Shown in pieces: positions 1 to 61,854 of a stretch of 61,854 nt of DNA. The notes under the pieces are model-generated. The model was not told where the DNA came from and did not search any database. It was given only the letters and a program-made list of their open reading frames with translations. How positions within the stretch are numbered: position 1 is the stretch's first letter; each line of letters opens with the position of its first letter. A program made the translations under genes and the position numbers. The stretch is from Clostridia bacterium (lineage in GTDB: Bacteria > Bacillota > Clostridia > Oscillospirales > CAG-272), in contig JAFQWY010000280.1 of assembly GCA_017407225.1 (NCBI GenBank), forward strand, positions 1-61,854, written 5' to 3'.

Positions 1-936
1 ACAGACACCATGCCACAATGGGCTGGTTCTTCCTGGTATTTCCTGCGTTACATCGATCCTACCAACAGCGACGCATTCGCTTCCCAGGAAGCAATGAAGT
101 ACTGGCTCCCCATCGACTGGTACAACGGCGGTATGGAACACGTTACCCGCCATATGATCTACTCCAGATTCTGGCATCACTTCCTCTATGACATCGGCGA
201 AGTTCCTGTTGACGAACCCTACGCAAAGCGTACCGCACAGGGTCTGATTCTCGGTCCCGACGGCGAAAAGATGTCCAAGTCCAAGGGCAATGTTGTTGAC
301 CCCAACGACGTTGTTGACGAATTCGGCGCAGACGTTCTCCGCGTATACATCCTGTTCATGGGTGACTACGGTTCCGCTGCTCCGTGGAGCGAAAACAGCG
401 TAAAGGGCTGCAAGAGATTCCTTGACCGTGTTGCAGGTCTGACCGAAATGGTGAAGGGAACCGGCGCTACTCCCAAGCTGGAAACTTCCTTCCACAAGAC
501 CATCAAGAAGGTTACCGAAGATATCGAAGAAATGAAGTTCAACACCGCAATCGCGGCTATGATGGCACTTCTCAACGAAATCTACGAAGTCGGCAGCCTG
601 ACCAAGGACGAACTGTGTGCTTTCATCGGCATCCTCTGCCCGTTCGCTCCTCACATCACCGAAGAAATCTGGGAATCCCTCGGCGGAAACGGCTTCCTGG
701 CAATGTCCAAGTGGCCTGAATACGACGAAGAAAAGACCAAGGACAACGAAATCGAAATCGCTGTTCAGATTTCCGGTAAGCTGAAGGGCACCATCTGGGT
801 AACACCCGAAACCACCAAGGACGAGGCGATCGCTCTCGCAAAGGCTGACGAAAAGATCGCAGCGCTTCTCGCCGGCAAGCAGATTGTAAAGGAAATCTAC
901 ATCCCCGGTAAGATCGTCAATATCGTTGCAAAATAA
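1..936 (+). CDS. leuS: Leucyl-tRNA synthetase, C-terminal part (5' end outside window)
   Basis: Charges tRNA-Leu with leucine in the cytoplasm. The reading frame is open from base 1, so the gene enters from the left; about 311 C-terminal residues are visible of an enzyme that is normally about 800 residues. It begins in the catalytic domain with the conserved stretch TDTMPQWAGSSWYFLRY. It then shows the class I signature KMSKSKGN, which closes over ATP, followed by the anticodon-binding helical domain and the small C-terminal domain. No frameshift is seen. An intrinsic terminator is not obvious right after the stop; instead a near-perfect promoter for rpsU follows about 35 bp downstream. Identification is secure; the start, editing domain and any T-box leader lie outside the window. 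Confidence 0.97.
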   Translation, partial: TDTMPQWAGSSWYFLRYIDPTNSDAFASQEAMKYWLPIDWYNGGMEHVTRHMIYSRFWHHFLYDIGEVPVDEPYAKRTAQGLILGPDGEKMSKSKGNVVDPNDVVDEFGADVLRVYILFMGDYGSAAPWSENSVKGCKRFLDRVAGLTEMVKGTGATPKLETSFHKTIKKVTEDIEEMKFNTAIAAMMALLNEIYEVGSLTKDELCAFIGILCPFAPHITEEIWESLGGNGFLAMSKWPEYDEEKTKDNEIEIAVQISGKLKGTIWVTPETTKDEAIALAKADEKIAALLAGKQIVKEIYIPGKIVNIVAK

Positions 937-972
937 AATTGCAAGTATTTGCCGAATATTTTGCCAAAACTA

Positions 973-1001
973 TTGACAAACAGGTTTCCATGCTGTATAA
1001 T
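973..1001 (+). promoter_or_regulatory. Sigma-70-type promoter of rpsU
   Basis: TTGACA at 973-978 and TATAAT at 996-1001 are separated by exactly 17 bp, a perfect consensus as expected for a ribosomal protein gene. The start codon lies about 60 bp downstream. Confidence 0.9.
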
Positions 1002-1062
1002 ATACAAAGGGTAAAATATTAGATAATTTACCTTTGCCAAAAGCGAAGGGAGGGAATAAAAG

Positions 1063-1239
1063 ATGGCAGAAATCAGAGTTAAAGACGGTGAATCTCTCGA
1101 CAGCGCTCTTCGTCGTTTCAAGAGACAGTGTCAGCGTTCCGGCATTCAGGCTGAACTCCGTAAGAGAGAATGCTATGAAAAGCCCAGCGTAAAGAAGAAG
1201 AAGAAGTCTGAAGCAGCAAGAAAGCGTAAGTACAAGTAA
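1063..1239 (+). CDS. rpsU: 30S ribosomal protein bS21
   Basis: Small-subunit ribosomal protein of 58 residues, within the usual family size. The translation starts [20 protein letters not shown] and ends in a lysine/arginine-rich tail ([15 protein letters not shown]), both typical of bS21 from Firmicutes. The ATG is preceded by a strong ribosome site (AAGGGAGGG, about 10 bases upstream). A perfect consensus promoter lies upstream and an intrinsic terminator directly downstream, so this is a monocistronic, highly expressed unit. Confidence 0.97.
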
Positions 1240-1267
1240 TTCGGACATCTTACACAATCGCATAATC

Positions 1268-1310
1268 AGGGAATCATTCCGCAAGGGTTGATTCCCTTTA
1301 TGTTTTTTGT
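1268..1310 (+). terminator. Intrinsic terminator after rpsU
   Basis: Nine-base-pair inverted repeat AGGGAATCA (1268-1276) / TGATTCCCT (1289-1297), followed by a T-rich tract ending in TTTTTT. Confidence 0.85.
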
Positions 1311-1353
1311 AGAATAATGCATGAGAAAAATCCGTAAAAATTGCACAAAAACC

Positions 1354-1382
1354 TTGACTTTGGCAGTGCGTTTTGCTATAAT
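1354..1382 (+). promoter_or_regulatory. Promoter of the 1503 oxidoreductase gene
   Basis: TTGACT (1354-1359), 17-bp spacer, TATAAT (1377-1382). It leaves an untranslated leader of about 115 bases before the start codon at 1503. Confidence 0.8.
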
Positions 1383-1502
1383 GATACCAACGTGGGCAGG
1401 AGGAACGCTCGAATGTCCATCAATAAATCCGCGTTGTCCCGGGTATCACCGACCGTCCGGCGGGATGAACGCAATCAACAATGACGGAGAAACGGAGTAA
1501 CT

Positions 1503-2501
1503 ATGGCAAAGATTAAGGCTGCTTTTATCGGATGCGGCGGACGTAACGGCGTGCATCTTCAGAAGTGCGAAGCAATGGGTGACGTGGAATATGTAGGTTT
1601 CTGCGACATCGAAGAAAAGAAGGCTTATAACTACGCTGAAAGAACCAAGACCGATCCCGAAGGAAAGATCTTCCTCAACTACAAGGATCTGCTTGCGAAC
1701 ACCAATCCCGAAGTTATCTTCATCGCCGTTCCCCCCCATCAGCACGGCGAAATCGAACCTGCTATCATCGAAAAGGGTATTCCGTTCCTGACTGAAAAGC
1801 CTATCGCTCTTGATATGCCCACCGCTCTCAGAATCGAAAAGATGATCAAGGAAAAGGGCATCATCACCGCTACCGGCTTCCAGGACAGATATCAGAACCT
1901 GACCCAGATCATGAAGGACTACATCAAGGACAAGAAGGTTGGTCTGGTTACCGGTGCATGGTACGGCGGTATTCCCGGCGCATGGTGGTGGAGAAGAATG
2001 GAAACCTCCGGCGGTCAGCTGGTTGAACAGAACATCCACATCTTCGACCAGGCCCGTTACCTCTTCGGCGAACCTCTGTACGTAAGCTGCGCAGGCGCAA
2101 GAGGCATCGTTGACGGCGACAAGTACGGCGTTCCCGGATACAACGTACACGACTACTCCTCCGCTGTGATCAAGTTCCAGAGCGGCGTAGTTGCTACCAT
2201 TTTCACCGCTTGCTACGCACAGGGCAAGAGCTCCATGCAGAGCGGTATGAACATCTACTGTCAGGATGCTACTCTCGAGTACAAGCTCCGCAACTCCCTG
2301 ACCATCCGCGATCCTCAGGGCGAACAGTACTACGAAAGAGGCGAAGAACAGACCGGTATCATGGACAAGATCTTCCTGGATGCAATCCGCACCGGCGACA
2401 CCTCCAAGATTCTCGCAGACTACAGCGAAGCGGTTAAGTCCCTCAGACTCTGCCTGGCCTGCAACGAATCCATCGAAACCGGCAAGACCATTTTCTTCTA
2501 A
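1503..2501 (+). CDS. Gfo/Idh/MocA family oxidoreductase
   Basis: Predicted cytoplasmic NAD(P)-dependent sugar or inositol dehydrogenase of 332 residues. The N-terminal Rossmann fold carries a glycine-rich loop (FIGCGGRNGVH, about residues 8-18). The family's EKP motif appears as LTEKPIAL near residue 98, which supplies the lysine that contacts substrate and cofactor. The C-terminal alpha/beta domain contains a histidine cluster (QNIHIFDQARYLFGE) matching the catalytic region. The ATG is preceded by a GGAG ribosome site. Its own promoter and terminator make it monocistronic. The substrate cannot be read from sequence; three further intact members and one broken member of this superfamily lie in the window. 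Confidence 0.92.
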   Translation: MAKIKAAFIGCGGRNGVHLQKCEAMGDVEYVGFCDIEEKKAYNYAERTKTDPEGKIFLNYKDLLANTNPEVIFIAVPPHQHGEIEPAIIEKGIPFLTEKPIALDMPTALRIEKMIKEKGIITATGFQDRYQNLTQIMKDYIKDKKVGLVTGAWYGGIPGAWWWRRMETSGGQLVEQNIHIFDQARYLFGEPLYVSCAGARGIVDGDKYGVPGYNVHDYSSAVIKFQSGVVATIFTACYAQGKSSMQSGMNIYCQDATLEYKLRNSLTIRDPQGEQYYERGEEQTGIMDKIFLDAIRTGDTSKILADYSEAVKSLRLCLACNESIETGKTIFF

Positions 2502-2512
2502 AATCAATACTC

Positions 2513-2550
2513 AAAACAGTGTCAGTACATCTGCTGGCACTGTTTTTTTT
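2513..2550 (+). terminator. Intrinsic terminator after the 1503 gene
   Basis: Hairpin with arms AAACAGTG (2514-2521) and CACTGTTT (2538-2545), extended by an inner CAG/CTG pairing, followed by a run of T to 2550. Confidence 0.9.
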
Positions 2551-2590
2551 ATGGAAACCGCGGCAAATCCCTGAAATAACACTCGTAATA

Positions 2591-2619
2591 TTGAAAAAGA
2601 GTTCCGATTGTGCTATAAT
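2591..2619 (+). promoter_or_regulatory. Promoter of the M6 protease gene
   Basis: TTGAAA (2591-2596), 17-bp spacer, TATAAT (2614-2619), ending 39 bp before the ATG at 2659. Confidence 0.8.
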
Positions 2620-2658
2620 GAACGATACAGGAAAACACTGAGCAGGAGATTTACTTAT

Positions 2659-4731
2659 ATGAATCATATGATAAAAAACAGCATGAAGGCACTGGTGCTG
2701 TGTCTGCTTTCTTCCGCAATGACGACAGCAGTCTGGGCAGCACCGGCGAATCCGTTGCCGCAACAGGAGGAGCAGGCGGACGGTACCGTGATTGAAGTAA
2801 CCTATTGCGGCGACGAGTATTTTAACTGGGCGGAAGAGGAAAACGGATATATCATCTGTTTCGATGAAGCGGAAGAAAACTGGTGCTATGCCGCTCTCAA
2901 TGAAAACAATGAACTGGTTCCCGGTTCGTCAGCGGTTGGATGCAGGACGTCTGAATCCCGCAGCAGCTCTGCACAGCCGGAAGTCAGACTGACTTATGAA
3001 GACATCCGCGATATTGCGGATGTCAAAGCGGAATCCCGAAAAGAAAATGTCATCATGCAGATCGCGGATACCGCAGGGCTTATGACGGATACCTCCAACA
3101 GTCCGGCTGTCGGTTCTTCCAATGCATCTGCCATCAAAAACAACCGGCAGGATATGCTGCTCCTTCTGATTGAATACACGGACGTGCAGATGGTCAATGA
3201 CATGGATTTCTGGACAGACCGGTATTTCGGTACAGAAGGCAGGACGGTAAACAACTATTATGCGGAGCAGTCGGGGGATCTGAATCTGCAGTTCCGGCAG
3301 ATCACTTTCACGGAAAAGAACGGTTCCGTTACGTTGGAAGACACATCCGTGATCAGCAGCATCGAGCTGAAGAACGGTGTTGCGAAGGTGAGATTCAATA
3401 AACCACATCCTACATACGCCAATAAAAAGCAGGCGGATCAGGATGTGGCGACAGCTTTTTCCTATGTGAAGGATTATATCGACTTTAGCAAGTATACAGG
3501 AAGCGCGGTCTACGGCGGTCTCCTGCTTCAGGATTATTTCCAGGTTGCAGCTGTGGTTGCCGGTTGGGAAGGCAGTGCCGGCAACGGAAGCAGACCGCAG
3601 CGGGTATGGGCTCATGCTAACACCGGCTCCATAACCAATACATATCCCCGTACACAGATAACGGTTAACATTTCCAACAGCAATTATCCCGAGTATACTC
3701 TGTTTGGGTATCTGGTGCACGGTGAACTGTACAGCGGAAGCCCTGCGGACGGAAATGCCAGAACCATGGGTGTGGGCGTTTCGGTGCATGAACTGGGCCA
3801 CTGCCTCGGTATGCCCGACCTGTACGACCTTGGCGGAGATTCCGGCGGCATCAGCGTTTTCAGCGTGATGTCGTCAGGGAACTGGGGAGCTGCTGAGGGA
3901 GAAGTACTGGGGGAAAGACCCATCGGCTTCGATGCATGGTCGAAAGTTAAACTTGGCTTTGCTTCTCCCACGGTGATTTCCGATCAGCAGAAGGATCAGA
4001 CTGTTGTTCTGAAATCCGGAGAAAACAACGTACTGAAACTGACTTCTTCCGTCAACAGCGATCAGTATTTCCTGGCTGAAAACCGTCAGTTCACAGGGTA
4101 TGACGCCGGATTTTATACATTCGGCCTTTCAGAATCCTATAATAACGGCGGTATCTTTGTTTATCACATTGATGAGGCTGTAATCGTGAGCAGTGCGGGC
4201 GTCAACAGCAACAGATATCACAATGGTGTCGGTTTTGTCTTTGCCGATGGATCCACAGTCATCCGTGACAGTGACTACCGGTATTTCAGAAGTCTGAGTC
4301 CTTTCTTCCGGGGAGACGGATACAATGAGCTCTCCGTTTACTCCTACCCCAGCGCAAAATTCTATACGGACGGTCACAGCTCATCGGATAAAACCGCAAC
4401 GAACTATAATGCCGACTATGTCTGCCATGAGAAAACCGTGAACAGCGGCATTTCTCTGGAAATCCTCAGCAAGAACGGCAGTGAGATGACGGTGCTTGTC
4501 AACGAACAGCCGCTCTTCGGGGATGTGGACAGTGACGGAAGCGTTACCGCCGCCGACCGTATGCTTCTGGCGAGATATCTCGCCGGCTGGACCGGATACG
4601 ACGAAAGCCGTATCGACAGCAAGGCTTCCGATGTGAATCAGGACGGCTGTATCAATATGTCGGACGTACAGATTCTCGGACGTTATTTCGCGGGCTGGAA
4701 CGGATACGGTATACTGCCCGTCCGGAACTGA
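2659..4731 (+). CDS. Secreted M6-family metalloprotease with C-terminal type I dockerin
   Basis: Predicted extracellular zinc protease of the immune-inhibitor-A (M6) group, 690 residues. The start is set at the ATG at 2659, eight bases after AGGAGA, because it gives a clean signal peptide: basic MNHMIKNSMK, a hydrophobic core, and a cleavage-like AVWAAPA near residue 28. The catalytic site is HELGHCLGMPDLYD (H377, E378, H381), with D387 as the probable third ligand typical of M6. Residues from about 622 to the end form a dockerin with two calcium-loop repeats, DVDSDGSVTAADRMLLARYL and DVNQDGCINMSDVQILGRYF. The enzyme is therefore expected to dock onto a cohesin-bearing scaffold or cell-surface protein. 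No cohesin is in this window. It is the only clearly secreted enzyme here. Confidence 0.92.
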   Translation: MNHMIKNSMKALVLCLLSSAMTTAVWAAPANPLPQQEEQADGTVIEVTYCGDEYFNWAEEENGYIICFDEAEENWCYAALNENNELVPGSSAVGCRTSESRSSSAQPEVRLTYEDIRDIADVKAESRKENVIMQIADTAGLMTDTSNSPAVGSSNASAIKNNRQDMLLLLIEYTDVQMVNDMDFWTDRYFGTEGRTVNNYYAEQSGDLNLQFRQITFTEKNGSVTLEDTSVISSIELKNGVAKVRFNKPHPTYANKKQADQDVATAFSYVKDYIDFSKYTGSAVYGGLLLQDYFQVAAVVAGWEGSAGNGSRPQRVWAHANTGSITNTYPRTQITVNISNSNYPEYTLFGYLVHGELYSGSPADGNARTMGVGVSVHELGHCLGMPDLYDLGGDSGGISVFSVMSSGNWGAAEGEVLGERPIGFDAWSKVKLGFASPTVISDQQKDQTVVLKSGENNVLKLTSSVNSDQYFLAENRQFTGYDAGFYTFGLSESYNNGGIFVYHIDEAVIVSSAGVNSNRYHNGVGFVFADGSTVIRDSDYRYFRSLSPFFRGDGYNELSVYSYPSAKFYTDGHSSSDKTATNYNADYVCHEKTVNSGISLEILSKNGSEMTVLVNEQPLFGDVDSDGSVTAADRMLLARYLAGWTGYDESRIDSKASDVNQDGCINMSDVQILGRYFAGWNGYGILPVRN

Positions 4732-4756
4732 GATATGCGGAATGTAAATTAAACAG

Positions 4757-4806
4757 AAAAACTGCCGTATCTGCGTGGGCTTTCACACAGTTGCGGCAGT
4801 TTCTTT
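4757..4806. terminator. Bidirectional terminator between protease and MFS genes
   Basis: Arms AAACTGCCG (4759-4767) and CGGCAGTTT (4794-4802), with T-rich tracts on both outer sides. It lies between convergent genes. Confidence 0.85.
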
Positions 4807-4847
4807 TGGGTATGAGTCAATATGTTCCGAAGGGGACGGAGCCCTGA

Positions 4848-6206
4848 CTATTTACGGCTTCTCTGACGGATCAGTTCGATCTCATAATCCGGGGTCATTT
4901 TTTTCCAGAACAGCACCAGAGGAAGTCCGATTGCTGTCAGCCCTGCGGCACGCATGAGGGTGGTGTACTGTACAGCGTAGACTTCCATGCCGAGGAAAAC
5001 GGAAGTGGAATCTCCTGCAAGGGAGCTGATGAATGTACCGGTAATCATGCCGAGAAAGGCAAAAATATTACATCCGATGGTGTTGAAGGAGACACAGGCG
5101 GTGGACTCCTTTTCCGGCAGATTCAGATAGAGAATGTTGGCGTAGGAGAAATTCAGTCCCACGCTGCAGAAATGCTGGATCATGGAGGTGAAGGCCCATA
5201 AGCCTTCCGTGCCGGGTGTCAGGATGAACATGAGAAACTCCGTGGGGACAAAGAACAGGCACGCCATGCCGAAGGTTCTGACCCATGAACAGCGTTTCAG
5301 GATTCTCTGCCAAAGTGCTCCGGAACAGAGCAGGATGACGGTGTAGGTCATGGTGACCAGATTGATGACAGTGTAGGAAAACTGCAGGTGGTTGAGAAGG
5401 TGGTAATTCCAGAGACCGTTGTTCAGATTTCCGATGTAATTCCATGCGAACATGATAACCATGCACAGCATGAATTTCCGGTACTGGAAGGGAATGGTGA
5501 ACACCTTCTTCAGATGCAGTCTCGGCTGTTCGGCATAGGGGTATTCCTTTGCCAGAGCCTGCAGGGCAACATCGGCAAGAACCAGAACGAAAGCGAAGTA
5601 GCGGAAGCCCAGAATCAGCTGATTCTGCATGGAACTTCCTTCCACAGCATCCGTCAGAACACTGCTGACAAGAAGCATGATGCTGGAGAGAATGGAGGAA
5701 AAGGTCTGATTGAATGCGATGTATTTTGTCCGGCGTTCACTTTCCTGGGGGTAGAACCGATAAAACCAGGTGGTGAGTCCGGGGCTGAAAAGCGCATATA
5801 CGGAGTAGGCGAGGAACAGGAGGACAACAAACCAGAACAGGCGATGATCGGGATCCGATACAAAGCGCGGCATCAGAGTGGTAGCAATGATGTACATGGC
5901 GTAGAAATAGACTTTTGCAGCCAGCAGAATCCATTTCCGTTTCTGAAACCGCCCCAGAATCCGCGGCGAAAATACGCTGAAACAGTTGGCTATGTACGGA
6001 ATGAAGGTGACGATTCCCACACCGGTGATGGAAATGTCGTACATGGACAGGAAACCGGTGTAGAATATGCCTGTGATAAAGACGTTGTAGAAGGCGGTGA
6101 TCATGGAGCTTCCGAGGGAGATCAGCCTTCCTTTGCTTTCTTCATCCCGGATACTGTAAATGTCGCTGAGAGATTCTTGCAGGTTTTTGAGAATGAGCAG
6201 CTTCAT
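4848..6206 (-). CDS. MFS-like membrane transporter
   Basis: Polytopic inner-membrane protein of 452 residues with about 12 hydrophobic segments separated by short loops, for example near residues 45-65, 75-95, 140-160 and 395-430. The size and an RRTKYIAFNQTF-type cytoplasmic loop in the middle fit the major facilitator superfamily. The ATG follows a strong GAGGAGGATT ribosome site. It has its own promoter and shares a terminator with the protease gene, so it is monocistronic. Neighbouring galT and glycan enzymes make a sugar or glycoside substrate plausible, but the substrate is not determinable. A multidrug or efflux role remains possible. Confidence 0.75.
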   Translation of the reverse strand: MKLLILKNLQESLSDIYSIRDEESKGRLISLGSSMITAFYNVFITGIFYTGFLSMYDISITGVGIVTFIPYIANCFSVFSPRILGRFQKRKWILLAAKVYFYAMYIIATTLMPRFVSDPDHRLFWFVVLLFLAYSVYALFSPGLTTWFYRFYPQESERRTKYIAFNQTFSSILSSIMLLVSSVLTDAVEGSSMQNQLILGFRYFAFVLVLADVALQALAKEYPYAEQPRLHLKKVFTIPFQYRKFMLCMVIMFAWNYIGNLNNGLWNYHLLNHLQFSYTVINLVTMTYTVILLCSGALWQRILKRCSWVRTFGMACLFFVPTEFLMFILTPGTEGLWAFTSMIQHFCSVGLNFSYANILYLNLPEKESTACVSFNTIGCNIFAFLGMITGTFISSLAGDSTSVFLGMEVYAVQYTTLMRAAGLTAIGLPLVLFWKKMTPDYEIELIRQRSRK

Positions 6207-6239
6207 ATGGAATCCTCCTCAAATGATGTCCTCGCGCTT

Positions 6240-6268
6240 ATTCTAACACAATCATTCGCCCATGGCAA
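6240..6268 (-). promoter_or_regulatory. Promoter of the MFS gene
   Basis: On the minus strand, TTGCCA (6268-6263), 17-bp spacer, TAGAAT (6245-6240). Confidence 0.65.
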
Positions 6269-6304
6269 GTAGCTTTCGGAATTTCCGTCAGAAAAAATAT
6301 CAAT

Positions 6305-6350
6305 GCAAAAAGGCTGCCCCATCGGGAACCCCCCGGATGAAGCAGCCTTC
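6305..6350 (-). terminator. Terminator downstream of galT
   Basis: Inverted repeat AAGGCTGC (6310-6317) / GCAGCCTT (6342-6349). On the minus strand the stem is followed by TTTTTGC, fitting termination of galT transcription. Confidence 0.8.
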
Positions 6351-6357
6351 TGTGCAG

Positions 6358-6474
6358 TTATTTATTGTGTTTCCAGTTGGGCATGGAACGGTCGAACGCC
6401 GGGTTGTAGCCGTAGAAATTGCGGCTGTCCATATGGTCCTGTGCAGTACGGAGCGCATCGCCGTTCTTACTGAT
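6358..6474 (-). pseudogene. Possible 3' remnant of a lost gene between galT and its terminator
   Basis: A 38-codon open frame with no good start lies between the galT stop and the terminator. It is preceded in frame by TGA and ends with TAA at 6360-6358. It has a protein-like composition, including DHMDSRNFYGYNPAFD and the end SMPNWKHNK. It looks more like the C-terminal tail of a deleted gene than random sequence, but I do not recognise the family. An internal ATG would give only a 24-residue peptide and has no clear ribosome site. Confidence 0.35.
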
Positions 6475-6488
6475 TCAAACAGTCCGGA

Positions 6489-7985
6489 TTACTTTCTGAG
6501 AGTGTCGACGAAGCGCAGGAACGCAGCCTTGCCTTCTTCGGTACGCTTGAATACGCCCGCATCTTCCAGAACCTGACGGAATACATCGCCGATTTCCTGT
6601 TCGATGATTTCTCTGGCGTTTTCTCTGTTCAATTCGGGATGGTTCTTCACCAGTTCTTCCGCCCAGTCAGCGTGGCCTGCCAGCTCGGGAATATCGCGGA
6701 GGCTTTCACCTGCGGGGAGAAGTTCTTCCATCTTTTCGATATCCTGCGCCAGACGTGCGGGAAGCACTGCCAGACCCATAACTTCGATCAGACCGATGTT
6801 TTCCTTCTTGATGTGGTGGAGTGCCGGTGCGGGATGGTACAGACCCATGGGTCTCTCTTCGGTGGTGTAGTTGTTGCGGAGAACCAGGTCGCACACGAAT
6901 TCTCCGTTTTCCTTCCGTGCGATGGGAGTGATGGTGTTGTGGGGAGTGCCGTCGGTTTCGGAGAAGATCATGGCAGCGGGATCGCTGTATGCTCTCCACG
7001 CAACGAGAACCTTGTTGCTGCATTCTGCAAGAGCCTTGCGGTCAGCGGAAACAAGGCGGATAACGGACATGGGCCAGTTTACCAGACCTGCCTTGACGGT
7101 GGGATAACCGGGAATTTCAAATTCGGTTTCCACGGGAGCCTTGTTCATGGCGAAGGTGTAGCGGCCGCCCTGGAAGTGTTCGTGACTGAGGATGGAGCCG
7201 CCAACGATGGGCAGATCCGCATTGGAGCCTACGAAGTAGTGGGGCAGGTATTCGATGATGTCGAACAGCTTGTCAAATACAGCAGCGTCGATCTTCATGG
7301 GAACATGAGCCGCATTGAAGAAGATGCTGTGTTCGTTGTAATAGGAGTAGGGGGAGTACTGGAGATTCCAGTCACCGCCCGCTACGGTCATGGGGATGGG
7401 ACGGAGGTTCTGACGTGCAGGATGGCTTACATGACCTGCAAAGCCTGCGTTTTCGGGGCAGAGCTGGCACTTGGGATAAGCGGAGGATTGAACCTTCTTC
7501 GCCAGAGCGATGTCGCGGGGGTCCTTTTCGGGCTTGGAACGGTTGATGGTGATGTCGAGAGTACCGTAAACGGTATCGTGAGTCCAGCGGAGGTCCTTTG
7601 CGATTCTGCCTGCACGGACATAGTTCAGATCCTGGCTGAAGCGGTAGTACCAGTCGGTAGCTTCTTCGGGATCGGACGCATACTTTGCACGGAATTCTGC
7701 GATGACTTCGCGGGGCATGGGAGTGAGAATACCCATCAGCTTGGTGTCGAACAGGTCGCGGGAGCTGGTGGTATCGGGGATGAGTTCCTTTTCGCAGGCG
7801 TAGTTCACCAGGGGAGCAAGGATCGCATCGATATCGTCGCCGGTATAGTCGGCAGTGCAGTCTTCCCAGCCGCCGAGCGCGAGAACGTCAATCAGCGTGT
7901 TCCGTACGACAAAAACATCGTCATTGGTAATCAGCTCTTTTCTGATCCCGTATTCGATCAGATTCTGTACCGCAGTATAAATCAT
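6489..7985 (-). CDS. galT: UDP-glucose--hexose-1-phosphate uridylyltransferase (class II GalT)
   Basis: Leloir pathway enzyme that exchanges UMP between UDP-glucose and galactose-1-phosphate in the cytoplasm. The 498-residue product has the size and sequence of the Firmicutes class II family. It carries QLCPENAGFAGH near the middle and the histidine motif GGSILSHEHFQGG. The start is placed at 7985 because AAAGGTGG lies just upstream; the frame stays open another 25 codons, but that extension is hydrophobic and has no ribosome site. galK and galE are not in the window. It has its own promoter and terminator. Confidence 0.95.
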   Translation of the reverse strand: MIYTAVQNLIEYGIRKELITNDDVFVVRNTLIDVLALGGWEDCTADYTGDDIDAILAPLVNYACEKELIPDTTSSRDLFDTKLMGILTPMPREVIAEFRAKYASDPEEATDWYYRFSQDLNYVRAGRIAKDLRWTHDTVYGTLDITINRSKPEKDPRDIALAKKVQSSAYPKCQLCPENAGFAGHVSHPARQNLRPIPMTVAGGDWNLQYSPYSYYNEHSIFFNAAHVPMKIDAAVFDKLFDIIEYLPHYFVGSNADLPIVGGSILSHEHFQGGRYTFAMNKAPVETEFEIPGYPTVKAGLVNWPMSVIRLVSADRKALAECSNKVLVAWRAYSDPAAMIFSETDGTPHNTITPIARKENGEFVCDLVLRNNYTTEERPMGLYHPAPALHHIKKENIGLIEVMGLAVLPARLAQDIEKMEELLPAGESLRDIPELAGHADWAEELVKNHPELNRENAREIIEQEIGDVFRQVLEDAGVFKRTEEGKAAFLRFVDTLRK

Positions 7986-8067
7986 AACAGTTCCACCTTT
8001 ATGTAATAAAAATAAATTGAAAACAAATGTGCATAAACTGTGTTTCCGGAAAAATTCCACTATTTCT

Positions 8068-8097
8068 ATTATACCACATTCTTACCGCAACATACAA
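8068..8097 (-). promoter_or_regulatory. Promoter of galT
   Basis: Minus strand TTGTAT (8097-8092), 18-bp spacer, TATAAT (8073-8068). The -35 lies inside the left arm of the inverted repeat at 8089-8099, so a protein bound there could block galT. Confidence 0.6.
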
Positions 8098-8148
8098 TAG
8101 ACATTTTCACGTTGTTTGCGGAGAAAATTTATAGATGTATTGTATGTT
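8089..8148. repeat. 11-bp perfect inverted repeat between galT and the recombinase
   Basis: AACATACAATA (8089-8099) and TATTGTATGTT (8138-8148) are perfect reverse complements separated by 38 bp. The left arm overlaps the galT -35 box and the right arm sits about 90 bp before the small ORF. It could be an operator or a recombinase binding site. Only one copy of the pair was noticed. Confidence 0.6.
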
Positions 8149-8239
8149 CCGTTTGTTTGTCGGTTTCAGGAGAAAAAAGGAGACGGATACCGCCAATAAA
8201 TTTCCGGTACTTTACATAAACTTAACCGGAGGTGATCCC

Positions 8240-8452
8240 TTGACGGAGCAGTATCAGGACAGGAAAAACAATGTTTACCGTATTCTGCACAGAGTCAGAG
8301 ATATAAAAAACGGCAGGGAAGAGACGGAACAAAGAATCGCAGAGGAGCTTGTCCGGATTCTGATCCGGCAGAAAAAAGACGGAGGTGATTCAGACGGCCA
8401 TTGCCGTATACGCAAGGAAATCGGTGGAGAGGGAAAACTCCATCAGTTGTGA
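8240..8452 (+). CDS. Small protein of unknown function translated upstream of the recombinase
   Basis: A 70-codon frame beginning with TTG at 8240, directly after a strong GGAGGTGAT ribosome site. The product is very charged and probably helical (LTEQYQDRKNNVYRILHRV, then EETEQRIAEELVRILIRQKK). It overlaps the start of the recombinase by about 68 bp in another frame, which suggests translational coupling. I do not recognise the family. The strong ribosome site argues that it is translated; the alternative is a decayed leader. Confidence 0.5.
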   Translation: MTEQYQDRKNNVYRILHRVRDIKNGREETEQRIAEELVRILIRQKKDGGDSDGHCRIRKEIGGEGKLHQL

Positions 8453-9914
8453 AACCCAGCTGGAATACTGCCGCGCCATTATCAGACCGGAGGAAAAGCA
8501 GGAAGAGGTTTTCACTTTCGTGGACAACGGTTTTTCCGGCGGAAACGTGGATCGGGACGGATTCCGGCAGATGATGCACCTGGTCAGAGAGGGCAGAATC
8601 CGCAAGATCATTGTTTACCGACTGGACAGGATCAGCAGAAGTCTTTCCGATTTCATGGGGATTCTGGAAACGCTGAAGGAAAACGATGTGGTATTTGTCA
8701 GCTCCCAGGAATCCTTTGATACCGGAAGCCCGTACGGTGAGATGATCGTGAAGATTCTGATGGTATTTGCGGAATTCGAGCGTCAGAGCATCATCGAGCG
8801 CATCACACAGGCATACCTTCATCGCTCCGGACTGGGAATTTATATGGGCGGCAGAAGACCGTACGGATTCCGTTTCTCAAATACCAGCATTCATGGGATC
8901 CGGACAAAAATGCTTTCTGCCGATGAGAAGGAAATCGGGCATATCCGGTATATATTCCGGCAGTATGCACAGAGCGGTGTCACCCTGCGGCGGCTGATGG
9001 ATGATCTGAACCAAAAAGGGATGCTGCCGAAGGAGGGAAGCTGGTCTGCCGCGAAGCTTTCGGTGATTCTGAAAAATCCCATCTATGTGAGGGCGGACAA
9101 CAGGATATATGAATATTTTGCCGGCCGCCGTGCGGATATCATCAGTAAAGCGGAGCAGTTTGACGGGATTCACGGGATTCAGCTGTACGGACAGACAAAG
9201 CACAGCCGGGAGGACTGGTCGGATATCCGTGTTGTCGTCATGCCCCACGAAGGGGTTGTACCGGCGGAGATATGGCTGAGATGTCAGAAAAAACTGGCAG
9301 AGAACCGTCAGATCGGAAACTCCGTCAGCAACACCACAAGCTGGCTGGGCGGCATGATGATCTGCAAAAGCTGCGGAAGAACCATGACGGTCACAAAAGG
9401 CGGAAAGCGCGCGGACGGAAGCCGGATCCGATACTTCAGCTGTACGGGGAAATCCCACAACCGGATCTGCGAAGGTCCCGATGTGACTCTGTACGCCGAC
9501 AGTCTGGAGGAGATGGTATTCCGGCTGATCGGAGAAAAACTGAGCGGGCTGAAAGATCTCCGGATCCGGAGTGAACCGGAGAATCCCGAAAGACTGAACC
9601 GTCTGAAAAACCGTCTGACGGAAATCCGGAACGCTCAGATGCTGCTGACGGAACGCATTCTGGAGCCGGGTATTGATTCGGATCTGATGAAACTGATGAA
9701 TGAAAAGGCACGGACACTGGCAGCGGAGGCAGAGACCCTGAAAGCCGAAGCAGATGCCATGGAAGCCGACTCCGGGGAACTGATTGCCACCGGTGTTCTG
9801 GAACAGCGGTGGCAGAACGCGGAGTATGAAGACAGGAAAGCCGTGTGCAGACTTCTGATCGACAGAATCTTGCTTCACCGGGACGGAACCGCCGAGGTGG
9901 TATGGAATCTGTAA
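8385..9914 (+). CDS. Large serine recombinase
   Basis: Site-specific DNA recombinase of 509 residues. The N-terminal resolvase domain (about 5-150) has the catalytic serine in VYARKS (S13) and the arginine-rich YRLDRISRS motif. A recombinase domain follows (about 165-260). A zinc ribbon (CKSCGR near residue 325, later cysteines before GPD) and a C-terminal coiled-coil-like region (about 400-480) complete the layout. The assigned start is GTG at 8385. The GGAGG ribosome site abuts it, so initiation is unusual and may be coupled to the overlapping small ORF or use a near-cognate codon a few residues downstream. No integrase cargo or attachment site was recognised nearby. It could act on DNA elsewhere or be a relic of an element. 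Confidence 0.9.
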   Translation: MIQTAIAVYARKSVERENSISCETQLEYCRAIIRPEEKQEEVFTFVDNGFSGGNVDRDGFRQMMHLVREGRIRKIIVYRLDRISRSLSDFMGILETLKENDVVFVSSQESFDTGSPYGEMIVKILMVFAEFERQSIIERITQAYLHRSGLGIYMGGRRPYGFRFSNTSIHGIRTKMLSADEKEIGHIRYIFRQYAQSGVTLRRLMDDLNQKGMLPKEGSWSAAKLSVILKNPIYVRADNRIYEYFAGRRADIISKAEQFDGIHGIQLYGQTKHSREDWSDIRVVVMPHEGVVPAEIWLRCQKKLAENRQIGNSVSNTTSWLGGMMICKSCGRTMTVTKGGKRADGSRIRYFSCTGKSHNRICEGPDVTLYADSLEEMVFRLIGEKLSGLKDLRIRSEPENPERLNRLKNRLTEIRNAQMLLTERILEPGIDSDLMKLMNEKARTLAAEAETLKAEADAMEADSGELIATGVLEQRWQNAEYEDRKAVCRLLIDRILLHRDGTAEVVWNL

Positions 9915-9917
9915 AAA

Positions 9918-9968
9918 AATACCGCACATCCCAATGGGTGAGCCATCGGAGTGTGCGGCAGATTTTTA
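9918..9968. terminator. Bidirectional terminator after the recombinase
   Basis: CCGCACA (9922-9928) / TGTGCGG (9952-9958), with T runs on both strands, between convergent genes. Confidence 0.85.
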
Positions 9969-10868
9969 TTTCAGCCATCGGGCAATTTCATCGCTGTACC
10001 GGGAGTCCGGATACTTTTTCACAACATATCCGTGGGGACCGGAATCATCGTAACGGAAGCTGTTTTCACCGGTTTCGGCATCGGCGGAAGCATATCCGCG
10101 GCGGAGTGTGTACCCGGCTTCTCCGATATCTTCCGTCAATGCCAGAAGAACCAGCATGGGATCCCAGGAGGATCGGCCGTTCCTGCTGCCGTGGGCGATG
10201 AATGCCATGCGGAGGGGATCGCTGTCGTCGGGGATTGTCCGGGGTGTGCCGCTGATCACCGCTGCTCCCACTTCCCAGCCCAGCAGAACGATGGGACAGG
10301 GACAATGCTCAAACAGATAGGCAGCGGCCTGACGGGACATGGGAGCCCGTGCAATATTGTTCTCCCGTCCATGTCCGTTGTTCTCCCAGTTTCCTGCCAT
10401 CATCCACAGGCATTTCACCTTGTCCCGAAGATACCGGTATCCCGTGGGATGGGCGCAGAGGGACGCCAGAATCTGCGGATAACCGATCTCCAGCAGTTCG
10501 GCTTCTTCGGTCTGTTCCAGAAGACGGAGATACAGATCCAGTCCGTTTTCCGCGGATTCATTGGATGCATCGGGATGAGGCAGGGAAGCGAGAAGTTTCT
10601 GATATGCCGGATTTCCGCCGTAACCGACAGCACTGCGGTCGATTCCTATGGGGAGGCTTTCCATGCCTTCCGCAGTGCAGAACGCGCTGAGGGATGGAAC
10701 CGAGTACGGCATACAGGCATTGAGAACGATTCCTGTCAGGTTCCACAGGCCTGCTTTATGGGCACGGCAGGCGATCCGTACCGCTGCGGCATCATCGCAG
10801 TCCGTCCACCAGTCCGTTCCCAGTATGACGGTGCGTCCGGGCTTTTCTGCAGAGTGAGCGGAAGTCAT
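9966..10868 (-). CDS. Nucleoside hydrolase-like protein
   Basis: 300-residue protein resembling the inosine-uridine nucleoside N-ribohydrolase family, which cleaves N-glycosidic bonds with a calcium-bound aspartate cluster. The N-terminus has VILGTDWWTDCDDAAAV, matching the DTDxGxDDA signature with an unusual WW insertion in the loop. A WEVGAAVISG segment and a late metal-region aspartate (SSWDPMLVL) also fit the family. The ATG at 10868 lies one base after the stop of the upstream ThuA-like gene, showing tight coupling. It is the last gene of the operon that starts at 16465. The operon contains no base-salvage gene, so a non-nucleoside substrate such as a glycosylamine is possible. Confidence 0.8.
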   Translation of the reverse strand: MTSAHSAEKPGRTVILGTDWWTDCDDAAAVRIACRAHKAGLWNLTGIVLNACMPYSVPSLSAFCTAEGMESLPIGIDRSAVGYGGNPAYQKLLASLPHPDASNESAENGLDLYLRLLEQTEEAELLEIGYPQILASLCAHPTGYRYLRDKVKCLWMMAGNWENNGHGRENNIARAPMSRQAAAYLFEHCPCPIVLLGWEVGAAVISGTPRTIPDDSDPLRMAFIAHGSRNGRSSWDPMLVLLALTEDIGEAGYTLRRGYASADAETGENSFRYDDSGPHGYVVKKYPDSRYSDEIARWLK

Positions 10869-10869
10869 C

Positions 10870-11598
10870 TCACACAATGGGTTCCTTGATGTGGATGCAT
10901 CCGCCGGGAATTTCGTAACCGAAATCGGCGGGAGCTGCCCAGTGAACACCGTTTTTGATAATCTGCTGTACGTAGGGATTGTGGAAGGAGGGGCATCGTT
11001 CGTGACCGGGCTGGAAGTAGAAAATCTTGCCGGCACCCCGTCTCCAGGTACAGCCTGCACGCATCATGTTGCCGTGTTCGAACCAGCCGCCGAAGATGAT
11101 TTCATCGGGCGTAGGGATGTAGAAGGGCTCGCCGTACATTTCTTCCACATCCAGAATAAAGTGATCGGGAATTCCTGCGGCGATGGGGTGGGAGGGATTC
11201 AGATTCCAGATAATTTCCTTCTGATCCTGTCCCCAGGAAAGATTGCCGGTGGTTCCGAGAATCTGCTTGAAGGGCTTGGAATGATGACCGGAGTGAACGG
11301 GAACAAATCCCATTTTGCCGGCATAGACTCTCTGACGGATTCTTTCCACCAGCGCATCATCCACTTCGCCGTGTGCGGTATGTCCCCACCAGATGAGTAC
11401 ATCGGTGTTGTTCAGAACCTCGTCGGGCATACCCTGATCGGGATCATCCAGGGTTGCATAAGTGATTTCCAGATCTTCACATTCGGAAAGAAAAGCGCCG
11501 ATGGTCTTGTGAATGCCTTCGGGATAGATGGCGCGTACCTGTTCGCTGCGTTTTTCGTGCCGGTATTCATTCCAGATAGTAACACGGATTTTTTTCAT
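10870..11598 (-). CDS. ThuA-like (trehalose utilization) domain protein
   Basis: 242-residue protein with the class I glutamine-amidotransferase-like fold of ThuA. Typical family stretches are VTIWNEYRHEK at the N-terminus, DVLIWWGHTAHGEV, GFVPVHSGHHSKPF and GKIFYFQPGHE. ThuA relatives accompany sugar dehydrogenases of the Gfo/Idh/MocA family and are thought to process keto-sugars. This one sits 46 bp downstream of such a dehydrogenase and overlaps functionally with the nucleoside-hydrolase-like gene behind it. AAGGAG precedes the ATG. The exact reaction is unknown. Confidence 0.88.
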   Translation of the reverse strand: MKKIRVTIWNEYRHEKRSEQVRAIYPEGIHKTIGAFLSECEDLEITYATLDDPDQGMPDEVLNNTDVLIWWGHTAHGEVDDALVERIRQRVYAGKMGFVPVHSGHHSKPFKQILGTTGNLSWGQDQKEIIWNLNPSHPIAAGIPDHFILDVEEMYGEPFYIPTPDEIIFGGWFEHGNMMRAGCTWRRGAGKIFYFQPGHERCPSFHNPYVQQIIKNGVHWAAPADFGYEIPGGCIHIKEPIV

Positions 11599-11644
11599 AC
11601 TGAAATCTCCTTATGTAGTAAATGATGGCTGTCGTGCAGTGCTC

Positions 11645-12598
11645 TTACTTTGCCGCCTGAATCACGGCGATGGTGTCGAGAACCGCTTCCAGCTCCCAGG
11701 GCTTCATGATTTCCGGCTTGGTGCCGTTTTTCACGCAGTCCGCAAAGTAACGCAGTTCGTTGTAGTATCCGTTGGTGGTGGGGACATAGTTGTTTTCATC
11801 CACACCGCTGTTCTGACCGAATTCCTCGGTGGTCCAGTCATCTTTGGAGATTCTCAGTTTGCTGCCGTCGAAGTCCAGTACCGCCTTTTCAAACTGGAAC
11901 CGGAAGTTGGCGCGGAACTGAATGGGAGCATGGAACCATGCGGATTCGCAGGCTACGGGCACATCGCCGAACTTATAGATGACATGCATATAGTCCATGG
12001 CGTGGTAGAGGTGATCGATCTGAGGCTTGCCCATGGTGTAGATCAGGAAATCCAGATCATGGATGTGGAGGTCGAAGGGAACCATGCCGCTGCGCTCGGG
12101 ATCCTGCATCCAGTTGTCCCAGCTTGCACGGGGAATGGAGCCGATCCGGGTCATGGTGCCGCTGACCAGTTTGCCGAACCGTCCGGTGTCCATGCAGTCC
12201 TTGAGGTACATATATTCCGGCCAGAAGCGGAGAACATGGGCTACCATGAAGAAGCGGTTGTTCTTTTCTGCAGCATCGTAGACCCGCGCCACATCGTCTC
12301 TTTTCAGGGAAATGGGCTTTTCCGTCACAACATGGATTCCCTTGTTCAGCGCCTTTACCGCGAAATCCGCGTGCATATAGGTGGGCAGGGTGATATCCAG
12401 AATGTCGAAGGTTTCTTTTTCCAGCATTTCATCGAAGTCCGTGTACTTGCGTGCGGTGATTTTTCCGTCGAAGCGATCCATCTTTTCGGGACGGATGTCG
12501 CAGATTGCCACAAGTTCAACATCCTCCATTCGGCTCCATGAGGGAATATGGGATCCGCTGATGCCGCCGATGCCGACTTCCGCTACTCTAAGTTTCAT
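11645..12598 (-). CDS. Gfo/Idh/MocA family oxidoreductase (aconitase X operon)
   Basis: 317-residue NAD(P)-dependent dehydrogenase. The Rossmann loop is VGIGGISGSH near the N-terminus, the EKP motif is VVTEKPISL near residue 93, and a catalytic-region histidine pair appears in PFDLHIHDLDFLIY. The ATG follows AGGAAAGGAAT. It lies 60 bp downstream of the small aconitase X subunit and 46 bp upstream of the ThuA-like gene, in one transcription direction with no terminator between. The pairing with ThuA and a nucleoside hydrolase-like protein suggests oxidation of a glycoside or sugar-like substrate, followed by cleavage. Confidence 0.92.
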   Translation of the reverse strand: MKLRVAEVGIGGISGSHIPSWSRMEDVELVAICDIRPEKMDRFDGKITARKYTDFDEMLEKETFDILDITLPTYMHADFAVKALNKGIHVVTEKPISLKRDDVARVYDAAEKNNRFFMVAHVLRFWPEYMYLKDCMDTGRFGKLVSGTMTRIGSIPRASWDNWMQDPERSGMVPFDLHIHDLDFLIYTMGKPQIDHLYHAMDYMHVIYKFGDVPVACESAWFHAPIQFRANFRFQFEKAVLDFDGSKLRISKDDWTTEEFGQNSGVDENNYVPTTNGYYNELRYFADCVKNGTKPEIMKPWELEAVLDTIAVIQAAK

Positions 12599-12658
12599 AA
12601 CAGTGATTCCTTTCCTGAAATTATTTAAGTTGGTTGTATCAGTATCTCGAGATTTGGG

Positions 12659-13105
12659 TCAGCCGTCAACTTCCACGGTGCCGTCCGCCTTTACGGTGAT
12701 CTTCATGCCGTCCTTTACATAGCTGAGGAATTCGTCGCCCAGCGAGTCAACCACGGGCATGGTCACGCCGTCCACCCACACGTCCGCCAGAACCGCACCG
12801 GCTGCCGCAAGTGAGTCGATGTGTCCGGAGAACAGCATGCAGGCGGGATTCTTGCCCAGCGCGCAGGCACAGTAAAGTACCAGTCCGCCCGTGGTGGAAC
12901 CGATGGTCTGGGGCAGACACAGCGCCCTGCCGATCATGGGCTTGCCGTACAGGTTACGGTTGCTCTGGTCGCCGCACTTCACTTCCTTGTCGCCGAACTG
13001 CAGCGCCATCTGGAAGGATGCCAGCGTATTGAAGCCTTCGGTTGTCACAACCGCTTCCGCGGTGACTTCTCCGGGGGTGACAACTCTGCCTTTGAATGTC
13101 TTCAT
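12659..13105 (-). CDS. Aconitase X small subunit (swivel domain, DUF126 type)
   Basis: 148-residue swivel-domain subunit of a two-subunit aconitase X. The catalytic serine/glycine region typical of aconitase swivels is seen in LPQTIGSTTGGLVLY. The family start, FKGRVVTPGEVTAEAVVTT, is also clear. Its ATG overlaps the stop of the large subunit by four bases (ATGA), as expected for a stoichiometric heterodimer. Characterised members dehydrate cis-3-hydroxy-L-proline or, in archaea, mevalonate 5-phosphate. The substrate here is not known. Confidence 0.9.
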   Translation of the reverse strand: MKTFKGRVVTPGEVTAEAVVTTEGFNTLASFQMALQFGDKEVKCGDQSNRNLYGKPMIGRALCLPQTIGSTTGGLVLYCACALGKNPACMLFSGHIDSLAAAGAVLADVWVDGVTMPVVDSLGDEFLSYVKDGMKITVKADGTVEVDG

Positions 13106-14379
13106 GCGTTCTTACCTCCTGTGATGGTGTGCAGAATCTCCTCGTCGGTGTAGTACCGTGCGCTGGTGTAGGTGCGCAGCTTGTTGGATGAGGTGATGAC
13201 GGGCATCTTCTTGCACAGCGGGTTGTTCATGTACATCAGCGGGCAGATATAGGAAGTGATCACCCCTGCCGCCTTCAGCCGTGCCGCGTACTCCGTCTTT
13301 GCAAAGGCTTCCAGTACCCCGGGAGATGCGGTGAACACGGTGGGAACGGTCACCTTCTTCAGACCGTTCTTCTTCAGCTCTCCCTCGATTTTCTCCGTCC
13401 AGTCCTTCAGCTGACCCAGAGACAGGTGTGGACATCCCACGAAGCACAGTCTGGGTGCGGCATCGGGATTCTTCCAGATCACGGGATAGTTCTTCTTCAC
13501 CCGTTCCAGTTCCGCGTCGTCAATAATGTATTCCTTCGCCCCTTCCGCGATCAGGCTCTCGCCCAGCTCAACCGCTTCGGGAGTGAGATTTGCGATATGG
13601 TACAGCCCTACCGCACCGTTGGAGGCCGTGGCCGCACCGAAATCTTTCAGATATGCGCAGGCGGAGTCGTTCAGCTCGGTGCCGATCCACTGATCAAGAC
13701 CTACCACATAGGGTACGTCTTCCATGACCTTCATGCCGATGGCAGAGCCGAGAAGCTGTGCCTCGGGTTTCTTCGTGGTCTGTATTTTCACGATCCACGT
13801 TGCCTTTCTGCCCTCATCCGTCAGCAGACCGAAATAGGGTACATACCCCACAATGGAGCCCATGATGTCGATGATCCCGGAGTTCCGGTTGCATCTTGCG
13901 CCCAGAACGGAGTTTGCATAAACCACCGCGCTGGATTCCGCCCAGGACAGGATATCGCCCTTCTTCGGCTTGTTTCCCACTTCATCCATGTAGCAGGTAC
14001 AGGTGAAGGCATCCTTGTCCATCAGCCCCAGTTTGTTCAGCTGATCCTCGTAGAAATCCTGCTTGGTGTACATAAATTTATTGAACACCAGATTCTGCAG
14101 GAAGTTTGCGGGGACATTTTTGTCCAAAGGTCTGGGGTCAACGGAGAACTTCTGTCCGGATGCCACGCCTGCGTCCAGAATCTGCTGCATCAGGTCGTAC
14201 ACCGGTGACATCACCTTCAGACCGAAGGAGGTCACCAGATGGTTATATTTGGAAGTGATGGGCACCAGCTTTTCCGCTTCGAAAGCGTCGCCGTACATCA
14301 CCAGCGTTTTCATGACCTTGGCGAGAGTTTCACCCTGGGCGCCGTCAAGAATTGCCTGCTGTTCTTTTGTCAGTATCAT
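13102..14379 (-). CDS. Aconitase X large (catalytic, Fe-S) subunit
   Basis: 425-residue DUF521-type subunit of aconitase X, a lyase that uses an iron-sulfur cluster. Conserved family segments include the start MILTKEQQAILDG, the cysteine-bearing CTCYMDEVGN and GARCNRNSGIIDIM, and FVGCPHLSLGQL. The cysteines in these three segments probably bind the cluster. It is followed with a 4-base overlap by the small subunit and preceded at 16 bp by a flavin/Fe-S oxidoreductase. Known bacterial relatives convert cis-3-hydroxy-L-proline to pyrroline-2-carboxylate. The neighbours here (Gfo/Idh/MocA, ThuA, nucleoside hydrolase) are not those of hydroxyproline catabolism, so a different hydroxy acid is likely. 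Confidence 0.92.
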   Translation of the reverse strand: MILTKEQQAILDGAQGETLAKVMKTLVMYGDAFEAEKLVPITSKYNHLVTSFGLKVMSPVYDLMQQILDAGVASGQKFSVDPRPLDKNVPANFLQNLVFNKFMYTKQDFYEDQLNKLGLMDKDAFTCTCYMDEVGNKPKKGDILSWAESSAVVYANSVLGARCNRNSGIIDIMGSIVGYVPYFGLLTDEGRKATWIVKIQTTKKPEAQLLGSAIGMKVMEDVPYVVGLDQWIGTELNDSACAYLKDFGAATASNGAVGLYHIANLTPEAVELGESLIAEGAKEYIIDDAELERVKKNYPVIWKNPDAAPRLCFVGCPHLSLGQLKDWTEKIEGELKKNGLKKVTVPTVFTASPGVLEAFAKTEYAARLKAAGVITSYICPLMYMNNPLCKKMPVITSSNKLRTYTSARYYTDEEILHTITGGKNA

Positions 14380-14395
14380 AATTATAGCTCCTGTC

Positions 14396-16465
14396 TTACA
14401 GTTTCATGCATACATCCCATGCGCCCCAGATCACGGTGCGGAGATTGCCCACATTGGCGGCGTCGCCGATGACGTGAATGTGCCGTCCCTTCTGTGCCAC
14501 GGGTGCCGGATTGTAGCCCACGGACAGAATCACGGAATCCGCCGGAATTTTGAACTGCCTGCCGTCCTTGTCCTTCACGGTCACGCCGTCCTTTTCGATG
14601 GCACACACGGAGGTTTCCAGATGCACGGGTACCTTGTTGGTCTTGAAGCAGTCCCGGAGGTAGCTGGTATTGGCAAGGCAGATGCCCTTGGCGGTGATCA
14701 GGTCGTCCTGCATTTCCACAATGGTGGGCTTCTTTCCCTGCAGGAACAGATCGTACGCGATTTCGCATCCGGTCAGACCGCCGCCGATGACAACCACGTT
14801 CTCACCCACGGTTTTGTTTCCGAGGAGGTAATCCACCGCTTCCACGGCAGTATCCGCACCGGGTACGGGGATCCGTTTTGCCCTGGCGCCGGTTGCCACG
14901 ATGATTTCGTCCGCATCCAGTGCGCTTACATCGGTGATTTCGGTGTTCAGCTTCACGGAGATGGGATATTTGGTGATTTCACGGCGGTACCATGCGATCA
15001 GAGCACGGTCCTTTTCCTTGAAGGAGGGAGCTGCCGCCGCGATGAACACGCCGCCCAGCACGCCGGATTTTTCGTAAAGGGTCACGCTGTGTCCCCGCTT
15101 TGCACAGACCAGTGCCGCTTCCATACCGCCGATTCCGCCGCCGATGACTGCGATTTTCTTCGCCTTCTTCGCCGGTTCCAGATGATACTTCTTCGACTGC
15201 ATGGTTTCGGGGTTCAGCGCGCACCGTGCCAGCCCCATGGTATCGGTCAGATCCTGGGTATTGGCGTGTCCCTTGGAGGAAGAGAAGTTGAAGCATCCCG
15301 CATGACAGCAGATGCAGGGTCTGATATCTTCCAGACGGTCTTCGATCAGCTTGGTGACCCATGCGCCGTCGGTGAGGAACTGACGGGCAACGCCCACGCC
15401 GTCGATTCTGCCCTCAGCCACTGCCCTGGCACCTGTTTCGGGATCCATACGTCCCGCGCAGACCACGGGGATATCCACGAACTGTTTGATGTGCGCCACG
15501 TCGTCCAGATTGCAGTTTTCGGGCATATACATCGGCGGATGCGCCCAGTACCAGGAGTCGTAGGTGCCGTTGTCGGCGTTGAGCATATCGTAGCCGCAGT
15601 CCTGAAGATACTTTACCGCACGCTCGGATTCCGCCATGGATCTGCCCGCTTCGGTGTACTTTTCACCGGGCATTGCCCCTTCGCAGAATCCCTTCATCTT
15701 GGATTCCACGGAGTACCGGAGAGATACGGGATAGTCCGCTCCGCAGGCTTCCTTGATGGCTTTCACCACCTCGGCGGCGAACCGGTAGCGGTTTTCAAAG
15801 CTTCCGCCATATTCATCGGTACGCTTGTTGAAGAATTCCATGGAGAACTGGTCGAGAAGGTAGCCCTCGTGAACCGCGTGCACTTCCACGCCGTCCACAC
15901 CCGCATCCCGACACAGCTTCGCGGTCTTTGCGAAGGCTTCGATGATCTCGTGGATCTGCTCCACGGTCATTTCGGGACATTCGATGTCGTGTGCCCAGCG
16001 GGATTTCTGGGGACTGGGGCTTGCCAGCTCGTGTGAGGTGTCGATAATGGGCTTGATGAGGGCGCGGGTCAGTTTGTTCTTATGCAGGGGCGCCACCAGC
16101 TCGGTGATTGCCCAGGAACGTCCCATGCCCGCGGTCAGCTGGATGAACAGCCTGGCACCGGTCCTGTGGATCTCGTCCATGAAGACCTTCAGTTCCTCGA
16201 ACATCTTGGGATTCTGCCACAGCCACTTTCCCCAGAAGGTGTCGCGGAGAGGTGCGATGCCGGGGATGATCAGACCTACATTGTTGTTCGCACGTTCCAG
16301 GAACAGCTTCGCCGCCTCCTTGTCGAAGTGGCAGCCGGTCAGCTCAAACCACCCGAACAGGGACGTGCCGCCCATGGGACACATCACGATGCGGTTTTTG
16401 ATCTCCACATTGCCGATCTTCCACGGGGTAAACAGGGCTTCATATTTTGCATCGGTTTTTTGCAT
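14396..16465 (-). CDS. NADH:flavin oxidoreductase / 2,4-dienoyl-CoA reductase-like Fe-S flavoenzyme
   Basis: 689-residue cytoplasmic enzyme with three parts. An old-yellow-enzyme TIM barrel that binds FMN spans about 1-370; the region with GVEVHAVHEGYLLDQF carries catalytic histidines, followed by KRTDEYGGSFENR. A 4Fe-4S cysteine set follows (CICCHAGC near residue 400, with a later cysteine). The C-terminal FAD/NAD-binding domain has two dinucleotide motifs (AVIGGGIGGMEAAL and VVIGGGLTGCEIAYDL). The architecture matches 2,4-dienoyl-CoA reductase and trimethylamine dehydrogenase relatives. As first gene of the aconitase X operon it may reduce or dehydrogenate the same carbon skeleton. The substrate is unknown. 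Confidence 0.92.
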   Translation of the reverse strand: MQKTDAKYEALFTPWKIGNVEIKNRIVMCPMGGTSLFGWFELTGCHFDKEAAKLFLERANNNVGLIIPGIAPLRDTFWGKWLWQNPKMFEELKVFMDEIHRTGARLFIQLTAGMGRSWAITELVAPLHKNKLTRALIKPIIDTSHELASPSPQKSRWAHDIECPEMTVEQIHEIIEAFAKTAKLCRDAGVDGVEVHAVHEGYLLDQFSMEFFNKRTDEYGGSFENRYRFAAEVVKAIKEACGADYPVSLRYSVESKMKGFCEGAMPGEKYTEAGRSMAESERAVKYLQDCGYDMLNADNGTYDSWYWAHPPMYMPENCNLDDVAHIKQFVDIPVVCAGRMDPETGARAVAEGRIDGVGVARQFLTDGAWVTKLIEDRLEDIRPCICCHAGCFNFSSSKGHANTQDLTDTMGLARCALNPETMQSKKYHLEPAKKAKKIAVIGGGIGGMEAALVCAKRGHSVTLYEKSGVLGGVFIAAAAPSFKEKDRALIAWYRREITKYPISVKLNTEITDVSALDADEIIVATGARAKRIPVPGADTAVEAVDYLLGNKTVGENVVVIGGGLTGCEIAYDLFLQGKKPTIVEMQDDLITAKGICLANTSYLRDCFKTNKVPVHLETSVCAIEKDGVTVKDKDGRQFKIPADSVILSVGYNPAPVAQKGRHIHVIGDAANVGNLRTVIWGAWDVCMKL

Positions 16466-16512
16466 GGATTTTTCATCCTTTCTCAGACGGTGTTATTGTG
16501 CAGTCTGTATGT

Positions 16513-16541
16513 ATTTTATCATATTTTTCCGAAGTGTTCAA
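16513..16541 (-). promoter_or_regulatory. Promoter of the aconitase X operon
   Basis: Minus strand TTGAAC (16541-16536), 17-bp spacer, TAAAAT (16518-16513), about 48 bp before the first start codon. Confidence 0.65.
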
Positions 16542-16623
16542 GATTTCCGCCAAGATTGTGTCCGTGAATTTCACCTGAGACTGTATTCAGGGGAATTCTG
16601 CGGAAAATAATTCCGCAAAGATG

Positions 16624-16652
16624 TAGAAAAGAACCGGTCATTATGGTATAAT
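16624..16652 (+). promoter_or_regulatory. Promoter of the 16767-20680 gene pair
   Basis: TATAAT at 16647-16652 with a weak -35 (TAGAAA, 16624-16629) at 17-bp spacing. The poor -35 suggests an activator may be needed. Confidence 0.55.
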
Positions 16653-16681
16653 AAGTCACATAACAGAAAAGGAGACGTGCA

Positions 16682-16720
16682 ATGGGGCTTGATTCATGCT
16701 CTGTGAACGGAGATCACTGA
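16682..16720 (+). CDS. Possible 12-residue leader peptide
   Basis: ATG at 16682 follows a good AAGGAG ribosome site by seven bases, and a short frame encodes MGLDSCSVNGDH before TGA. It lies inside the transcribed leader of the next gene, 46 bp before that start codon, which has its own AAAGGAGG site. It could couple translation to downstream expression. No terminator-antiterminator pair was recognised, so a regulatory role is only suggested. Confidence 0.35.
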   Translation: MGLDSCSVNGDH

Positions 16721-16766
16721 AAAAAACGGGTTTAACGACGTATTACGACTGTAAAAGGAGGCGCTT

Positions 16767-18788
16767 ATGCATATTCCATCCCCCTTCATTCCGCTCCGTG
16801 CGGAAACCGTGAATTACGAACATACCGTCCATGTAATCGGACGCGACTACACTGTCGGTGCCGACGGAATGATTACTTCCATCCGTTCCGAGGGTGTTGA
16901 ACTTCTTGCCGCACCCATGCGTATCGTCGCAGTGGAAGACGGAGAAGCGGCCAACTGGGATACCGACTACCCGGAAAACGAATCCGAAAGCTTCATCCAG
17001 CGCCGGTCCGATGAAGAAATTGTCATCTGCGGTGCCAAACAGTCCGAACGGTTCATCGTGGATGTGTGCTGTCACATTGACTACGACGGCTGCATCGATA
17101 TGGATTTCAAGCTGATGACCCGGGGCAAAACCGTGGCGCAGGTTTTCGGAATTGCCGAGGCAAAGCCCACGCTGTTCAAGCTGGATAAACTCTGGCTGGA
17201 GATTCCTCTACGGGCTGAGGCCATGACTCTGTTCCATATGCATCCCAACAGCGCACTGGATCTTGATGACGGAACCGTGCGGCCGCATACCGATATGTCC
17301 ATGAGCGGAGCGATCCCGGCTCAGTCTGCGGCAATGCCCTTCAAATCCCTGCTTTGGGTGGGTGATGAGAAGAGAGGGCTTGGCTGGTTCGCGGAAAACG
17401 ACCGGAACTGGCAGCCTGCCGACCGGAACCGTGCCATGGAGCTTGTCAGGGAGGGGGAAGCCCTCATTCTGCGGGTTCATCTCCTTGACAGCCACCCGAA
17501 GGCATGGTCGGCGGATCCTGTGCACGGGATCTACAGCTATCAGCCGGTGGAATTCGCCTTCGGTCTGCACGCGACTCCCGTCAAGCCTTTCCCGAAGCAG
17601 CCCTATATCCACAACGCGTTCCATCTGGACTGCGGCATCAAGGTCAAGGGCAACTACATCGATGTTCTGGCGGGACGGTACGACGAACTGAAGGAAAAAG
17701 GTGTGACCACGCTGATCCTCCACGAAAAGTGGAATAAATCCCAGAACTGGTTCGAGCTGAGCGAGTTCACGAAGCACCAGATTCAGACCATCACCGATGA
17801 ATGCCACAAGCGCGGGATCAAGGTGCTGACCTACTTCGGCTACGAAATTTCCACCATGTCCCCCGAATGGAGCGAACTGAAGGACAAGACCGCCAACAAG
17901 AATTCACGGAACCGTCTGGAAGGCGGATGGTGGCGTGTTCCGTTCCAGCGGGCGTACAATGTATGCTACAACAGCGAATACGCGGATCTTTTCATTGAAG
18001 GAATCACGAGAATTATGGACGAATGCCACACCGACGGGGTTTACCTGGACGGCACCACCCATGCCCGGATGTGTTATTCCACCGATCACGGATGCGGCTG
18101 GTACGATGAGGAAGGCAATCTCCACGGCAGCTACCGCTGGAGTGCGGTACGGAGACTGTTCAAGCGGCTGTACGAAGTTGTCCAGTCCCGGGGCGGGGAA
18201 ATCAATGTCCATGCCTTCGGATTCATCAATTTCACCGCAATTCCGTACATCCATCAGAACTGGTACGGCGAGAATCTGCAGTTTGCTCTGATGAAGGGTT
18301 CCTCCGCTGACATGAATCTGGACTATTTCCGTGCGGAATACATCGGACGGAACATGGGCGCACCGGTGGAATTCATCGCATATGCAAATCCGCCGCTGTG
18401 GACATTCGATCAGGCGCTCTCCTGTTCCGTTCTCCACGGAATTCTGCCGCGCCCCAACGATATCGGATATCCTCTCGAGCTGATGAGCAGGGTATGGAAG
18501 ATCTTTGATGCGTTCCCTATTGAGCAGTCCGAGTGGATGCCCTACTGGACGAATCAGGCAGAATCTTCCCACGAAAAAGTGAAGATCAGCTACTACCGGT
18601 ACACCGATCTGATGGGCAGTGCGCATCTGCTTGCCTTTGCGGTCAACATCTCCGCTTCTCCCATTGACAGCGTCACCGTTTCCTTCCCGGAAGAAGTGAC
18701 TGCGGCGAAAGATATGCTCCACGACGGAGTCACCGGATTCACTTTCCCCATGGACGGATACGGATGCCGGATTCTGTTTGTGAAATGA
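16767..18788 (+). CDS. Glycoside hydrolase-like protein (DUF6067/GH123-like TIM barrel)
   Basis: 673-residue protein without a signal peptide. The first half is a beta-sandwich-like region. The second half (about 290-600) looks like a TIM barrel: HEKWNKSQNWFE, HKRGIKVLTYFGYEIS, then DECHTDGVYLDGTTHAR and VHAFGFINFT. The acidic residues in DGVYLDG are candidate catalytic groups. The overall arrangement recalls the DUF6067 group of putative glycosidases. It is 14 bp upstream of a second glycosidase-like gene, so they form an operon. The likely substrate is an imported oligosaccharide. Family placement is moderate; a specific activity is not claimed. Confidence 0.65.
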   Translation: MHIPSPFIPLRAETVNYEHTVHVIGRDYTVGADGMITSIRSEGVELLAAPMRIVAVEDGEAANWDTDYPENESESFIQRRSDEEIVICGAKQSERFIVDVCCHIDYDGCIDMDFKLMTRGKTVAQVFGIAEAKPTLFKLDKLWLEIPLRAEAMTLFHMHPNSALDLDDGTVRPHTDMSMSGAIPAQSAAMPFKSLLWVGDEKRGLGWFAENDRNWQPADRNRAMELVREGEALILRVHLLDSHPKAWSADPVHGIYSYQPVEFAFGLHATPVKPFPKQPYIHNAFHLDCGIKVKGNYIDVLAGRYDELKEKGVTTLILHEKWNKSQNWFELSEFTKHQIQTITDECHKRGIKVLTYFGYEISTMSPEWSELKDKTANKNSRNRLEGGWWRVPFQRAYNVCYNSEYADLFIEGITRIMDECHTDGVYLDGTTHARMCYSTDHGCGWYDEEGNLHGSYRWSAVRRLFKRLYEVVQSRGGEINVHAFGFINFTAIPYIHQNWYGENLQFALMKGSSADMNLDYFRAEYIGRNMGAPVEFIAYANPPLWTFDQALSCSVLHGILPRPNDIGYPLELMSRVWKIFDAFPIEQSEWMPYWTNQAESSHEKVKISYYRYTDLMGSAHLLAFAVNISASPIDSVTVSFPEEVTAAKDMLHDGVTGFTFPMDGYGCRILFVK

Positions 18789-18802
18789 CAGGGGTATTAT
18801 AA

Positions 18803-20680
18803 ATGAAAAATTACTACATCGGCGTGAATTACTGGGACAGCGCAAGCGGCACCGATATGTGGGTGAACTTCGACGAAGCCGTGATAGATGCGGATCTGGA
18901 AGCGCTTGAGAAAATCGGTGTGGATACCCTGCGCATCTTCCCGAACTGGCGGGATTTTCAGCCCGTGACAATTCTGTACGGCTGGCGGGGCAATTTCGTG
19001 GAATACCGTCTCACCGGCGACCGGTTCCCGGAAAACGAATTCTATCTGGATCCCGTGATGATCGAGAGATTCCTCACCGTCTGCGATCTGGCACAGAAGC
19101 ACGGCATGAAGCTGATTGTGGGTGTGGTGACCGGATGGATGAGCGGCAGACTGTTCGTCCCTCCCGCGCTGGAAGGAAAGAACATCATTTCCAATCCCGA
19201 AGCCCTTATGTGGCAGACGAAATTCTGCCGCGGATTTGTCCGTGCCGTGAAGCATCATCCCGCAATCGATGCATGGGAACTGGGCAACGAATGCAATTGT
19301 CTGGGACACACTTCCTCACGGTACGAGGCATGGCTCTGGACGAATACCGTCCGCTCGGCCATTTCCGCAGAAGACCCGTCCCGCCCCGTTTACTCCGGGA
19401 TGCACGGGATTGAGGCGGAGGAGGGAACTGCGTGGACCATTGAAGATCAGGGAGAGCTGACCGATATGCTCACCTGCCATCCCTATCCGTCGCCCACCGT
19501 GGGAGGGGATGTGACTCCTGCGAACCGTCTGCGGTGTACCATGATTCCCACAGCACAGCTGGCGTATTATTCCGGCATTTCCCACCGTCCTGCCATGATC
19601 GAGGAGCAGGGAACTTTCAGCGATATGCTTATCAACCGGGAAGGAGCGGCGGATTTCGTCCGCGTAAATCTGCTTTCCGGCTGGGCGAACGGCTCGAAGG
19701 GATATCTGTGGTGGTGCGGAGCGGAGCATCTGAAGCTGATACAGCCGCCCTACTCCTGGTCCATGATCGAGCGTGAACTGGGTATTGTTGATACCGACCG
19801 TGATCCCAAGCCCGTGGGACGGACCATGAAAGAGGTATCAGACCTTCTCAAGAGTCTGCCCGAACTTCCGCCGAAGCAGATGGATGCCGTATGTGTTCTG
19901 CCCCGTGAAACCAGGCACTGGCCCTCGGCGGCATCGGCATATATTCTTGCAAAGCAGGCAGGAATCGAACTGACCATGATGACCTCCCGGCAGATCACGA
20001 AGTCTTCCGAGCTTCCCGATGCGCCCTTGTATATCGTCCCGTCCCTTACCGGATGGGCACCGCTCCACAAGGAAGCATACGATGCACTTCTGGAAAAGGC
20101 ATACAACGGTGCGGTTCTCTACTTCTCCGTGGCAACCGGATTCATCACCGAATGCGAAAAGGTTACGGGCATGACCTCCCACGGAATGTACAACGCGGGC
20201 GGCGATACCATGACATTTGCGGACGGAACCACGCTTCCCATGCAGTACCAGAAGAAATTCCTGCTGGAAAGCATCGGTGCGGAAATTCTCGCGCGGGATT
20301 CCTACGGCAATCCGGTGTTCACGAAGAATACCTTCGGCAAAGGCACGGTCTATATGCTGTACTTCCCCGTGGAGCAGATGATGTGGAACAATGCACTTGC
20401 TTTCACCGGTCGGGATAAGCCCGATTACAGCAGAATCTACCGCATCATCGGTGACAGTGTGATCGCGTCCCATCCCATTGACTCCGCCAACAATCAGATC
20501 GGCGTGACCCTGCATCCGAAGGAAAACGGGTATTACGCCGTGTTCATCAACTATGACAACGCGGCCCAGGATGGGGAAGTGACGGTCAGACCGGGATGGA
20601 AAATGCATCCCATATACGGTGACGTAACCCGGATCGGGAAATGCGGCATGGCCGTAACGGAGCTGAGAAGGATGAAATAA
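18803..20680 (+). CDS. Clan GH-A glycosidase, GH5-like
   Basis: 625-residue protein with a catalytic TIM barrel in the first 340 residues. The acid/base motif WELGNE (E163) is preceded by a canonical strand. The nucleophile candidate is in PAMIEEQG (E267 or E268). After the barrel comes a trimerisation/amidotransferase-like alpha/beta domain (about 380-520) and a small C-terminal sandwich, a layout also seen in GH42-like beta-galactosidases and some mannanases. There is no signal peptide. It lies 14 bp after the previous gene in one operon. The exact family (GH5, GH42 or a related one) cannot be fixed by eye. Confidence 0.78.
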   Translation: MKNYYIGVNYWDSASGTDMWVNFDEAVIDADLEALEKIGVDTLRIFPNWRDFQPVTILYGWRGNFVEYRLTGDRFPENEFYLDPVMIERFLTVCDLAQKHGMKLIVGVVTGWMSGRLFVPPALEGKNIISNPEALMWQTKFCRGFVRAVKHHPAIDAWELGNECNCLGHTSSRYEAWLWTNTVRSAISAEDPSRPVYSGMHGIEAEEGTAWTIEDQGELTDMLTCHPYPSPTVGGDVTPANRLRCTMIPTAQLAYYSGISHRPAMIEEQGTFSDMLINREGAADFVRVNLLSGWANGSKGYLWWCGAEHLKLIQPPYSWSMIERELGIVDTDRDPKPVGRTMKEVSDLLKSLPELPPKQMDAVCVLPRETRHWPSAASAYILAKQAGIELTMMTSRQITKSSELPDAPLYIVPSLTGWAPLHKEAYDALLEKAYNGAVLYFSVATGFITECEKVTGMTSHGMYNAGGDTMTFADGTTLPMQYQKKFLLESIGAEILARDSYGNPVFTKNTFGKGTVYMLYFPVEQMMWNNALAFTGRDKPDYSRIYRIIGDSVIASHPIDSANNQIGVTLHPKENGYYAVFINYDNAAQDGEVTVRPGWKMHPIYGDVTRIGKCGMAVTELRRMK

Positions 20681-20702
20681 CAGCTCATCGGAATATGAAA
20701 AG

Positions 20703-20745
20703 AAGAACCACAGTCTTCGTTCGAATGAAAACTGTGGTTCTTTTC
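20703..20745. terminator. Strong bidirectional terminator
   Basis: Twelve-base-pair arms AAGAACCACAGT (20703-20714) and ACTGTGGTTCTT (20731-20742), with a T tract, between convergent operons. Confidence 0.92.
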
Positions 20746-20751
20746 ACTTGT

Positions 20752-21666
20752 TTACAGAATCGGTTTCCGGATGACGGGTGCGATGCAGATCAGGTTTTCA
20801 AGAACCGCCTCTCCGCCGTACAGCTTGGGAATTTCGGTGTCCTGCAGGTCCGTCAGCGGCAGAACCAGGAAACCGGAGGTCATATCAAACTCCCGGATGC
20901 CGTCCTTGTTTTTCAGGGTGAGAATATAGTGCCCGGACGGGATGAACCCGGGCTTTTTTACGTCACAGAGATCAAAGCGGATGCTGTCTCCATCAGTTTC
21001 CCATGTGACCAGCATTCCTCTGGATACCCATGTTTTCTGAACGGCAAGGGCGGAGCGCAGTTCGTCTGCGGCGTCACCGTCTTTTGTTCCATCGATATAT
21101 GTAGCAAACATCATGGACATATCATCGGTGTTGTGCAGATCCATACCGGCACAGGCGGAAATTTTCACTCCGCTCAGCACCAGATCTTCCCACCAGAGAA
21201 TGCCCGGTTCGTTGACTTCGTGCAGGGGCTCGGGATTGTTGATGACTTCGATATAGTCCACGTTGGTGAAATCGGTGATTTCCATCTCAAACCGGCATCC
21301 CCGGGCGAAAGGATCACCGTAGGAGAAGGGATGTGCCACACCGGTGACGGCTCCCGCTTTTTTGCAGGCTTCAAACAGCAGCTCCGGATTGCGGCGGTTG
21401 ATGGAATCCCACGGCACATACTGCTCCAGCACCGGACATACGATGTGACCGTAGTAGGTGGTGTACTCCATTCCGTACAGGCACTTTACCTTCCGGTTTT
21501 CCTCAGCGAGAATTTTCCGGATGATGGGCTGACCGGAGGTGGTGTTGTGGTCGGTGATGGCGAAGCAGTCCGCGCTGTCCGCTTCCATGTGATCGATCAG
21601 CTGACGGCAGGTGATTTTTGCGTCCGACTGATCGGTATGATTGTGAAGTTCGTATCGTCTGAACAT
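20752..21666 (-). CDS. PHP-domain metal-dependent phosphoesterase
   Basis: 304-residue cytoplasmic protein of the polymerase-and-histidinol-phosphatase family. Metal-binding motifs are in order: YELHNHTDQSD (residues 5-15), FAITDHNTTSG, the glutamate in YGMEYTTYYGHI, VAHPFSYGDPF and CAGMDLHNTDD. The ATG at 21666 is chosen because AAGGAGG lies just before it; the longer GTG start would put the ribosome site inside the gene. A C-terminal beta-rich extension from about residue 220 is unusual for a minimal PHP enzyme. It is the last gene of a four-gene operon with 10 bp spacing. Its substrate is probably a sugar phosphate or cyclic phosphate. Confidence 0.85.
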   Translation of the reverse strand: MFRRYELHNHTDQSDAKITCRQLIDHMEADSADCFAITDHNTTSGQPIIRKILAEENRKVKCLYGMEYTTYYGHIVCPVLEQYVPWDSINRRNPELLFEACKKAGAVTGVAHPFSYGDPFARGCRFEMEITDFTNVDYIEVINNPEPLHEVNEPGILWWEDLVLSGVKISACAGMDLHNTDDMSMMFATYIDGTKDGDAADELRSALAVQKTWVSRGMLVTWETDGDSIRFDLCDVKKPGFIPSGHYILTLKNKDGIREFDMTSGFLVLPLTDLQDTEIPKLYGGEAVLENLICIAPVIRKPIL

Positions 21667-21676
21667 GACTGCCTCC

Positions 21677-22135
21677 TTACTCACCGCTGACGGTCAGGCT
21701 GTACCGGGTGTTGTCCTTGATGACGTTGAACACAAGAACAGTTACCTTCAGCACCCCGTCGATTTTTTCCTGAGGAATACACCCGTCCGATGCAGTGTCG
21801 CCGTCGTACAGCATATGCCGGTCGTCCAGCTGCTTGTGGATGCATCCGATGAATTCGTCATTCAGTGTGGCGAGAGTGTGAATTTCGGTCTTCATTTCCC
21901 CGAGAATCACATCCTTCGCACGCTGCTCACTGTACTCAAGTCCGTAATTCTCACGGATGGTTTCGGTGACCTCCCGGATCAGTTCGGGTGTCACTTCTTC
22001 CTCGCTGTAGGTACGCTTGTCGAAAGAAAAGTGAATATCCAGTTTGCTGTAAGTCTTTTCCAGACAGACCATATAGGTGATCTGACCCACAAATCCCCTG
22101 TTCAGAATGCCTTCCACATGATAAAGGTCGTTCAT
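21677..22135 (-). CDS. Conserved-looking small protein of unknown function
   Basis: 152-residue protein with no signal peptide or membrane segment. It starts MNDLYHVEGILNRGFVGQIT and is rich in beta strands and acidic residues; a helical region with EVTETIRENYGLEY lies in the middle. I do not recognise the family with confidence. A good AAGGAGG ribosome site precedes the ATG. It lies 15 bp after the 533-residue protein and 10 bp before the PHP gene, so it is translated from the same operon. It could be a small partner subunit of one of these enzymes. Confidence 0.75.
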   Translation of the reverse strand: MNDLYHVEGILNRGFVGQITYMVCLEKTYSKLDIHFSFDKRTYSEEEVTPELIREVTETIRENYGLEYSEQRAKDVILGEMKTEIHTLATLNDEFIGCIHKQLDDRHMLYDGDTASDGCIPQEKIDGVLKVTVLVFNVIKDNTRYSLTVSGE

Positions 22136-22150
22136 GTTATCCTCCTTCCG

Positions 22151-23752
22151 TTATTCCGCAACTTCCGCCGTAACTTTGTTGTCCATGAAACGGAAGGTGA
22201 AGCGGACTACGGAATTGTCACGTTTTGTGGTGAATGCTGCTTTTGGGCCGTCCCCGCTTTCCGCACGGTGATGCTGTGCGGTGTAGACAGCGGACAGGGT
22301 ACCGTAGGTGGATACGGCGTAATCATACTCACCGGCAAAGGGAATCACCACAGTCAGGGTGTAGGTGTTGTCCCCGATATAGTACATTCTTGTGATTTCA
22401 CTGTTGGAGTCGTTTTCCGCCGCTCCCACGAAGGGCTGGAAACTGCCGTATACCACAACCTTTTCCGGCAGCTTGTACCCGGTTTCGGCATCGTAAATCT
22501 CCCGGCAGCCGTAGCGGATCAGATGCTCGGGATTGGCGTATTTTTCCCGGAGCCTGTTGCCGTCATCCCAGCATGCTTTCATAATATCCTCCTGACCGAA
22601 TCCCATGGGACAGCCGGCGGATTTATTGTTGATCTGATAGCTGCCGTTTACTCCTGTTTCACCGTTGTCGCCGCGGATCATTTCGACCTGAGCAGCACCC
22701 AGCGTCCGCCGGAAGGGCATTTCAAAGAATGCATGGGGATTGTTCACCTGAGTCCAGCGGTAGGTATATTCAATGAAGTGATTGCGGCTTTCCTCGGGCT
22801 GATTGGCAAACCAGCCGATCTGGTCATAGCCCCACCACTGCCAGCGTGCCATGTGATGGCGGCTGTAGTTTGCCAGATCCTCGTCCGAGAACATTTTGCC
22901 GCCCCAGTTGTCGTATTCCATCAGAAGGGGCATCTGCTCACCGTACCAGCCGTTGGGGTTTTCGCCGCCTTCGCTGAAGCCTTCCCGTACCAGCACCAGA
23001 CGGATACCTTCGTAATCCTCCAGTGGTGCACGGGTAAAGGGCATGGCGTGATAGTCGAACAGGAGCTTTCCGTTGACGCTGACACCGTGGGTGTGGGCAT
23101 CCATGAGAACCTTGTGGCGGCGTGCGTGCTTTGCGGCGTAATCCCGGATCATTCCGAACAGTTCGTAGGTTTTCTTCATGCCCCGGTCTTCCGCGGTGTA
23201 GAGATGTACCTGCCCCATATGCAGGGCTTCGTAGCCGCAGTCGATGTATTTTGTGGCGCGGTAGTAGAACCACATCCGTGCCTCATCCCGGTTCAGATCG
23301 GGCATGGCGCCGCACAGTCCGGGATCCTGACCCTCGGGAAAATGCACATCGGTGTCACCGTTCACCGGAAACATCCGGGCATCATCCCAGCGGAAACAAC
23401 GATCCTCGACAGGCTTGCCGAAGGCTTCGAATACATAGGCAGGAATCTTCACGGTGTTCATCCGCAGGGTGACGATTTCAAAAATGCAGGCCTGCAGGAT
23501 GATCTGGGGATCCTGTGCGTGAACGGCATCCGCCAGTGCCCGGGATTTTGCGAAATGGATGTCGTCATCTTCCAGCATAGCCCAGATTCCCGATGCACGT
23601 CCGAGAAATTTGATCCCCAGACGTTCAATCACGCGCAGGTCGTCCCGGAGAGTGGTGGTTTCATATAATTCTCCGGCGGTCACTGCCCGTGAAAGATAAC
23701 TCTCCAGTACCTCACGGCTCATGGCACCGTCGAATTCAAAATTCAGTTTCAT
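22151..23752 (-). CDS. Large protein of unknown function, possibly TIM-barrel enzyme
   Basis: 533-residue cytoplasmic protein. The first two thirds look like an alpha/beta barrel: IKFLGRASGIWAMLEDDD, KYIDCGYEALHMGQVHLY, HKVLMDAHTHGVSVNGKLLF, RLVLVREGFSEGG. The last 110 residues look beta-rich. Conserved-looking histidines and aspartates in MDAHTHG and ALHMGQVH could bind metal. I do not recognise a named family. No clear ribosome site precedes the ATG at 23752, which is 33 bp after the upstream oxidoreductase, so translation may be coupled. The operon context suggests a step in sugar or glycoside metabolism. Confidence 0.7.
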   Translation of the reverse strand: MKLNFEFDGAMSREVLESYLSRAVTAGELYETTTLRDDLRVIERLGIKFLGRASGIWAMLEDDDIHFAKSRALADAVHAQDPQIILQACIFEIVTLRMNTVKIPAYVFEAFGKPVEDRCFRWDDARMFPVNGDTDVHFPEGQDPGLCGAMPDLNRDEARMWFYYRATKYIDCGYEALHMGQVHLYTAEDRGMKKTYELFGMIRDYAAKHARRHKVLMDAHTHGVSVNGKLLFDYHAMPFTRAPLEDYEGIRLVLVREGFSEGGENPNGWYGEQMPLLMEYDNWGGKMFSDEDLANYSRHHMARWQWWGYDQIGWFANQPEESRNHFIEYTYRWTQVNNPHAFFEMPFRRTLGAAQVEMIRGDNGETGVNGSYQINNKSAGCPMGFGQEDIMKACWDDGNRLREKYANPEHLIRYGCREIYDAETGYKLPEKVVVYGSFQPFVGAAENDSNSEITRMYYIGDNTYTLTVVIPFAGEYDYAVSTYGTLSAVYTAQHHRAESGDGPKAAFTTKRDNSVVRFTFRFMDNKVTAEVAE

Positions 23753-23785
23753 ATGGTATTGTGACGGTTATGCAGGGACAGGAAT

Positions 23786-25072
23786 TCAGTCGTCCTTGCC
23801 CATCCGCTTCTTGTATTCGTCCATGTCGATGACTTTGCCGGTCCTGCGGGATTCTTCTGCGGCAAAGGCGATCATGTGGTTATCCACAGCTTCGCTCAGG
23901 TCGCAGAGAGCGATGTTTTCCACGCCGCAGAGGAGATCGTGGAAGGCATACATGATGCCCATGTCGCCGCCGCCGTGTCCGCCCACGATGGTATCATCCA
24001 CAACCTTGTCGGCGATGGAGATTTCACGGGAGGTCTTGGTTTCAAAATCGTACAGGGTAACGGTGGGGCTGCCGTGACGTCCGATCAGCTCGCCCTTGGT
24101 TCCCATGATGCGAAGTTCACGTCCGCCGCGGGTGAAAGCGCACATGCTGAAGGTGATGGTTGCGCTGTCTTCGAATTCCAGATTCACAACCTGATGGTCA
24201 ACTACGTTGTTGTCGCACTTGTAAACGCACTTGCCGTACTGGGTGGTGCGCAGAGCCTTTTCCACGTCGTCGTTGGTGGGTTCGGTCAGTCTGGTAGCGG
24301 AGGTGCGGAACCAGGAGCTGCTGCTTTCCAGATAGAGCTTGACGGCGTTATAGGGACAGGTATCCGCCTTGGGACATCCCTCGATGCAGTAGTCGGGAGA
24401 GCCTTCGGGGGCGTTTTCGCGGGTGAAGTAGGTCAGGGAGCCGAATGACTGTACGCGGGTGCACTTCTTTCCCAGCAGCCACTGGAGGATGTCCATGTCA
24501 TGGCAGGATTTCTGCAGGATCATGGGAGAAGCCTTGTCGCTGTTGCCCCAGTTGCCGCGGACGAAGCTGTGGGACTGGTGTACGTTGCCCACGTCTTCGC
24601 GGTGCTGGATGTTGATGACACGACCGACCACGCCTTCGTTCAGAAGATTCTTCAGGGCACGGAAGAAGGGCGTGTAGCGGAGAACGTGGCAGATGAGAAC
24701 CTTCACGCCGTTGGTCTTTGCTTCCTTTTCAAGCTTGTAGCACTCTTCGGGAGTTGCGCCGGCGGGCTTTTCCAGAAGGAGGTCGTACCCTCTGCGGATT
24801 GCCGCGGTCGCAGGTGCAAAGTGATCCCGGTCCATGGTGCAGACCAGTGCCGCATCCGCCATTTTCGGCAGATCCAGAAGGGGTTCCCAGGTATCAAAGC
24901 ACAGCTCGTCGGGGATGTTGTGCTTGTTCCTGATGTATTCCCGTCTTTCACGGATAGGTTCGGCAACGGCTACCACTTCGTACTTTTCGGGAAGCTGTGC
25001 TGCCATATCGGTGTAGGTCATACCCCGGAGCCCCGCACCGATGAGGATGAGTTTCAGTTTTCTGTTTTCCAT
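23786..25072 (-). CDS. Gfo/Idh/MocA family oxidoreductase (long form)
   Basis: 428-residue NAD(P)-dependent dehydrogenase. The nucleotide loop is ILIGAGLRGMTY, the EKP motif is LLLEKPAGATPEE near residue 98, and catalytic-region residues are in ILQKSCHDMDILQWLLG. A cysteine-containing insertion (DYCIEGCPKADTCPYNAV) looks like a small metal site and is absent from the shorter paralogues here. The ATG at 25072 is preferred over GTG at 25081 because it has better spacing from AAAGGAG. It is the first gene of the operon and has its own consensus promoter. Confidence 0.92.
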   Translation of the reverse strand: MENRKLKLILIGAGLRGMTYTDMAAQLPEKYEVVAVAEPIRERREYIRNKHNIPDELCFDTWEPLLDLPKMADAALVCTMDRDHFAPATAAIRRGYDLLLEKPAGATPEECYKLEKEAKTNGVKVLICHVLRYTPFFRALKNLLNEGVVGRVINIQHREDVGNVHQSHSFVRGNWGNSDKASPMILQKSCHDMDILQWLLGKKCTRVQSFGSLTYFTRENAPEGSPDYCIEGCPKADTCPYNAVKLYLESSSSWFRTSATRLTEPTNDDVEKALRTTQYGKCVYKCDNNVVDHQVVNLEFEDSATITFSMCAFTRGGRELRIMGTKGELIGRHGSPTVTLYDFETKTSREISIADKVVDDTIVGGHGGGDMGIMYAFHDLLCGVENIALCDLSEAVDNHMIAFAAEESRRTGKVIDMDEYKKRMGKDD

Positions 25073-25124
25073 ATCATACACTCCTTTGCAGTTATTTTCG
25101 GAAAAACAAGATCAATATACATAT

Positions 25125-25153
25125 ATCATACTATAAAATCGGGGATTTGTCAA
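25125..25153 (-). promoter_or_regulatory. Promoter of the 25072-20752 operon
   Basis: Minus strand TTGACA (25153-25148), 17-bp spacer, TATGAT (25130-25125). Confidence 0.85.
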
Positions 25154-25260
25154 TCGATGTGCGGATTCAATCGGAGAACACATTGTGGATGGAAAACAGC
25201 AAATGTGAAATCAGGACGGATATCACGGCAGGAATTTCCGTAAAGTTTGCAGGATATCTC

Positions 25261-25289
25261 TTGACTGCAAAGGCATGAGATGATATAGT
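25261..25289 (+). promoter_or_regulatory. Promoter of the SGNH-kinase-dgoD operon
   Basis: TTGACT (25261-25266), 17-bp spacer, TATAGT (25284-25289). It is divergent from the promoter at 25125-25153. Confidence 0.8.
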
Positions 25290-25334
25290 AAACACAGAAC
25301 AGACAACTGCTGCACGGCAAAGGAGAAGAATATC

Positions 25335-26468
25335 ATGTTTGATGTTACCGGATTCAATCTTGAACAGTTTTTATATCCCATCTGGCAGGGAGATATCAGC
25401 TATGCGGAAGCTGCGTTTGTCAGAGAATCGCCGGAAGGGGGAATCGCTCCCATCGCCCTGCTGTATCCCATCGATGAGATCATTTCGGTCAGAAGTGCGG
25501 ATCTCGGGGCGGTTTATACGGAGGGTACCGATTATTTTGTGGAAAACGGGATGCTGTGCGTACCGGAAAACAGCAGAATTCCCCGGCTGGCATATGCGGA
25601 CTATTATTTTCCGCTGACCGATGAGGAACACGAGGAAAACCGGCTGGCAACCAAATTCCCGGCAGCCGGCAATCGGGGGTGGGGATACATCCGTGCGGAA
25701 ATCGGTCCCGGCAAACCCGGAATGTCCGCATGGATGCTGGCAGTCACCTACAGACATTCCGCCGACAGTATTGTAACACCGCCTGCCGTCAAATCGGATG
25801 TGTTCGCATCGCTGACGGCAAAACTGGAATCGGGCAGGGATATCAAAATCGTCGCGACCGGGGACAGCATCACCGACGGATGGTCGGCTTCCGGAAAGAA
25901 CGGCGTGAACATTCCTCCGTACTGCCCTCAGTATAATGTACTGGTACAGAATTTTATGGAGAGCAGATACGGGGTAAAGGTTACCCAGAAGAATGTGGGG
26001 GTCAGCGGATCCAATACCAACGGCGGTCTGACCAAACTGGATGAAATCTGTGCCGAACAGCCGGATCTCGTCATCATCGCTTTCGGAATGAACGACGGAT
26101 GCGGCATCAGCCCGGAAACCTATACCGCGAACATCAACACCATGGTCGGTACCATTGCCGAACGCTGTCCGGAAGCCTGCACCGTTGTGGTGGGAACCTG
26201 TCTGCCCAATGATCTTGTGGCATTGGGACCCGGCGGCGGCTCTCTTCTCCGATATCACATCGAGTATGCGGACTGCCTGAAGAATGCGGAAAAGACATGG
26301 AAGAATGCTGCACACGCGGATGTGACCACTGTCAACATTGAGATGTTCCGAAGAAAAGTGTACCAGGATGTGGCAGGATCCAACTCCAACCACCCCAACG
26401 ATTATATGCACCGGGTTTATGCACAGGTGGTGCTCAGAACGATTTTCGGGGAATGGGCAGCGGAGTAA
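25335..26468 (+). CDS. SGNH/GDSL-family esterase with N-terminal extra domain
   Basis: 377-residue cytoplasmic hydrolase, probably a carbohydrate esterase or deacetylase. The catalytic half starts near residue 165 with block I (ATGDSITDGW), followed by block II (NVGVSGSNTNGG), block III (IAFGMNDGCG) and a C-terminal histidine motif (NSNHPNDYMHRVY). The first 160 residues form a beta-rich domain, as in two-domain SGNH enzymes that remove acetyl groups from glycans. GGAG precedes the ATG. It is first in an operon with a kinase-like protein and DgoD. Confidence 0.88.
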   Translation: MFDVTGFNLEQFLYPIWQGDISYAEAAFVRESPEGGIAPIALLYPIDEIISVRSADLGAVYTEGTDYFVENGMLCVPENSRIPRLAYADYYFPLTDEEHEENRLATKFPAAGNRGWGYIRAEIGPGKPGMSAWMLAVTYRHSADSIVTPPAVKSDVFASLTAKLESGRDIKIVATGDSITDGWSASGKNGVNIPPYCPQYNVLVQNFMESRYGVKVTQKNVGVSGSNTNGGLTKLDEICAEQPDLVIIAFGMNDGCGISPETYTANINTMVGTIAERCPEACTVVVGTCLPNDLVALGPGGGSLLRYHIEYADCLKNAEKTWKNAAHADVTTVNIEMFRRKVYQDVAGSNSNHPNDYMHRVYAQVVLRTIFGEWAAE

Positions 26469-26510
26469 GTGCGTGACATATTGCGGATCAATCAGTGACA
26501 GAGGTTTGGC

Positions 26511-27023
26511 ATGAAAAACATTATTCTCATCGGCATGCCCGGATCGGGAAAAAGTACCCTCGGAATCCTGCTTGCCAAGAAAATCAACTACGGATACATC
26601 GACATCGACAGCGTAATCGTGGCGCAGGAAGGAAAGCTTCTGCCTGAGCTGATCGAGGAACTGGGAAATGAAGAGTTTCTGAATCTGGAAGCACGGGTCA
26701 ACCGTTCCCTCAACGTGCGGAGGTGCGTGATTGCCACCGGCGGCAGTGCTGTTTACCGGGGCGATATCATCGAAAAGATGAAGGAAAACGGTGTGGTGGT
26801 GTATCTGAAAATCTCCTATGAAGAAGTGGAGCGCAGGCTGGGAGACCTGAAGAAGCGCGGCGTTGTTCTGAAGAAAGGGTACACCCTGATGGATCTGTAC
26901 AAGGAACGTGCGCCTTTGTACGAAATGCACGCCGATTATATCGTGGAACTGGAGGACGGTTCCGTGGAGGAGAGCGCGGAAAAGATCCGGCAGACGGTTC
27001 TCTCCGAGCTTGACGACGACTGA
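26511..27023 (+). CDS. Shikimate kinase-like small-molecule kinase
   Basis: 170-residue P-loop kinase of the shikimate kinase fold. Walker A is GMPGSGKST (8-16) and the DxD motif is DID (31-33). The family's FRxxE shikimate-binding motif reads F56-L-N-L-E60, so the substrate arginine is replaced by leucine. The GGG loop reads GGS (77-79). These changes, and its place 22 bp before dgoD and away from aromatic biosynthesis genes, argue against shikimate as substrate. A sugar-acid or similar polyol kinase is the alternative I favour. The ribosome site is a weak AGAGG, and no signal peptide is present. Confidence 0.8.
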
Positions 27024-27045
27024 CCATACAGAGGGAGGTATTGCG

Positions 27046-28194
27046 ATGAAGATTACATATGTAAACACATATTTTGTCCGTCCCCGCTGGGGATTTGTGG
27101 AAATCGGAACCGATGAAGGTTATACCGGATGGGGTGAAGCCGTACTGGAAGGTCATGCGGCGGCGGTTCTGGCATCGGTGCAGGAAATGAAGGATTACCT
27201 CATCGGTCATGATCCCTCCCGGATCGAGGATCTGTGGGAAACCATGTACCGGGCGGGTTTCTACCGGGGCGGCGGTGTACTGATGAGTGCCATCTCCGGG
27301 ATCGATCAGGCACTGTGGGATATCAAAGGCAAGGTGTTCGGTGCGCCGGTGTATGAGCTGATCGGCGGCAGATGCCGTGACAGGGTGAAGGTGTACTCCT
27401 GGATCGGCGGCGACCGTCCTTCCGATGTGGGGGCGGCGGCCAAGGAAAAACAGAACGAAGGCTTTACCGCCGTCAAGATGAATGCCACGGAAGAACTGCA
27501 GATGATTGACACCTACGATAAGATTGATGCGGTTCTGGAGCGGGTTGCTGCAATCCGCGAGTCCTGCGGCAGGTATTTCGGCATTGCCATCGACTTCCAC
27601 GGACGGGTGCACAGGCCTATGGCGAAGGTTCTGGCGAAGAAGCTGGAGGAATTCGATCCCATGTTCATTGAAGAGCCGGTACTGTGCGAGAATATGGAAT
27701 GTTTCAAGGAAATTGCCGCAGGATGCAACATTCCCATCGCAACCGGTGAGCGGCTGTTCTCCAAGTACGATTTCAAGCGGCTTCTGGAGTGCGGCGGCGT
27801 GGACATCATTCAGCCGGATCTGTCCCATGCGGGCGGCATCACGGAAGTGAAGAAGATTGCGGCCATGGCGGAAGCGTATGATGTGGCACTGGCACCCCAC
27901 TGTCCCCTCGGCCCCATCGCGCTGAGTGCCTGCCTGAACGTGGACGCTGTCAGCTACAACGCGGTCATCCAGGAACAGAGTATCGGCATCCATTACAACG
28001 TGGGAAAGAGCGTGCTGGATTACGTCCGCAATCAGGATGACTTTGCGTTCACCGACGGGTATGTGGATCTTCCGAAGCTGCCCGGGCTGGGTGTGGACGT
28101 GAACCGGGAGCTTGTTATTGAAGAAAACAAAACCCCCCACAACTGGAAGAATCCTGTGTGGCATCATGCCGACGGATCCGTTGCGGAGTGGTAA
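27046..28194 (+). CDS. dgoD: D-galactonate dehydratase-like enzyme (mandelate racemase/enolase superfamily)
   Basis: Converts D-galactonate to 2-dehydro-3-deoxygalactonate in known family members. The 382-residue protein has the DgoD-type start ([20 protein letters not shown]) and the metal-binding glutamates in [10 protein letters not shown] and IATGERLFS. Downstream are [14 protein letters not shown] and the catalytic histidine in [12 protein letters not shown]. The start at 27046 follows GAGGGAGG, while the longer frame runs through the previous gene. Kinase and aldolase genes for the product (dgoK, dgoA) are not seen, but the upstream kinase-like protein could fill one step. A terminator ends the operon. 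Confidence 0.88.
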
Positions 28195-28208
28195 TCAACT
28201 GAATCACG

Positions 28209-28250
28209 CAAAAATCTCACCGGACCCCAGTCCGATGAGATTTTTGTTTT
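28209..28250 (+). terminator. Intrinsic terminator after dgoD
   Basis: AAAAATCTCA (28210-28219) / TGAGATTTTT (28236-28245), with an inner GGAC/GTCC pairing, followed by T-rich sequence. Confidence 0.9.
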
Positions 28251-28320
28251 ATGGAATAAGAAGATCAGAAGACCAACGGGATCCGGATGCAGATTTTTGT
28301 GAAAAACAGCAAAATATACC

Positions 28321-28349
28321 TTGCGCACGGATGAAAAATATGCTATACT
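28321..28349 (+). promoter_or_regulatory. Promoter of the 28389-32629 operon
   Basis: TTGCGC (28321-28326), 17-bp spacer, TATACT (28344-28349), 40 bp before the first start codon. Confidence 0.65.
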
Positions 28350-28388
28350 GCTGACAGATACCAACGGATGCAGCAGGAGGAACAAAAT

Positions 28389-29141
28389 ATGAAGCTGGCA
28401 CTGCAGATATATACCCTCAGATCCTATCTGGACGCGGAACATATTGCCGGGACTCTGCGGAAGACAAAAGAAATGGGCTACGACGGTGTTGAATGGCCGG
28501 GACTGATGGGATATGAACCGCGGGAACTGGCGAAAATCACCCGGGATGCCGGACTGGAGTTCTTTTCGGTACATATCAGCATCAATGATGTCATCGCCTG
28601 TGACACGGAACTGATGGACCGGATGGCGGCGGAAGGTGTGAAATGGCTGCCGATCGGATGGCTGGCGGAAGAACGTCTTGCCGGCGGTGAGCTGTTTGAG
28701 GAAACCTGTGCTCTGATCCGGGCATACAGCCGGGAAGCTGCAGTACGGGGGATGCGTGTACTGTACCACAACCACGACTTTGATCTGAAGCGGATCGGAG
28801 ATACCACAGGACTGGACGAGTTGTACGCGGCCCTGGACGGAGATACTCTCGGCGCGGAACCGGATACCTGCTGGCTCTATTCCGGCGGCGTGGATCCTGC
28901 GGAGTATCTCAGAAAATATGGGGATCGCGCACCGGTCATTCATCTGAAAGACTGTGTGGAAGCCGGCGGACGCAGCGGATACAAACCGGTCGGTTCCGGT
29001 GTACTGGATTGGAACGGAATTCTGAAGGAATGCACAAAGGCACAATGGCTCTGCGTGGAACAGGATGAACCGTCCGACGGACTGGATGCATTCCGGTGCG
29101 CCGCAATGAGTGCGGAATTCCTGAAGCCCCGGCTGGCATAA
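28389..29141 (+). CDS. Sugar phosphate isomerase/epimerase-like TIM barrel protein
   Basis: 250-residue xylose-isomerase-like barrel of the IolE/hydroxypyruvate isomerase type. The metal or catalytic strands are recognisable: LYHNHDFDLK (His/Asp), LGAEPDTCWL, APVIHLKDC (His) and LCVEQDE near the C-terminus. The ATG at 28389 follows AGGAGG by nine bases. It starts a four-gene operon and lies 26 bp before a second member of the same superfamily. Proteins of this type act as epimerases, dehydratases (inosose) or C-glycoside lyases. The reaction is not determinable from sequence. Confidence 0.85.
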   Translation: MKLALQIYTLRSYLDAEHIAGTLRKTKEMGYDGVEWPGLMGYEPRELAKITRDAGLEFFSVHISINDVIACDTELMDRMAAEGVKWLPIGWLAEERLAGGELFEETCALIRAYSREAAVRGMRVLYHNHDFDLKRIGDTTGLDELYAALDGDTLGAEPDTCWLYSGGVDPAEYLRKYGDRAPVIHLKDCVEAGGRSGYKPVGSGVLDWNGILKECTKAQWLCVEQDEPSDGLDAFRCAAMSAEFLKPRLA

Positions 29142-29167
29142 GGACTCATAGCAGAAAGGAAAACGGT

Positions 29168-30082
29168 ATGAAAATTGCAACGACAATCGGGGAAGTGTAT
29201 GCTTACACCGCATCCTGTGCGGAAGCGGTGAGGCTGTATGAGGGAACCGGATTCCGGTATCTGGACTTCAGCTTCTACAATGCCAACAAACCGGGCTCCG
29301 GATTCCTGACCGATCAGTGGCTCGGGATGGTTGAAGAAGCCGGGGAAGCGGCCGCATCTCTGGGATTCGCTTTTGTTCAGGCACATTCGCCCAACTACAA
29401 TCCCTACCATGATCCGGACGATACCGCGTATCATGAGGCCGGAATTCTGGCGACGAAGCGTTCCGTTGAGGCCTGCGGAAGACTGGGAATTCCCAATATC
29501 GTGGTGCATACGGCTTACGGACCCCAGTGCCTGTATCCGGAGGACAAAGAAAAGTATTTTGAAACCAATATGCCGTTCATCCGCTCTCTCTTTCCGGAAA
29601 TGGAAAAGTGGAATGTGCGGCTGTGTATTGAGAACAGCGCAGAAGGCAACATGGGAAGAAATTATTTCTTCATGACTGCCGAAGACATGAATGATTTCAT
29701 TGACTATGCCGGTCATCCTCTGATCGGTGCGTGCTGGGATACCGGACACGGAAATATGCGCGGAACCGATCCCTACCGTGAGCTGGTAACGCTGGGCAAG
29801 AATCTTCATGCCGTCCATTTTCAGGACAACGGAGGCGTGCGTGACGAACATATTGCACCGTTTTTCGGATGTCTGGATGTGGATGCCGTGATGCGGGGGC
29901 TGATTGATGCAGGGTATACCGGACCGCTGACCTTTGAGTCCGACAACTTCTGCGGATACCGGAAGAACCGCGGGAACGGAGTACTGCAGTATCCGCCGGT
30001 CAGAGTAAAAAAGGCAGCACTTACCCTGCTTCACGAGATCGGTGCCGCCTGTCTGGAAGCGTACGGAATTGAGGAAAACTGA
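29168..30082 (+). CDS. Second sugar phosphate isomerase/epimerase-like TIM barrel protein
   Basis: 304-residue barrel protein distinct from its upstream neighbour. Metal-site motifs include CIENSAEGNMG (Glu), GACWDTGHGNMRG (Asp, His), LHAVHFQDN (His) and LTFESDNF near the end. The start at 29168 has AAAGGA upstream; the longer frame overlaps the previous gene and is unlikely. No signal peptide is present. Two such barrels in tandem suggest either consecutive epimerisation steps or a two-component lyase. Confidence 0.85.
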   Translation: MKIATTIGEVYAYTASCAEAVRLYEGTGFRYLDFSFYNANKPGSGFLTDQWLGMVEEAGEAAASLGFAFVQAHSPNYNPYHDPDDTAYHEAGILATKRSVEACGRLGIPNIVVHTAYGPQCLYPEDKEKYFETNMPFIRSLFPEMEKWNVRLCIENSAEGNMGRNYFFMTAEDMNDFIDYAGHPLIGACWDTGHGNMRGTDPYRELVTLGKNLHAVHFQDNGGVRDEHIAPFFGCLDVDAVMRGLIDAGYTGPLTFESDNFCGYRKNRGNGVLQYPPVRVKKAALTLLHEIGAACLEAYGIEEN

Positions 30083-30110
30083 AAATACTGTCTTCAAAGG
30101 AGAACAGACC

Positions 30111-31415
30111 ATGTCAAAGAATGTTTTCATGGCAGGTGCGGCAAGGGCGGATATCACCCCTCCGGTCGGTACGCTGCTGTACGGATACAATCCCCATCAG
30201 GAGAGCACCTCCGTTCACGATCCTCTGACTGTTACGGTGCTTGCCCTGCGTCAGGGAGAAGAAAAGGCCATGCTGGTATCGGTTACCGTCGGGGATTTTC
30301 AGACGGAGCTGTGCAATGAAATCCGCGGCAGAATGAGTGAGGTCAGCGGAGTTCCGCAGGGCAGAATCGTAATCGCGGCAACGCATACCCACTCCGCACC
30401 AAATGTAGCCGGGATGGAAGGCTGGGGCGATGTCGACCGTCCCTATGTGGACAGCATTATGCTTCCTGCCATGCTCAGAGCTGCGGAAGAGGCGGTCGGA
30501 GCACTGCAGCCGGCGGAGTATGCCGTGGGGGTAACGGAATCCCGGGTTGGCATCAACCGGCGTCAGCAGATGGAAAACGGATCCATCGCACTGGGACAGA
30601 ATCCGTGGGGCTGCTATGACCCCTTCATGACCTGTGTTGCCGTACGGAACGCGGAAACCAAAAAGGGAATTCTCAACATCATCCATTACGGATGTCACGG
30701 AACCGCGGCAGGATGCAACCGGGAGATTTCCAGAGACTGGTCCGGCATCATGACGGATCGTCTGGAGACGGAAACCGGCGTAATGACAGCCTACTGGAAC
30801 GGCGCCCAGGGTGATGTGGGTCCCAGACTGACCAACGGTAAAACGGTCGGTGATATCCGGCACGTGGAAGAACTGGGCGGCGCGGCGGCAATGGATGCGA
30901 GCCGGGCATATGCGGCAAGAGGAATGTATGTGCCGGGGGATCTGCGTGTGTTTGAAGGAGAGGTTGCCATTCCCTATAAGCCTCTGCTGCCTTTGGATGA
31001 AGTTAACGCCAGACTGAGTTCCTACGGAAATCCGGATGCCCTGATCAATATCCAGAAGCTGGAATACGCGCACTACAGGGCAATCAAAGACGTATACGAT
31101 GCCGGGGTTCCCGGGCATGATACCCATTACCGGATTCCCCAGACAATCATTTCCATCGGCGAAGCTGCTTTCGTCCCCTATCCCTTTGAGATTTTCTCGG
31201 AAATTTCACTGCGGCTCCGTCATCATTCGCCCATCCGCTACACCCTTGCACTGTCAAACGCAAACGGCTACAACGCATACCTTCCCACGGAAGATCAGAT
31301 AGTCCGCGGCGGTTATGAAATTCTCTGTTTCCTCTATTCCGGCGCATATACTCTGGTCAATCATGCCGATCAGATTCTGCTTGACGAAAACCTGCGGATT
31401 CTTCGCGGCGAATAA
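30111..31415 (+). CDS. Neutral/alkaline ceramidase-like hydrolase
   Basis: 434-residue protein similar to the N-terminal catalytic domain of neutral/alkaline non-lysosomal ceramidases. The family start ARADITPPVGTLLYGY is followed by the zinc motif AATHTHSAPN (H92, H94) and by NIIHYGCHGTAAG. The usual secretion signal and C-terminal domain are missing, so it is probably cytoplasmic and unlikely to act on membrane sphingolipid. In this operon an amide- or amino-sugar-like substrate is more plausible. ATG at 30111 follows AAAGGAGAA. It lies 28 bp downstream of the previous gene. Confidence 0.85.
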   Translation: MSKNVFMAGAARADITPPVGTLLYGYNPHQESTSVHDPLTVTVLALRQGEEKAMLVSVTVGDFQTELCNEIRGRMSEVSGVPQGRIVIAATHTHSAPNVAGMEGWGDVDRPYVDSIMLPAMLRAAEEAVGALQPAEYAVGVTESRVGINRRQQMENGSIALGQNPWGCYDPFMTCVAVRNAETKKGILNIIHYGCHGTAAGCNREISRDWSGIMTDRLETETGVMTAYWNGAQGDVGPRLTNGKTVGDIRHVEELGGAAAMDASRAYAARGMYVPGDLRVFEGEVAIPYKPLLPLDEVNARLSSYGNPDALINIQKLEYAHYRAIKDVYDAGVPGHDTHYRIPQTIISIGEAAFVPYPFEIFSEISLRLRHHSPIRYTLALSNANGYNAYLPTEDQIVRGGYEILCFLYSGAYTLVNHADQILLDENLRILRGE

Positions 31416-31456
31416 ACGGAACCATCATCTGAATTCAGTATAAAAGGAGAACTGTT

Positions 31457-32629
31457 ATGTATAGAATCGGACAGGAAGAAATCGATGCCGTCGGCCGGAC
31501 TCTGATGAGCAGGGACTTTTTCAAAATCAACGGCAGCGGCAGGGAAGTTCTGCACTTTGAAGAAGAATGGAAGCAGACTGTTTCCGCGGATTATGTTCTG
31601 ACCATGACCTCCGGCTTCGGTGCACTGACTTCCGCACTGATCGGCATGGGAGTCGGCCCCGGCGATGAAGTAATCGTCCCCGGATATACCTATATTGCGT
31701 CAGCACTGGCTGTGACTGCGGTGGGCGCCATTCCGGTGATTGCCGAAATCAACGGCACCATGACGCTGGATCCCGAAGATGTGGAAAAGAAAATCTCCCC
31801 GGCTACCAAGGTTATCATGCCCGTACACATCCAGGGATTTCCCTCCGATATGGATGCCCTGAAAGAAATTGCCGACAGACACGGTCTGCGGATTCTGGAA
31901 GATGCGTGCCAGGCAGACGGCGGAATGTACAAGGGACAGTATCTCGGTGCCATCGGGGATGCCGGAGCGTATTCTTTTAATTACTACAAGGTAATCACTG
32001 CCGGTGAGGGCGGTGCTCTTGCTACCAGCGACAGAACCATCTACGAACGTGCCCTCATTTACCACGATGCCAGTGCGGTTGCATTTTTCGGGGATCAGCT
32101 GGACGGAATCAGTCAGCCCCTGTTCGGCGGTACGGAATTCCGTATATCCGATGTCACCGGAGCCATCCTGCGTGAGCAGCTGAAACGGATGCCGTCCCTC
32201 CTTGCCGATCTGCGGAAAAACCGGAATGCACTTGCCGCTCTGGTCTGCGGAGAGGGAAAGGCAAAGCAGGCGCCTTCCAATGACATTGACGGGGACTGCG
32301 GAACCACACTGGCACTTCGGTTTGATACGGAAGAAGAGTGCAGGGCATATGTTGAAAAATGTGCGGCAGGCGGTGTGGGGCTGACCATCCCGATCAATAC
32401 CGGCAAGCACGTTTACACCAACTGGACCCAGATCATGGAAAAACGCGGAGCACTGCATCCGGCGATGGATCCGTTCAAGATGGAAGCCAACCGCGGTCTG
32501 CAGATGGATTACACCATGGATATGTGTCCGAATACGCTGGATCTTCTGAAGCGGACAGCCTATGTGGGCATCAATCCCGACTGGGACGAAGCGGCTGTTC
32601 AGCGGATTGCGGAAATCATGAACCGGTGA
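31457..32629 (+). CDS. DegT/DnrJ/EryC1/StrS-family PLP aminotransferase
   Basis: 390-residue enzyme that transaminates keto sugars or cyclitols with pyridoxal phosphate. The PLP lysine is K178 in NYYKVITAGEGG, the cofactor aspartate is D149 in LEDACQADGG, and the phosphate-binding loop region is MTSGFGALTSAL. An AAAGGAGAA ribosome site precedes the ATG, 41 bp after the ceramidase-like gene. Being last in an operon with two isomerase-like barrels, it may remove or install an amino group on a sugar. Use in catabolism of an amino-sugar is an inference. Confidence 0.92.
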   Translation: MYRIGQEEIDAVGRTLMSRDFFKINGSGREVLHFEEEWKQTVSADYVLTMTSGFGALTSALIGMGVGPGDEVIVPGYTYIASALAVTAVGAIPVIAEINGTMTLDPEDVEKKISPATKVIMPVHIQGFPSDMDALKEIADRHGLRILEDACQADGGMYKGQYLGAIGDAGAYSFNYYKVITAGEGGALATSDRTIYERALIYHDASAVAFFGDQLDGISQPLFGGTEFRISDVTGAILREQLKRMPSLLADLRKNRNALAALVCGEGKAKQAPSNDIDGDCGTTLALRFDTEEECRAYVEKCAAGGVGLTIPINTGKHVYTNWTQIMEKRGALHPAMDPFKMEANRGLQMDYTMDMCPNTLDLLKRTAYVGINPDWDEAAVQRIAEIMNR

Positions 32630-32664
32630 CGCGTCTCCCGGTTACATAATCATTTCAAACAGCA

Positions 32665-32722
32665 AAAGGGCCTGCTGTCTGCCGTGTGAATCAGACCACA
32701 CAGTGCAGGCGGCAAGCCCTTT
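32665..32722. terminator. Long hairpin between convergent genes
   Basis: Outer arms AAAGGGC (32665-32671) and GCCCTTT (32716-32722), with further pairing inside (CTGC/GCAG, CTGCCG/CGGC-like). The T-run is better on the minus strand, so it may mainly serve the 32761 gene. Confidence 0.65.
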
Positions 32723-32760
32723 GAGTTTACTGCTGCAGCGTCAGACGGGACGTCGGCGGA

Positions 32761-33783
32761 TCATTCCGGCGTGTTTCCGTACCGCAGGCATTCGTCCAGA
32801 AATGCTTCGATGTTTTCGATCGGTGTTCCGCCCACAATTCCGTTTCCGGCTGCGTACAGAAAACCTCCTTCGGGGGAATCAAAGGTATCACGCATCAGAC
32901 GTACTTCACGGCGTACATCCTCGGGAGTGCCGTTGATGAGCGTATTCTGCACATCCATACCCACCCAGAACGCGATTTTTCCTTTCCAGCGCGCTGCCGT
33001 TTCGTTCCAGTCCATGGTGTGCTTCTGGATCGGGTGGAGGACGGACAATCCGCATTCAATCAGATCACCGATGATTTCCGTAATGTTGCCGCAGGTATGC
33101 AGCCATACGTCCACATCGTGATTCCGTGCCATACCCCAGGTTTCCGCATAATAGGGCTTGATGAATTCCCGGAAGGTAGCCGGGCTCATCATGAGGGATT
33201 TCTGTCCGCCCAGGTCATCGCTGATCATGTATCCGTCCGGCTTGAGTTCCCGGATGGCGCGGAGGAGCAGCTTGTTTTCCGTATCTGCCACAGCCCGGTG
33301 CAGGGCATGAACTTCATCCGGATAGTCGTAGTAATCCATCAGCAGGTTTTCCATGCCCCGGAAGTTCCAGATCCGTTCATACATCAGCGACCAGTGATGG
33401 ATGAGAACATATTTCCCTTCGGCATGAGCGGCATCGGCAATCTGTTTTGCATGATCGAAAAGATGGGGAGCATCGGTATCCGGAAGTTCGCTGAGAAGCG
33501 CCGGAAGATCGTCCCAGTCGGGCAGTGCGGCATTGGCATCCAGTCCCACTTTGGCCGAACGGTCAACCTTCGGCAGTCTCCAGTAAAATCCGTCATCGCG
33601 TTCGGAAAACGATGCGGTGGGGAAGGGGACCACGACAATATCTTCTTCGTATCTGTCAAACCGCTCAAGTTCGTTTCCGTACTGTTCCCACAGACCTTCT
33701 CCCCACCATTTGGTGAAGGCGCGTGGAGGACGGGGCGGATGATTGAAATAGATGGCGGCTCTTACTTCATCGCGGGTCAGCAT
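32761..33783 (-). CDS. Uroporphyrinogen decarboxylase-like (UroD/MtaA fold) protein
   Basis: 340-residue protein of the UroD-like TIM barrel superfamily. Recognisable stretches are DGYMISDDLGGQKSLMMSP, the strand DVWLHTCGNI and VGMDVQNTLINGTPEDV. The HxC-type zinc region is present as HTCG, but the downstream cysteine that completes the zinc site in MtaA/CmuA methyltransferases is replaced in the AAGNGIVGGTP loop. No haem-synthesis or corrinoid protein genes are nearby, so neither uroporphyrinogen decarboxylation nor methyl transfer is well supported. Monocistronic with its own promoter. Confidence 0.82.
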   Translation of the reverse strand: MLTRDEVRAAIYFNHPPRPPRAFTKWWGEGLWEQYGNELERFDRYEEDIVVVPFPTASFSERDDGFYWRLPKVDRSAKVGLDANAALPDWDDLPALLSELPDTDAPHLFDHAKQIADAAHAEGKYVLIHHWSLMYERIWNFRGMENLLMDYYDYPDEVHALHRAVADTENKLLLRAIRELKPDGYMISDDLGGQKSLMMSPATFREFIKPYYAETWGMARNHDVDVWLHTCGNITEIIGDLIECGLSVLHPIQKHTMDWNETAARWKGKIAFWVGMDVQNTLINGTPEDVRREVRLMRDTFDSPEGGFLYAAGNGIVGGTPIENIEAFLDECLRYGNTPE

Positions 33784-33821
33784 GATATACCTCCTGTACG
33801 GGTATCGGATAGGTTGTATTT

Positions 33822-33850
33822 ATTATATCGGAACCCTGCCGCTTTGTCAA
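33822..33850 (-). promoter_or_regulatory. Promoter of the 32761 UroD-like gene
   Basis: Minus strand TTGACA (33850-33845), 17-bp spacer, TATAAT (33827-33822): perfect consensus. Confidence 0.9.
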
Positions 33851-33988
33851 CAGGCTTTCCGGACCGTTTTGGCGGAAGTGGAAAAATTCTGACTGCCGGA
33901 TCACCGGACAAGAGGCGGATTTTTACAAATAACACAAATTTTGTCCGGAATTACAAGGTGATTGTCCTGCCGGCACCCAAAAGAAACC

Positions 33989-34017
33989 TTGTCATAAACA
34001 GCATTTTATGGTATACT
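33989..34017 (+). promoter_or_regulatory. Promoter of the first GH51 gene
   Basis: TTGTCA (33989-33994), 17-bp spacer, TATACT (34012-34017). Confidence 0.75.
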
Positions 34018-34051
34018 GAAATCAATCATAATTGAATTGGAGGCAACAAGG

Positions 34052-35521
34052 ATGCAGAAATATCTCATCAATCCCAACCAGAAGATCAGTAAAATCAACA
34101 GAGACATCTACGGCTGTTTCAGCGAGCATCTCGGACGATGCATCTATGAAGGTATGTTCGTAGGCGAAGATTCCCCCATTCCCAACGTAAACGGAATGCG
34201 GAAGGATATCATCGATGCTCTGCGCGAAATGGGCATTCCCGTACTTCGCTGGCCCGGCGGATGCTTTGCCGATGAATATCACTGGAAAGACGGGATCGGT
34301 CCCAAAGAAAGCCGCAAGAAAATGATCAATACCCACTGGGGCGGTGTTGTGGAAGACAATTCTTTCGGTACCCACGAGTTCTTTGAAGCCTGCCGTCAGC
34401 TCGGCTGTGATGCCTACATCTGCGGCAATGTCGGTTCCGGTACCGTACAGGAAATGAGCGAATGGGTGGAATACATGACCTCCGATGCGGTATCTCCCAT
34501 GGCAAATCTGCGCCGTGAAAATGGTCATGACAAACCCTGGAGACTGAAATATTTCGGAGTGGGCAACGAAAACTGGGGCTGCGGCGGCAATATGACCCCC
34601 GAATTCTACGCCGATCAGTACAGACGCTACGCTACCTATGTCCGTACCTACGACTGGAACAACCGGGCACAGAAGATTGCCTGCGGTCCCAACGGTGCCG
34701 ACTACAACTGGACGGATGTGCTCATGAAGAAGGCGGGACGTCAGATGGATGGCCTCTCCCTCCATTACTATACCGTCATGGGTTCCTGGCATAAGAAGGG
34801 CAAGGCTCTGGAATTCACGGATGACGAATACTACATCACCATCGACAAGGCTTACTTCATGGAAGAGCTTGTACGCCGCCACGGTGAACTCATGAACCGC
34901 TACGACCCTGAAAAGAGAGTGGGCATCATCGTGGACGAATGGGGCATCTGGCACGACGTGGAAGAAGGAACCAATCCCGGCTTCCTGTATCAGCAGAATA
35001 CCCTCCGTGACGCCATGGTAGCAGGTCTTACCTTCAACATTTTCAACAAGCACAGCGACCGTGTGAGAATGGCAAACATCGCGCAGACCATCAACGTGCT
35101 GCAGTCCGTTGCACTGACCGACGGCGAAGAGATGATTCTGACTCCCACCTACTATGTATTCCGGATGTACAAAGATCATCACGAAAATACCCTGCTGGGA
35201 TCCTATCTGACCACACCCAATCTTGCCGACAAGAAGGCTCCCCAGCTGACCGAAAGCGCATCCATCAAGGAGGACGGCACCATCGTTGCCACCATCGTCA
35301 ATACCTCCCTCAGCGATGCAGCCGAAATCCACTGCCAGATCGCGGATACTCAGGTCAGCGGTGTTGCTGCGGAAATTCTCACCGGCGAAGTGCACGCACA
35401 TAACGATTTTGAGAATAAGAACGTGGTTTCCTCCTGCGAATTCAGCGACTTCGAAGTTACCGCAGACGGATTCAAAACCACCGTTCCTCCGTGCTCCGTT
35501 GTCAAATTCCTGATTAAATAA
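34052..35521 (+). CDS. abfA: Alpha-L-arabinofuranosidase, GH51
   Basis: 489-residue retaining enzyme that releases terminal L-arabinofuranose from arabinoxylan or arabinan oligosaccharides. The family start [20 protein letters not shown] is followed by [18 protein letters not shown]. The acid/base is E173 (GNENW) and the nucleophile is E296 (VDEWGIWH). There is no signal peptide, so it acts on imported oligosaccharides. ATG at 34052 is preferred; a TTG at 34037 lies within the ribosome site. It is the first gene of a probable operon with a Cys-rich small protein and an SGNH esterase. Confidence 0.95.
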
Positions 35522-35522
35522 A

Positions 35523-35774
35523 ATGAAGGACTGCAAACGCTGCCTTCTTCGGGAATCGGCGGAAAACGACACCTTTGAGGCCGTCCGTTCAAAGATCGAT
35601 CTGCTGTCCGAAGCGGAAAAAGCAGAGGATGATCTGTATCGGAAGCGTCTGGAAGCCTGCCGTACCTGCGACCACCTGATTTCCGGTATCTGTATGAAAT
35701 GCGGATGCTATGTTGAATTCCGGGCGGCATTCCGGAAAATGAAATGTCCCAATGCCGCAGACCGGAAATGGTAA
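35523..35774 (+). CDS. Small cysteine-rich protein (DUF6171-like)
   Basis: 83-residue protein starting two bases after the GH51 stop codon. Three cysteine pairs (CKRC near the start, CRTC and CMKCGCY in the middle) suggest a zinc-ribbon-like fold, separated by an acidic helix (KIDLLSEAEKAEDDLYRKR). It resembles the small DUF6171 proteins of Clostridia. No visible ribosome site beyond coupling to the upstream gene. The function is unknown; it might be a phage-derived or regulatory zinc protein. Confidence 0.75.
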   Translation: MKDCKRCLLRESAENDTFEAVRSKIDLLSEAEKAEDDLYRKRLEACRTCDHLISGICMKCGCYVEFRAAFRKMKCPNAADRKW

Positions 35775-35888
35775 AACCGACCGGAAAGAAATCTCATGCC
35801 TTCATGGTTTTATGACCGTGGAGGCATGATCTGCCTGTACGGTGATTTTTTGACCGGACTGTCGGGAATTTCAGAAAAGGAGAAAAAC

Positions 35889-36575
35889 ATGATCCGAATA
35901 TTATTTCAGGGCGACTCCATCACCGATGGAAACCGCTACAAAGATCCTTCAAGCCGCTGGGATCTGAATCACCAGATCGGACATTCCTATGTTTTCAATA
36001 TTACCGGGATCCTGGGAAGAAGGGCGCCGGGAAAGTATACCGTCATCAACCGCGGGGTATCCGGTGATACCGTTGAAAAAATCGCCGCACGCTGGCAGAG
36101 GGACACCATCGAGGAGAATCCGGATGTTCTCAGTCTTCTGCTTGGGATCAACGGCAACGGGAATTTTGACGGAACCTGGCCGGAAGGAACGGCAGAACAT
36201 CTGAAGGCGTTTGAATCCGGTTACCGGAAACTGCTGACAACGGCAAGGGAGTCCGCTCCGGCGCTGAAACTGATTCTTGTGGAGCCGTTCTGCCTGCCGG
36301 TGAATCGTCTGAAAGAGCATTATAGTGATTTTTACCCGGTATTCCGGCAGAAACAGGAAATCATCTGCACCATAGCCGCTGACTTCGATGCGGTATTTGT
36401 TCCGGTGCAGGAGAAACTGGAGGCACTGGTGAACGGGACTGCAGCAAGTCTGACAGAATGGGGCTGCGGTACCGATCCGTATGCATACTGGCTCTGGGAC
36501 GGCGTGCATCCCACGGAACCCATGCACAGTTTCCTTGCGGATCTGTGGCTGGAAGGTGCGAAGGAGATTCTGTAA
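35889..36575 (+). CDS. SGNH/GDSL-family esterase
   Basis: 228-residue hydrolase, probably a sugar O-deacetylase. Block I is LFQGDSITDGNR, block II NRGVSGDTVEK, block III LLLGINGNG, and the catalytic Asp/His pair is in WDGVHPTEP. The start at 35889 has AAAAGGAG upstream; the longer frame would cross a hairpin at about 35793-35829. There is no signal peptide. Its location after GH51 fits removal of acetyl groups from arabinoxylan fragments. Confidence 0.9.
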   Translation: MIRILFQGDSITDGNRYKDPSSRWDLNHQIGHSYVFNITGILGRRAPGKYTVINRGVSGDTVEKIAARWQRDTIEENPDVLSLLLGINGNGNFDGTWPEGTAEHLKAFESGYRKLLTTARESAPALKLILVEPFCLPVNRLKEHYSDFYPVFRQKQEIICTIAADFDAVFVPVQEKLEALVNGTAASLTEWGCGTDPYAYWLWDGVHPTEPMHSFLADLWLEGAKEIL

Positions 36576-36622
36576 ATCTTACGCATCAGATACATAACTG
36601 CATAGGATCGTACAATTCGGGA

Positions 36623-36651
36623 TTGCATATTTTTTAACTCTGTGTTATAAT
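36623..36651 (+). promoter_or_regulatory. Promoter of the second GH51 gene
   Basis: TTGCAT (36623-36628), 17-bp spacer, TATAAT (36646-36651). Confidence 0.7.
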
Positions 36652-36666
36652 AAGGACAGATTCAAT

Positions 36667-36707
36667 ATCCGCATCTCCTGTGCAGCTTCACCTGCGAGAG
36701 TGCGGAT
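36667..36707 (+). promoter_or_regulatory. Hairpin in the 5' leader of the second GH51 gene
   Basis: Seven-base arms ATCCGCA (36667-36673) / TGCGGAT (36701-36707) enclose a further CTC..GCAG/CTGC..GAG pairing. It lies between the promoter and the ribosome site and has no T-run, so it may act on RNA stability or translation. Confidence 0.45.
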
Positions 36708-36727
36708 GCATATAACGGAGGCAGCTT

Positions 36728-38221
36728 ATGAAACTGTACGCGAACGAAACAAGAGCAATCGGCAGACGGGATCCCATGATCTACGGCCATTTTCTCGAGC
36801 ATTTCCACCGTCAGGTTTATGACGGCATCTTCTGTCCCGGATCCCCTCTGGCGGATGAAGACGGATTCCGTACGGATGTAATCGAGGCTATGAAGAAGAT
36901 CAAGGTGCCGATCATGCGCTGGCCGGGCGGGTGCTTTGTTTCTTCCTACCACTGGAAGGACGGCGTCGGGGAAAACCGCGAACCCACCTTTGACATTTCC
37001 TGGCGCGTGGAGGATCCCAACACCTTCGGCACCGATGAATTTGTGAAATTCTGCCGCAAGGTGGGGTGCGAACCGTACATCTGCACCAATGCCGGCACCG
37101 GTGATGCCGAAGAAATGAGCGACTGGGTTCAGTACTGCAATCTGAAGGACGAAGGCAGATTTGCAAAGTGGCGCATTGCCAACGGATGCGAGGAGCCACA
37201 TGCCGTCAAATACTGGAGCATCGGCAACGAAAACTGGGGTGAACACGAAATCGGTGCCAAATCCTCCGAAGAATGGGGCAGACTGGTGCTGGAATCCGCG
37301 AAGATGATGCTCCGCGCCGATCCCACCATCGAGCTGTCTGCCGCAGCTCTGACCGACCTTGACTGGAACATCAATATCCTCAGGATGGCGCGCACCCGTC
37401 TCAAATGGCTCTCCATTCACGAATACTGGGACTTCCATCAGGGAATCAACCAGTTGACGGACTACAATCAGACCATGGCGTACACCCTCGATCTGGAAAG
37501 CGGAATCCGCAGAGTCAGAGGGCTTCTTATGGCGATGGGGCTGGAAAAGAAGATCCGGATTGCCTTTGACGAATGGAACCTCCGCGGCTGGTATCATCCC
37601 AACAGCCATACGATGATCCCCGGCGTCACCAAGGAAGACTACATTGATCCCCGCGACAAGAACGATATCAACAGCCAGTACACCATGGCGGATGCCATCT
37701 TCTCGGCGTGTTTCCTCAATGCCTGCCTGAGAAACTGCGACATCGTGGGTATGGCGAATTTCTCCCCCATCGTAAACACCCGCGGATGCATCTTCACCCA
37801 TCCGGACGGCATTGTTCTGCGCTCTACCTACCACATCTTCGATCTTTACGTGAACTATCTGGGTGACACGGTTCTGGACGCCTGGGCAGAAGAGACTCCG
37901 AAGATGAACGTGACCCACAGACAGGGCAGAAACTTCGATGTGGATGCGGTGGATCTGGTGGTAACAAGCTGGTCCGACAAGCCCGGCATCGCTGTTGCTG
38001 CTGTCAACAAGGAAGCGGAAAAGGAACACACCATCACCCTGAATTTCGATTATGATGGTAGGGAAGTGCGTGTGTACACCGTTGCCGGAGAATCCACGGA
38101 ATCCTATAACGATATTGATCGTGAAGAAGTCAGAGTCGAAGAAGGAGAAGTGATGGCTTACACGAAGGGCATGGAAATCACCCTCAGCCCCCACTCCGCC
38201 AACGTGATCCAGATTCTCTGA
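36728..38221 (+). CDS. Alpha-L-arabinofuranosidase, GH51 (second copy)
   Basis: 497-residue GH51 enzyme, clearly different from the copy at 34052. It starts KLYANETRAIGRRDPMIYGH and has RWPGGCFVSSYHWKDGVG. The acid/base is E168 (GNENW) and the nucleophile is E282 (FDEWNLRGW). There is no signal peptide. It has its own promoter, a structured leader and a terminator, so it can be regulated separately from the first copy. The differing loops suggest different linkages or aglycones. Confidence 0.94.
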   Translation: MKLYANETRAIGRRDPMIYGHFLEHFHRQVYDGIFCPGSPLADEDGFRTDVIEAMKKIKVPIMRWPGGCFVSSYHWKDGVGENREPTFDISWRVEDPNTFGTDEFVKFCRKVGCEPYICTNAGTGDAEEMSDWVQYCNLKDEGRFAKWRIANGCEEPHAVKYWSIGNENWGEHEIGAKSSEEWGRLVLESAKMMLRADPTIELSAAALTDLDWNINILRMARTRLKWLSIHEYWDFHQGINQLTDYNQTMAYTLDLESGIRRVRGLLMAMGLEKKIRIAFDEWNLRGWYHPNSHTMIPGVTKEDYIDPRDKNDINSQYTMADAIFSACFLNACLRNCDIVGMANFSPIVNTRGCIFTHPDGIVLRSTYHIFDLYVNYLGDTVLDAWAEETPKMNVTHRQGRNFDVDAVDLVVTSWSDKPGIAVAAVNKEAEKEHTITLNFDYDGREVRVYTVAGESTESYNDIDREEVRVEEGEVMAYTKGMEITLSPHSANVIQIL

Positions 38222-38238
38222 AAATCCTGACAAAATAT

Positions 38239-38275
38239 AAATCCGGTGATGCCTTCGGGCGCCGCCGGATTTTTG
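38239..38275. terminator. Terminator between second GH51 gene and malQ
   Basis: AAATCCGG (38239-38246) pairs with CCGGAT plus following T (38265-38274). Confidence 0.85.
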
Positions 38276-38301
38276 TGTTTATAAGGTTGAAGAATACCGG
38301 C

Positions 38302-39735
38302 TCAGATCCGTCCGTACAGCTTGTTCCAGTTATAGAACTTTTTCCGGTCGATATTGCCGAGCTGATCCCTGGTGATTCTGTAGCTCCAGTTGTCGTCGTC
38401 CGTGCCGGGAACATTCAGTCGGGTGTCCTTGCCGTAGAGGAGGAGATCCTGTACGGGCAGAATGAGAAGCCCCGCATGGCTCTGGAACATGGTTCTGAGA
38501 ATCTCGTCGTAACCGTTGTCCCAGTCTTCGCCGAAGTAGCCGCAGTAGGTGAGAACGTGGCGGCGGGTTTCGTCATCCAGATCCCAGATGTAGCCGAGGA
38601 GGGTATTGTTGTCGTGGGTACCGGTATATGCGATGCAGTGGTTGTCGTAGTTGTGGGGCAGATGAGGAGATCCGGGATCACCGAGGAACGCAAACTGCAG
38701 GATTCTCATGCCCGGGAATCCGCTATCTTCCACCAGCTTTGCCACTTCGGGTGTGATGTCGCCCAGGTCTTCCGCGATCAGAAGCTTGTCGGGGCAGACT
38801 TCGCGGAGTGCGTTGACAAGATTCATGCCGGGACCCTTGACCCACTTGCCGTTCTTTGCGGTCTTTTCGCCTGCGGGAATGCAGAAATAGGATTCCAGAC
38901 CGCGGAAATGGTCAATGCGTACACCGTCGAACAGCTCACACATGAAGCTGATGCGGTCCTTCCACCAGGTAAATCCGTCTTCTTCCATTTTGTCCCAGTC
39001 GTACAGCGGATTGTTCCATACCTGACCGTCCGCGCTGAAGTAATCCGGGGGTACTCCTGCGATGCCGGTAGGCTTGTTGTCTTCGTCAAGCTGGAACTGC
39101 CCGGGAGCTGCCCATACATCGGAAGAATTGAGAGCCACATAAATCGGAATATCCCCAATGATGGAGATACCCTTTTCGTTGGCGTAATCCTTGATTTCCT
39201 TCCACTGACGGAAGAAGGTGTACTGCATGAACTGCCAGAGATGAAGCACCTCTTCGTCAACGGTTTCGCTGGTCCATTCGGTCCAAGGGAGATCGTCATT
39301 GGATGCGCGGATTGCCATGAATTTGCAGAAATCGTTGGTACGGGGATGCTTAGCAAGGAAGGATTCGATGCCTTCGGTGTCGGTGCAGCGCTTTGCAGCC
39401 TTGTTCAGCAGAGCGAGACGTTCTTTTGCAAGCCGCTTGAATTCGCAGCTGTAGGGAGTCTTCTGCTTGGCTGCATCCAGTTCCGCCCCGGTGAGAAGTC
39501 CCTCTTTCTGCAGCAGGGGCAGATCAATGAAATAGGGATTTACCGAGAATGTGCTGAAGGAGCAGTAGGGAGAGTTGTATTCGTCGGGGAGACAGAAGGG
39601 GAGTGTCTGCCAGTAGGAGAAGCCGCAGTCGCTGAGAAAATCGATCCAGTCTTTGGCTGCCTGACCGAAGCTTCCTTCGGAATATTCACCCCAGAGGGAT
39701 GAGATGTGCATCAATACACCGCTTGATCTTTTCAT
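38302..39735 (-). CDS. malQ: 4-alpha-glucanotransferase (amylomaltase)
   Basis: 477-residue GH77 enzyme that transfers alpha-1,4-glucan segments between maltodextrins. The family start SSGVLMHISSLWGEYSEGSFG is followed by WQTLPFC and the nucleophile in DGVRIDHFRG. The acid/base is in LLIAEDLGDITP and the transition-state aspartate in YTGTHDNNTLLG. The ATG at 39735 is preferred because AGAGGA lies directly before it, rather than M at 39750. Monocistronic with a perfect promoter. Confidence 0.96.
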   Translation of the reverse strand: MKRSSGVLMHISSLWGEYSEGSFGQAAKDWIDFLSDCGFSYWQTLPFCLPDEYNSPYCSFSTFSVNPYFIDLPLLQKEGLLTGAELDAAKQKTPYSCEFKRLAKERLALLNKAAKRCTDTEGIESFLAKHPRTNDFCKFMAIRASNDDLPWTEWTSETVDEEVLHLWQFMQYTFFRQWKEIKDYANEKGISIIGDIPIYVALNSSDVWAAPGQFQLDEDNKPTGIAGVPPDYFSADGQVWNNPLYDWDKMEEDGFTWWKDRISFMCELFDGVRIDHFRGLESYFCIPAGEKTAKNGKWVKGPGMNLVNALREVCPDKLLIAEDLGDITPEVAKLVEDSGFPGMRILQFAFLGDPGSPHLPHNYDNHCIAYTGTHDNNTLLGYIWDLDDETRRHVLTYCGYFGEDWDNGYDEILRTMFQSHAGLLILPVQDLLLYGKDTRLNVPGTDDDNWSYRITRDQLGNIDRKKFYNWNKLYGRI

Positions 39736-39780
39736 AAAATATCCTCTCATGTGAATTTTTGTATAATATGAATATTAAAC

Positions 39781-39809
39781 ATTATACCTTATTTGATCCG
39801 GTTTGTCAA
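39781..39809 (-). promoter_or_regulatory. Promoter of malQ
   Basis: Minus strand TTGACA (39809-39804), 17-bp spacer, TATAAT (39786-39781): perfect consensus. Confidence 0.9.
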
Positions 39810-39891
39810 TAACAGCTTATATATTTATTCACACAGCGGAGTATATATACAGCCCATGTCAGGAAAAACTGAACAAAAATGTCTCATAATA

Positions 39892-39920
39892 TTCAAAAAT
39901 GCTCAGAACTGTGGTATAAT
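39892..39920 (+). promoter_or_regulatory. Promoter of the 39954 SGNH gene
   Basis: TTCAAA (39892-39897), 17-bp spacer, TATAAT (39915-39920), with the start codon 33 bp downstream. Confidence 0.65.
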
Positions 39921-39953
39921 GGATGCAGCATTCCCGGATAAGGAGATTTTATT

Positions 39954-40607
39954 ATGAAACAACCGATCAAAAATATCATGATTTTCGGCGACAGCTATTC
40001 CACCTTTACCGGATATATCCCGGAAGGATACGCAGTGTACTATACCCCTGCCGGCAGACCGGAAACCGATGTGACGAAAGTGGAGGAAACCTGGTGGCAC
40101 AGAGTCTGCACGGATCTGGATCTGAATCTGGTGCTGAACAACAGCTGGTCCGGCTCTACGCTGTGCAACACGGGATACAGCGGTGACTGTTCCCGCACCA
40201 ATTCCTTCCTGCACCGTCTGGATGTGCTGAAGGATGAGGGCTTCTTCACGGCGAACGAGATTGACACCGTGTTCATCTTCGGATGCACCAACGACAGCTG
40301 GGCAAATGCTCCGCTGGGCGAGGTGAAGTTCGGGGACTGGACAAAGGAAGATCTCGCCTGTGTATGTCCCGCGATCTGCTGCTTCATCGGACGGGTGAAG
40401 GAAAACCTTACCGATGCAAATGTAGTATTCCTCATCAATACGGATCTCAAGCCTCAGATCGGAGAAGCCGTGAAAGCCGCATCGGAGCATTACGGCACAG
40501 CGTACATTGAAATGAAAACCATCGACAAACGCAGCGGTCATCCCACCGTTCAGGGCATGAAAGATATCGCTGATCAGGTGGAAGCGTTCGTTCGGGCGGA
40601 AGCTTGA
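39954..40607 (+). CDS. SGNH hydrolase-like protein
   Basis: 217-residue protein with block I IMIFGDSYSTFTG. A block II-like segment has NNSWSGSTLCN, and block III is FIFGCTNDSWAN, with the usual N of GxND kept. A late HP pair (RSGHPTVQGM) supplies the histidine. Lower similarity than the other two SGNH enzymes, and the Ser motif is GDSY instead of GDSIT. It is probably a carbohydrate esterase in the cytoplasm; no signal peptide is seen. Own promoter and strong terminator. Confidence 0.82.
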   Translation: MKQPIKNIMIFGDSYSTFTGYIPEGYAVYYTPAGRPETDVTKVEETWWHRVCTDLDLNLVLNNSWSGSTLCNTGYSGDCSRTNSFLHRLDVLKDEGFFTANEIDTVFIFGCTNDSWANAPLGEVKFGDWTKEDLACVCPAICCFIGRVKENLTDANVVFLINTDLKPQIGEAVKAASEHYGTAYIEMKTIDKRSGHPTVQGMKDIADQVEAFVRAEA

Positions 40608-40659
40608 GCGATCTGATTTTTCCATATTCTAAAACGGACATTGCATACGGAATAAACAT

Positions 40660-40707
40660 AAAAATATCCTTTACGACCCATTTTTTGTGGGCGCAAAGGA
40701 TATTTTT
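40660..40707. terminator. Strong terminator between SGNH and GH78 genes
   Basis: Thirteen-base arms AAAAATATCCTTT (40660-40672) / AAAGGATATTTTT (40695-40707), T-run on both strands. Confidence 0.93.
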
Positions 40708-40745
40708 CGTCTTGGTTTACGAGCGGGTACGCAAAACCGCGTGTA

Positions 40746-42899
40746 TCAGAGTTTCACTCTGCAGTCAACAACCCCATCATCGGTGCAGAAGGATTCACCG
40801 TTGGGGAGAGTGATCGTCTTGTGGGAACCGGCTTCGGATTCAACGTGCAGAATGAATTCGCCGTCCTCGATCTTCCAGTTCACCCATACCTTGCCGCAGC
40901 CGGTGTAAACGGTGCCTTTGGCATACGTCCGACCGTCGATGCGGGGGGCAACAGTCAGCTTCTTTTCAGCGGCGGATACGGTGCGTACACCGAGAACCAC
41001 AGCGGCAAATTCATAGATGGCAATCGCACCCCAGGCATGGCATTCGCTTCGGGGAGCATCGGGCGTTTCGGGAATGGTGGAGCAGTTCAGATCAATCAGA
41101 CCGCGGAGTCTGTCCATCATCTTTTCGGTTTCGCTGTAGAGACCTGCCGCTTCCAGTGCGCGGAACCAGAAATATGCGTAGGCGAAGGTGCATTTTGTGC
41201 CGAGATCGATGGCGTTTTCCATGATTCTGCGGGTACGTGCATGGTCAGCTATGCCGGCGAGGGTGCACCATACCTGCATATGCTGGCTGAAATATGTGTG
41301 ATTCAGATCATCGGCGTAAAGCCCCCGCTCCTCATCCCAGCAGTTTTTCTCAATGGCTTTGGCCACAGCTGCCGCCCGGGTACGGTATTCGTCAGCGGTA
41401 CCGGTTCTGCCGCAGAGACCGGCGAGCCCGGCACTGAGACGGAGGAAGTACACATACATCGCGGAGGCAATTGCCATGTGACAGTCGCCGCCGGTGGAAA
41501 CCTCACCCGCTCTCCATGTGGCAGCCCAGTCGATGAAGTCCCAGTACATGGTTTCGGTGAGAAGTCCGGTTTCGTCAATCTGACCGTCAAACCATTCCAG
41601 AACCCCATCGATGGCACGGAGGTTTTCGCGTACCAGACTGATATCCCCGAACCGCTTGTAATGTTCGGCTACCATGAAAATGTAGTAGAAGGAGAAGGAT
41701 GGGATGAACTGGGGTTCCACGGTGGGATAGCGGCTGGAAAGAAGTCCGTCGGCACGCTGGGAAAGGCGGAAGTCGCGGATTGCCTTGCGCGCCAGTGCAT
41801 CGTCGTCGGTGAGCTGATAGTTGAAGAGCATCTGCAGGGAAGTGTCCATGGCGTACTGAAGCTGTTCGTAATAGGGGCAGTCCTCGTAGGATTCCTGCAT
41901 ACACCGCATCAGGGTGGAAACGGAGATCTGCCAGAGCCTGTTGTCCGCTTCACTGCCGAAATCGCAGTTGTCGGGATAGGTCAGCGGATATCCCACCTCG
42001 GTGAAGGTCAGCCCGGTCAGACGGACATCCCCTTCGGTCTCCACACGGATGATTCTCGCACAGCGGTACCAGAACGGCTCAAAGGTCAGCTCGCCGTCAA
42101 CGGTGACAACATCGTACACACCGTCAAAGGAGAGGGAGCGGTCAAGACGGTCTTTCTTTCCGGCACCGCTTCCGAAGGATTCCGCGTACATGATCTTCGC
42201 CGTGCCCCGTCCTTCAAAGGTGAATACCGGGAAGCCGAAGGTCAGCTCATCCGCGATGAAGTAACCGTCCCCGGAATCGGTGAAGGGAACTTCCTTCTGA
42301 TACAGCATGGGGATGCGGCGGGGAATGACGAACATGGGATTCACAATTCCCCACGGATATTTCTTGTCCCGGGGAGAATGAACGTCCGCGACCACCTTTG
42401 CTCTCACCCATTCGGGAGTACCTGCCCGGTAGTTTTCTTCAAACATGGCGCCGGTCGCATAATCGGTGTGACGGGCAAACTCCGCACAGGGAGACACCGC
42501 GCATTCCCAGCTGTCATCGGTACGGATCACGGTCTCACCGCAGACCAGTTCCATGGCGAGGAGCATATTGCCGGACCGGCGGACACCGTAGACCGCACAG
42601 GGTTTGGTCATGTCGCTGTTGTCGGCAAGCTGCAGAACCTCGCAGATAATCTCGTTTTCACCGGCTTTCAGACAGTGAGCGATATCGAGGGTGTCATAAT
42701 ACTTTTCTTCTCCGGAAGAACGGCAGGGACCGAACGATGCCCGGATTCCGTTGACATAAAGTTTATATCTGGCTTCTGCCGAGATATTCAGGGAAGCCTT
42801 GCACGGTTTTTCGGTCAGCGTGAATTTCTTTCGGAAGAGATAGATTCTGTTGTCGGAAAAAACAGCCGACGGATGGGTGATCCATTTGGACTGGAACAT
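40746..42899 (-). CDS. Alpha-L-rhamnosidase-like enzyme (GH78)
   Basis: 717-residue protein of the GH78 rhamnosidase type. The N-terminal beta-sandwich contains RIYLFRKKFTLTEKP and YKLYVNGIRASFGPCR. The alpha-barrel holds CMQESYEDCPYYEQLQYAMD, where the acidic residues of EDCPYYEQ are the probable catalytic group. A later ETMYWDFIDWA and SECHAWGAIAIYEF complete the barrel. It is shorter than many secreted GH78 enzymes and has no signal peptide. ATG at 42899 follows AAAGGAG; the longer frame has no support. Monocistronic. Confidence 0.9.
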   Translation of the reverse strand: MFQSKWITHPSAVFSDNRIYLFRKKFTLTEKPCKASLNISAEARYKLYVNGIRASFGPCRSSGEEKYYDTLDIAHCLKAGENEIICEVLQLADNSDMTKPCAVYGVRRSGNMLLAMELVCGETVIRTDDSWECAVSPCAEFARHTDYATGAMFEENYRAGTPEWVRAKVVADVHSPRDKKYPWGIVNPMFVIPRRIPMLYQKEVPFTDSGDGYFIADELTFGFPVFTFEGRGTAKIMYAESFGSGAGKKDRLDRSLSFDGVYDVVTVDGELTFEPFWYRCARIIRVETEGDVRLTGLTFTEVGYPLTYPDNCDFGSEADNRLWQISVSTLMRCMQESYEDCPYYEQLQYAMDTSLQMLFNYQLTDDDALARKAIRDFRLSQRADGLLSSRYPTVEPQFIPSFSFYYIFMVAEHYKRFGDISLVRENLRAIDGVLEWFDGQIDETGLLTETMYWDFIDWAATWRAGEVSTGGDCHMAIASAMYVYFLRLSAGLAGLCGRTGTADEYRTRAAAVAKAIEKNCWDEERGLYADDLNHTYFSQHMQVWCTLAGIADHARTRRIMENAIDLGTKCTFAYAYFWFRALEAAGLYSETEKMMDRLRGLIDLNCSTIPETPDAPRSECHAWGAIAIYEFAAVVLGVRTVSAAEKKLTVAPRIDGRTYAKGTVYTGCGKVWVNWKIEDGEFILHVESEAGSHKTITLPNGESFCTDDGVVDCRVKL

Positions 42900-42933
42900 G
42901 GTCGTACTCCTTTGAGAATTGTTGTATGGTTTC

Positions 42934-42962
42934 ATTTTACCATGAGTTTCCGGCGTTGTAAA
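42934..42962 (-). promoter_or_regulatory. Promoter of the GH78 gene
   Basis: Minus strand TTTACA (42962-42957), 17-bp spacer, TAAAAT (42939-42934). Confidence 0.65.
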
Positions 42963-43083
42963 CCGGTTTTTCAAAACTCGGAGGCGCGGCAGTATTTTTT
43001 ATCGGATTCCGACAATTTCGTATTCACAGCGATAATATTTTCTGCTGATGAGGAGTGAAGCGTGATTTTTTACCGTGCTCCCC

Positions 43084-43113
43084 TTGACTTGCCAAAGCAA
43101 AAATGTGTATAAT
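43084..43113 (+). promoter_or_regulatory. Promoter of the 43171 gene
   Basis: TTGACT (43084-43089), 18-bp spacer, TATAAT (43108-43113). Confidence 0.75.
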
Positions 43114-43170
43114 ACTCATATAATATTAACAGAGTCAAAATTTTATTGATGCAAAAAGGAGACAGGAGAC

Positions 43171-44712
43171 ATGAAAAAGACATCCCGTGTTATCATCATC
43201 GGTGTGGACGGGGCAGGCACTTTTTTCCGCCGGGCGAATACACCGAATATCGACCGGATTTTTGCGGACGGTGCGGTAAGCTATGACGTTCTCACTTCCA
43301 ATCCCACGGTCAGCGGTCAGTGCTGGGGATCCATGCTCACCGGCGTTACTCCCGACATTCACGGGCTGACCAACGGCAGAGCGGGTTCCACTCCCTATCC
43401 GACGGATTCCATTTTTCCCACCATGTTCCGTGTGATCCGTGAGAATATGCCCGATGCGGAGCTGGCATCCTTCTGCAACTGGAACTCTATCAACATCGGC
43501 ATCATCGAAGACGGGCTGGGCGTGATCAAGGGCACCGGCAATGATGAGAGCATCGCCGAGCAGGTCTGCGGTTATGTTGCTGAACACGATCCTGCACTGA
43601 TGTTCATCCAGCTTGACGAAGTGGACGGTGCCGGTCATGCCCACGGCTACGGCACGGAAAACCACCTGAAGCAGATCGAAGCAAGCGATACCATTGTCGG
43701 AAAGATCTGGGAAGCCTACAACGCAAGAGGCTGGATCGACGATACCCTCTTCATTGTTACCGCTGACCACGGCGGATGCGGTCACAGTCACGGCGGCTGG
43801 ACGGACGGAGAAAAATACATCATGTTTGCCGCTGTCGGTCCCAATGTGGTAAAGGGCACCATCGGTGAAATGGGCGTGCGCGATATCACCTCCATTGTTC
43901 TTCATGCCCTCGGACTCGGTGAAAAGCAGCCCGAAACCTGGACTTCCCGCGTCCCCTCCGGACTGTTTGAAGGCGTTGTTGCAGGCGAACGTCCCGTTTA
44001 TGAAATCAAGTATGCACATGCCTTCCGTCTCCGTGAACCCGGTGTGACTCCCACTGGGGACAAGTCCCTTGCCGCACTGCTGGGACGTGATCGGATTGCC
44101 GCATATTTCCCCTTTGACGGATCTTCCGCTGACGAAAACGGCGGACTGGTTCCGGAAGAACACGGCAAATTCTACTATATCGACGGCTACAACGACCGTG
44201 GTATCCGTGTGGAAGACGGCTATATGAAACTCCCGTGGACTCCCGGCAAAAAGAGCTTCTCCGTTGCATTCTGGGTTAAAAGCGACGGCGTCAAGTCCGA
44301 CCCCGCAGTCATCGCTGACAAGGAATGGGCGAGCGGATACAATCCCGGTTTTATCATCGCTCTCGACAGCGGCGCAGTGCTCCAGTTCAACTACGGCAAC
44401 AGAGCTGACCGGATCGATGCCGCGTTCGGTCTGCCCATCGACTACTCCGGCGGCTGGGTACACGCAGTGATGGTCATCGACCGTGAAGCCATGGAAGTGC
44501 GCTGTGCCTTCGACTTTGGCAAATTCAACCGCGTTGTGATTCCCGAAAAGTTCCGCGATGAATCCTTCGGCCGATTCGATTACGTTTACTTCGGTCAGGA
44601 AGCTACCCTGAAATACGCGCCTCTCACCGCGGTTCTGGACGATTTCGTACTTGTAGACGGTATTCTGACGGAAGAAGACGTTGCTAAGATGAAGGAATTC
44701 TACGGCGCGTGA
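43171..44712 (+). CDS. Alkaline phosphatase-superfamily phosphodiesterase fused to a LamG-like domain
   Basis: 513-residue protein. The first 300 residues form a type I phosphodiesterase/nucleotide pyrophosphatase-like domain. It has IIGVDGAGTFF (metal Asp), the nucleophile region NPTVSGQCWGSMLTG followed by TPDIHG, QLDEVDGAGHAHGYG and VTADHGGCGHSHGG. From about residue 330 a beta-sandwich similar to laminin-G/concanavalin domains follows (AAYFPFDGSSADE, SFSVAFWVKSDG, VLDDFVLVDG). Such modules usually bind sugars but are normally secreted, whereas no signal peptide is present here. Probable role: release of phosphate-linked groups from glycans or nucleotides. Confidence 0.88.
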   Translation: MKKTSRVIIIGVDGAGTFFRRANTPNIDRIFADGAVSYDVLTSNPTVSGQCWGSMLTGVTPDIHGLTNGRAGSTPYPTDSIFPTMFRVIRENMPDAELASFCNWNSINIGIIEDGLGVIKGTGNDESIAEQVCGYVAEHDPALMFIQLDEVDGAGHAHGYGTENHLKQIEASDTIVGKIWEAYNARGWIDDTLFIVTADHGGCGHSHGGWTDGEKYIMFAAVGPNVVKGTIGEMGVRDITSIVLHALGLGEKQPETWTSRVPSGLFEGVVAGERPVYEIKYAHAFRLREPGVTPTGDKSLAALLGRDRIAAYFPFDGSSADENGGLVPEEHGKFYYIDGYNDRGIRVEDGYMKLPWTPGKKSFSVAFWVKSDGVKSDPAVIADKEWASGYNPGFIIALDSGAVLQFNYGNRADRIDAAFGLPIDYSGGWVHAVMVIDREAMEVRCAFDFGKFNRVVIPEKFRDESFGRFDYVYFGQEATLKYAPLTAVLDDFVLVDGILTEEDVAKMKEFYGA

Positions 44713-44856
44713 TCAGCGGTCGGCAGAGGGGAGCTTTAGAGAATCCGGAAGCCGTGGAAATCACGCCGGAGTCACGAATCAGGCAGGGGATGCCGACGTA
44801 TGTGACATCGCCGCTTATTGACGATACCCAACAGCCGGGAGGAATTCTGCTTCCGG

Positions 44857-44891
44857 AAAAAAACGCAGGGACGGGAAATCTCTGCGTTTTT
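44857..44891. terminator. Terminator hairpin downstream of the 43171 gene and the broken oxidoreductase
   Basis: AAAAACGCAG (44859-44868) / CTGCGTTTTT (44882-44891). A very similar element occurs at 55953-55989. The 144 bases between 44713 and 44857 hold no gene I can support. Confidence 0.85.
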
Positions 44892-44930
44892 GTGTTGTGT
44901 ATAGATACTCGATTTACCGGGAAGCGGCTG

Positions 44931-45320
44931 TCAGATGGCAGCAGGATCATAGGGCTGACTGCACGGGGGGACACACTGGTTTTCAGCACCGGGGAAGGGG
45001 GAAGCGTTGTCGTTTTCGTAAAGCTTCCGTTCTTCTTTGCTGCGGAAATCGGGAATCCGGTATTCTTTGCCGTTCTCAAAAGAGCTTCTCCGGGCCAGAA
45101 TTCCCACGGCGGACATAGTGACAGCGCGGTAGACGTCGAAGAACGGATAAATTTCCGCCAGTATATATTCCGTCGGTTTTCTGCGCCGCCCTGACAAGCT
45201 GTACGTATTCCGCAAGGGTTGAGGCGGCTGTGGTTTCGCTGAGAATCTGAGAATCGCGATGCCTCTTTCCGGCGCTTTTACAGCACAGGAAACACAAGCG
45301 GGAATGTTCGGCTAAATCAT
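44931..45320 (-). pseudogene. Broken Gfo/Idh/MocA oxidoreductase remnant
   Basis: Fragments in two frames join into a recognisable Gfo/Idh/MocA protein. One frame reads AVKAPERGIAIL, then the other continues SETTAASTLAEYVQLVRAAQ, matching the EKP-region helix. The first frame resumes with FFDVYRAVTMSAVGILARRS and ENGKEYRIPDFRSKEERKLY, the usual C-terminal end. The frame change coincides with a tandem 8-bp duplication (CTGAGAAT twice, 45239-45254). The central domain is deleted and the N-terminal Rossmann loop is missing. No promoter was identified. It is a decayed paralogue of the intact dehydrogenases in the window. Confidence 0.75.
45239..45254. repeat. Tandem 8-bp duplication causing a frameshift
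   Basis: CTGAGAAT occurs at 45239-45246 and again at 45247-45254. Removing one copy restores a continuous GIAILSETTAAS reading frame in the broken oxidoreductase on the minus strand. Confidence 0.8.
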
Positions 45321-45411
45321 GTGAAGTGTTTCTGTCAGTATAGCACAGCGCCGGGAGCTTGCCAATCCTATGTGTGTTTGTTACGTTTCTGAGAACTATT
45401 GCATTATACTA

Positions 45412-45439
45412 TTGTAATCTGCACACAAAATGTTATACT
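45412..45439 (+). promoter_or_regulatory. Promoter of the DUF4038 gene
   Basis: TTGTAA (45412-45417), 16-bp spacer, TATACT (45434-45439). Confidence 0.6.
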
Positions 45440-45499
45440 GGTACCGAGAACTTCAGTACCGTACGGATGCCGGCATCAATATATTTTGTGAGGTAAATT

Positions 45500-46783
45500 A
45501 TGCGCAGACTGATTGTAAAAGACAGATATCTTGCCTGGGACAACGGGGAACCGTTTTTCTATCTGGGAGACACGGCTTGGGAAATTTTCCACCGTCTGAA
45601 CCGTGATGAAATGGCGTACTATTTCGAACAGCGCGCCCGTCAGGGATATACGGCGGTTCAGGGCGTTATTCTGGCAGAATTTGAAGGGATTACGGCTCCG
45701 AATGCATATGACCGCCTTCCTCTGATGTTTGCGGACGGCAAGCCGGATCCCGCCCAGCCTGATCTGGAGGGAGAATATTCTTATTGGGATCACGTGGACT
45801 ATGCGGTGGATACCGCAGACCGGCATGGGCTGTTCATCACTATGCTGCCCACTTGGGGGGACAAGTTCAACCGTCTCTGGGGTGTTGGACCCGAGATTTT
45901 TACGGATGAGAATGCGTATATCTACGGGAAATGGCTTGCCGCACGGTACGCCGAGAAGGAAAACATCATCTGGATGCTCGGAGGAGACCGTCCTCTTGAA
46001 CCTCAGCACCGGCGCATTGTGGATGCCATGGCCAAGGGTATCCGGGAGATGGATGCGAACCATCTGATCACCTTTCATCCGCCGGGCTGCAGAACCTCGC
46101 TCAACACCATTGAAAACGCTGATTACATTGATTTCCACACATCACAGACCGGGCACGGCATCGAGCAGTGCTATGAATCCGACCGTGTCATGCTGGAAAT
46201 GGCAGCCGGTTCTCCAAAGCCGTATATGGATTCCGAACCCCGGTATGAAGACCATCCTGCCTGCTTCAATGACAGAATCGGATATTACTGGAATGCGGAC
46301 GATGTGCGTCAGAATGCTTACTGGAATCTGATGACAGGGAGCTGCGGACATACTTACGGCAATCACTGCGTGTGGAGCATGAACAAAAAGCCCGGCAGTT
46401 ATTTCCCGTTCACCTGGAACGAAGCGCTCCTGCATCCGGGTGCGGAACAGATTCATCTGATAAAAGAATTGCGTCTGAGCCATGATTACTTTTCCTTCCG
46501 CCATGCCCCGGAGCTGATTGGAGCCGATTATGCCGGCATGGGTCACCTTGCTGCGGGCAGAGGAGATGATTACGGTTATATCTACACACCGCTGGGACTT
46601 CCCGTTACCGTGAATCTGTACGAGTTCAAAGGTTCCGGGCAGCTGCGTGCCGGGTGGTTCGACTGCCGTACCGGTGAAGCACAGGTGTTTGCCGTCCTGC
46701 CCAACCGTGGTCAGACCACTCTTGTTCCGCCGACGCAGGGAAAAGGCTGTGACTGGGTTCTGGTAATCGAGGAAGTACACTGA
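45500..46783 (+). CDS. DUF4038 glycoside hydrolase (apiosidase/GH140-like)
   Basis: 427-residue TIM barrel protein. The diagnostic DUF4038 start is present: RYLAWDNGEPFFYLGDTAWE, then YFEQRARQGYTAVQGVIL. Strand residues WMLGGDRP and the carboxylate in YMDSEPRYEDHP are probable catalytic positions. The C-terminal 70 residues look like the small beta-sandwich (putative collagen-binding type) often attached to this family. Characterised relatives cleave apiose from rhamnogalacturonan-II side chains. There is no signal peptide. TGAGGT is the ribosome site. Confidence 0.9.
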   Translation: MRRLIVKDRYLAWDNGEPFFYLGDTAWEIFHRLNRDEMAYYFEQRARQGYTAVQGVILAEFEGITAPNAYDRLPLMFADGKPDPAQPDLEGEYSYWDHVDYAVDTADRHGLFITMLPTWGDKFNRLWGVGPEIFTDENAYIYGKWLAARYAEKENIIWMLGGDRPLEPQHRRIVDAMAKGIREMDANHLITFHPPGCRTSLNTIENADYIDFHTSQTGHGIEQCYESDRVMLEMAAGSPKPYMDSEPRYEDHPACFNDRIGYYWNADDVRQNAYWNLMTGSCGHTYGNHCVWSMNKKPGSYFPFTWNEALLHPGAEQIHLIKELRLSHDYFSFRHAPELIGADYAGMGHLAAGRGDDYGYIYTPLGLPVTVNLYEFKGSGQLRAGWFDCRTGEAQVFAVLPNRGQTTLVPPTQGKGCDWVLVIEEVH

Positions 46784-46840
46784 GCGTGAACCGGAATTCT
46801 CGGAACCGCTCCGGCATCAGGACTGAAAAGAACATACAGA

Positions 46841-46887
46841 AAACGTCCGGATGTCTCTCATGGAAGAGGGATATCCGGACGTTTTTT
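46841..46887. terminator. Terminator between DUF4038 and sialidase-like genes
   Basis: AAACGTCCGGAT (46841-46852) pairs with ATCCGGACGTTT (46873-46884), followed by T-run to 46887. Confidence 0.92.
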
Positions 46888-46890
46888 GAT

Positions 46891-47991
46891 TTATCTGTCT
46901 TTCAGATTCCAGCGGGTGTAAAGCAGGGACGGGAAATCATCCTCGCCGTAGGCCTGATAATATACCGTCAGAAGGGAGCCGTCTTTCAGTTCGGCGGTGG
47001 CGGCATAGCCCAGATCCCCGGTCTTTCCGGTATCATTCAGAATATACTCGTCCGACCAGGTTTTTCCGTTGTCGTAACTGACGACCGCCCTTTCACCGAA
47101 GGGAACTGTTCTGCGGCCGAAGGTCAGAATCAGCGCGCCGGAGGAGTGACGGAGCAGATGGGGCGGTGTGTACCGGGATTCGGGGATGGCTGTGGGCAGA
47201 ATTTCGGACCAGGTATATCCGCCGTCTTCGGAATAAGTCTGGTGGATCACCGGATGGGGAGCATCTGCGGAACCTTCCCAGCGGATACTGCCGAGAATTC
47301 TTCCGTCATCCAGTTCGATGGCATGGGGTTCGTCATAATTGCGCCACGGTACATCGGGCTGCTTGTCCAGCACAGAGAGCCGATTCCATGTCATGCCCGT
47401 ATCGCGGCTTTCGTAAGCGGCAACGCAGCCCTTTTCCAGACCGTCCCGTGCATACATTTCCTTGCCGAAGTAAAGCAGGGAACCGTCTTTGCGGAGAATG
47501 GGGCCGTGAGGAGCGGATACGGGAACCTGTACCGTTTCACCCCAGGTCATGCCGCCGTCGTGAGAAACACGCACGAAGGATCCGCCCCTGCCGTGTTCTT
47601 CGGGAATGGTGGGATACTGATCCAGTACGCCGCCGTTTCCTCCCCAGCTGTCACGGATATAGCTGCCGTAGTGATTCAGATACACTTCCGTCGGATGAGT
47701 GAACCAGCTGACAAGGAGGCTGCTGCCGCCCAGCCAGATAATTCCCACATCTCTGTCGTCCAGCCATGTGTCGTTGATCACCATGGGAATGGACCAGGTT
47801 TTTCCGTTGTCGGAGCTTTTGAACAGCATGGTTTTGCCGAAGGGGCAGATATGAGCCGCACGGAAGCCGGAGCATACCGCGTACAGTACGCCGTCGCCGT
47901 CACAGCATACGGACGGCCATCCGCAGTAACGGAAAAAAGAATTCGGATTGCGGTAGACGATGCCCTGATGATGAGCTGTGAAAAATTCCAT
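46891..47991 (-). CDS. Sialidase-superfamily beta-propeller hydrolase
   Basis: 366-residue six-bladed propeller. Four Asp-box motifs are visible: SSDNGKTW, SHDGGMTW, SEDGGYTW and SYDNGKTW. Catalytic-type arginine and glutamate regions appear in APHGPILRKDGSLLYF and YDEPHAIELDDGRILGSIRW. The usual secretion signal is absent and the N-terminal arginine of GH33 is not in the standard RIP form (YRNPN instead), so true sialic acid cleavage is uncertain. ATG at 47991 follows AAAGGA at good spacing; the longer frame would need TTG. Confidence 0.85.
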   Translation of the reverse strand: MEFFTAHHQGIVYRNPNSFFRYCGWPSVCCDGDGVLYAVCSGFRAAHICPFGKTMLFKSSDNGKTWSIPMVINDTWLDDRDVGIIWLGGSSLLVSWFTHPTEVYLNHYGSYIRDSWGGNGGVLDQYPTIPEEHGRGGSFVRVSHDGGMTWGETVQVPVSAPHGPILRKDGSLLYFGKEMYARDGLEKGCVAAYESRDTGMTWNRLSVLDKQPDVPWRNYDEPHAIELDDGRILGSIRWEGSADAPHPVIHQTYSEDGGYTWSEILPTAIPESRYTPPHLLRHSSGALILTFGRRTVPFGERAVVSYDNGKTWSDEYILNDTGKTGDLGYAATAELKDGSLLTVYYQAYGEDDFPSLLYTRWNLKDR

Positions 47992-48038
47992 GAGTGTGAT
48001 CCTTTCTGTGATCAAAAATTGTGCTGTGCTATAGTCAG

Positions 48039-48067
48039 AGTATACAGGAAATATAAGGATTTTTCAA
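48039..48067 (-). promoter_or_regulatory. Promoter of the sialidase-like gene
   Basis: Minus strand TTGAAA (48067-48062), 17-bp spacer, TATACT (48044-48039). Confidence 0.7.
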
Positions 48068-48150
48068 GAGGCAGAATGATTTCCTCATAGATTTATCTGC
48101 GGTTTTCAGTAAAGTCAGATGTGATTTTGTTGTTTCCCCGGCAGTTGGTC

Positions 48151-48179
48151 TTGAATTTTTTTCTGCGGTAAGTTATAAT
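48151..48179 (+). promoter_or_regulatory. Promoter of the 48242 gene
   Basis: TTGAAT (48151-48156), 17-bp spacer, TATAAT (48174-48179). Confidence 0.75.
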
Positions 48180-48241
48180 GGGAATATAAGAACGGAACTG
48201 AGACACAAACGACAGATTTGTGAAAGACTGGAGGAAAGGCT

Positions 48242-50137
48242 ATGAAACTTCTTATTCTCTCAAAAGAACACTGTGATCTGACCGATGTACTGCTGAGCTG
48301 CCGGGCAGAGACACAGATTTTGTCATTTGCAGATGCAGCCGGCGCAGATTTCGACGGATACGATGCTTTCTGTGTGCTGGGAAACGGCGGTACTGTACTG
48401 GATCCCCGTCTGAGAAGCCGGCTGGAAGCAGAAGCGGACAAGGGTAAAAAGATCTTTCTGGAATCCGTCGGTTCCTTCCGGTCGGTTTACTCCGCACCAC
48501 CCACGGAAACAACCAGAAGCCGGCTGGTGTATATTGCTCCGGAAAACGGCGGAGGAATTCCGGGACTGACAACCGGGGATCTTCTGGATGACGAATGCGG
48601 CAGTACAATGACACCCTGGTTCACGCTTCCGGAGATGGTGCCTCTTCTTGTTTACAGAGAACAGATCATTGCCCATATCCATGCGGATATGCCTGCCGGG
48701 GAAATTCTCCGGGGCAGCAAACCCGGGATGTTCTTTCTGGGAGACAATATCCTGATGGCAATGTTCTGTATGCGGAATTTCAACCGTGCCAGATTTGCGC
48801 CCCGGAAAAACTGGGAAAAGCTGATTACATACATTGCGGTATTTCTGACGGGATGTGAACCGGAGCGGATGCCGGAGCCCGTCGTGCGGTACGGAACGGA
48901 TGCCGACCTGACTGACCCGGAGCTATGGGAATACAGCAGAAAACAGGCAATTGACAACGGAATCCGCTGGCTGGAACAGTTTCTCATTGACAACGGACGG
49001 GGCGGGATCCGGGAAGGTCTGCGCCACAATATTCTCCCGGACGGCAGGCAGCTGACAGCCGACACTGTCCGGAACGACTGCTGCGGTGAAGCTGCAGGTG
49101 CCTTTGCCATGTACGGATATCTGACGGGCGACAAAAAATACAGCGCCATCGCAGAGAATCTCCGTCAGCTGATGCGGGATTTCTTCATTGTCCGGGAGGA
49201 ACCGTTTTGCGGCATGATGCGGTGGAGTGCGGAAGCATGGGACGTCTGTTATCCCGATGATGCGGCACGATCCGTCATCCCCGGCCTGATCAGTGCTCTC
49301 CTGATGCATGACGACCGGTACACCGACGATATATATGCCTGTCTGGATTTTCTCATCAGTGTTGCCTGCCGCGACGGTCTTCCTTTGGCACGTTATGACA
49401 GATGGCACTACAATGCGGAAAGTCTGGCGGGAGTCAAACATATGGAGCACGGTACGCCCAGTGCACATTATACCGCCTATCATCTTGCGGCATTGCTGCT
49501 GGGCTATCTGAAGTGCGGCAAGACCGAATATCTGGAAAGCGCGCGGAAGGGACTGGAGACTTTGATGGGACTGTATCCGGATCTGCGGAGGGAACAGAGC
49601 GAGACCCAGGAAATGTGCCGCCTGATTCTCCCCCTCGCTGTTCTGTATGAGGCGACCGGAGAAGAGAAACACCGGGAATACCTGTACCGGGTGACGGCGG
49701 ATCTGGAAAAGCATCGCCATCCTTTCGGCGGATACCGGGAATGGGATACCGGCTACAAAGCCGCGTGCAGCAGGGAATCAAGGGGCGAATGCTCACTTCT
49801 GTCGGAAAACGGGGATCCTGTGACGGACTCCCTCTATTCCATGAACTGGCTGCCGGTAGGGTTTGCCTGTGCGTACCACGCAACCGGGGATTCTTATTTT
49901 TATGATCTCTGGAAAAACGTGACCGCCTTCTACATGAGGATCCAGATGCACTCCGAAAATCCAATGCAAAACGGTGCATGGTGCCGGGCGTTCGATATGG
50001 ATCTGGAGGAAGCATACGGATGTCCCCACGATATCGGCTGGGCAGCCAACTGCTGTGAAACCGGATGGACGGAAGCAGAAATTCTCATGGGCATGATGCT
50101 GATGGATCTATATGACAAAGAAAAAACAAATAAATGA
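48242..50137 (+). CDS. Large protein of unknown function, probable alpha/alpha-barrel glycan enzyme
   Basis: 631-residue cytoplasmic protein. The first 210 residues resemble an alpha/beta amidotransferase-like domain (KLLILSKEHC, DAFCVLGNGGTVLDP). From about residue 235 helices repeat in the manner of an alpha/alpha-toroid, as in glucuronyl hydrolases or lyases: RNDCCGEAAGAFAMYGYLTGD, LYSMNWLPVGFACAYHATGD, HDIGWAANCCETGW. I do not recognise a named family. Aspartates in these toroid motifs are candidate catalytic residues. The stop overlaps the ATG of a possible upstream start of the HAD gene. It is first in an operon with a HAD phosphatase and EamA transporter. Confidence 0.72.
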   Translation: MKLLILSKEHCDLTDVLLSCRAETQILSFADAAGADFDGYDAFCVLGNGGTVLDPRLRSRLEAEADKGKKIFLESVGSFRSVYSAPPTETTRSRLVYIAPENGGGIPGLTTGDLLDDECGSTMTPWFTLPEMVPLLVYREQIIAHIHADMPAGEILRGSKPGMFFLGDNILMAMFCMRNFNRARFAPRKNWEKLITYIAVFLTGCEPERMPEPVVRYGTDADLTDPELWEYSRKQAIDNGIRWLEQFLIDNGRGGIREGLRHNILPDGRQLTADTVRNDCCGEAAGAFAMYGYLTGDKKYSAIAENLRQLMRDFFIVREEPFCGMMRWSAEAWDVCYPDDAARSVIPGLISALLMHDDRYTDDIYACLDFLISVACRDGLPLARYDRWHYNAESLAGVKHMEHGTPSAHYTAYHLAALLLGYLKCGKTEYLESARKGLETLMGLYPDLRREQSETQEMCRLILPLAVLYEATGEEKHREYLYRVTADLEKHRHPFGGYREWDTGYKAACSRESRGECSLLSENGDPVTDSLYSMNWLPVGFACAYHATGDSYFYDLWKNVTAFYMRIQMHSENPMQNGAWCRAFDMDLEEAYGCPHDIGWAANCCETGWTEAEILMGMMLMDLYDKEKTNK

Positions 50138-50163
50138 CAATCAAAGAAGAAAGAGGAATGACA

Positions 50164-50880
50164 ATGAAAGCAGATGCAGTAATTTTTGACAAGGACGGAA
50201 CTCTCATCGATTTTGATGCGATCTGGATTCCGGTATCGGTGGCGGCTATGGAGGATGTTCTGCGAACACTGGGCAGGGAAGACATTCCTGTTGGGGAATT
50301 CCTGACCGTGTACGGCGTGCATGACGGGGTCACAGATCTCAACGGGGTTCTGTGCCATGGCACCTATGCCCAGATGGCAGATGCGGCACTGGTGGTTCTT
50401 GAAAAATACGGATGCTCCGTTCCGGCAGGTGAACTGACAAAGCTGATTTCGGATGCCTATGTCAATCATACCGATGCAGGAGAGATCAAACCGGTGGATG
50501 AATCCCTTGTTCGGGCACTGACGGAACTGAAAGAACGCGGCGTGAAGATGGCTGTTGTGACCAACGACGGAGAAGCTCTTACACGCAAGTGTCTGGACGG
50601 TGTGGGGATTTTTGAACTGTTCGACCGGGTTTACACCGATGACGGAACCATGCCCCATAAGCCGGATCCTGCCTGTGCCTATGATTTCAGCCGGCTTACC
50701 GGAATCGGCACGGAGCGGATGGCCATGGTCGGGGATACGGCTGTGGATATGCGGTTCGCAAAGAACGCCGGTCTTCTTGCCATCGGTCTGGCGAAGAGTG
50801 AACAGAACCGGCAGGTCCTTGAACCTCTTGCGGATGTCGTGATCGGAAATACCGCTCAGCTGATTGAGGTTCTGGAATAG
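50164..50880 (+). CDS. HAD-superfamily phosphatase
   Basis: 238-residue cytoplasmic hydrolase similar to phosphoglycolate phosphatase. Motif I is FDKDGTLIDF with the Asp nucleophile, motif II is AVVTNDGE, motif III lysine is in MPHKPDP, and motif IV is MVGDTAVDMRFAKNAG. The start at 50164 is chosen over the upstream ATGs because AGAGGA is correctly spaced. It lies just after the unknown 631-residue gene and 3 bp before an EamA transporter, forming an operon. Probable substrate: a sugar phosphate. Confidence 0.93.
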   Translation: MKADAVIFDKDGTLIDFDAIWIPVSVAAMEDVLRTLGREDIPVGEFLTVYGVHDGVTDLNGVLCHGTYAQMADAALVVLEKYGCSVPAGELTKLISDAYVNHTDAGEIKPVDESLVRALTELKERGVKMAVVTNDGEALTRKCLDGVGIFELFDRVYTDDGTMPHKPDPACAYDFSRLTGIGTERMAMVGDTAVDMRFAKNAGLLAIGLAKSEQNRQVLEPLADVVIGNTAQLIEVLE

Positions 50881-50883
50881 GGG

Positions 50884-51834
50884 ATGTTTACGGGAATTCT
50901 TGCCGGGATTACCTGGGCACTGGAGACGGTGATTCTCGGCTTTGCGCTGGGAATGTCTCCGTTTGTTTCTACGGAAGAAGCGATTCTTCTGGCCCCCTTT
51001 GTCAGTACCTTCCTGCATGATCTTTGCTCGGCTGTCTTCATGCTGATCCGGGCAGCGGTGACCGGACGGCTGCGGACTTTTTCGGAAATATTCCGGAACC
51101 GGGATTTCAAATGGCTGGTGCTTTCTTCCGCGATCGGAGGTCCTGTCGGAATGTCGGGATATGTACTGGCGGTCAATTCCATGGGATCCGCCATCGGAGC
51201 GGTTGCCAGCGCGGTGTATCCTGCCGTAGGTACTGTTCTGGCGTGCATCTTCCTGAAGGAAAAAGTACGCTGGTATCAGTGGATTTTTCTCCTGTTTGCG
51301 CTGACGGGTGTTTACGGACTGAGCGGCTCCTCAGGACTGGCCGACGGAAATTTCCTGCTGGGTCTGCTGGGAGCGGCCATGTGTGCCCTGGGATGGGGAA
51401 TGGAGGCCGTGATTCTGGCAAAATGTTTCCGGAGCGGAGAAATCCGTGATGACGATGCCCTGACCGTACGGCAGTCGGTTTCCGCTCTGATCTACGGACT
51501 GCTGATTATGCCCCTGATGGGCGGATGGCGCTTTACCGCAGGACTCCTCGGAGAAGGATTTGCCGGACTGATCGGAGTGATCGCACTGGCAGCTCTGTGT
51601 GCATCGGTATCCTATCTGCTGTACTATAAGACAATCGCGAGGATCGGTGCGTCCCGGGCCATGGCATTGAATATCACTTATACCGCATGGGCGATCGTTT
51701 TTACGGTGCTTCTGTACCGGGATCCCGGAATTCTGGAAGCGCGGACTCTGAGCTGTGCATCTGTCGTGGTCATCTGCGGCATTCTTGCGGCGGCGGATTT
51801 CCGACAGCTGTTCCGCAGCGGCGGACGTAACTGA
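50884..51834 (+). CDS. EamA/DMT-family transporter
   Basis: 316-residue polytopic membrane protein with about ten hydrophobic segments in two repeats. The first repeat ends with GSAIGAVASAVYPAVGTVLA and the second with GASRAMALNITYTAWAIVFT, both typical EamA cores. It starts three bases after the HAD gene stop. The ATG is close to the stop and has only a weak ribosome site, fitting translational coupling. It may export a by-product of the preceding phosphatase; the substrate is unknown. Confidence 0.88.
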   Translation: MFTGILAGITWALETVILGFALGMSPFVSTEEAILLAPFVSTFLHDLCSAVFMLIRAAVTGRLRTFSEIFRNRDFKWLVLSSAIGGPVGMSGYVLAVNSMGSAIGAVASAVYPAVGTVLACIFLKEKVRWYQWIFLLFALTGVYGLSGSSGLADGNFLLGLLGAAMCALGWGMEAVILAKCFRSGEIRDDDALTVRQSVSALIYGLLIMPLMGGWRFTAGLLGEGFAGLIGVIALAALCASVSYLLYYKTIARIGASRAMALNITYTAWAIVFTVLLYRDPGILEARTLSCASVVVICGILAAADFRQLFRSGGRN

Positions 51835-51844
51835 CAGCTATCAT

Positions 51845-51898
51845 AATCAATACAGAAAGACTCTCCGACACATTGTCAGGGAGTCTTTCGTATTGATT
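51845..51898. terminator. Long bidirectional terminator hairpin
   Basis: Almost perfect arms of about 25 bases (AATCAATAC...TCCGACA and TGTCAGG...GTATTGATT) surround a CAT loop, between convergent genes. Confidence 0.92.
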
Positions 51899-51911
51899 GT
51901 GCTTTATTGAA

Positions 51912-52871
51912 TTACGGCAGGAGCAGACCGGGATCCAGGCTCACGATATCGTTTGCAAAAAACAGCTTGCCGAAGATGTATTTATCGGATGCACTCTCTG
52001 TGAGGGTGATCAGCTTTTCATGGTACCAGTCCATTCCTTCTGCCATGGCGGGACCGCGAAGCTCTCTGACTGCGTTTTCCAGATAGTACACGGGAGCGCC
52101 GTCCAGTGTTTTTCCGGAATCCACGGCGGCATCACGGTCATAGAACCAGTAAACCGAGCTGGTGAGTCCGTGGGAAGTGGACAGCACGATCTTTCCGTCG
52201 GGCGTGAAGCAGATGCCCTGCACATAGTCACGGATGGAATACACGCGGACGGGGGCGGATAAGTCATCCATCGGATAAACGGAACAGATAGCGGTATGGG
52301 TTCCTTCCGCTGTCTCGAAGATATGCTCCTCCGTCTTTTTGGTGGAAGCATCCATATAGGAACCGACGTACAGATACTCATCATCGGTGTAGAGGAATGA
52401 TGCTTTGTTGTTGATTTTTATTCCCGAACCGATATTCACACTGTCCCCGTTCTCCGCATTCAGCACATCGGCAAGTGCGAAGGTATAGATTTTGCTTCCG
52501 TTGGCAATGTAGGCATTCTCTCCGGAAACGGCAATTCCGCCTGCATGACCGGTATAGGTCTCTCCGTCACAGTGAAGAGAAACATAATAGGATTCGCCTG
52601 CGGTGGATGTAACATAAATACGGGACGGCTGCTTGTCCTTCATATATCCGGAGACCAGAATCCGTTCCGCATCCTCTGCAGCGGCGATTCCCTGACAGAC
52701 AAACCCGTCATTCAGACCGGGATTTCGGCACAGAGCGGATTCTGCGGCGTAATAATCACGGTATATTGCGTATTTTGCGAGATTCAGTGTGATAACGGTG
52801 AGAATGAGCAGCGCGGCGAATGAAATCAGAACGGCTGCGCAGATTTTTCCTGTGATTTTAATGATCTTCAT
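51912..52871 (-). CDS. Membrane-anchored protein of unknown function
   Basis: 319-residue protein with one N-terminal transmembrane segment (about residues 8-33, VLISFAALLILTVITL) after a basic start MKIIKITGK. It is followed by an extracytoplasmic beta-rich region with repeated blade-like segments: GGIAVSGENAYIANGSKIYTF, LYTDDEYLYVGSYMDAS, GICFTPDGKIVLSTSHG. This suggests a beta-propeller. I do not recognise the family. The start at 52871 follows GGGAG. It lies 87 bp behind the GH38 gene with no terminator seen between. Confidence 0.7.
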   Translation of the reverse strand: MKIIKITGKICAAVLISFAALLILTVITLNLAKYAIYRDYYAAESALCRNPGLNDGFVCQGIAAAEDAERILVSGYMKDKQPSRIYVTSTAGESYYVSLHCDGETYTGHAGGIAVSGENAYIANGSKIYTFALADVLNAENGDSVNIGSGIKINNKASFLYTDDEYLYVGSYMDASTKKTEEHIFETAEGTHTAICSVYPMDDLSAPVRVYSIRDYVQGICFTPDGKIVLSTSHGLTSSVYWFYDRDAAVDSGKTLDGAPVYYLENAVRELRGPAMAEGMDWYHEKLITLTESASDKYIFGKLFFANDIVSLDPGLLLP

Positions 52872-52958
52872 AATGTACTCCCGTGAAAATCCCATCGGAC
52901 AACCGGAAATTTCCATCCGTTTTGGGACTGTGGTTTTCAGCAGCTGAGCCTTCCGGTA

Positions 52959-55805
52959 TCACCGGATCCGGATTGTCGCCATGGCAAAGGGATCAATCTC
53001 AAAGGAAACGGTCTTTCCGTCGAGATCGCAGGTTCCGATAACATGGCGTTCGGTGATGTCCACCAGCTCGGCTGCTGCGGGAGTTTCCAATGTATCGGAA
53101 AGAATCAGGGAAACTCTGCCGCCCCGGCCTGCGTAATCAGCCACACGGATGATGAATCCGCCGTCCTCGCCGTTCTTGATGCCGGATACCATGACAGAAT
53201 CGCGGTTTTCCTCTGCAATTCTGACAACGGAACCGCTCATGGGAAGAGTGCCGCCTTCATGCTTGACACCTGCGTTGAACGCGATGGGATGCACATATTC
53301 TACAGCAAGACGTTTCTGGTCGTTTTCCGCACAGACGCCAACGCCGATGTTGATGTGGTGACGGCAGCGCTCCGGATCGTAGTCCGGGTCGTAGGATGCA
53401 CGGATCAGGGTGACGGCACCTGCGTTTTCGTGACCGCGGAAGCCGTACTTGGTATCGGTAACCAGGAACGCGGAATTGCCGCCGTCAGCATTGCTGATCC
53501 GCATGAAGCTGTTGCCGGGCACGTCGTGGGCAATATCTTCCCGGTCGATGAAACCGAAGGGAATGTCATATCTGTAATTCTTGGCGGTATAGGCAACGGG
53601 CAGATAGAAATTCAACTGGGGAATGCAGTTGCCGGTACCCTGTGCATTCCAGTCTGCGGTGCCGCTGCCCAGTTCGTTCCAGTCAACGTCAATGCGGAAA
53701 TTGATGATCCGGGATTCGCCGCGCAGCTCCGCCGTGACAGTGAGGGTATTGGAAGCAAACTTGATTTCGTAAACCAGGTAACGGCGCATACCGCTGACTC
53801 TGTAGTCCCTGAGGCGGACTTCGTGGTCAACAGCATTGAGATTTTCGATGCTCATGTACGGACCGACTCTCCAGGAGGTCATGCCGTAGCGGGGGTTTTC
53901 CTTGATATAGCGGAAGATCGCGGAGGGTCTGTCGGGAGTAACGATTTTTTCCCCGGTTTCCTTGTCGGTAAGCTCGACCATTGCCAGTGTATAAGGATCG
54001 AATATCGCTTTGATTTTTGAGTTTTCGAGAACGCAGGGAGTATCGCCGTAGGTATCACGCCAGCCGCCGGCTGCAGCCGATCCGATGTGTCCGATGTCGT
54101 TGTCTTCTCTGAGGCTGAGGATATAGGTGGAATAGCCGAATGCGGGAATTTTTGCCTGAATCAGGAATTTTACAAACCAGTGTCCCCAGTAGCCGTCGCC
54201 GCTGGTCAGAACTTCATGGGGGATCACATTTCCGTCTGCATCGGTGAACTGTGCAACGGAGAGATCGTACTTGTAGTCCCAGACGGTAATCTCCACGGCT
54301 TCCTCACGGTCGTACATGGTGCTGTTGAACAGGTGGATCACACGGGTCTTTCCGCGTCCGCGTTCGGTCTGAGGGAAACGGTAGCCGCCGTTGTGATCCA
54401 CACCGAACCCGACGCCCGCACCTTCGGAATCGGTGAAGTTGTTTTCATCAAAAGGAACGGAGGAGGTGTCGATATTGTCGGCAATCTCGCGGAGTGCGCT
54501 GTTTGCGGAGATATTGATTCCGGCGAGGGAATCCTGGAATCTGCCGAGGGCATATTCACGGGTCTCGATAATACCGGAGCCGGGAAGAATATCGTGGAAG
54601 TGATTGAAGAGAATGTTCTCCCACGCTGCCTTGTAGATCTCGGTACGGACGGGAGCACCGGTGAGAGCCGTGGAAGCAGCCGCATAGAACTCGGATTCGT
54701 AGGCACGGTCTTCAGCGATGCGGTTTGCCATTTTCACTCTGCTCTGGGATGTGTAGCATCCCGTGAAGACGAAGTTGATTTCCCGGTCGGTAACGGGGAA
54801 TCTCTCCCGGACTTTGTTGATTTCGTCGAAGAATTTGTGGTAGGTGCCGAACTCCAGGGTAGGGTACAGCGGGAAGGTCATGTCGTCAAGGAGCTGTTCG
54901 ATATCGTTTCTGGTGGGACCGCCGCCGTGGTCACCGACGCCGTAGACAAACAGATTGACATTGGTGTTATTTTTCTGACAGTACAGGGGGGTGTCGATGA
55001 ATTCGCAGACGCCGATGGAGCCGTTGTAGCCCTTGTTGTCGTGGTAAACCAGAACTTCCTTGCCGGATTTTGCTCGCCAGCGGTAGATATCGGACTGATC
55101 GTCGTTGGCTCTCATGTGGTAATAGTAATCCACGCCGCCGTTCTGGTCGATTTCGGGACAGTTCCAGTTGTGACCGAAGGTATCGGGAGAAAAATCGATC
55201 CGGATGGAGTCGGGATCAATATCGAAAAGATTGCTGAGATATCGCTTGGTGTACAGGATATGCCGGGAGAGGGACTCACCGTTGGGCATATTCTTGTCGG
55301 TTTCAGTCCAGGCGGATGCTGAGATTTCCCAGCGGCCTTCGTGGATCCGCGCCTTGATTTCATCGATCATTTCCGGGGCATACTTCTCGACGATCCGGTA
55401 AGTGGAAGCCTGGGACTGTGCATAGGTAAAGTCCGGATATTCCTTCATGAGATTGAGGATGGTGCGGAAGGTGTCAACGGTGATGGACGCGGTTTCCTGG
55501 AATCCCCACATCCAGTTCATGTCAATATGGGCGTGGGAAATGCAGTATACCTTCAGCGATCTTGCATCCGCTGACAGATCAGCCATAGAATCTTCCATTG
55601 CGAGAACATCCGCCTTTACCAGTGCTCCGTTTTCGTCGAGTAGGGCAAGTAGTGTGTCCAGTGCGGCGGACAGACGGTCGTCATAGCGGTTTTCTCTGGT
55701 CGAGGAGAGACAGGTCATGTAGGCAAGTTCTGCATATGCGCGCTGAGCCCAGTAATTGGACTTGTGAACAGCCTGAAGTTTCCTGAGTTTGTCAATCACG
55801 GTCAT
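52959..55805 (-). CDS. Alpha-mannosidase, GH38
   Basis: 948-residue retaining alpha-mannosidase. The zinc and catalytic motifs are in order: ISHAHIDMNWMWGF (H91, H93, D95), DFSPDTFGHNWN containing the nucleophile near residue 208, and the metal histidine in NHFHDILPGSG. The C-terminal half is the long beta-sandwich region of the family. Unlike Golgi-type relatives there is no signal peptide or membrane anchor, fitting cytoplasmic trimming of mannose oligosaccharides. AGGAGG precedes the ATG. It has its own promoter. Confidence 0.94.
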   Translation of the reverse strand: MTVIDKLRKLQAVHKSNYWAQRAYAELAYMTCLSSTRENRYDDRLSAALDTLLALLDENGALVKADVLAMEDSMADLSADARSLKVYCISHAHIDMNWMWGFQETASITVDTFRTILNLMKEYPDFTYAQSQASTYRIVEKYAPEMIDEIKARIHEGRWEISASAWTETDKNMPNGESLSRHILYTKRYLSNLFDIDPDSIRIDFSPDTFGHNWNCPEIDQNGGVDYYYHMRANDDQSDIYRWRAKSGKEVLVYHDNKGYNGSIGVCEFIDTPLYCQKNNTNVNLFVYGVGDHGGGPTRNDIEQLLDDMTFPLYPTLEFGTYHKFFDEINKVRERFPVTDREINFVFTGCYTSQSRVKMANRIAEDRAYESEFYAAASTALTGAPVRTEIYKAAWENILFNHFHDILPGSGIIETREYALGRFQDSLAGINISANSALREIADNIDTSSVPFDENNFTDSEGAGVGFGVDHNGGYRFPQTERGRGKTRVIHLFNSTMYDREEAVEITVWDYKYDLSVAQFTDADGNVIPHEVLTSGDGYWGHWFVKFLIQAKIPAFGYSTYILSLREDNDIGHIGSAAAGGWRDTYGDTPCVLENSKIKAIFDPYTLAMVELTDKETGEKIVTPDRPSAIFRYIKENPRYGMTSWRVGPYMSIENLNAVDHEVRLRDYRVSGMRRYLVYEIKFASNTLTVTAELRGESRIINFRIDVDWNELGSGTADWNAQGTGNCIPQLNFYLPVAYTAKNYRYDIPFGFIDREDIAHDVPGNSFMRISNADGGNSAFLVTDTKYGFRGHENAGAVTLIRASYDPDYDPERCRHHINIGVGVCAENDQKRLAVEYVHPIAFNAGVKHEGGTLPMSGSVVRIAEENRDSVMVSGIKNGEDGGFIIRVADYAGRGGRVSLILSDTLETPAAAELVDITERHVIGTCDLDGKTVSFEIDPFAMATIRIR

Positions 55806-55870
55806 GGCAAAGCCTCCTGTTGATGGTGATATGGTATTTGAAAAATGATATCATGAATTCTTCTGGTTAA

Positions 55871-55899
55871 ATTATATACGGAAAACATGAATTCGTCAA
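55871..55899 (-). promoter_or_regulatory. Promoter of the GH38 gene
   Basis: Minus strand TTGACG (55899-55894), 17-bp spacer, TATAAT (55876-55871). Confidence 0.85.
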
Positions 55900-55952
55900 T
55901 AGTTTTGTGCGTTTTGCTTGAATATCGATACAGCGACGGTACTGCTTTCCGA

Positions 55953-55989
55953 AAAAAACGCAGAGACGTAAAAAATCCCTGCGTTTTCG
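55953..55989. terminator. Terminator hairpin after the beta-helix gene
   Basis: AAAACGCAG (55955-55963) / CTGCGTTTT (55979-55987). It closely resembles the element at 44857-44891, including the GAAAAAAACGCAGRGACG stretch. Confidence 0.8.
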
Positions 55990-56005
55990 GATATGCAGTT
56001 GAGTC

Positions 56006-56068
56006 TTACAGCAGCCGCAGTACGATGATTTCCGCATATGGTGAAAACATCGTGAACGGTTCTGTCAT
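56006..56068 (-). pseudogene. Possible 20-codon gene remnant behind the beta-helix gene
   Basis: A frame starting at an ATG that overlaps the beta-helix stop (ATGA) encodes 20 residues ending FSPYAEIIVLRLL. That ending looks like the C-terminus of many glycosidases (PPYG-VLRL style). It may be the leftover end of a deleted enzyme or a tiny coupled peptide. It is too short to be certain. Confidence 0.3.
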
Positions 56069-58113
56069 GTGTCTGTGCGGAAACGATAGTCTTCCGGCAG
56101 ACCGACGGTACCGGCATCAATGGAAACGATGCCCAGTGCCAGTGCCGGAGATCCTTCCCGCAGCCGGTAGTCCCGGTTCTGTGCATCGGCGAACAGGGGA
56201 TCGGCCGAGATACTGCCGGCATCGTATCCCATCCGGTTTCTGGGGCAGTTTTTCCACTCATCAAGACTGAGCAGATCGTTTTCGGTCCGTATATACGCTC
56301 TGCCCGATCGGTTGTAATAGAGATTGTGATTCATTTTGTCAAGGGAAACATAGCACGATGTTCCGCTGGAATTGGCGCTGTCGGTGAAATAAAGCATCAC
56401 GCGGTCACCGGAATCCGATTCCGTCAGCGTGCCGTCGTCGTGAAGATCCCCGCGGGTATCCGAGTAAACAATGTTGCGGCTGAACACCGATCCTCCCGCC
56501 GGGCAGATGTAGGGGGCGATATCGGCGGCACCGTTTTTTGCATATCCCACATCAAAGACATTGTTGACCACATAGTTGCCGATGCTCTTGATAAAAATTC
56601 CCGCATTCACCGCCACTGCGTTCTCGTCGTAGATAATGTTGCAGGTGACCTTCACATAATGGGCGGCATCATCCAGGAAAATGCTGTGACCGCGCCATCC
56701 GGTGGTGGGAACTCCACGGTAGGCATTGTAAATGATATTGTGATCGATGTGGTTGTCCCGTCCGATGCCCCAGCCCTCGATACCGCCGCCGTCACCGGAC
56801 CGGATGCCCGTATTGTAAATCCTGTTGTAACCGATGTAGTTTCCGGTGGTCTGGTTGTATTTCCAGTGATCGTCAAAATCCACCGTGATGCCGTTGTCGC
56901 CGAACACACCGTACCGGATTCCTTTCATGGAAATGCCGTAACGGGGCACATCGGAGATCTCGTTGTGGATAATCCGGTTCTCGCCGCTGTTCATGAGGTA
57001 GATGCCAGCCCCGTGACCGACGAATTCCCCCACATGGAAAATTCTGTTCCCGGAGATGACATTGTACTTACTGCAGTAATTGAGACTTCCGGGATTCTCG
57101 CCGATGAGAAACATTCCCGCATATCCGGTATTGCGGATCTCGTTGCAGTGAATGGTGTTGTGTTGTGCATACTCACGCAGTACCACACCCATGTATCCTC
57201 CGTTGGACATTCTGCAGTGTTCCACGGTTACATTCTCTGCATTCCTGAGGCAAACCAGGCCCGTCAGGTTTTCGTCATACTCTGCGGTGACGTTGTTCGC
57301 TCTTGCATGAGCGGCAAGGTTTTCACCGAAGGCATTCATCTCAAGCCGCAGTCCGCTGATGGTGATATTCTTCACCGGCGCATCCGGTCTGCCGCAGATA
57401 TGGAAAATATTTCCGGAAGTTCCCGCGACGATTTCACTGCTTCCGAGCGTATCGGGATCGGCGGGCATATAGTAAACACGGTTTCCTTCAATTGCCCATT
57501 CACCGGGCTCGCTGATGTATTCACGCGCTCCCTGCAGGTACTGAATGGGACCGCTCCATGCACATTTCGGGTACATGGTTTTGATTTCTCCGCCGGACAG
57601 CTCAGTTACCTTCAGAATCTCGCCGAACCAGCTGGAAGGACCGCCTGCCGCAGCCTGCAGATGGGACGGATCCCGTACTTCAACGGACTGCCAGTTTGCT
57701 TCACGGGCAGGAGTGAGACGCACTCCGTCCGCATACATCACCCAAAAACCGAGGGAATCCGGGAGTTCCGCTGAGAATATGCCTCCGCCCTCATTCTTCC
57801 AGCCAGTGACCGGAACGCCGCCCACCAGACGCACGTCTTCGTTAGCGTAAGCGGTATAGATAACTTGTACGGATTCGCTCCAGTCATCATTACCGATGAC
57901 AATAGAATCGCGGATGTAGTAGGTGCCGCCGCGGAAGTAAACAGGAATGTCCCCGGTGAAACTTTCTTCCCGGATAATTCTGCGTACCTCAGCCTGAGCT
58001 GCCTGCACGGATCGGAACGGCTTGTCAAAGGAGCCGTCACCGTTTTCGTCCGATCCGACGACGGAAATATAAATCCCGGTGATTGTGTTATTTCGTTCTG
58101 TATGATCTTTCAT
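56065..58113 (-). CDS. Right-handed parallel beta-helix protein
   Basis: 682-residue protein of the pectate-lyase-like fold. The N-terminus is typical (IYISVVGSDENGDGSFDKPF, VQAAQAEVR). Coils with asparagine ladders follow: NTIHCNEIRNTGYAGMFLIG, NVISGNRIFHV, NRIIHNEISDVPRYGIS, HIDHNIIYNAYRGVP. It could be a polysaccharide lyase or a glycosidase such as GH120-like xylosidases; active-site residues cannot be assigned by eye. There is no signal peptide, unusual for polysaccharide lyases. Translation starts at 58113 with a weak ribosome site, 57 bp after the UroD-like gene, probably in one operon. Confidence 0.85.
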   Translation of the reverse strand: MKDHTERNNTITGIYISVVGSDENGDGSFDKPFRSVQAAQAEVRRIIREESFTGDIPVYFRGGTYYIRDSIVIGNDDWSESVQVIYTAYANEDVRLVGGVPVTGWKNEGGGIFSAELPDSLGFWVMYADGVRLTPAREANWQSVEVRDPSHLQAAAGGPSSWFGEILKVTELSGGEIKTMYPKCAWSGPIQYLQGAREYISEPGEWAIEGNRVYYMPADPDTLGSSEIVAGTSGNIFHICGRPDAPVKNITISGLRLEMNAFGENLAAHARANNVTAEYDENLTGLVCLRNAENVTVEHCRMSNGGYMGVVLREYAQHNTIHCNEIRNTGYAGMFLIGENPGSLNYCSKYNVISGNRIFHVGEFVGHGAGIYLMNSGENRIIHNEISDVPRYGISMKGIRYGVFGDNGITVDFDDHWKYNQTTGNYIGYNRIYNTGIRSGDGGGIEGWGIGRDNHIDHNIIYNAYRGVPTTGWRGHSIFLDDAAHYVKVTCNIIYDENAVAVNAGIFIKSIGNYVVNNVFDVGYAKNGAADIAPYICPAGGSVFSRNIVYSDTRGDLHDDGTLTESDSGDRVMLYFTDSANSSGTSCYVSLDKMNHNLYYNRSGRAYIRTENDLLSLDEWKNCPRNRMGYDAGSISADPLFADAQNRDYRLREGSPALALGIVSIDAGTVGLPEDYRFRTDT

Positions 58114-58170
58114 GTTCTGATTGCTTCTTTAAAATATCAAGATTTCCCCGATGGGATCGGGAATGTGTGA

Positions 58171-59256
58171 TTATCCGTGTTTTCTGACAAGTTCGCTTAT
58201 CAGCAGGAATTTTTCGTACGCCACACCGGGAGGACAGCTGTCGCTGTTGGCAAGAACATACCGTTTTCCCTTCATGGCGGTCAGCAGTTCGATGACCCGT
58301 TTTTCCAGGGCATCCATGGAGCAGTTTCTGAAAAATGTAGGTTCAATGCCGCCGATCAGGGCGATGTGCCCCGGAAGCCTTTCTGCGCATTCCGCAATGT
58401 CGACATTTCCGGTGGGCGGCGGAGAAATGGATTCCAGAATGTCGATCTCCGTTTCCGCAATTTTCGGAAGAAGTCCTTTCAGATGTCCGCAGGCGTGATG
58501 CATCAGAAGCTTGCCTTCCTGATGGATCAGCTTTCCCCATGCGTTGATTTCGGGAGCCGTGTATTCCTCGAACATGGCGGGGGAAATATTGGTGGTGGAG
58601 CTGTCTTCAAAGAAATTGAACACATCCGCAGAAGAACGGACGGAAATCCGAAGGGTTTCCATGTTTCGTTCGCGGATTACATCCAGACATTCTTCCACCG
58701 TTTCGGGATAGTCGCAGAGCGCATAAACAAGCTGTTCCGTGCCGCACCAGTGTTCCACCATCGCCTGAAACGCGGTTTTCTGATTCAGACCGATGGAAGG
58801 TGCGGTTACGGCCTCTTCGCCGATGGCTGCATATTCCCGCTCAAAACCGGCGAGATTCTCCGTGATTTCCGTGTTCTCCATGATGTACTGGAGAGTCTTG
58901 AAATCTTCTTCCGTTTTAACCGGATGTCCGGTCAGAAACCATGTGTTCCCGGAAGGGGAATACGTACGGATTTCCGTCAGAGTGCCCACTTTTGTGGTGT
59001 ATGTGTCGGTCATTGTGCGGCCGTTATTGGTATGGGTGTGCTCGCATCCGTGCCGCTTTGCATGATAGAGAACATTGAATCCCCGTAGCAGAGGATCCGC
59101 TCCCATCCGCTTCATATATTCCAGCTGTCCGCAGTTCCGGTCCTGGGCGGGCAGATGCTCCCAGTAGTATGCAAGGAACGGCGACCACGGAACTCTGTCG
59201 GTTTTCTCTCCACGGATTGCACCCAGGATCCGTTCTTTTGATGTCATTTCAGCCAT
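58171..59256 (-). CDS. Uroporphyrinogen decarboxylase-like (methyltransferase MtaA/CmuA fold) protein
   Basis: 361-residue UroD-like TIM barrel. It starts TSKERILGAIRGEKTDRVPW, the family's usual N-terminus. The zinc-type motif HHACGH and a downstream cysteine in ANSDSCPPG resemble the HxC...C site of corrinoid methyltransferases. This makes it different from the paralogue at 32761, which lacks the second cysteine. No corrinoid protein is nearby. AGGAGG precedes the ATG. It is the first gene of an operon with the beta-helix protein. Confidence 0.86.
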   Translation of the reverse strand: MAEMTSKERILGAIRGEKTDRVPWSPFLAYYWEHLPAQDRNCGQLEYMKRMGADPLLRGFNVLYHAKRHGCEHTHTNNGRTMTDTYTTKVGTLTEIRTYSPSGNTWFLTGHPVKTEEDFKTLQYIMENTEITENLAGFEREYAAIGEEAVTAPSIGLNQKTAFQAMVEHWCGTEQLVYALCDYPETVEECLDVIRERNMETLRISVRSSADVFNFFEDSSTTNISPAMFEEYTAPEINAWGKLIHQEGKLLMHHACGHLKGLLPKIAETEIDILESISPPPTGNVDIAECAERLPGHIALIGGIEPTFFRNCSMDALEKRVIELLTAMKGKRYVLANSDSCPPGVAYEKFLLISELVRKHG

Positions 59257-59315
59257 AAGATTCCTCCTGTTCTGATGTGATTTCCGGTGAATGTCCTGAG
59301 TTGATTGTTAATAGT

Positions 59316-59344
59316 ATTATAAACGATTTCGTGCAGGATTTCCA
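59316..59344 (-). promoter_or_regulatory. Promoter of the UroD-like/beta-helix operon
   Basis: Minus strand TGGAAA (59344-59339), 17-bp spacer, TATAAT (59321-59316). In the gene-free stretch 59257-59597 I see only this and the divergent exporter promoter. Confidence 0.6.
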
Positions 59345-59488
59345 CAATAATTCTGAAAATTCCATGCACAATTCCGACGGATCCGGGAATAAGTGCGGCA
59401 GTTTCTGTCTGGTAGCAGCGGATTCTGCGGACAGGATTGCGATTTCTAAAAAATAAACAATTATTTTCATAAATTAACACAAATCGGC

Positions 59489-59517
59489 TTGACATTATGC
59501 ACAGATTGGTCTATAAA
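59489..59517 (+). promoter_or_regulatory. Promoter of the ABC exporter operon
   Basis: TTGACA (59489-59494), 17-bp spacer, TATAAA (59512-59517). Confidence 0.85.
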
Positions 59518-59597
59518 TATTGGTGGCTGTCTGAATGCCGTATCCTTCAATGTGCAGTTTCTGACGGCCAGTCATTTTCAGAACGAGGTGATATCTT

Positions 59598-61397
59598 TTG
59601 ATTTTCGGGAAACACATAAACCGGTACTATCTGCGTTATCTTCCCGTGCTCCTTCTCGGCGTTGCGGCGCTGATCCTGGTTGACTTCATGCAGCTGGCCA
59701 TTCCGGAGTTTTACCGGACCGTGGTCAACGGGCTGATCAGCGGTACTGCGGAGCTTGACGGGAAAAGTGTTCCGTTTGATATGGTGTATCTTCTTGACGA
59801 GGTGTGCCTGCCCATGATCTTTGTGATTCTCGGCATGGTATTCGGACGGTTTCTGTGGCGTGTCTGCTTCAGAGGCTCCGCTGTCAGAATGGAGACAGAT
59901 CTCCGCGGACGTATGTTTGATCACTGCAAGGATCTGTCCCAGCAGTATTATCAGGTCAATAAAGCGGGCAGTCTCATGACACTTTTCACCAACGATCTGG
60001 AAACCATGCAGGAGTGCTTCGGATGGGGTGTCCTCATGTTCTGCGATGCGCTGTTCCTGTGCGTGATGGCACTGATCAAAATGTTTTCCATGGATCCGCT
60101 TCTCACACTGTTTTCCATGATTCCCATGGGATTCCTTCTGGCAATCGGTGCTGTGCTTGACCACCGTCTGGAAAAAAGATGGGACGAGCGCCAGGCAGCA
60201 TTTTCATCCCTTTCGGACTTTTCACAGGAAAACTTCTCCGGTATTGCGGTGGTAAAGGCCTTTGTCAAGGAAACCGTGAATCTGATGAATTTCCGGAAAA
60301 TCAACAGAAGAAACGAAGATGCCAATGTCTCCCATACAAAGCTGTCCACTCTGCTCAATGTGCTTGTAACATTGTTTGTGGAATCTGTGATCTGCGTGAT
60401 TCTCGGATACGGCGGATACCTTGTCATGAAAGGCTATTTTGATGCGGGTCAGCTGGTTGAGTTCATCGGATACTTCACGGCGATTGTATGGCCGATCATG
60501 GCGGTTTCCCAGCTGATCGAAATGCGGTCACGGGGCAAAGCGTCTCTGAAGCGGATCGGCGAACTTCTGGATGCACAGCCGGATGTATGCGACAGGGATG
60601 ATGTGACGGAGCCCGCAGCTCTGAAAGGAAACATCGAGTTCAGAAATCTCACGTTCCGGTATCCTCAGGCGGAATACGATGCGCTGGACTCCGTATCCTT
60701 TGAGATCAAAGAATCCGAGCACGTCGGTATCATCGGCAAGACGGGATCGGGCAAGACAACTCTTGTGGATCTGCTGCTCCGTACCTACAATGTCCCCGAC
60801 GGAACGCTGTTCATAGACGGTCACGATATCAATTCCATTCCCATCCGGACGGTCAGGGAATTCTGTGCCTATGTTCCGCAGGACAATTTCCTGTTCAGCG
60901 ATACAATTGCAAACAATATTGCTTTCTCGGGAAGTGATACGGACGGGGAAACCATCCGGGAAGCCGCAAAAATGGCGGATATTCACGATAATATCGAAGA
61001 ATTTGCTGATGGGTACGAAACAGTTCTCGGCGAACGCGGCGTCACGGTTTCGGGCGGTCAGAAGCAGCGAATCTCCATCGCCCGTGCGCTTCTCAAGGAC
61101 GCCGGACTCCTGATTCTGGACGACTCGGTGTCCGCCGTGGACGTCAAGACCGAAAAGGTGATTCTGTCCAATCTGAGACGGATCCGTGAGGGAAAGACTA
61201 CCATTCTGATCGCACACCGGATTTCCACCATTGAATCCATGGATAAGATCGTATTTATGGATGAAGGACGGATTGCGGCGGTGGGCACCCACGAAGAGCT
61301 CTACAGAAACTGCCGGGAATATCACAATATGGTGGAACTGCAGCGGCTTGACGATGAAAGCAAGGATTCTCCGAAGGAGGTGGGCACAGATGTATGA
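59598..61397 (+). CDS. ABC exporter half-transporter, permease-ATPase (degenerate-site type)
   Basis: 599-residue type IV exporter subunit. Six hydrophobic segments occupy about residues 15-310, and the ATPase domain follows. It has Walker A GKTGSGKTT, signature VSGGQKQR, Walker B LLILDD, D-loop SAVD and H-loop AHR. Walker B ends LILDDS instead of LILDES, so the catalytic glutamate is aspartate, as in the degenerate-site subunit of heterodimeric exporters. The start is TTG at 59598 after GAGGTGAT. It overlaps the next gene by 8 bp. Substrate unknown: drugs, lipids or peptides. Confidence 0.93.
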   Translation: MIFGKHINRYYLRYLPVLLLGVAALILVDFMQLAIPEFYRTVVNGLISGTAELDGKSVPFDMVYLLDEVCLPMIFVILGMVFGRFLWRVCFRGSAVRMETDLRGRMFDHCKDLSQQYYQVNKAGSLMTLFTNDLETMQECFGWGVLMFCDALFLCVMALIKMFSMDPLLTLFSMIPMGFLLAIGAVLDHRLEKRWDERQAAFSSLSDFSQENFSGIAVVKAFVKETVNLMNFRKINRRNEDANVSHTKLSTLLNVLVTLFVESVICVILGYGGYLVMKGYFDAGQLVEFIGYFTAIVWPIMAVSQLIEMRSRGKASLKRIGELLDAQPDVCDRDDVTEPAALKGNIEFRNLTFRYPQAEYDALDSVSFEIKESEHVGIIGKTGSGKTTLVDLLLRTYNVPDGTLFIDGHDINSIPIRTVREFCAYVPQDNFLFSDTIANNIAFSGSDTDGETIREAAKMADIHDNIEEFADGYETVLGERGVTVSGGQKQRISIARALLKDAGLLILDDSVSAVDVKTEKVILSNLRRIREGKTTILIAHRISTIESMDKIVFMDEGRIAAVGTHEELYRNCREYHNMVELQRLDDESKDSPKEVGTDV

Positions 61398-61854
61398 GTT
61401 CTTTCCGCTGATCGCGGTCGGCGCCGTTCTCGGCATTGTTTCCGTGATTTTCATTGCCGCATACATGACAATACGGAAGCAGAAAGAAGCCATAGGCTTT
61501 GACCGCAGCATGAAGGACAGCGAGATTACCAGAAGACTGCTGGTCTATGCGAAACCGTATATCGGGAATTTCGCCGCGGTGCTGGGGCTGATGATGTTTT
61601 CCGTTGCCTACGATATCATTTCCCCGATTCTTCTCGGAAACATAATCGATGTACTGAGAGAGAATCTGGTGATGGCGGATCTTCTCAGACTGGTGGCTGT
61701 GTATGCATCCATTCTTGCTGTTTCTCTTGTCTGCACCTACATTCAGGCGATTGTCCTTCAGAGAACCGGACAGAAGATCATCTCCCGTATCCGCGAGGAT
61801 CTCTTCGTGCATATCGAAAGTCTGTCCCATAACCAGCTGAACGGGATTCCCGTG
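61390..61854 (+). CDS. Partner ABC exporter half-transporter, N-terminal part (3' end outside window)
   Basis: The frame opens with ATG at 61390, overlapping the previous stop codon, and remains open to the window end (155 residues). It begins with a hydrophobic segment (LIAVGAVLGIVSVIFIAAYM) and a charged linker. The usual exporter start follows: RRLLVYAKPYIGNFAAVLGL, then SPILLGNIIDVLRE and QRTGQKIISRIREDLFVHIE. The extra N-terminal membrane helix is distinctive. It is expected to supply the canonical catalytic site of the heterodimer, but its ATPase domain lies outside the window. Confidence 0.92.
   Translation, partial: MYEFFPLIAVGAVLGIVSVIFIAAYMTIRKQKEAIGFDRSMKDSEITRRLLVYAKPYIGNFAAVLGLMMFSVAYDIISPILLGNIIDVLRENLVMADLLRLVAVYASILAVSLVCTYIQAIVLQRTGQKIISRIREDLFVHIESLSHNQLNGIPV

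Follow-up and report, generated by a model that had tools for sequence, protein, structure and literature searches.

A conserved three-gene unit of an OYE-family flavoenzyme and two-subunit aconitase X in gut and other anaerobic bacteria

Based on a row of six genes in one stretch of bacterial DNA (61,854 nt, hereafter the window), we present a small conserved unit of three genes, which encode an OYE-family flavoenzyme and the large and small subunits of aconitase X (AcnXL and AcnXS). The unit is widely shared in gut and other anaerobic bacteria. We consider it fairly probable that this three-gene cassette carries out a reductive dehydroxylation, in which an anionic beta-hydroxy acid loses water through AcnX and the resulting enoate is reduced by the flavoenzyme.

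The gene row and the conserved unit

All six genes lie on the minus strand within 9966-16465 of the window, and their positions and Pfam matches agree with the families claimed in the initial annotation. The row begins with the OYE-family FMN/FAD/Fe-S flavoenzyme (14396..16465, 689 aa; PF00724 and PF07992), a candidate ene-reductase. It is followed after 16 nt by AcnXL (13102..14379, 425 aa; AcnX PF04412, E 2e-92), which overlaps by 4 nt with AcnXS, the swivel subunit (12659..13105, 148 aa; AcnX_swivel PF01989). These three genes make up the conserved unit. After a further 60 nt come three local neighbours outside it, namely a Gfo/Idh/MocA oxidoreductase (11645..12598, 317 aa; Pfam GFO_IDH_MocA), a ThuA-domain protein 46 nt behind it (10870..11598, 242 aa; PF06283), and, 1 nt further on, a nucleoside-hydrolase-like protein (9966..10868, 300 aa). 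The last name holds weakly, with 19.9 bits to PF01156 against a cut-off of 34.2, and a profile of the protein's relatives matches the purine nucleosidase 3t8i at E 7e-5.

Ahead of the row, on the same strand, stands a promoter-like site at 16513..16541 (TTGAAC-17-TAAAAT, with TG before the -10), identified by its match to the consensus. The site itself is present as had been proposed, but it need not be the only promoter. The region holds seven promoter-like sites, a number not clearly in excess of that in shuffles (mean 4.4, sd 2.2). A second consensus match lies on the minus strand at 12669-12641, in the gap that separates AcnXS from Gfo. An intrinsic terminator at 9905..9970, also on the minus strand (-29.6 kcal/mol, z -6.9), closes the row, and upstream of the row Pfam identifies a GH123_N-like gene, which together with a second gene is divergent. 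The 60-nt gap was also searched for a hairpin, and its folding is no better than that of shuffles.

The genes share one strand and are closely spaced, no hairpin interrupts the 60 nt behind AcnXS, a strong terminator ends the row, and divergent genes lie upstream. All this would suit a recently assembled operon in which all six genes form one working pathway here, the Gfo, ThuA and hydrolase-like proteins supplying or processing the acid. We regard this as unlikely. The second promoter-like site between AcnXS and Gfo stands against it, and so do the relatives: at a threshold of E 1e-15, none of the 80 named loci, 64 of them with 2 kb or more of sequence past AcnXS, has a Gfo, ThuA or hydrolase-like gene near AcnX, and neither does any of three same-genus genomes carrying OYE-AcnX. 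Moreover, in the relatives examined with ThuA, hydrolase-like and Gfo queries, no two orthologues of the trio adjoin each other. The three downstream genes therefore look like local adjacency. The initial annotation had treated the six genes as one unit and had named in advance the lack of their co-conservation as decisive against it; only OYE, AcnXL and AcnXS are conserved together. A conserved six-gene system was accordingly rejected, co-conservation being absent in the AcnX, ThuA, hydrolase-like and Gfo query sets. Most of the support for the idea that a glycosylated or N-linked acid is oxidised and cleaved falls away too, because that idea rested on the three genes that are not conserved.

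Linkage of the flavoenzyme and AcnX

On the whole, OYE, AcnXL and AcnXS are found together, and in that order, in 78 of the 80 named loci from metagenome-assembled genomes, and in 57 of these 78 the OYE-AcnXL spacing is at most 50 nt. Among 295 genomes of the family, 81 carry orthologues of both OYE and AcnX, 4 carry OYE only, 208 neither, and 2 AcnX only, one of these lying at a contig edge and the other being a fragment (Fisher p 6e-65, with relatedness ignored). Outside the family, an OYE-family gene adjoins AcnX in 25 of 35 loci of the clade (24 of 34 once a duplicate is removed), in both orders and with at least three types that are 30-47% alike. For AcnX loci outside the clade, an adjacent OYE is seen in none of 19 short and none of 6 longer loci. 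The flavoenzyme thus stands as the partner of AcnX, as the initial annotation had it, through a linkage conserved across loci and genomes. Outside the family, 10 of the 35 clade loci have no adjacent OYE, and the same holds for 2 of the 80 named loci; those without it include R. opacus as well as L197, L199 and L201, whose genomes are 0.9-1.2 Mb. The reductase may therefore be either not obligatory or encoded elsewhere. The AcnX and OYE trees are partly congruent (Mantel r 0.41, with 0 of 2000 permutations as high), and the OYE type of L193 differs from that of its AcnX sister group, which we take for an exchange of partners.

When the 939 neighbour ORFs at the 80 named loci are clustered, no family beyond the three occurs in more than 16 loci. 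The representative of the family with 16 loci runs antisense across AcnXS, and the next real neighbour gene is of the MarR family, in 11 of the 80. Other contexts appear at single loci. In L194, SdhA/FrdA- and FrdB-like genes lie behind AcnXS, a fumarate-reductase-like set in place of the OYE, and in L090 a TAXI receptor and DctM, that is, a TRAP transporter, come directly before AcnXL. As for mobile elements, among the 20 listed of 160 plasmid matches, identity is above 30% only in the two records of R. opacus PD630, and of 25 stretches that matched a pattern for viral copies none was confirmed.

Residues of the two enzymes

The window AcnX belongs to the two-subunit family, with 310.4 bits to PF04412 (cut-off 31.5) and 43.2 bits to PF01989 (cut-off 27), and is predicted to be a heterodimer with a [4Fe-4S] cluster. 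In AcnXL, C127, E148, S149, C316, C379, K400 and Y404 are present in all 81 rows (the window and the 80 named loci), and the general-base Ser70 of AcnXS is conserved. Two arginines mark the clade. Among the window and 34 clade loci, position 83 has Arg in 33 and Lys in 2 of the 35 rows (Arg in 0 of 7 outside the clade), within a variable loop (81-83; likewise 47-53) whose mapping crosses alignment gaps, and R402 is found in 34 of 35 rows and in 0 of 6 outside. One locus with an OYE partner, L143, is without R402 and the TSF motif. From their positions in the alignment, Arg83 and/or Arg402 may hold a second anionic group of the substrate.

The flavoenzyme has Oxidored_FMN and Pyr_redox_2 domains, two active-site His, a Tyr, and a Cys motif for a predicted Fe-S cluster. 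In 29 AcnX-linked OYEs, H196, H199, Y202, R116, R250, C384, C391 and C415 are invariant, and a further Cys of the motif varies. Its nearest relatives in the PDB are NCR (6qkg), which we take to be 2-naphthoyl-CoA reductase, and 2,4-dienoyl-CoA reductase (1ps9). OYE-family enzymes perform other chemistry too, a point against the reductive assignment.

Could the AcnX pair be a cis-3-hydroxy-L-proline dehydratase? This is the activity of type I and IIa AcnX according to PMC8184944, and the small-subunit landmark Thr72 is retained in the window. Furthermore, in one genome (L141) a proline racemase family gene adjoins the module, with ornithine-cyclodeaminase-family and YbaK/ProX-like genes close by. 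However, no proline genes were recognised by eye among the printed neighbours of L161, L162 and L167-L169, which have the same OYE type as L141, and the other landmarks are lost. In AtAcnX, changing Asp203 to alanine (almost) abolishes activity (PMC8184944); the corresponding residue is Val49 in all 81 rows and in 34 of 35 wider-clade rows, while Asp is kept in three AcnX outside the clade; in the window, Trp35 and Ile206 are replaced by Leu28 and Phe52. The NCBIfam model for this dehydratase gives 134.6 bits against a cut-off of 700. We thus hold this activity to be quite improbable. The type IIb residues also differ (see below). The initial annotation is thus supported in so far as this AcnX is without key specificity residues of both characterised enzymes, those for cis-3-hydroxyproline and for mevalonate 5-phosphate.

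Proposed reaction and comparison with known systems

From the conserved OYE-AcnX pair we infer a dehydration followed by reduction of a C=C bond. AcnX would take the alpha proton of a beta-hydroxy carboxylic acid via Ser70 of the small subunit and remove the beta hydroxyl via Fe, Glu148 and Lys400, giving an alpha,beta-unsaturated acid; the second anionic group of the substrate would rest on Arg83 and/or Arg402. The FMN/FAD/Fe-S flavoenzyme would then reduce the double bond, with NADH as the probable donor. Together the two steps would reductively remove a hydroxyl from an imported organic acid, probably serving as an electron sink.

The redox potentials of enoate/saturated acid couples are far higher than that of NAD+/NADH, which makes reduction the favoured direction in anaerobes. 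We therefore regard the opposite course, with the flavoenzyme turning a saturated acid into the enoate and AcnX adding water to it, as very unlikely. In its favour, AcnX works reversibly, as PMDh has been assayed in the hydratase direction (PMC10040528), and the flavoenzyme family includes dehydrogenases, those of trimethylamine and histamine; L194, which pairs AcnX with the fumarate-reductase-like set, speaks against this course as well, though that family works both ways.

Beyond the reductive dehydroxylation itself, a broader picture is put forward tentatively, as one that may well prove wrong: a widespread, probably mobile cassette of anaerobes, in which a two-arginine subclass of AcnX converts a hydroxy acid into an unsaturated di- or tricarboxylic acid. 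Interchangeable ene-reductases, either of OYE types or resembling a fumarate reductase complex, would use the product as electron acceptor. If true, AcnX would have a third activity, and hydroxyls could be removed from dietary acids in the herbivore gut as free acids, without CoA. The cassette may bear on the fate of reducing power and dietary hydroxy acids in the herbivore hindgut, since the caecum, colon or rectum of ruminants (cattle, goat, sheep, deer, buffalo or yak) appears in 57 of the 80 record titles. The conserved partner suggests what type of product AcnX makes, namely one reducible by an ene-reductase, and the pairing makes the function of this AcnX branch testable by an assay with both enzymes, which can be set up without knowing the pathway beforehand.

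In our literature search the names AcnX and OYE were not found together in one paper, the word flavin is absent from the main AcnX papers, and the matches listed on tricarballylate and rumen, OYE and gut dehydroxylation, enoate reductase operons, and gut respiration gave no direct lead. Among known flavoenzymes, the BaiCD, bilirubin reductase and mycofactocin OYE group gives the best NCBIfam matches with an equal domain layout, but the scores of 348.6, 366.9 and 276.8 bits are far under the cut-offs of 825, 750 and 793, and the window enzyme is AcnX-linked. Among AcnX proteins, types IIc-IIf are likewise bacterial and two-subunit, without the full cis-3-hydroxyproline (C3LHyp) or mevalonate 5-phosphate (MVA5P) landmarks; the available parts of PMC8184944 and PMC10040528 report no function or partner for them, the latter calling their function unknown in 2023. 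With AtAcnX, which acts on cis-3-hydroxyproline, the window AcnX shares the family, Thr72, and the equivalents of Lys530, Tyr534 and Cys508, but the Asp203, Trp35 and Ile206 equivalents are lost, and it has two subunits and Cys316 as in type IIb. The mevalonate 5-phosphate dehydratases of type IIb (TkAcnX 7cnr/7cns, ApPMDh) are likewise heterodimers and give the best PDB match (E 2.7e-43). Their cluster cysteines, Glu, Ser and general-base Ser have equivalents here, with Lys and Tyr mapped through AtAcnX. Of their specificity residues only Leu27 is kept, as Leu28, whereas Asn79, Ala47 and Ser50 of the large subunit and Val64 of the small one correspond to Asp81, Val49, Phe52 and Thr72; in addition, the window AcnX differs from type IIb in having Arg83 and Arg402, in its OYE partner and in being bacterial.

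A conserved unit of flavoenzyme and aconitase X

A search of genome contigs with the large subunit of aconitase X (AcnXL, 13102-14379, minus strand) returned at least 591 stretches by pattern, 590 of them encoding a relative, from which the 80 best-matching loci were taken forward. Every one comes from a MAG, with ruminant or deer hindgut in 57 of the record titles, and at least one lies outside the window's family, CAG-272 (L046, on the same contig as L189). An orthologue of the FMN/FAD/Fe-S flavoenzyme (OYE, an ene-reductase candidate; 14396-16465, minus strand) lies directly upstream of AcnXL on the same strand in 78 loci, with between 12 and 654 nt separating the two genes (no more than 50 nt in 57 of the 78), and the small swivel subunit (AcnXS, 12659-13105, minus strand) lies downstream in all 80. 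Within the family, AcnXL is found in 83 and the OYE orthologue in 85 of 295 genomes, with both in 81 when the lists are matched by eye; in some of these 81 the OYE match sits on a separate contig, either as a more divergent copy (G194, G227) or at a contig end (G031). Of nine genomes in the same genus, four have AcnXL. That OYE, AcnXL and AcnXS form a real three-gene unit is in our view practically certain. Any other gene family is shared by at most 16 of the 80 neighbourhoods, and the unit is therefore taken as a self-contained cassette occurring in many contexts. Since its presence is patchy while identity reaches 93% across genera, the data suggest that the cassette has spread horizontally.

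The gene row in the window

The source genome has 375 contigs and is about 92% complete, the window being its contig C156 (61,854 b). The initial annotation described an operon of six genes (9966-16465), and the window sequence and domain matches bear out six minus-strand genes at these positions with the domains assigned: OYE, AcnXL, AcnXS, and a trio of Gfo/Idh/MocA (11645-12598), ThuA (10870-11598) and nucleoside-hydrolase-like (9966-10868) genes. The label of the last gene is weakly supported: its nucleoside-hydrolase domain match is below threshold, and a profile comparison links it weakly to a purine nucleosidase of known structure; its ATG at 10868 is one base past the ThuA stop. The row ends in a strong hairpin terminator. 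The single transcript proposed for it is one of two possible arrangements, one or two transcripts, since the 60-nt gap between AcnXS and Gfo folds no better than shuffles, yet holds a promoter-like site by consensus match.

The trio had also been read as pathway partners of AcnX, and here co-conservation of the six genes fails: trio homologues are found near AcnX in none of the 80 loci (E 1e-15), 64 of which have at least 2 kb of sequence past AcnXS, nor beside OYE-AcnX in any of the three same-genus genomes carrying it. ThuA relatives occur in 191 of the 295 family genomes, with no AcnX, Gfo orthologue or hydrolase-like gene near them in 29 loci with flanks of up to about 1.5 kb or in 11 larger regions; one ThuA region (L244) has distant Gfo homologues of about 25% identity. 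Gfo orthologues and hydrolase-like relatives occur in 5 and 22 other genomes of 176, respectively, and neither AcnX nor trio partners lie near them (19 hydrolase-like loci, 9 larger regions of both kinds), the sole exception in the regions examined being one distant Gfo homologue (L266).

A large serine recombinase gene (Resolvase, Recombinase and Zn_ribbon; 8385-9914, plus strand) converges on the row's terminator, and may belong to a mobile element or be what is left of one. Carbohydrate-acting genes, GH123_N-like, Apiosidase-like and GH38, are seen near the row (16767-20680, 45500-46783, 52959-55805), and the same regions include one unassigned protein with a weak GalB match.

The aconitase X clade and its neighbourhoods

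A profile search (E 1e-15) detects AcnX in 25 of 398 phylum genomes, and around four of these matches in 3 of 22, 6 of 17, 4 of 24 and 19 of 291 genomes (E 1e-50, centres included). All matches of these searches in the window's AcnX branch, together with R. opacus, give a clade set of 35 loci, 39-91% identical, which includes a contig-end piece (L206), two loci with an identical AcnXL segment, and L046 again as L189. An OYE-family gene adjoins AcnX in 25 of them (24 of 34 distinct), the others being L138, L150 (R. opacus), L192, L194, L197, L199, L201, L204, L205 and L206. Outside the clade, no OYE is found near AcnX in 19 short and 6 longer loci (L144-L148, L151). The OYE partners are of at least three types, 30-47% alike, on either side of AcnX, and H196, H199, Y202 and R250 are kept in all 29 OYEs. 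AcnX and OYE distances are correlated (r 0.41, 29 pairs, 0 of 2000 permutations as high), despite which the OYE type is swapped in L193. The 41% identical AcnX of L204 (AcnXL about 8074-9339, minus strand) and L205 (about 5289-6554, minus strand) are missing Lys400, Glu148, Tyr404 and the small-subunit Ser-Thr-Thr loop; they are probably a different enzyme, and perhaps inactive or repurposed.

Other partners adjoin the module in single loci or small groups. A 198-aa ORF, SdhA/FrdA-like and FrdB-like genes immediately follow AcnXS in L194, and a TAXI receptor and DctM permease immediately precede AcnXL in L090, one of the two of the 80 loci without OYE. A sigma-54/PAS activator lies 5' of OYE in six loci (L141, L161, L162, L167-L169), a related activator 5' of AcnXL in L143, and a MarR gene immediately 5' of OYE in 10 of the 80. 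Five loci (L139, 10104-11501; L163-L166) have a chemoreceptor-like gene divergent to the module, which possibly serves taxis toward the substrate; Pfam searches covered L139 and a fragment in L163, the latter matching DUF4077 only. These neighbours would be consistent with an organic acid that is taken up and elicits an inducible response.

Three further neighbourhoods are recorded. On the R. opacus PD630 plasmid (L150, 15001-16730) a clade AcnX pair has LysR upstream and no adjacent OYE, with a luciferase-like flavin oxidoreductase two genes past the pair. In one genome (L141; 158-1896, 10361-11368) proline racemase, ornithine-cyclodeaminase-family and YbaK/ProX-like genes lie near the module. 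In L146 (4145-9600, minus strand) genes for a TRAP permease and for an aldehyde ferredoxin oxidoreductase come after a non-clade AcnX.

Proposed reaction and comparison with characterised enzymes

According to PMC8184944, the AcnX reaction takes away the alpha proton and the beta hydroxyl of its substrate, leaving an unsaturated acid. An ene-reductase family next to AcnX, replaced in one locus by a fumarate-reductase-like set, would be expected if this product is reduced in the next step. AcnX would dehydrate a hydroxy acid to the unsaturated acid, and the neighbouring ene-reductase would then reduce its C=C bond, driven by NADH, since enoates of this kind are good electron acceptors; we moderately favour this order of dehydration and reduction. 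Two extra arginines, and the TRAP-TAXI transporter of one locus, point to an anionic, perhaps dicarboxylic, substrate, a di- or tricarboxylic acid being a tentative candidate of rather low confidence.

AcnX types IIc-IIf had no known function as of 2021-2023 (PMC8184944, PMC10040528), and the word 'flavin' is absent from the three main AcnX papers, for PMC5144071 from the passages covered. No paper naming both AcnX and OYE was found in a search thin on preprints and subscription papers, which does not prove novelty. From the crystal paper (PMC8184944) and alignments to characterised AcnX, the residues of cluster and catalysis correspond to C127, C316, C379, E148, S149, K400 and Y404 (large subunit) and S70 (small subunit), C379 and K400 via AtAcnX because the Tk alignment used ended at residue 328. 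The arginines, R83 (DPRP motif) and R402 (SNKLRTY motif), are clade-specific and in no outside row, R402 being missing in L143. Clade AcnX differs from the cis-3-hydroxyproline enzyme, whose ring-reading Asp203, Trp35 and Ile206 are replaced, and from the mevalonate 5-phosphate enzyme, whose substrate-arm residues Asn79, Ala47, Ser50 and Val64 are replaced, the mapping within the gapped 47-53 loop being provisional.
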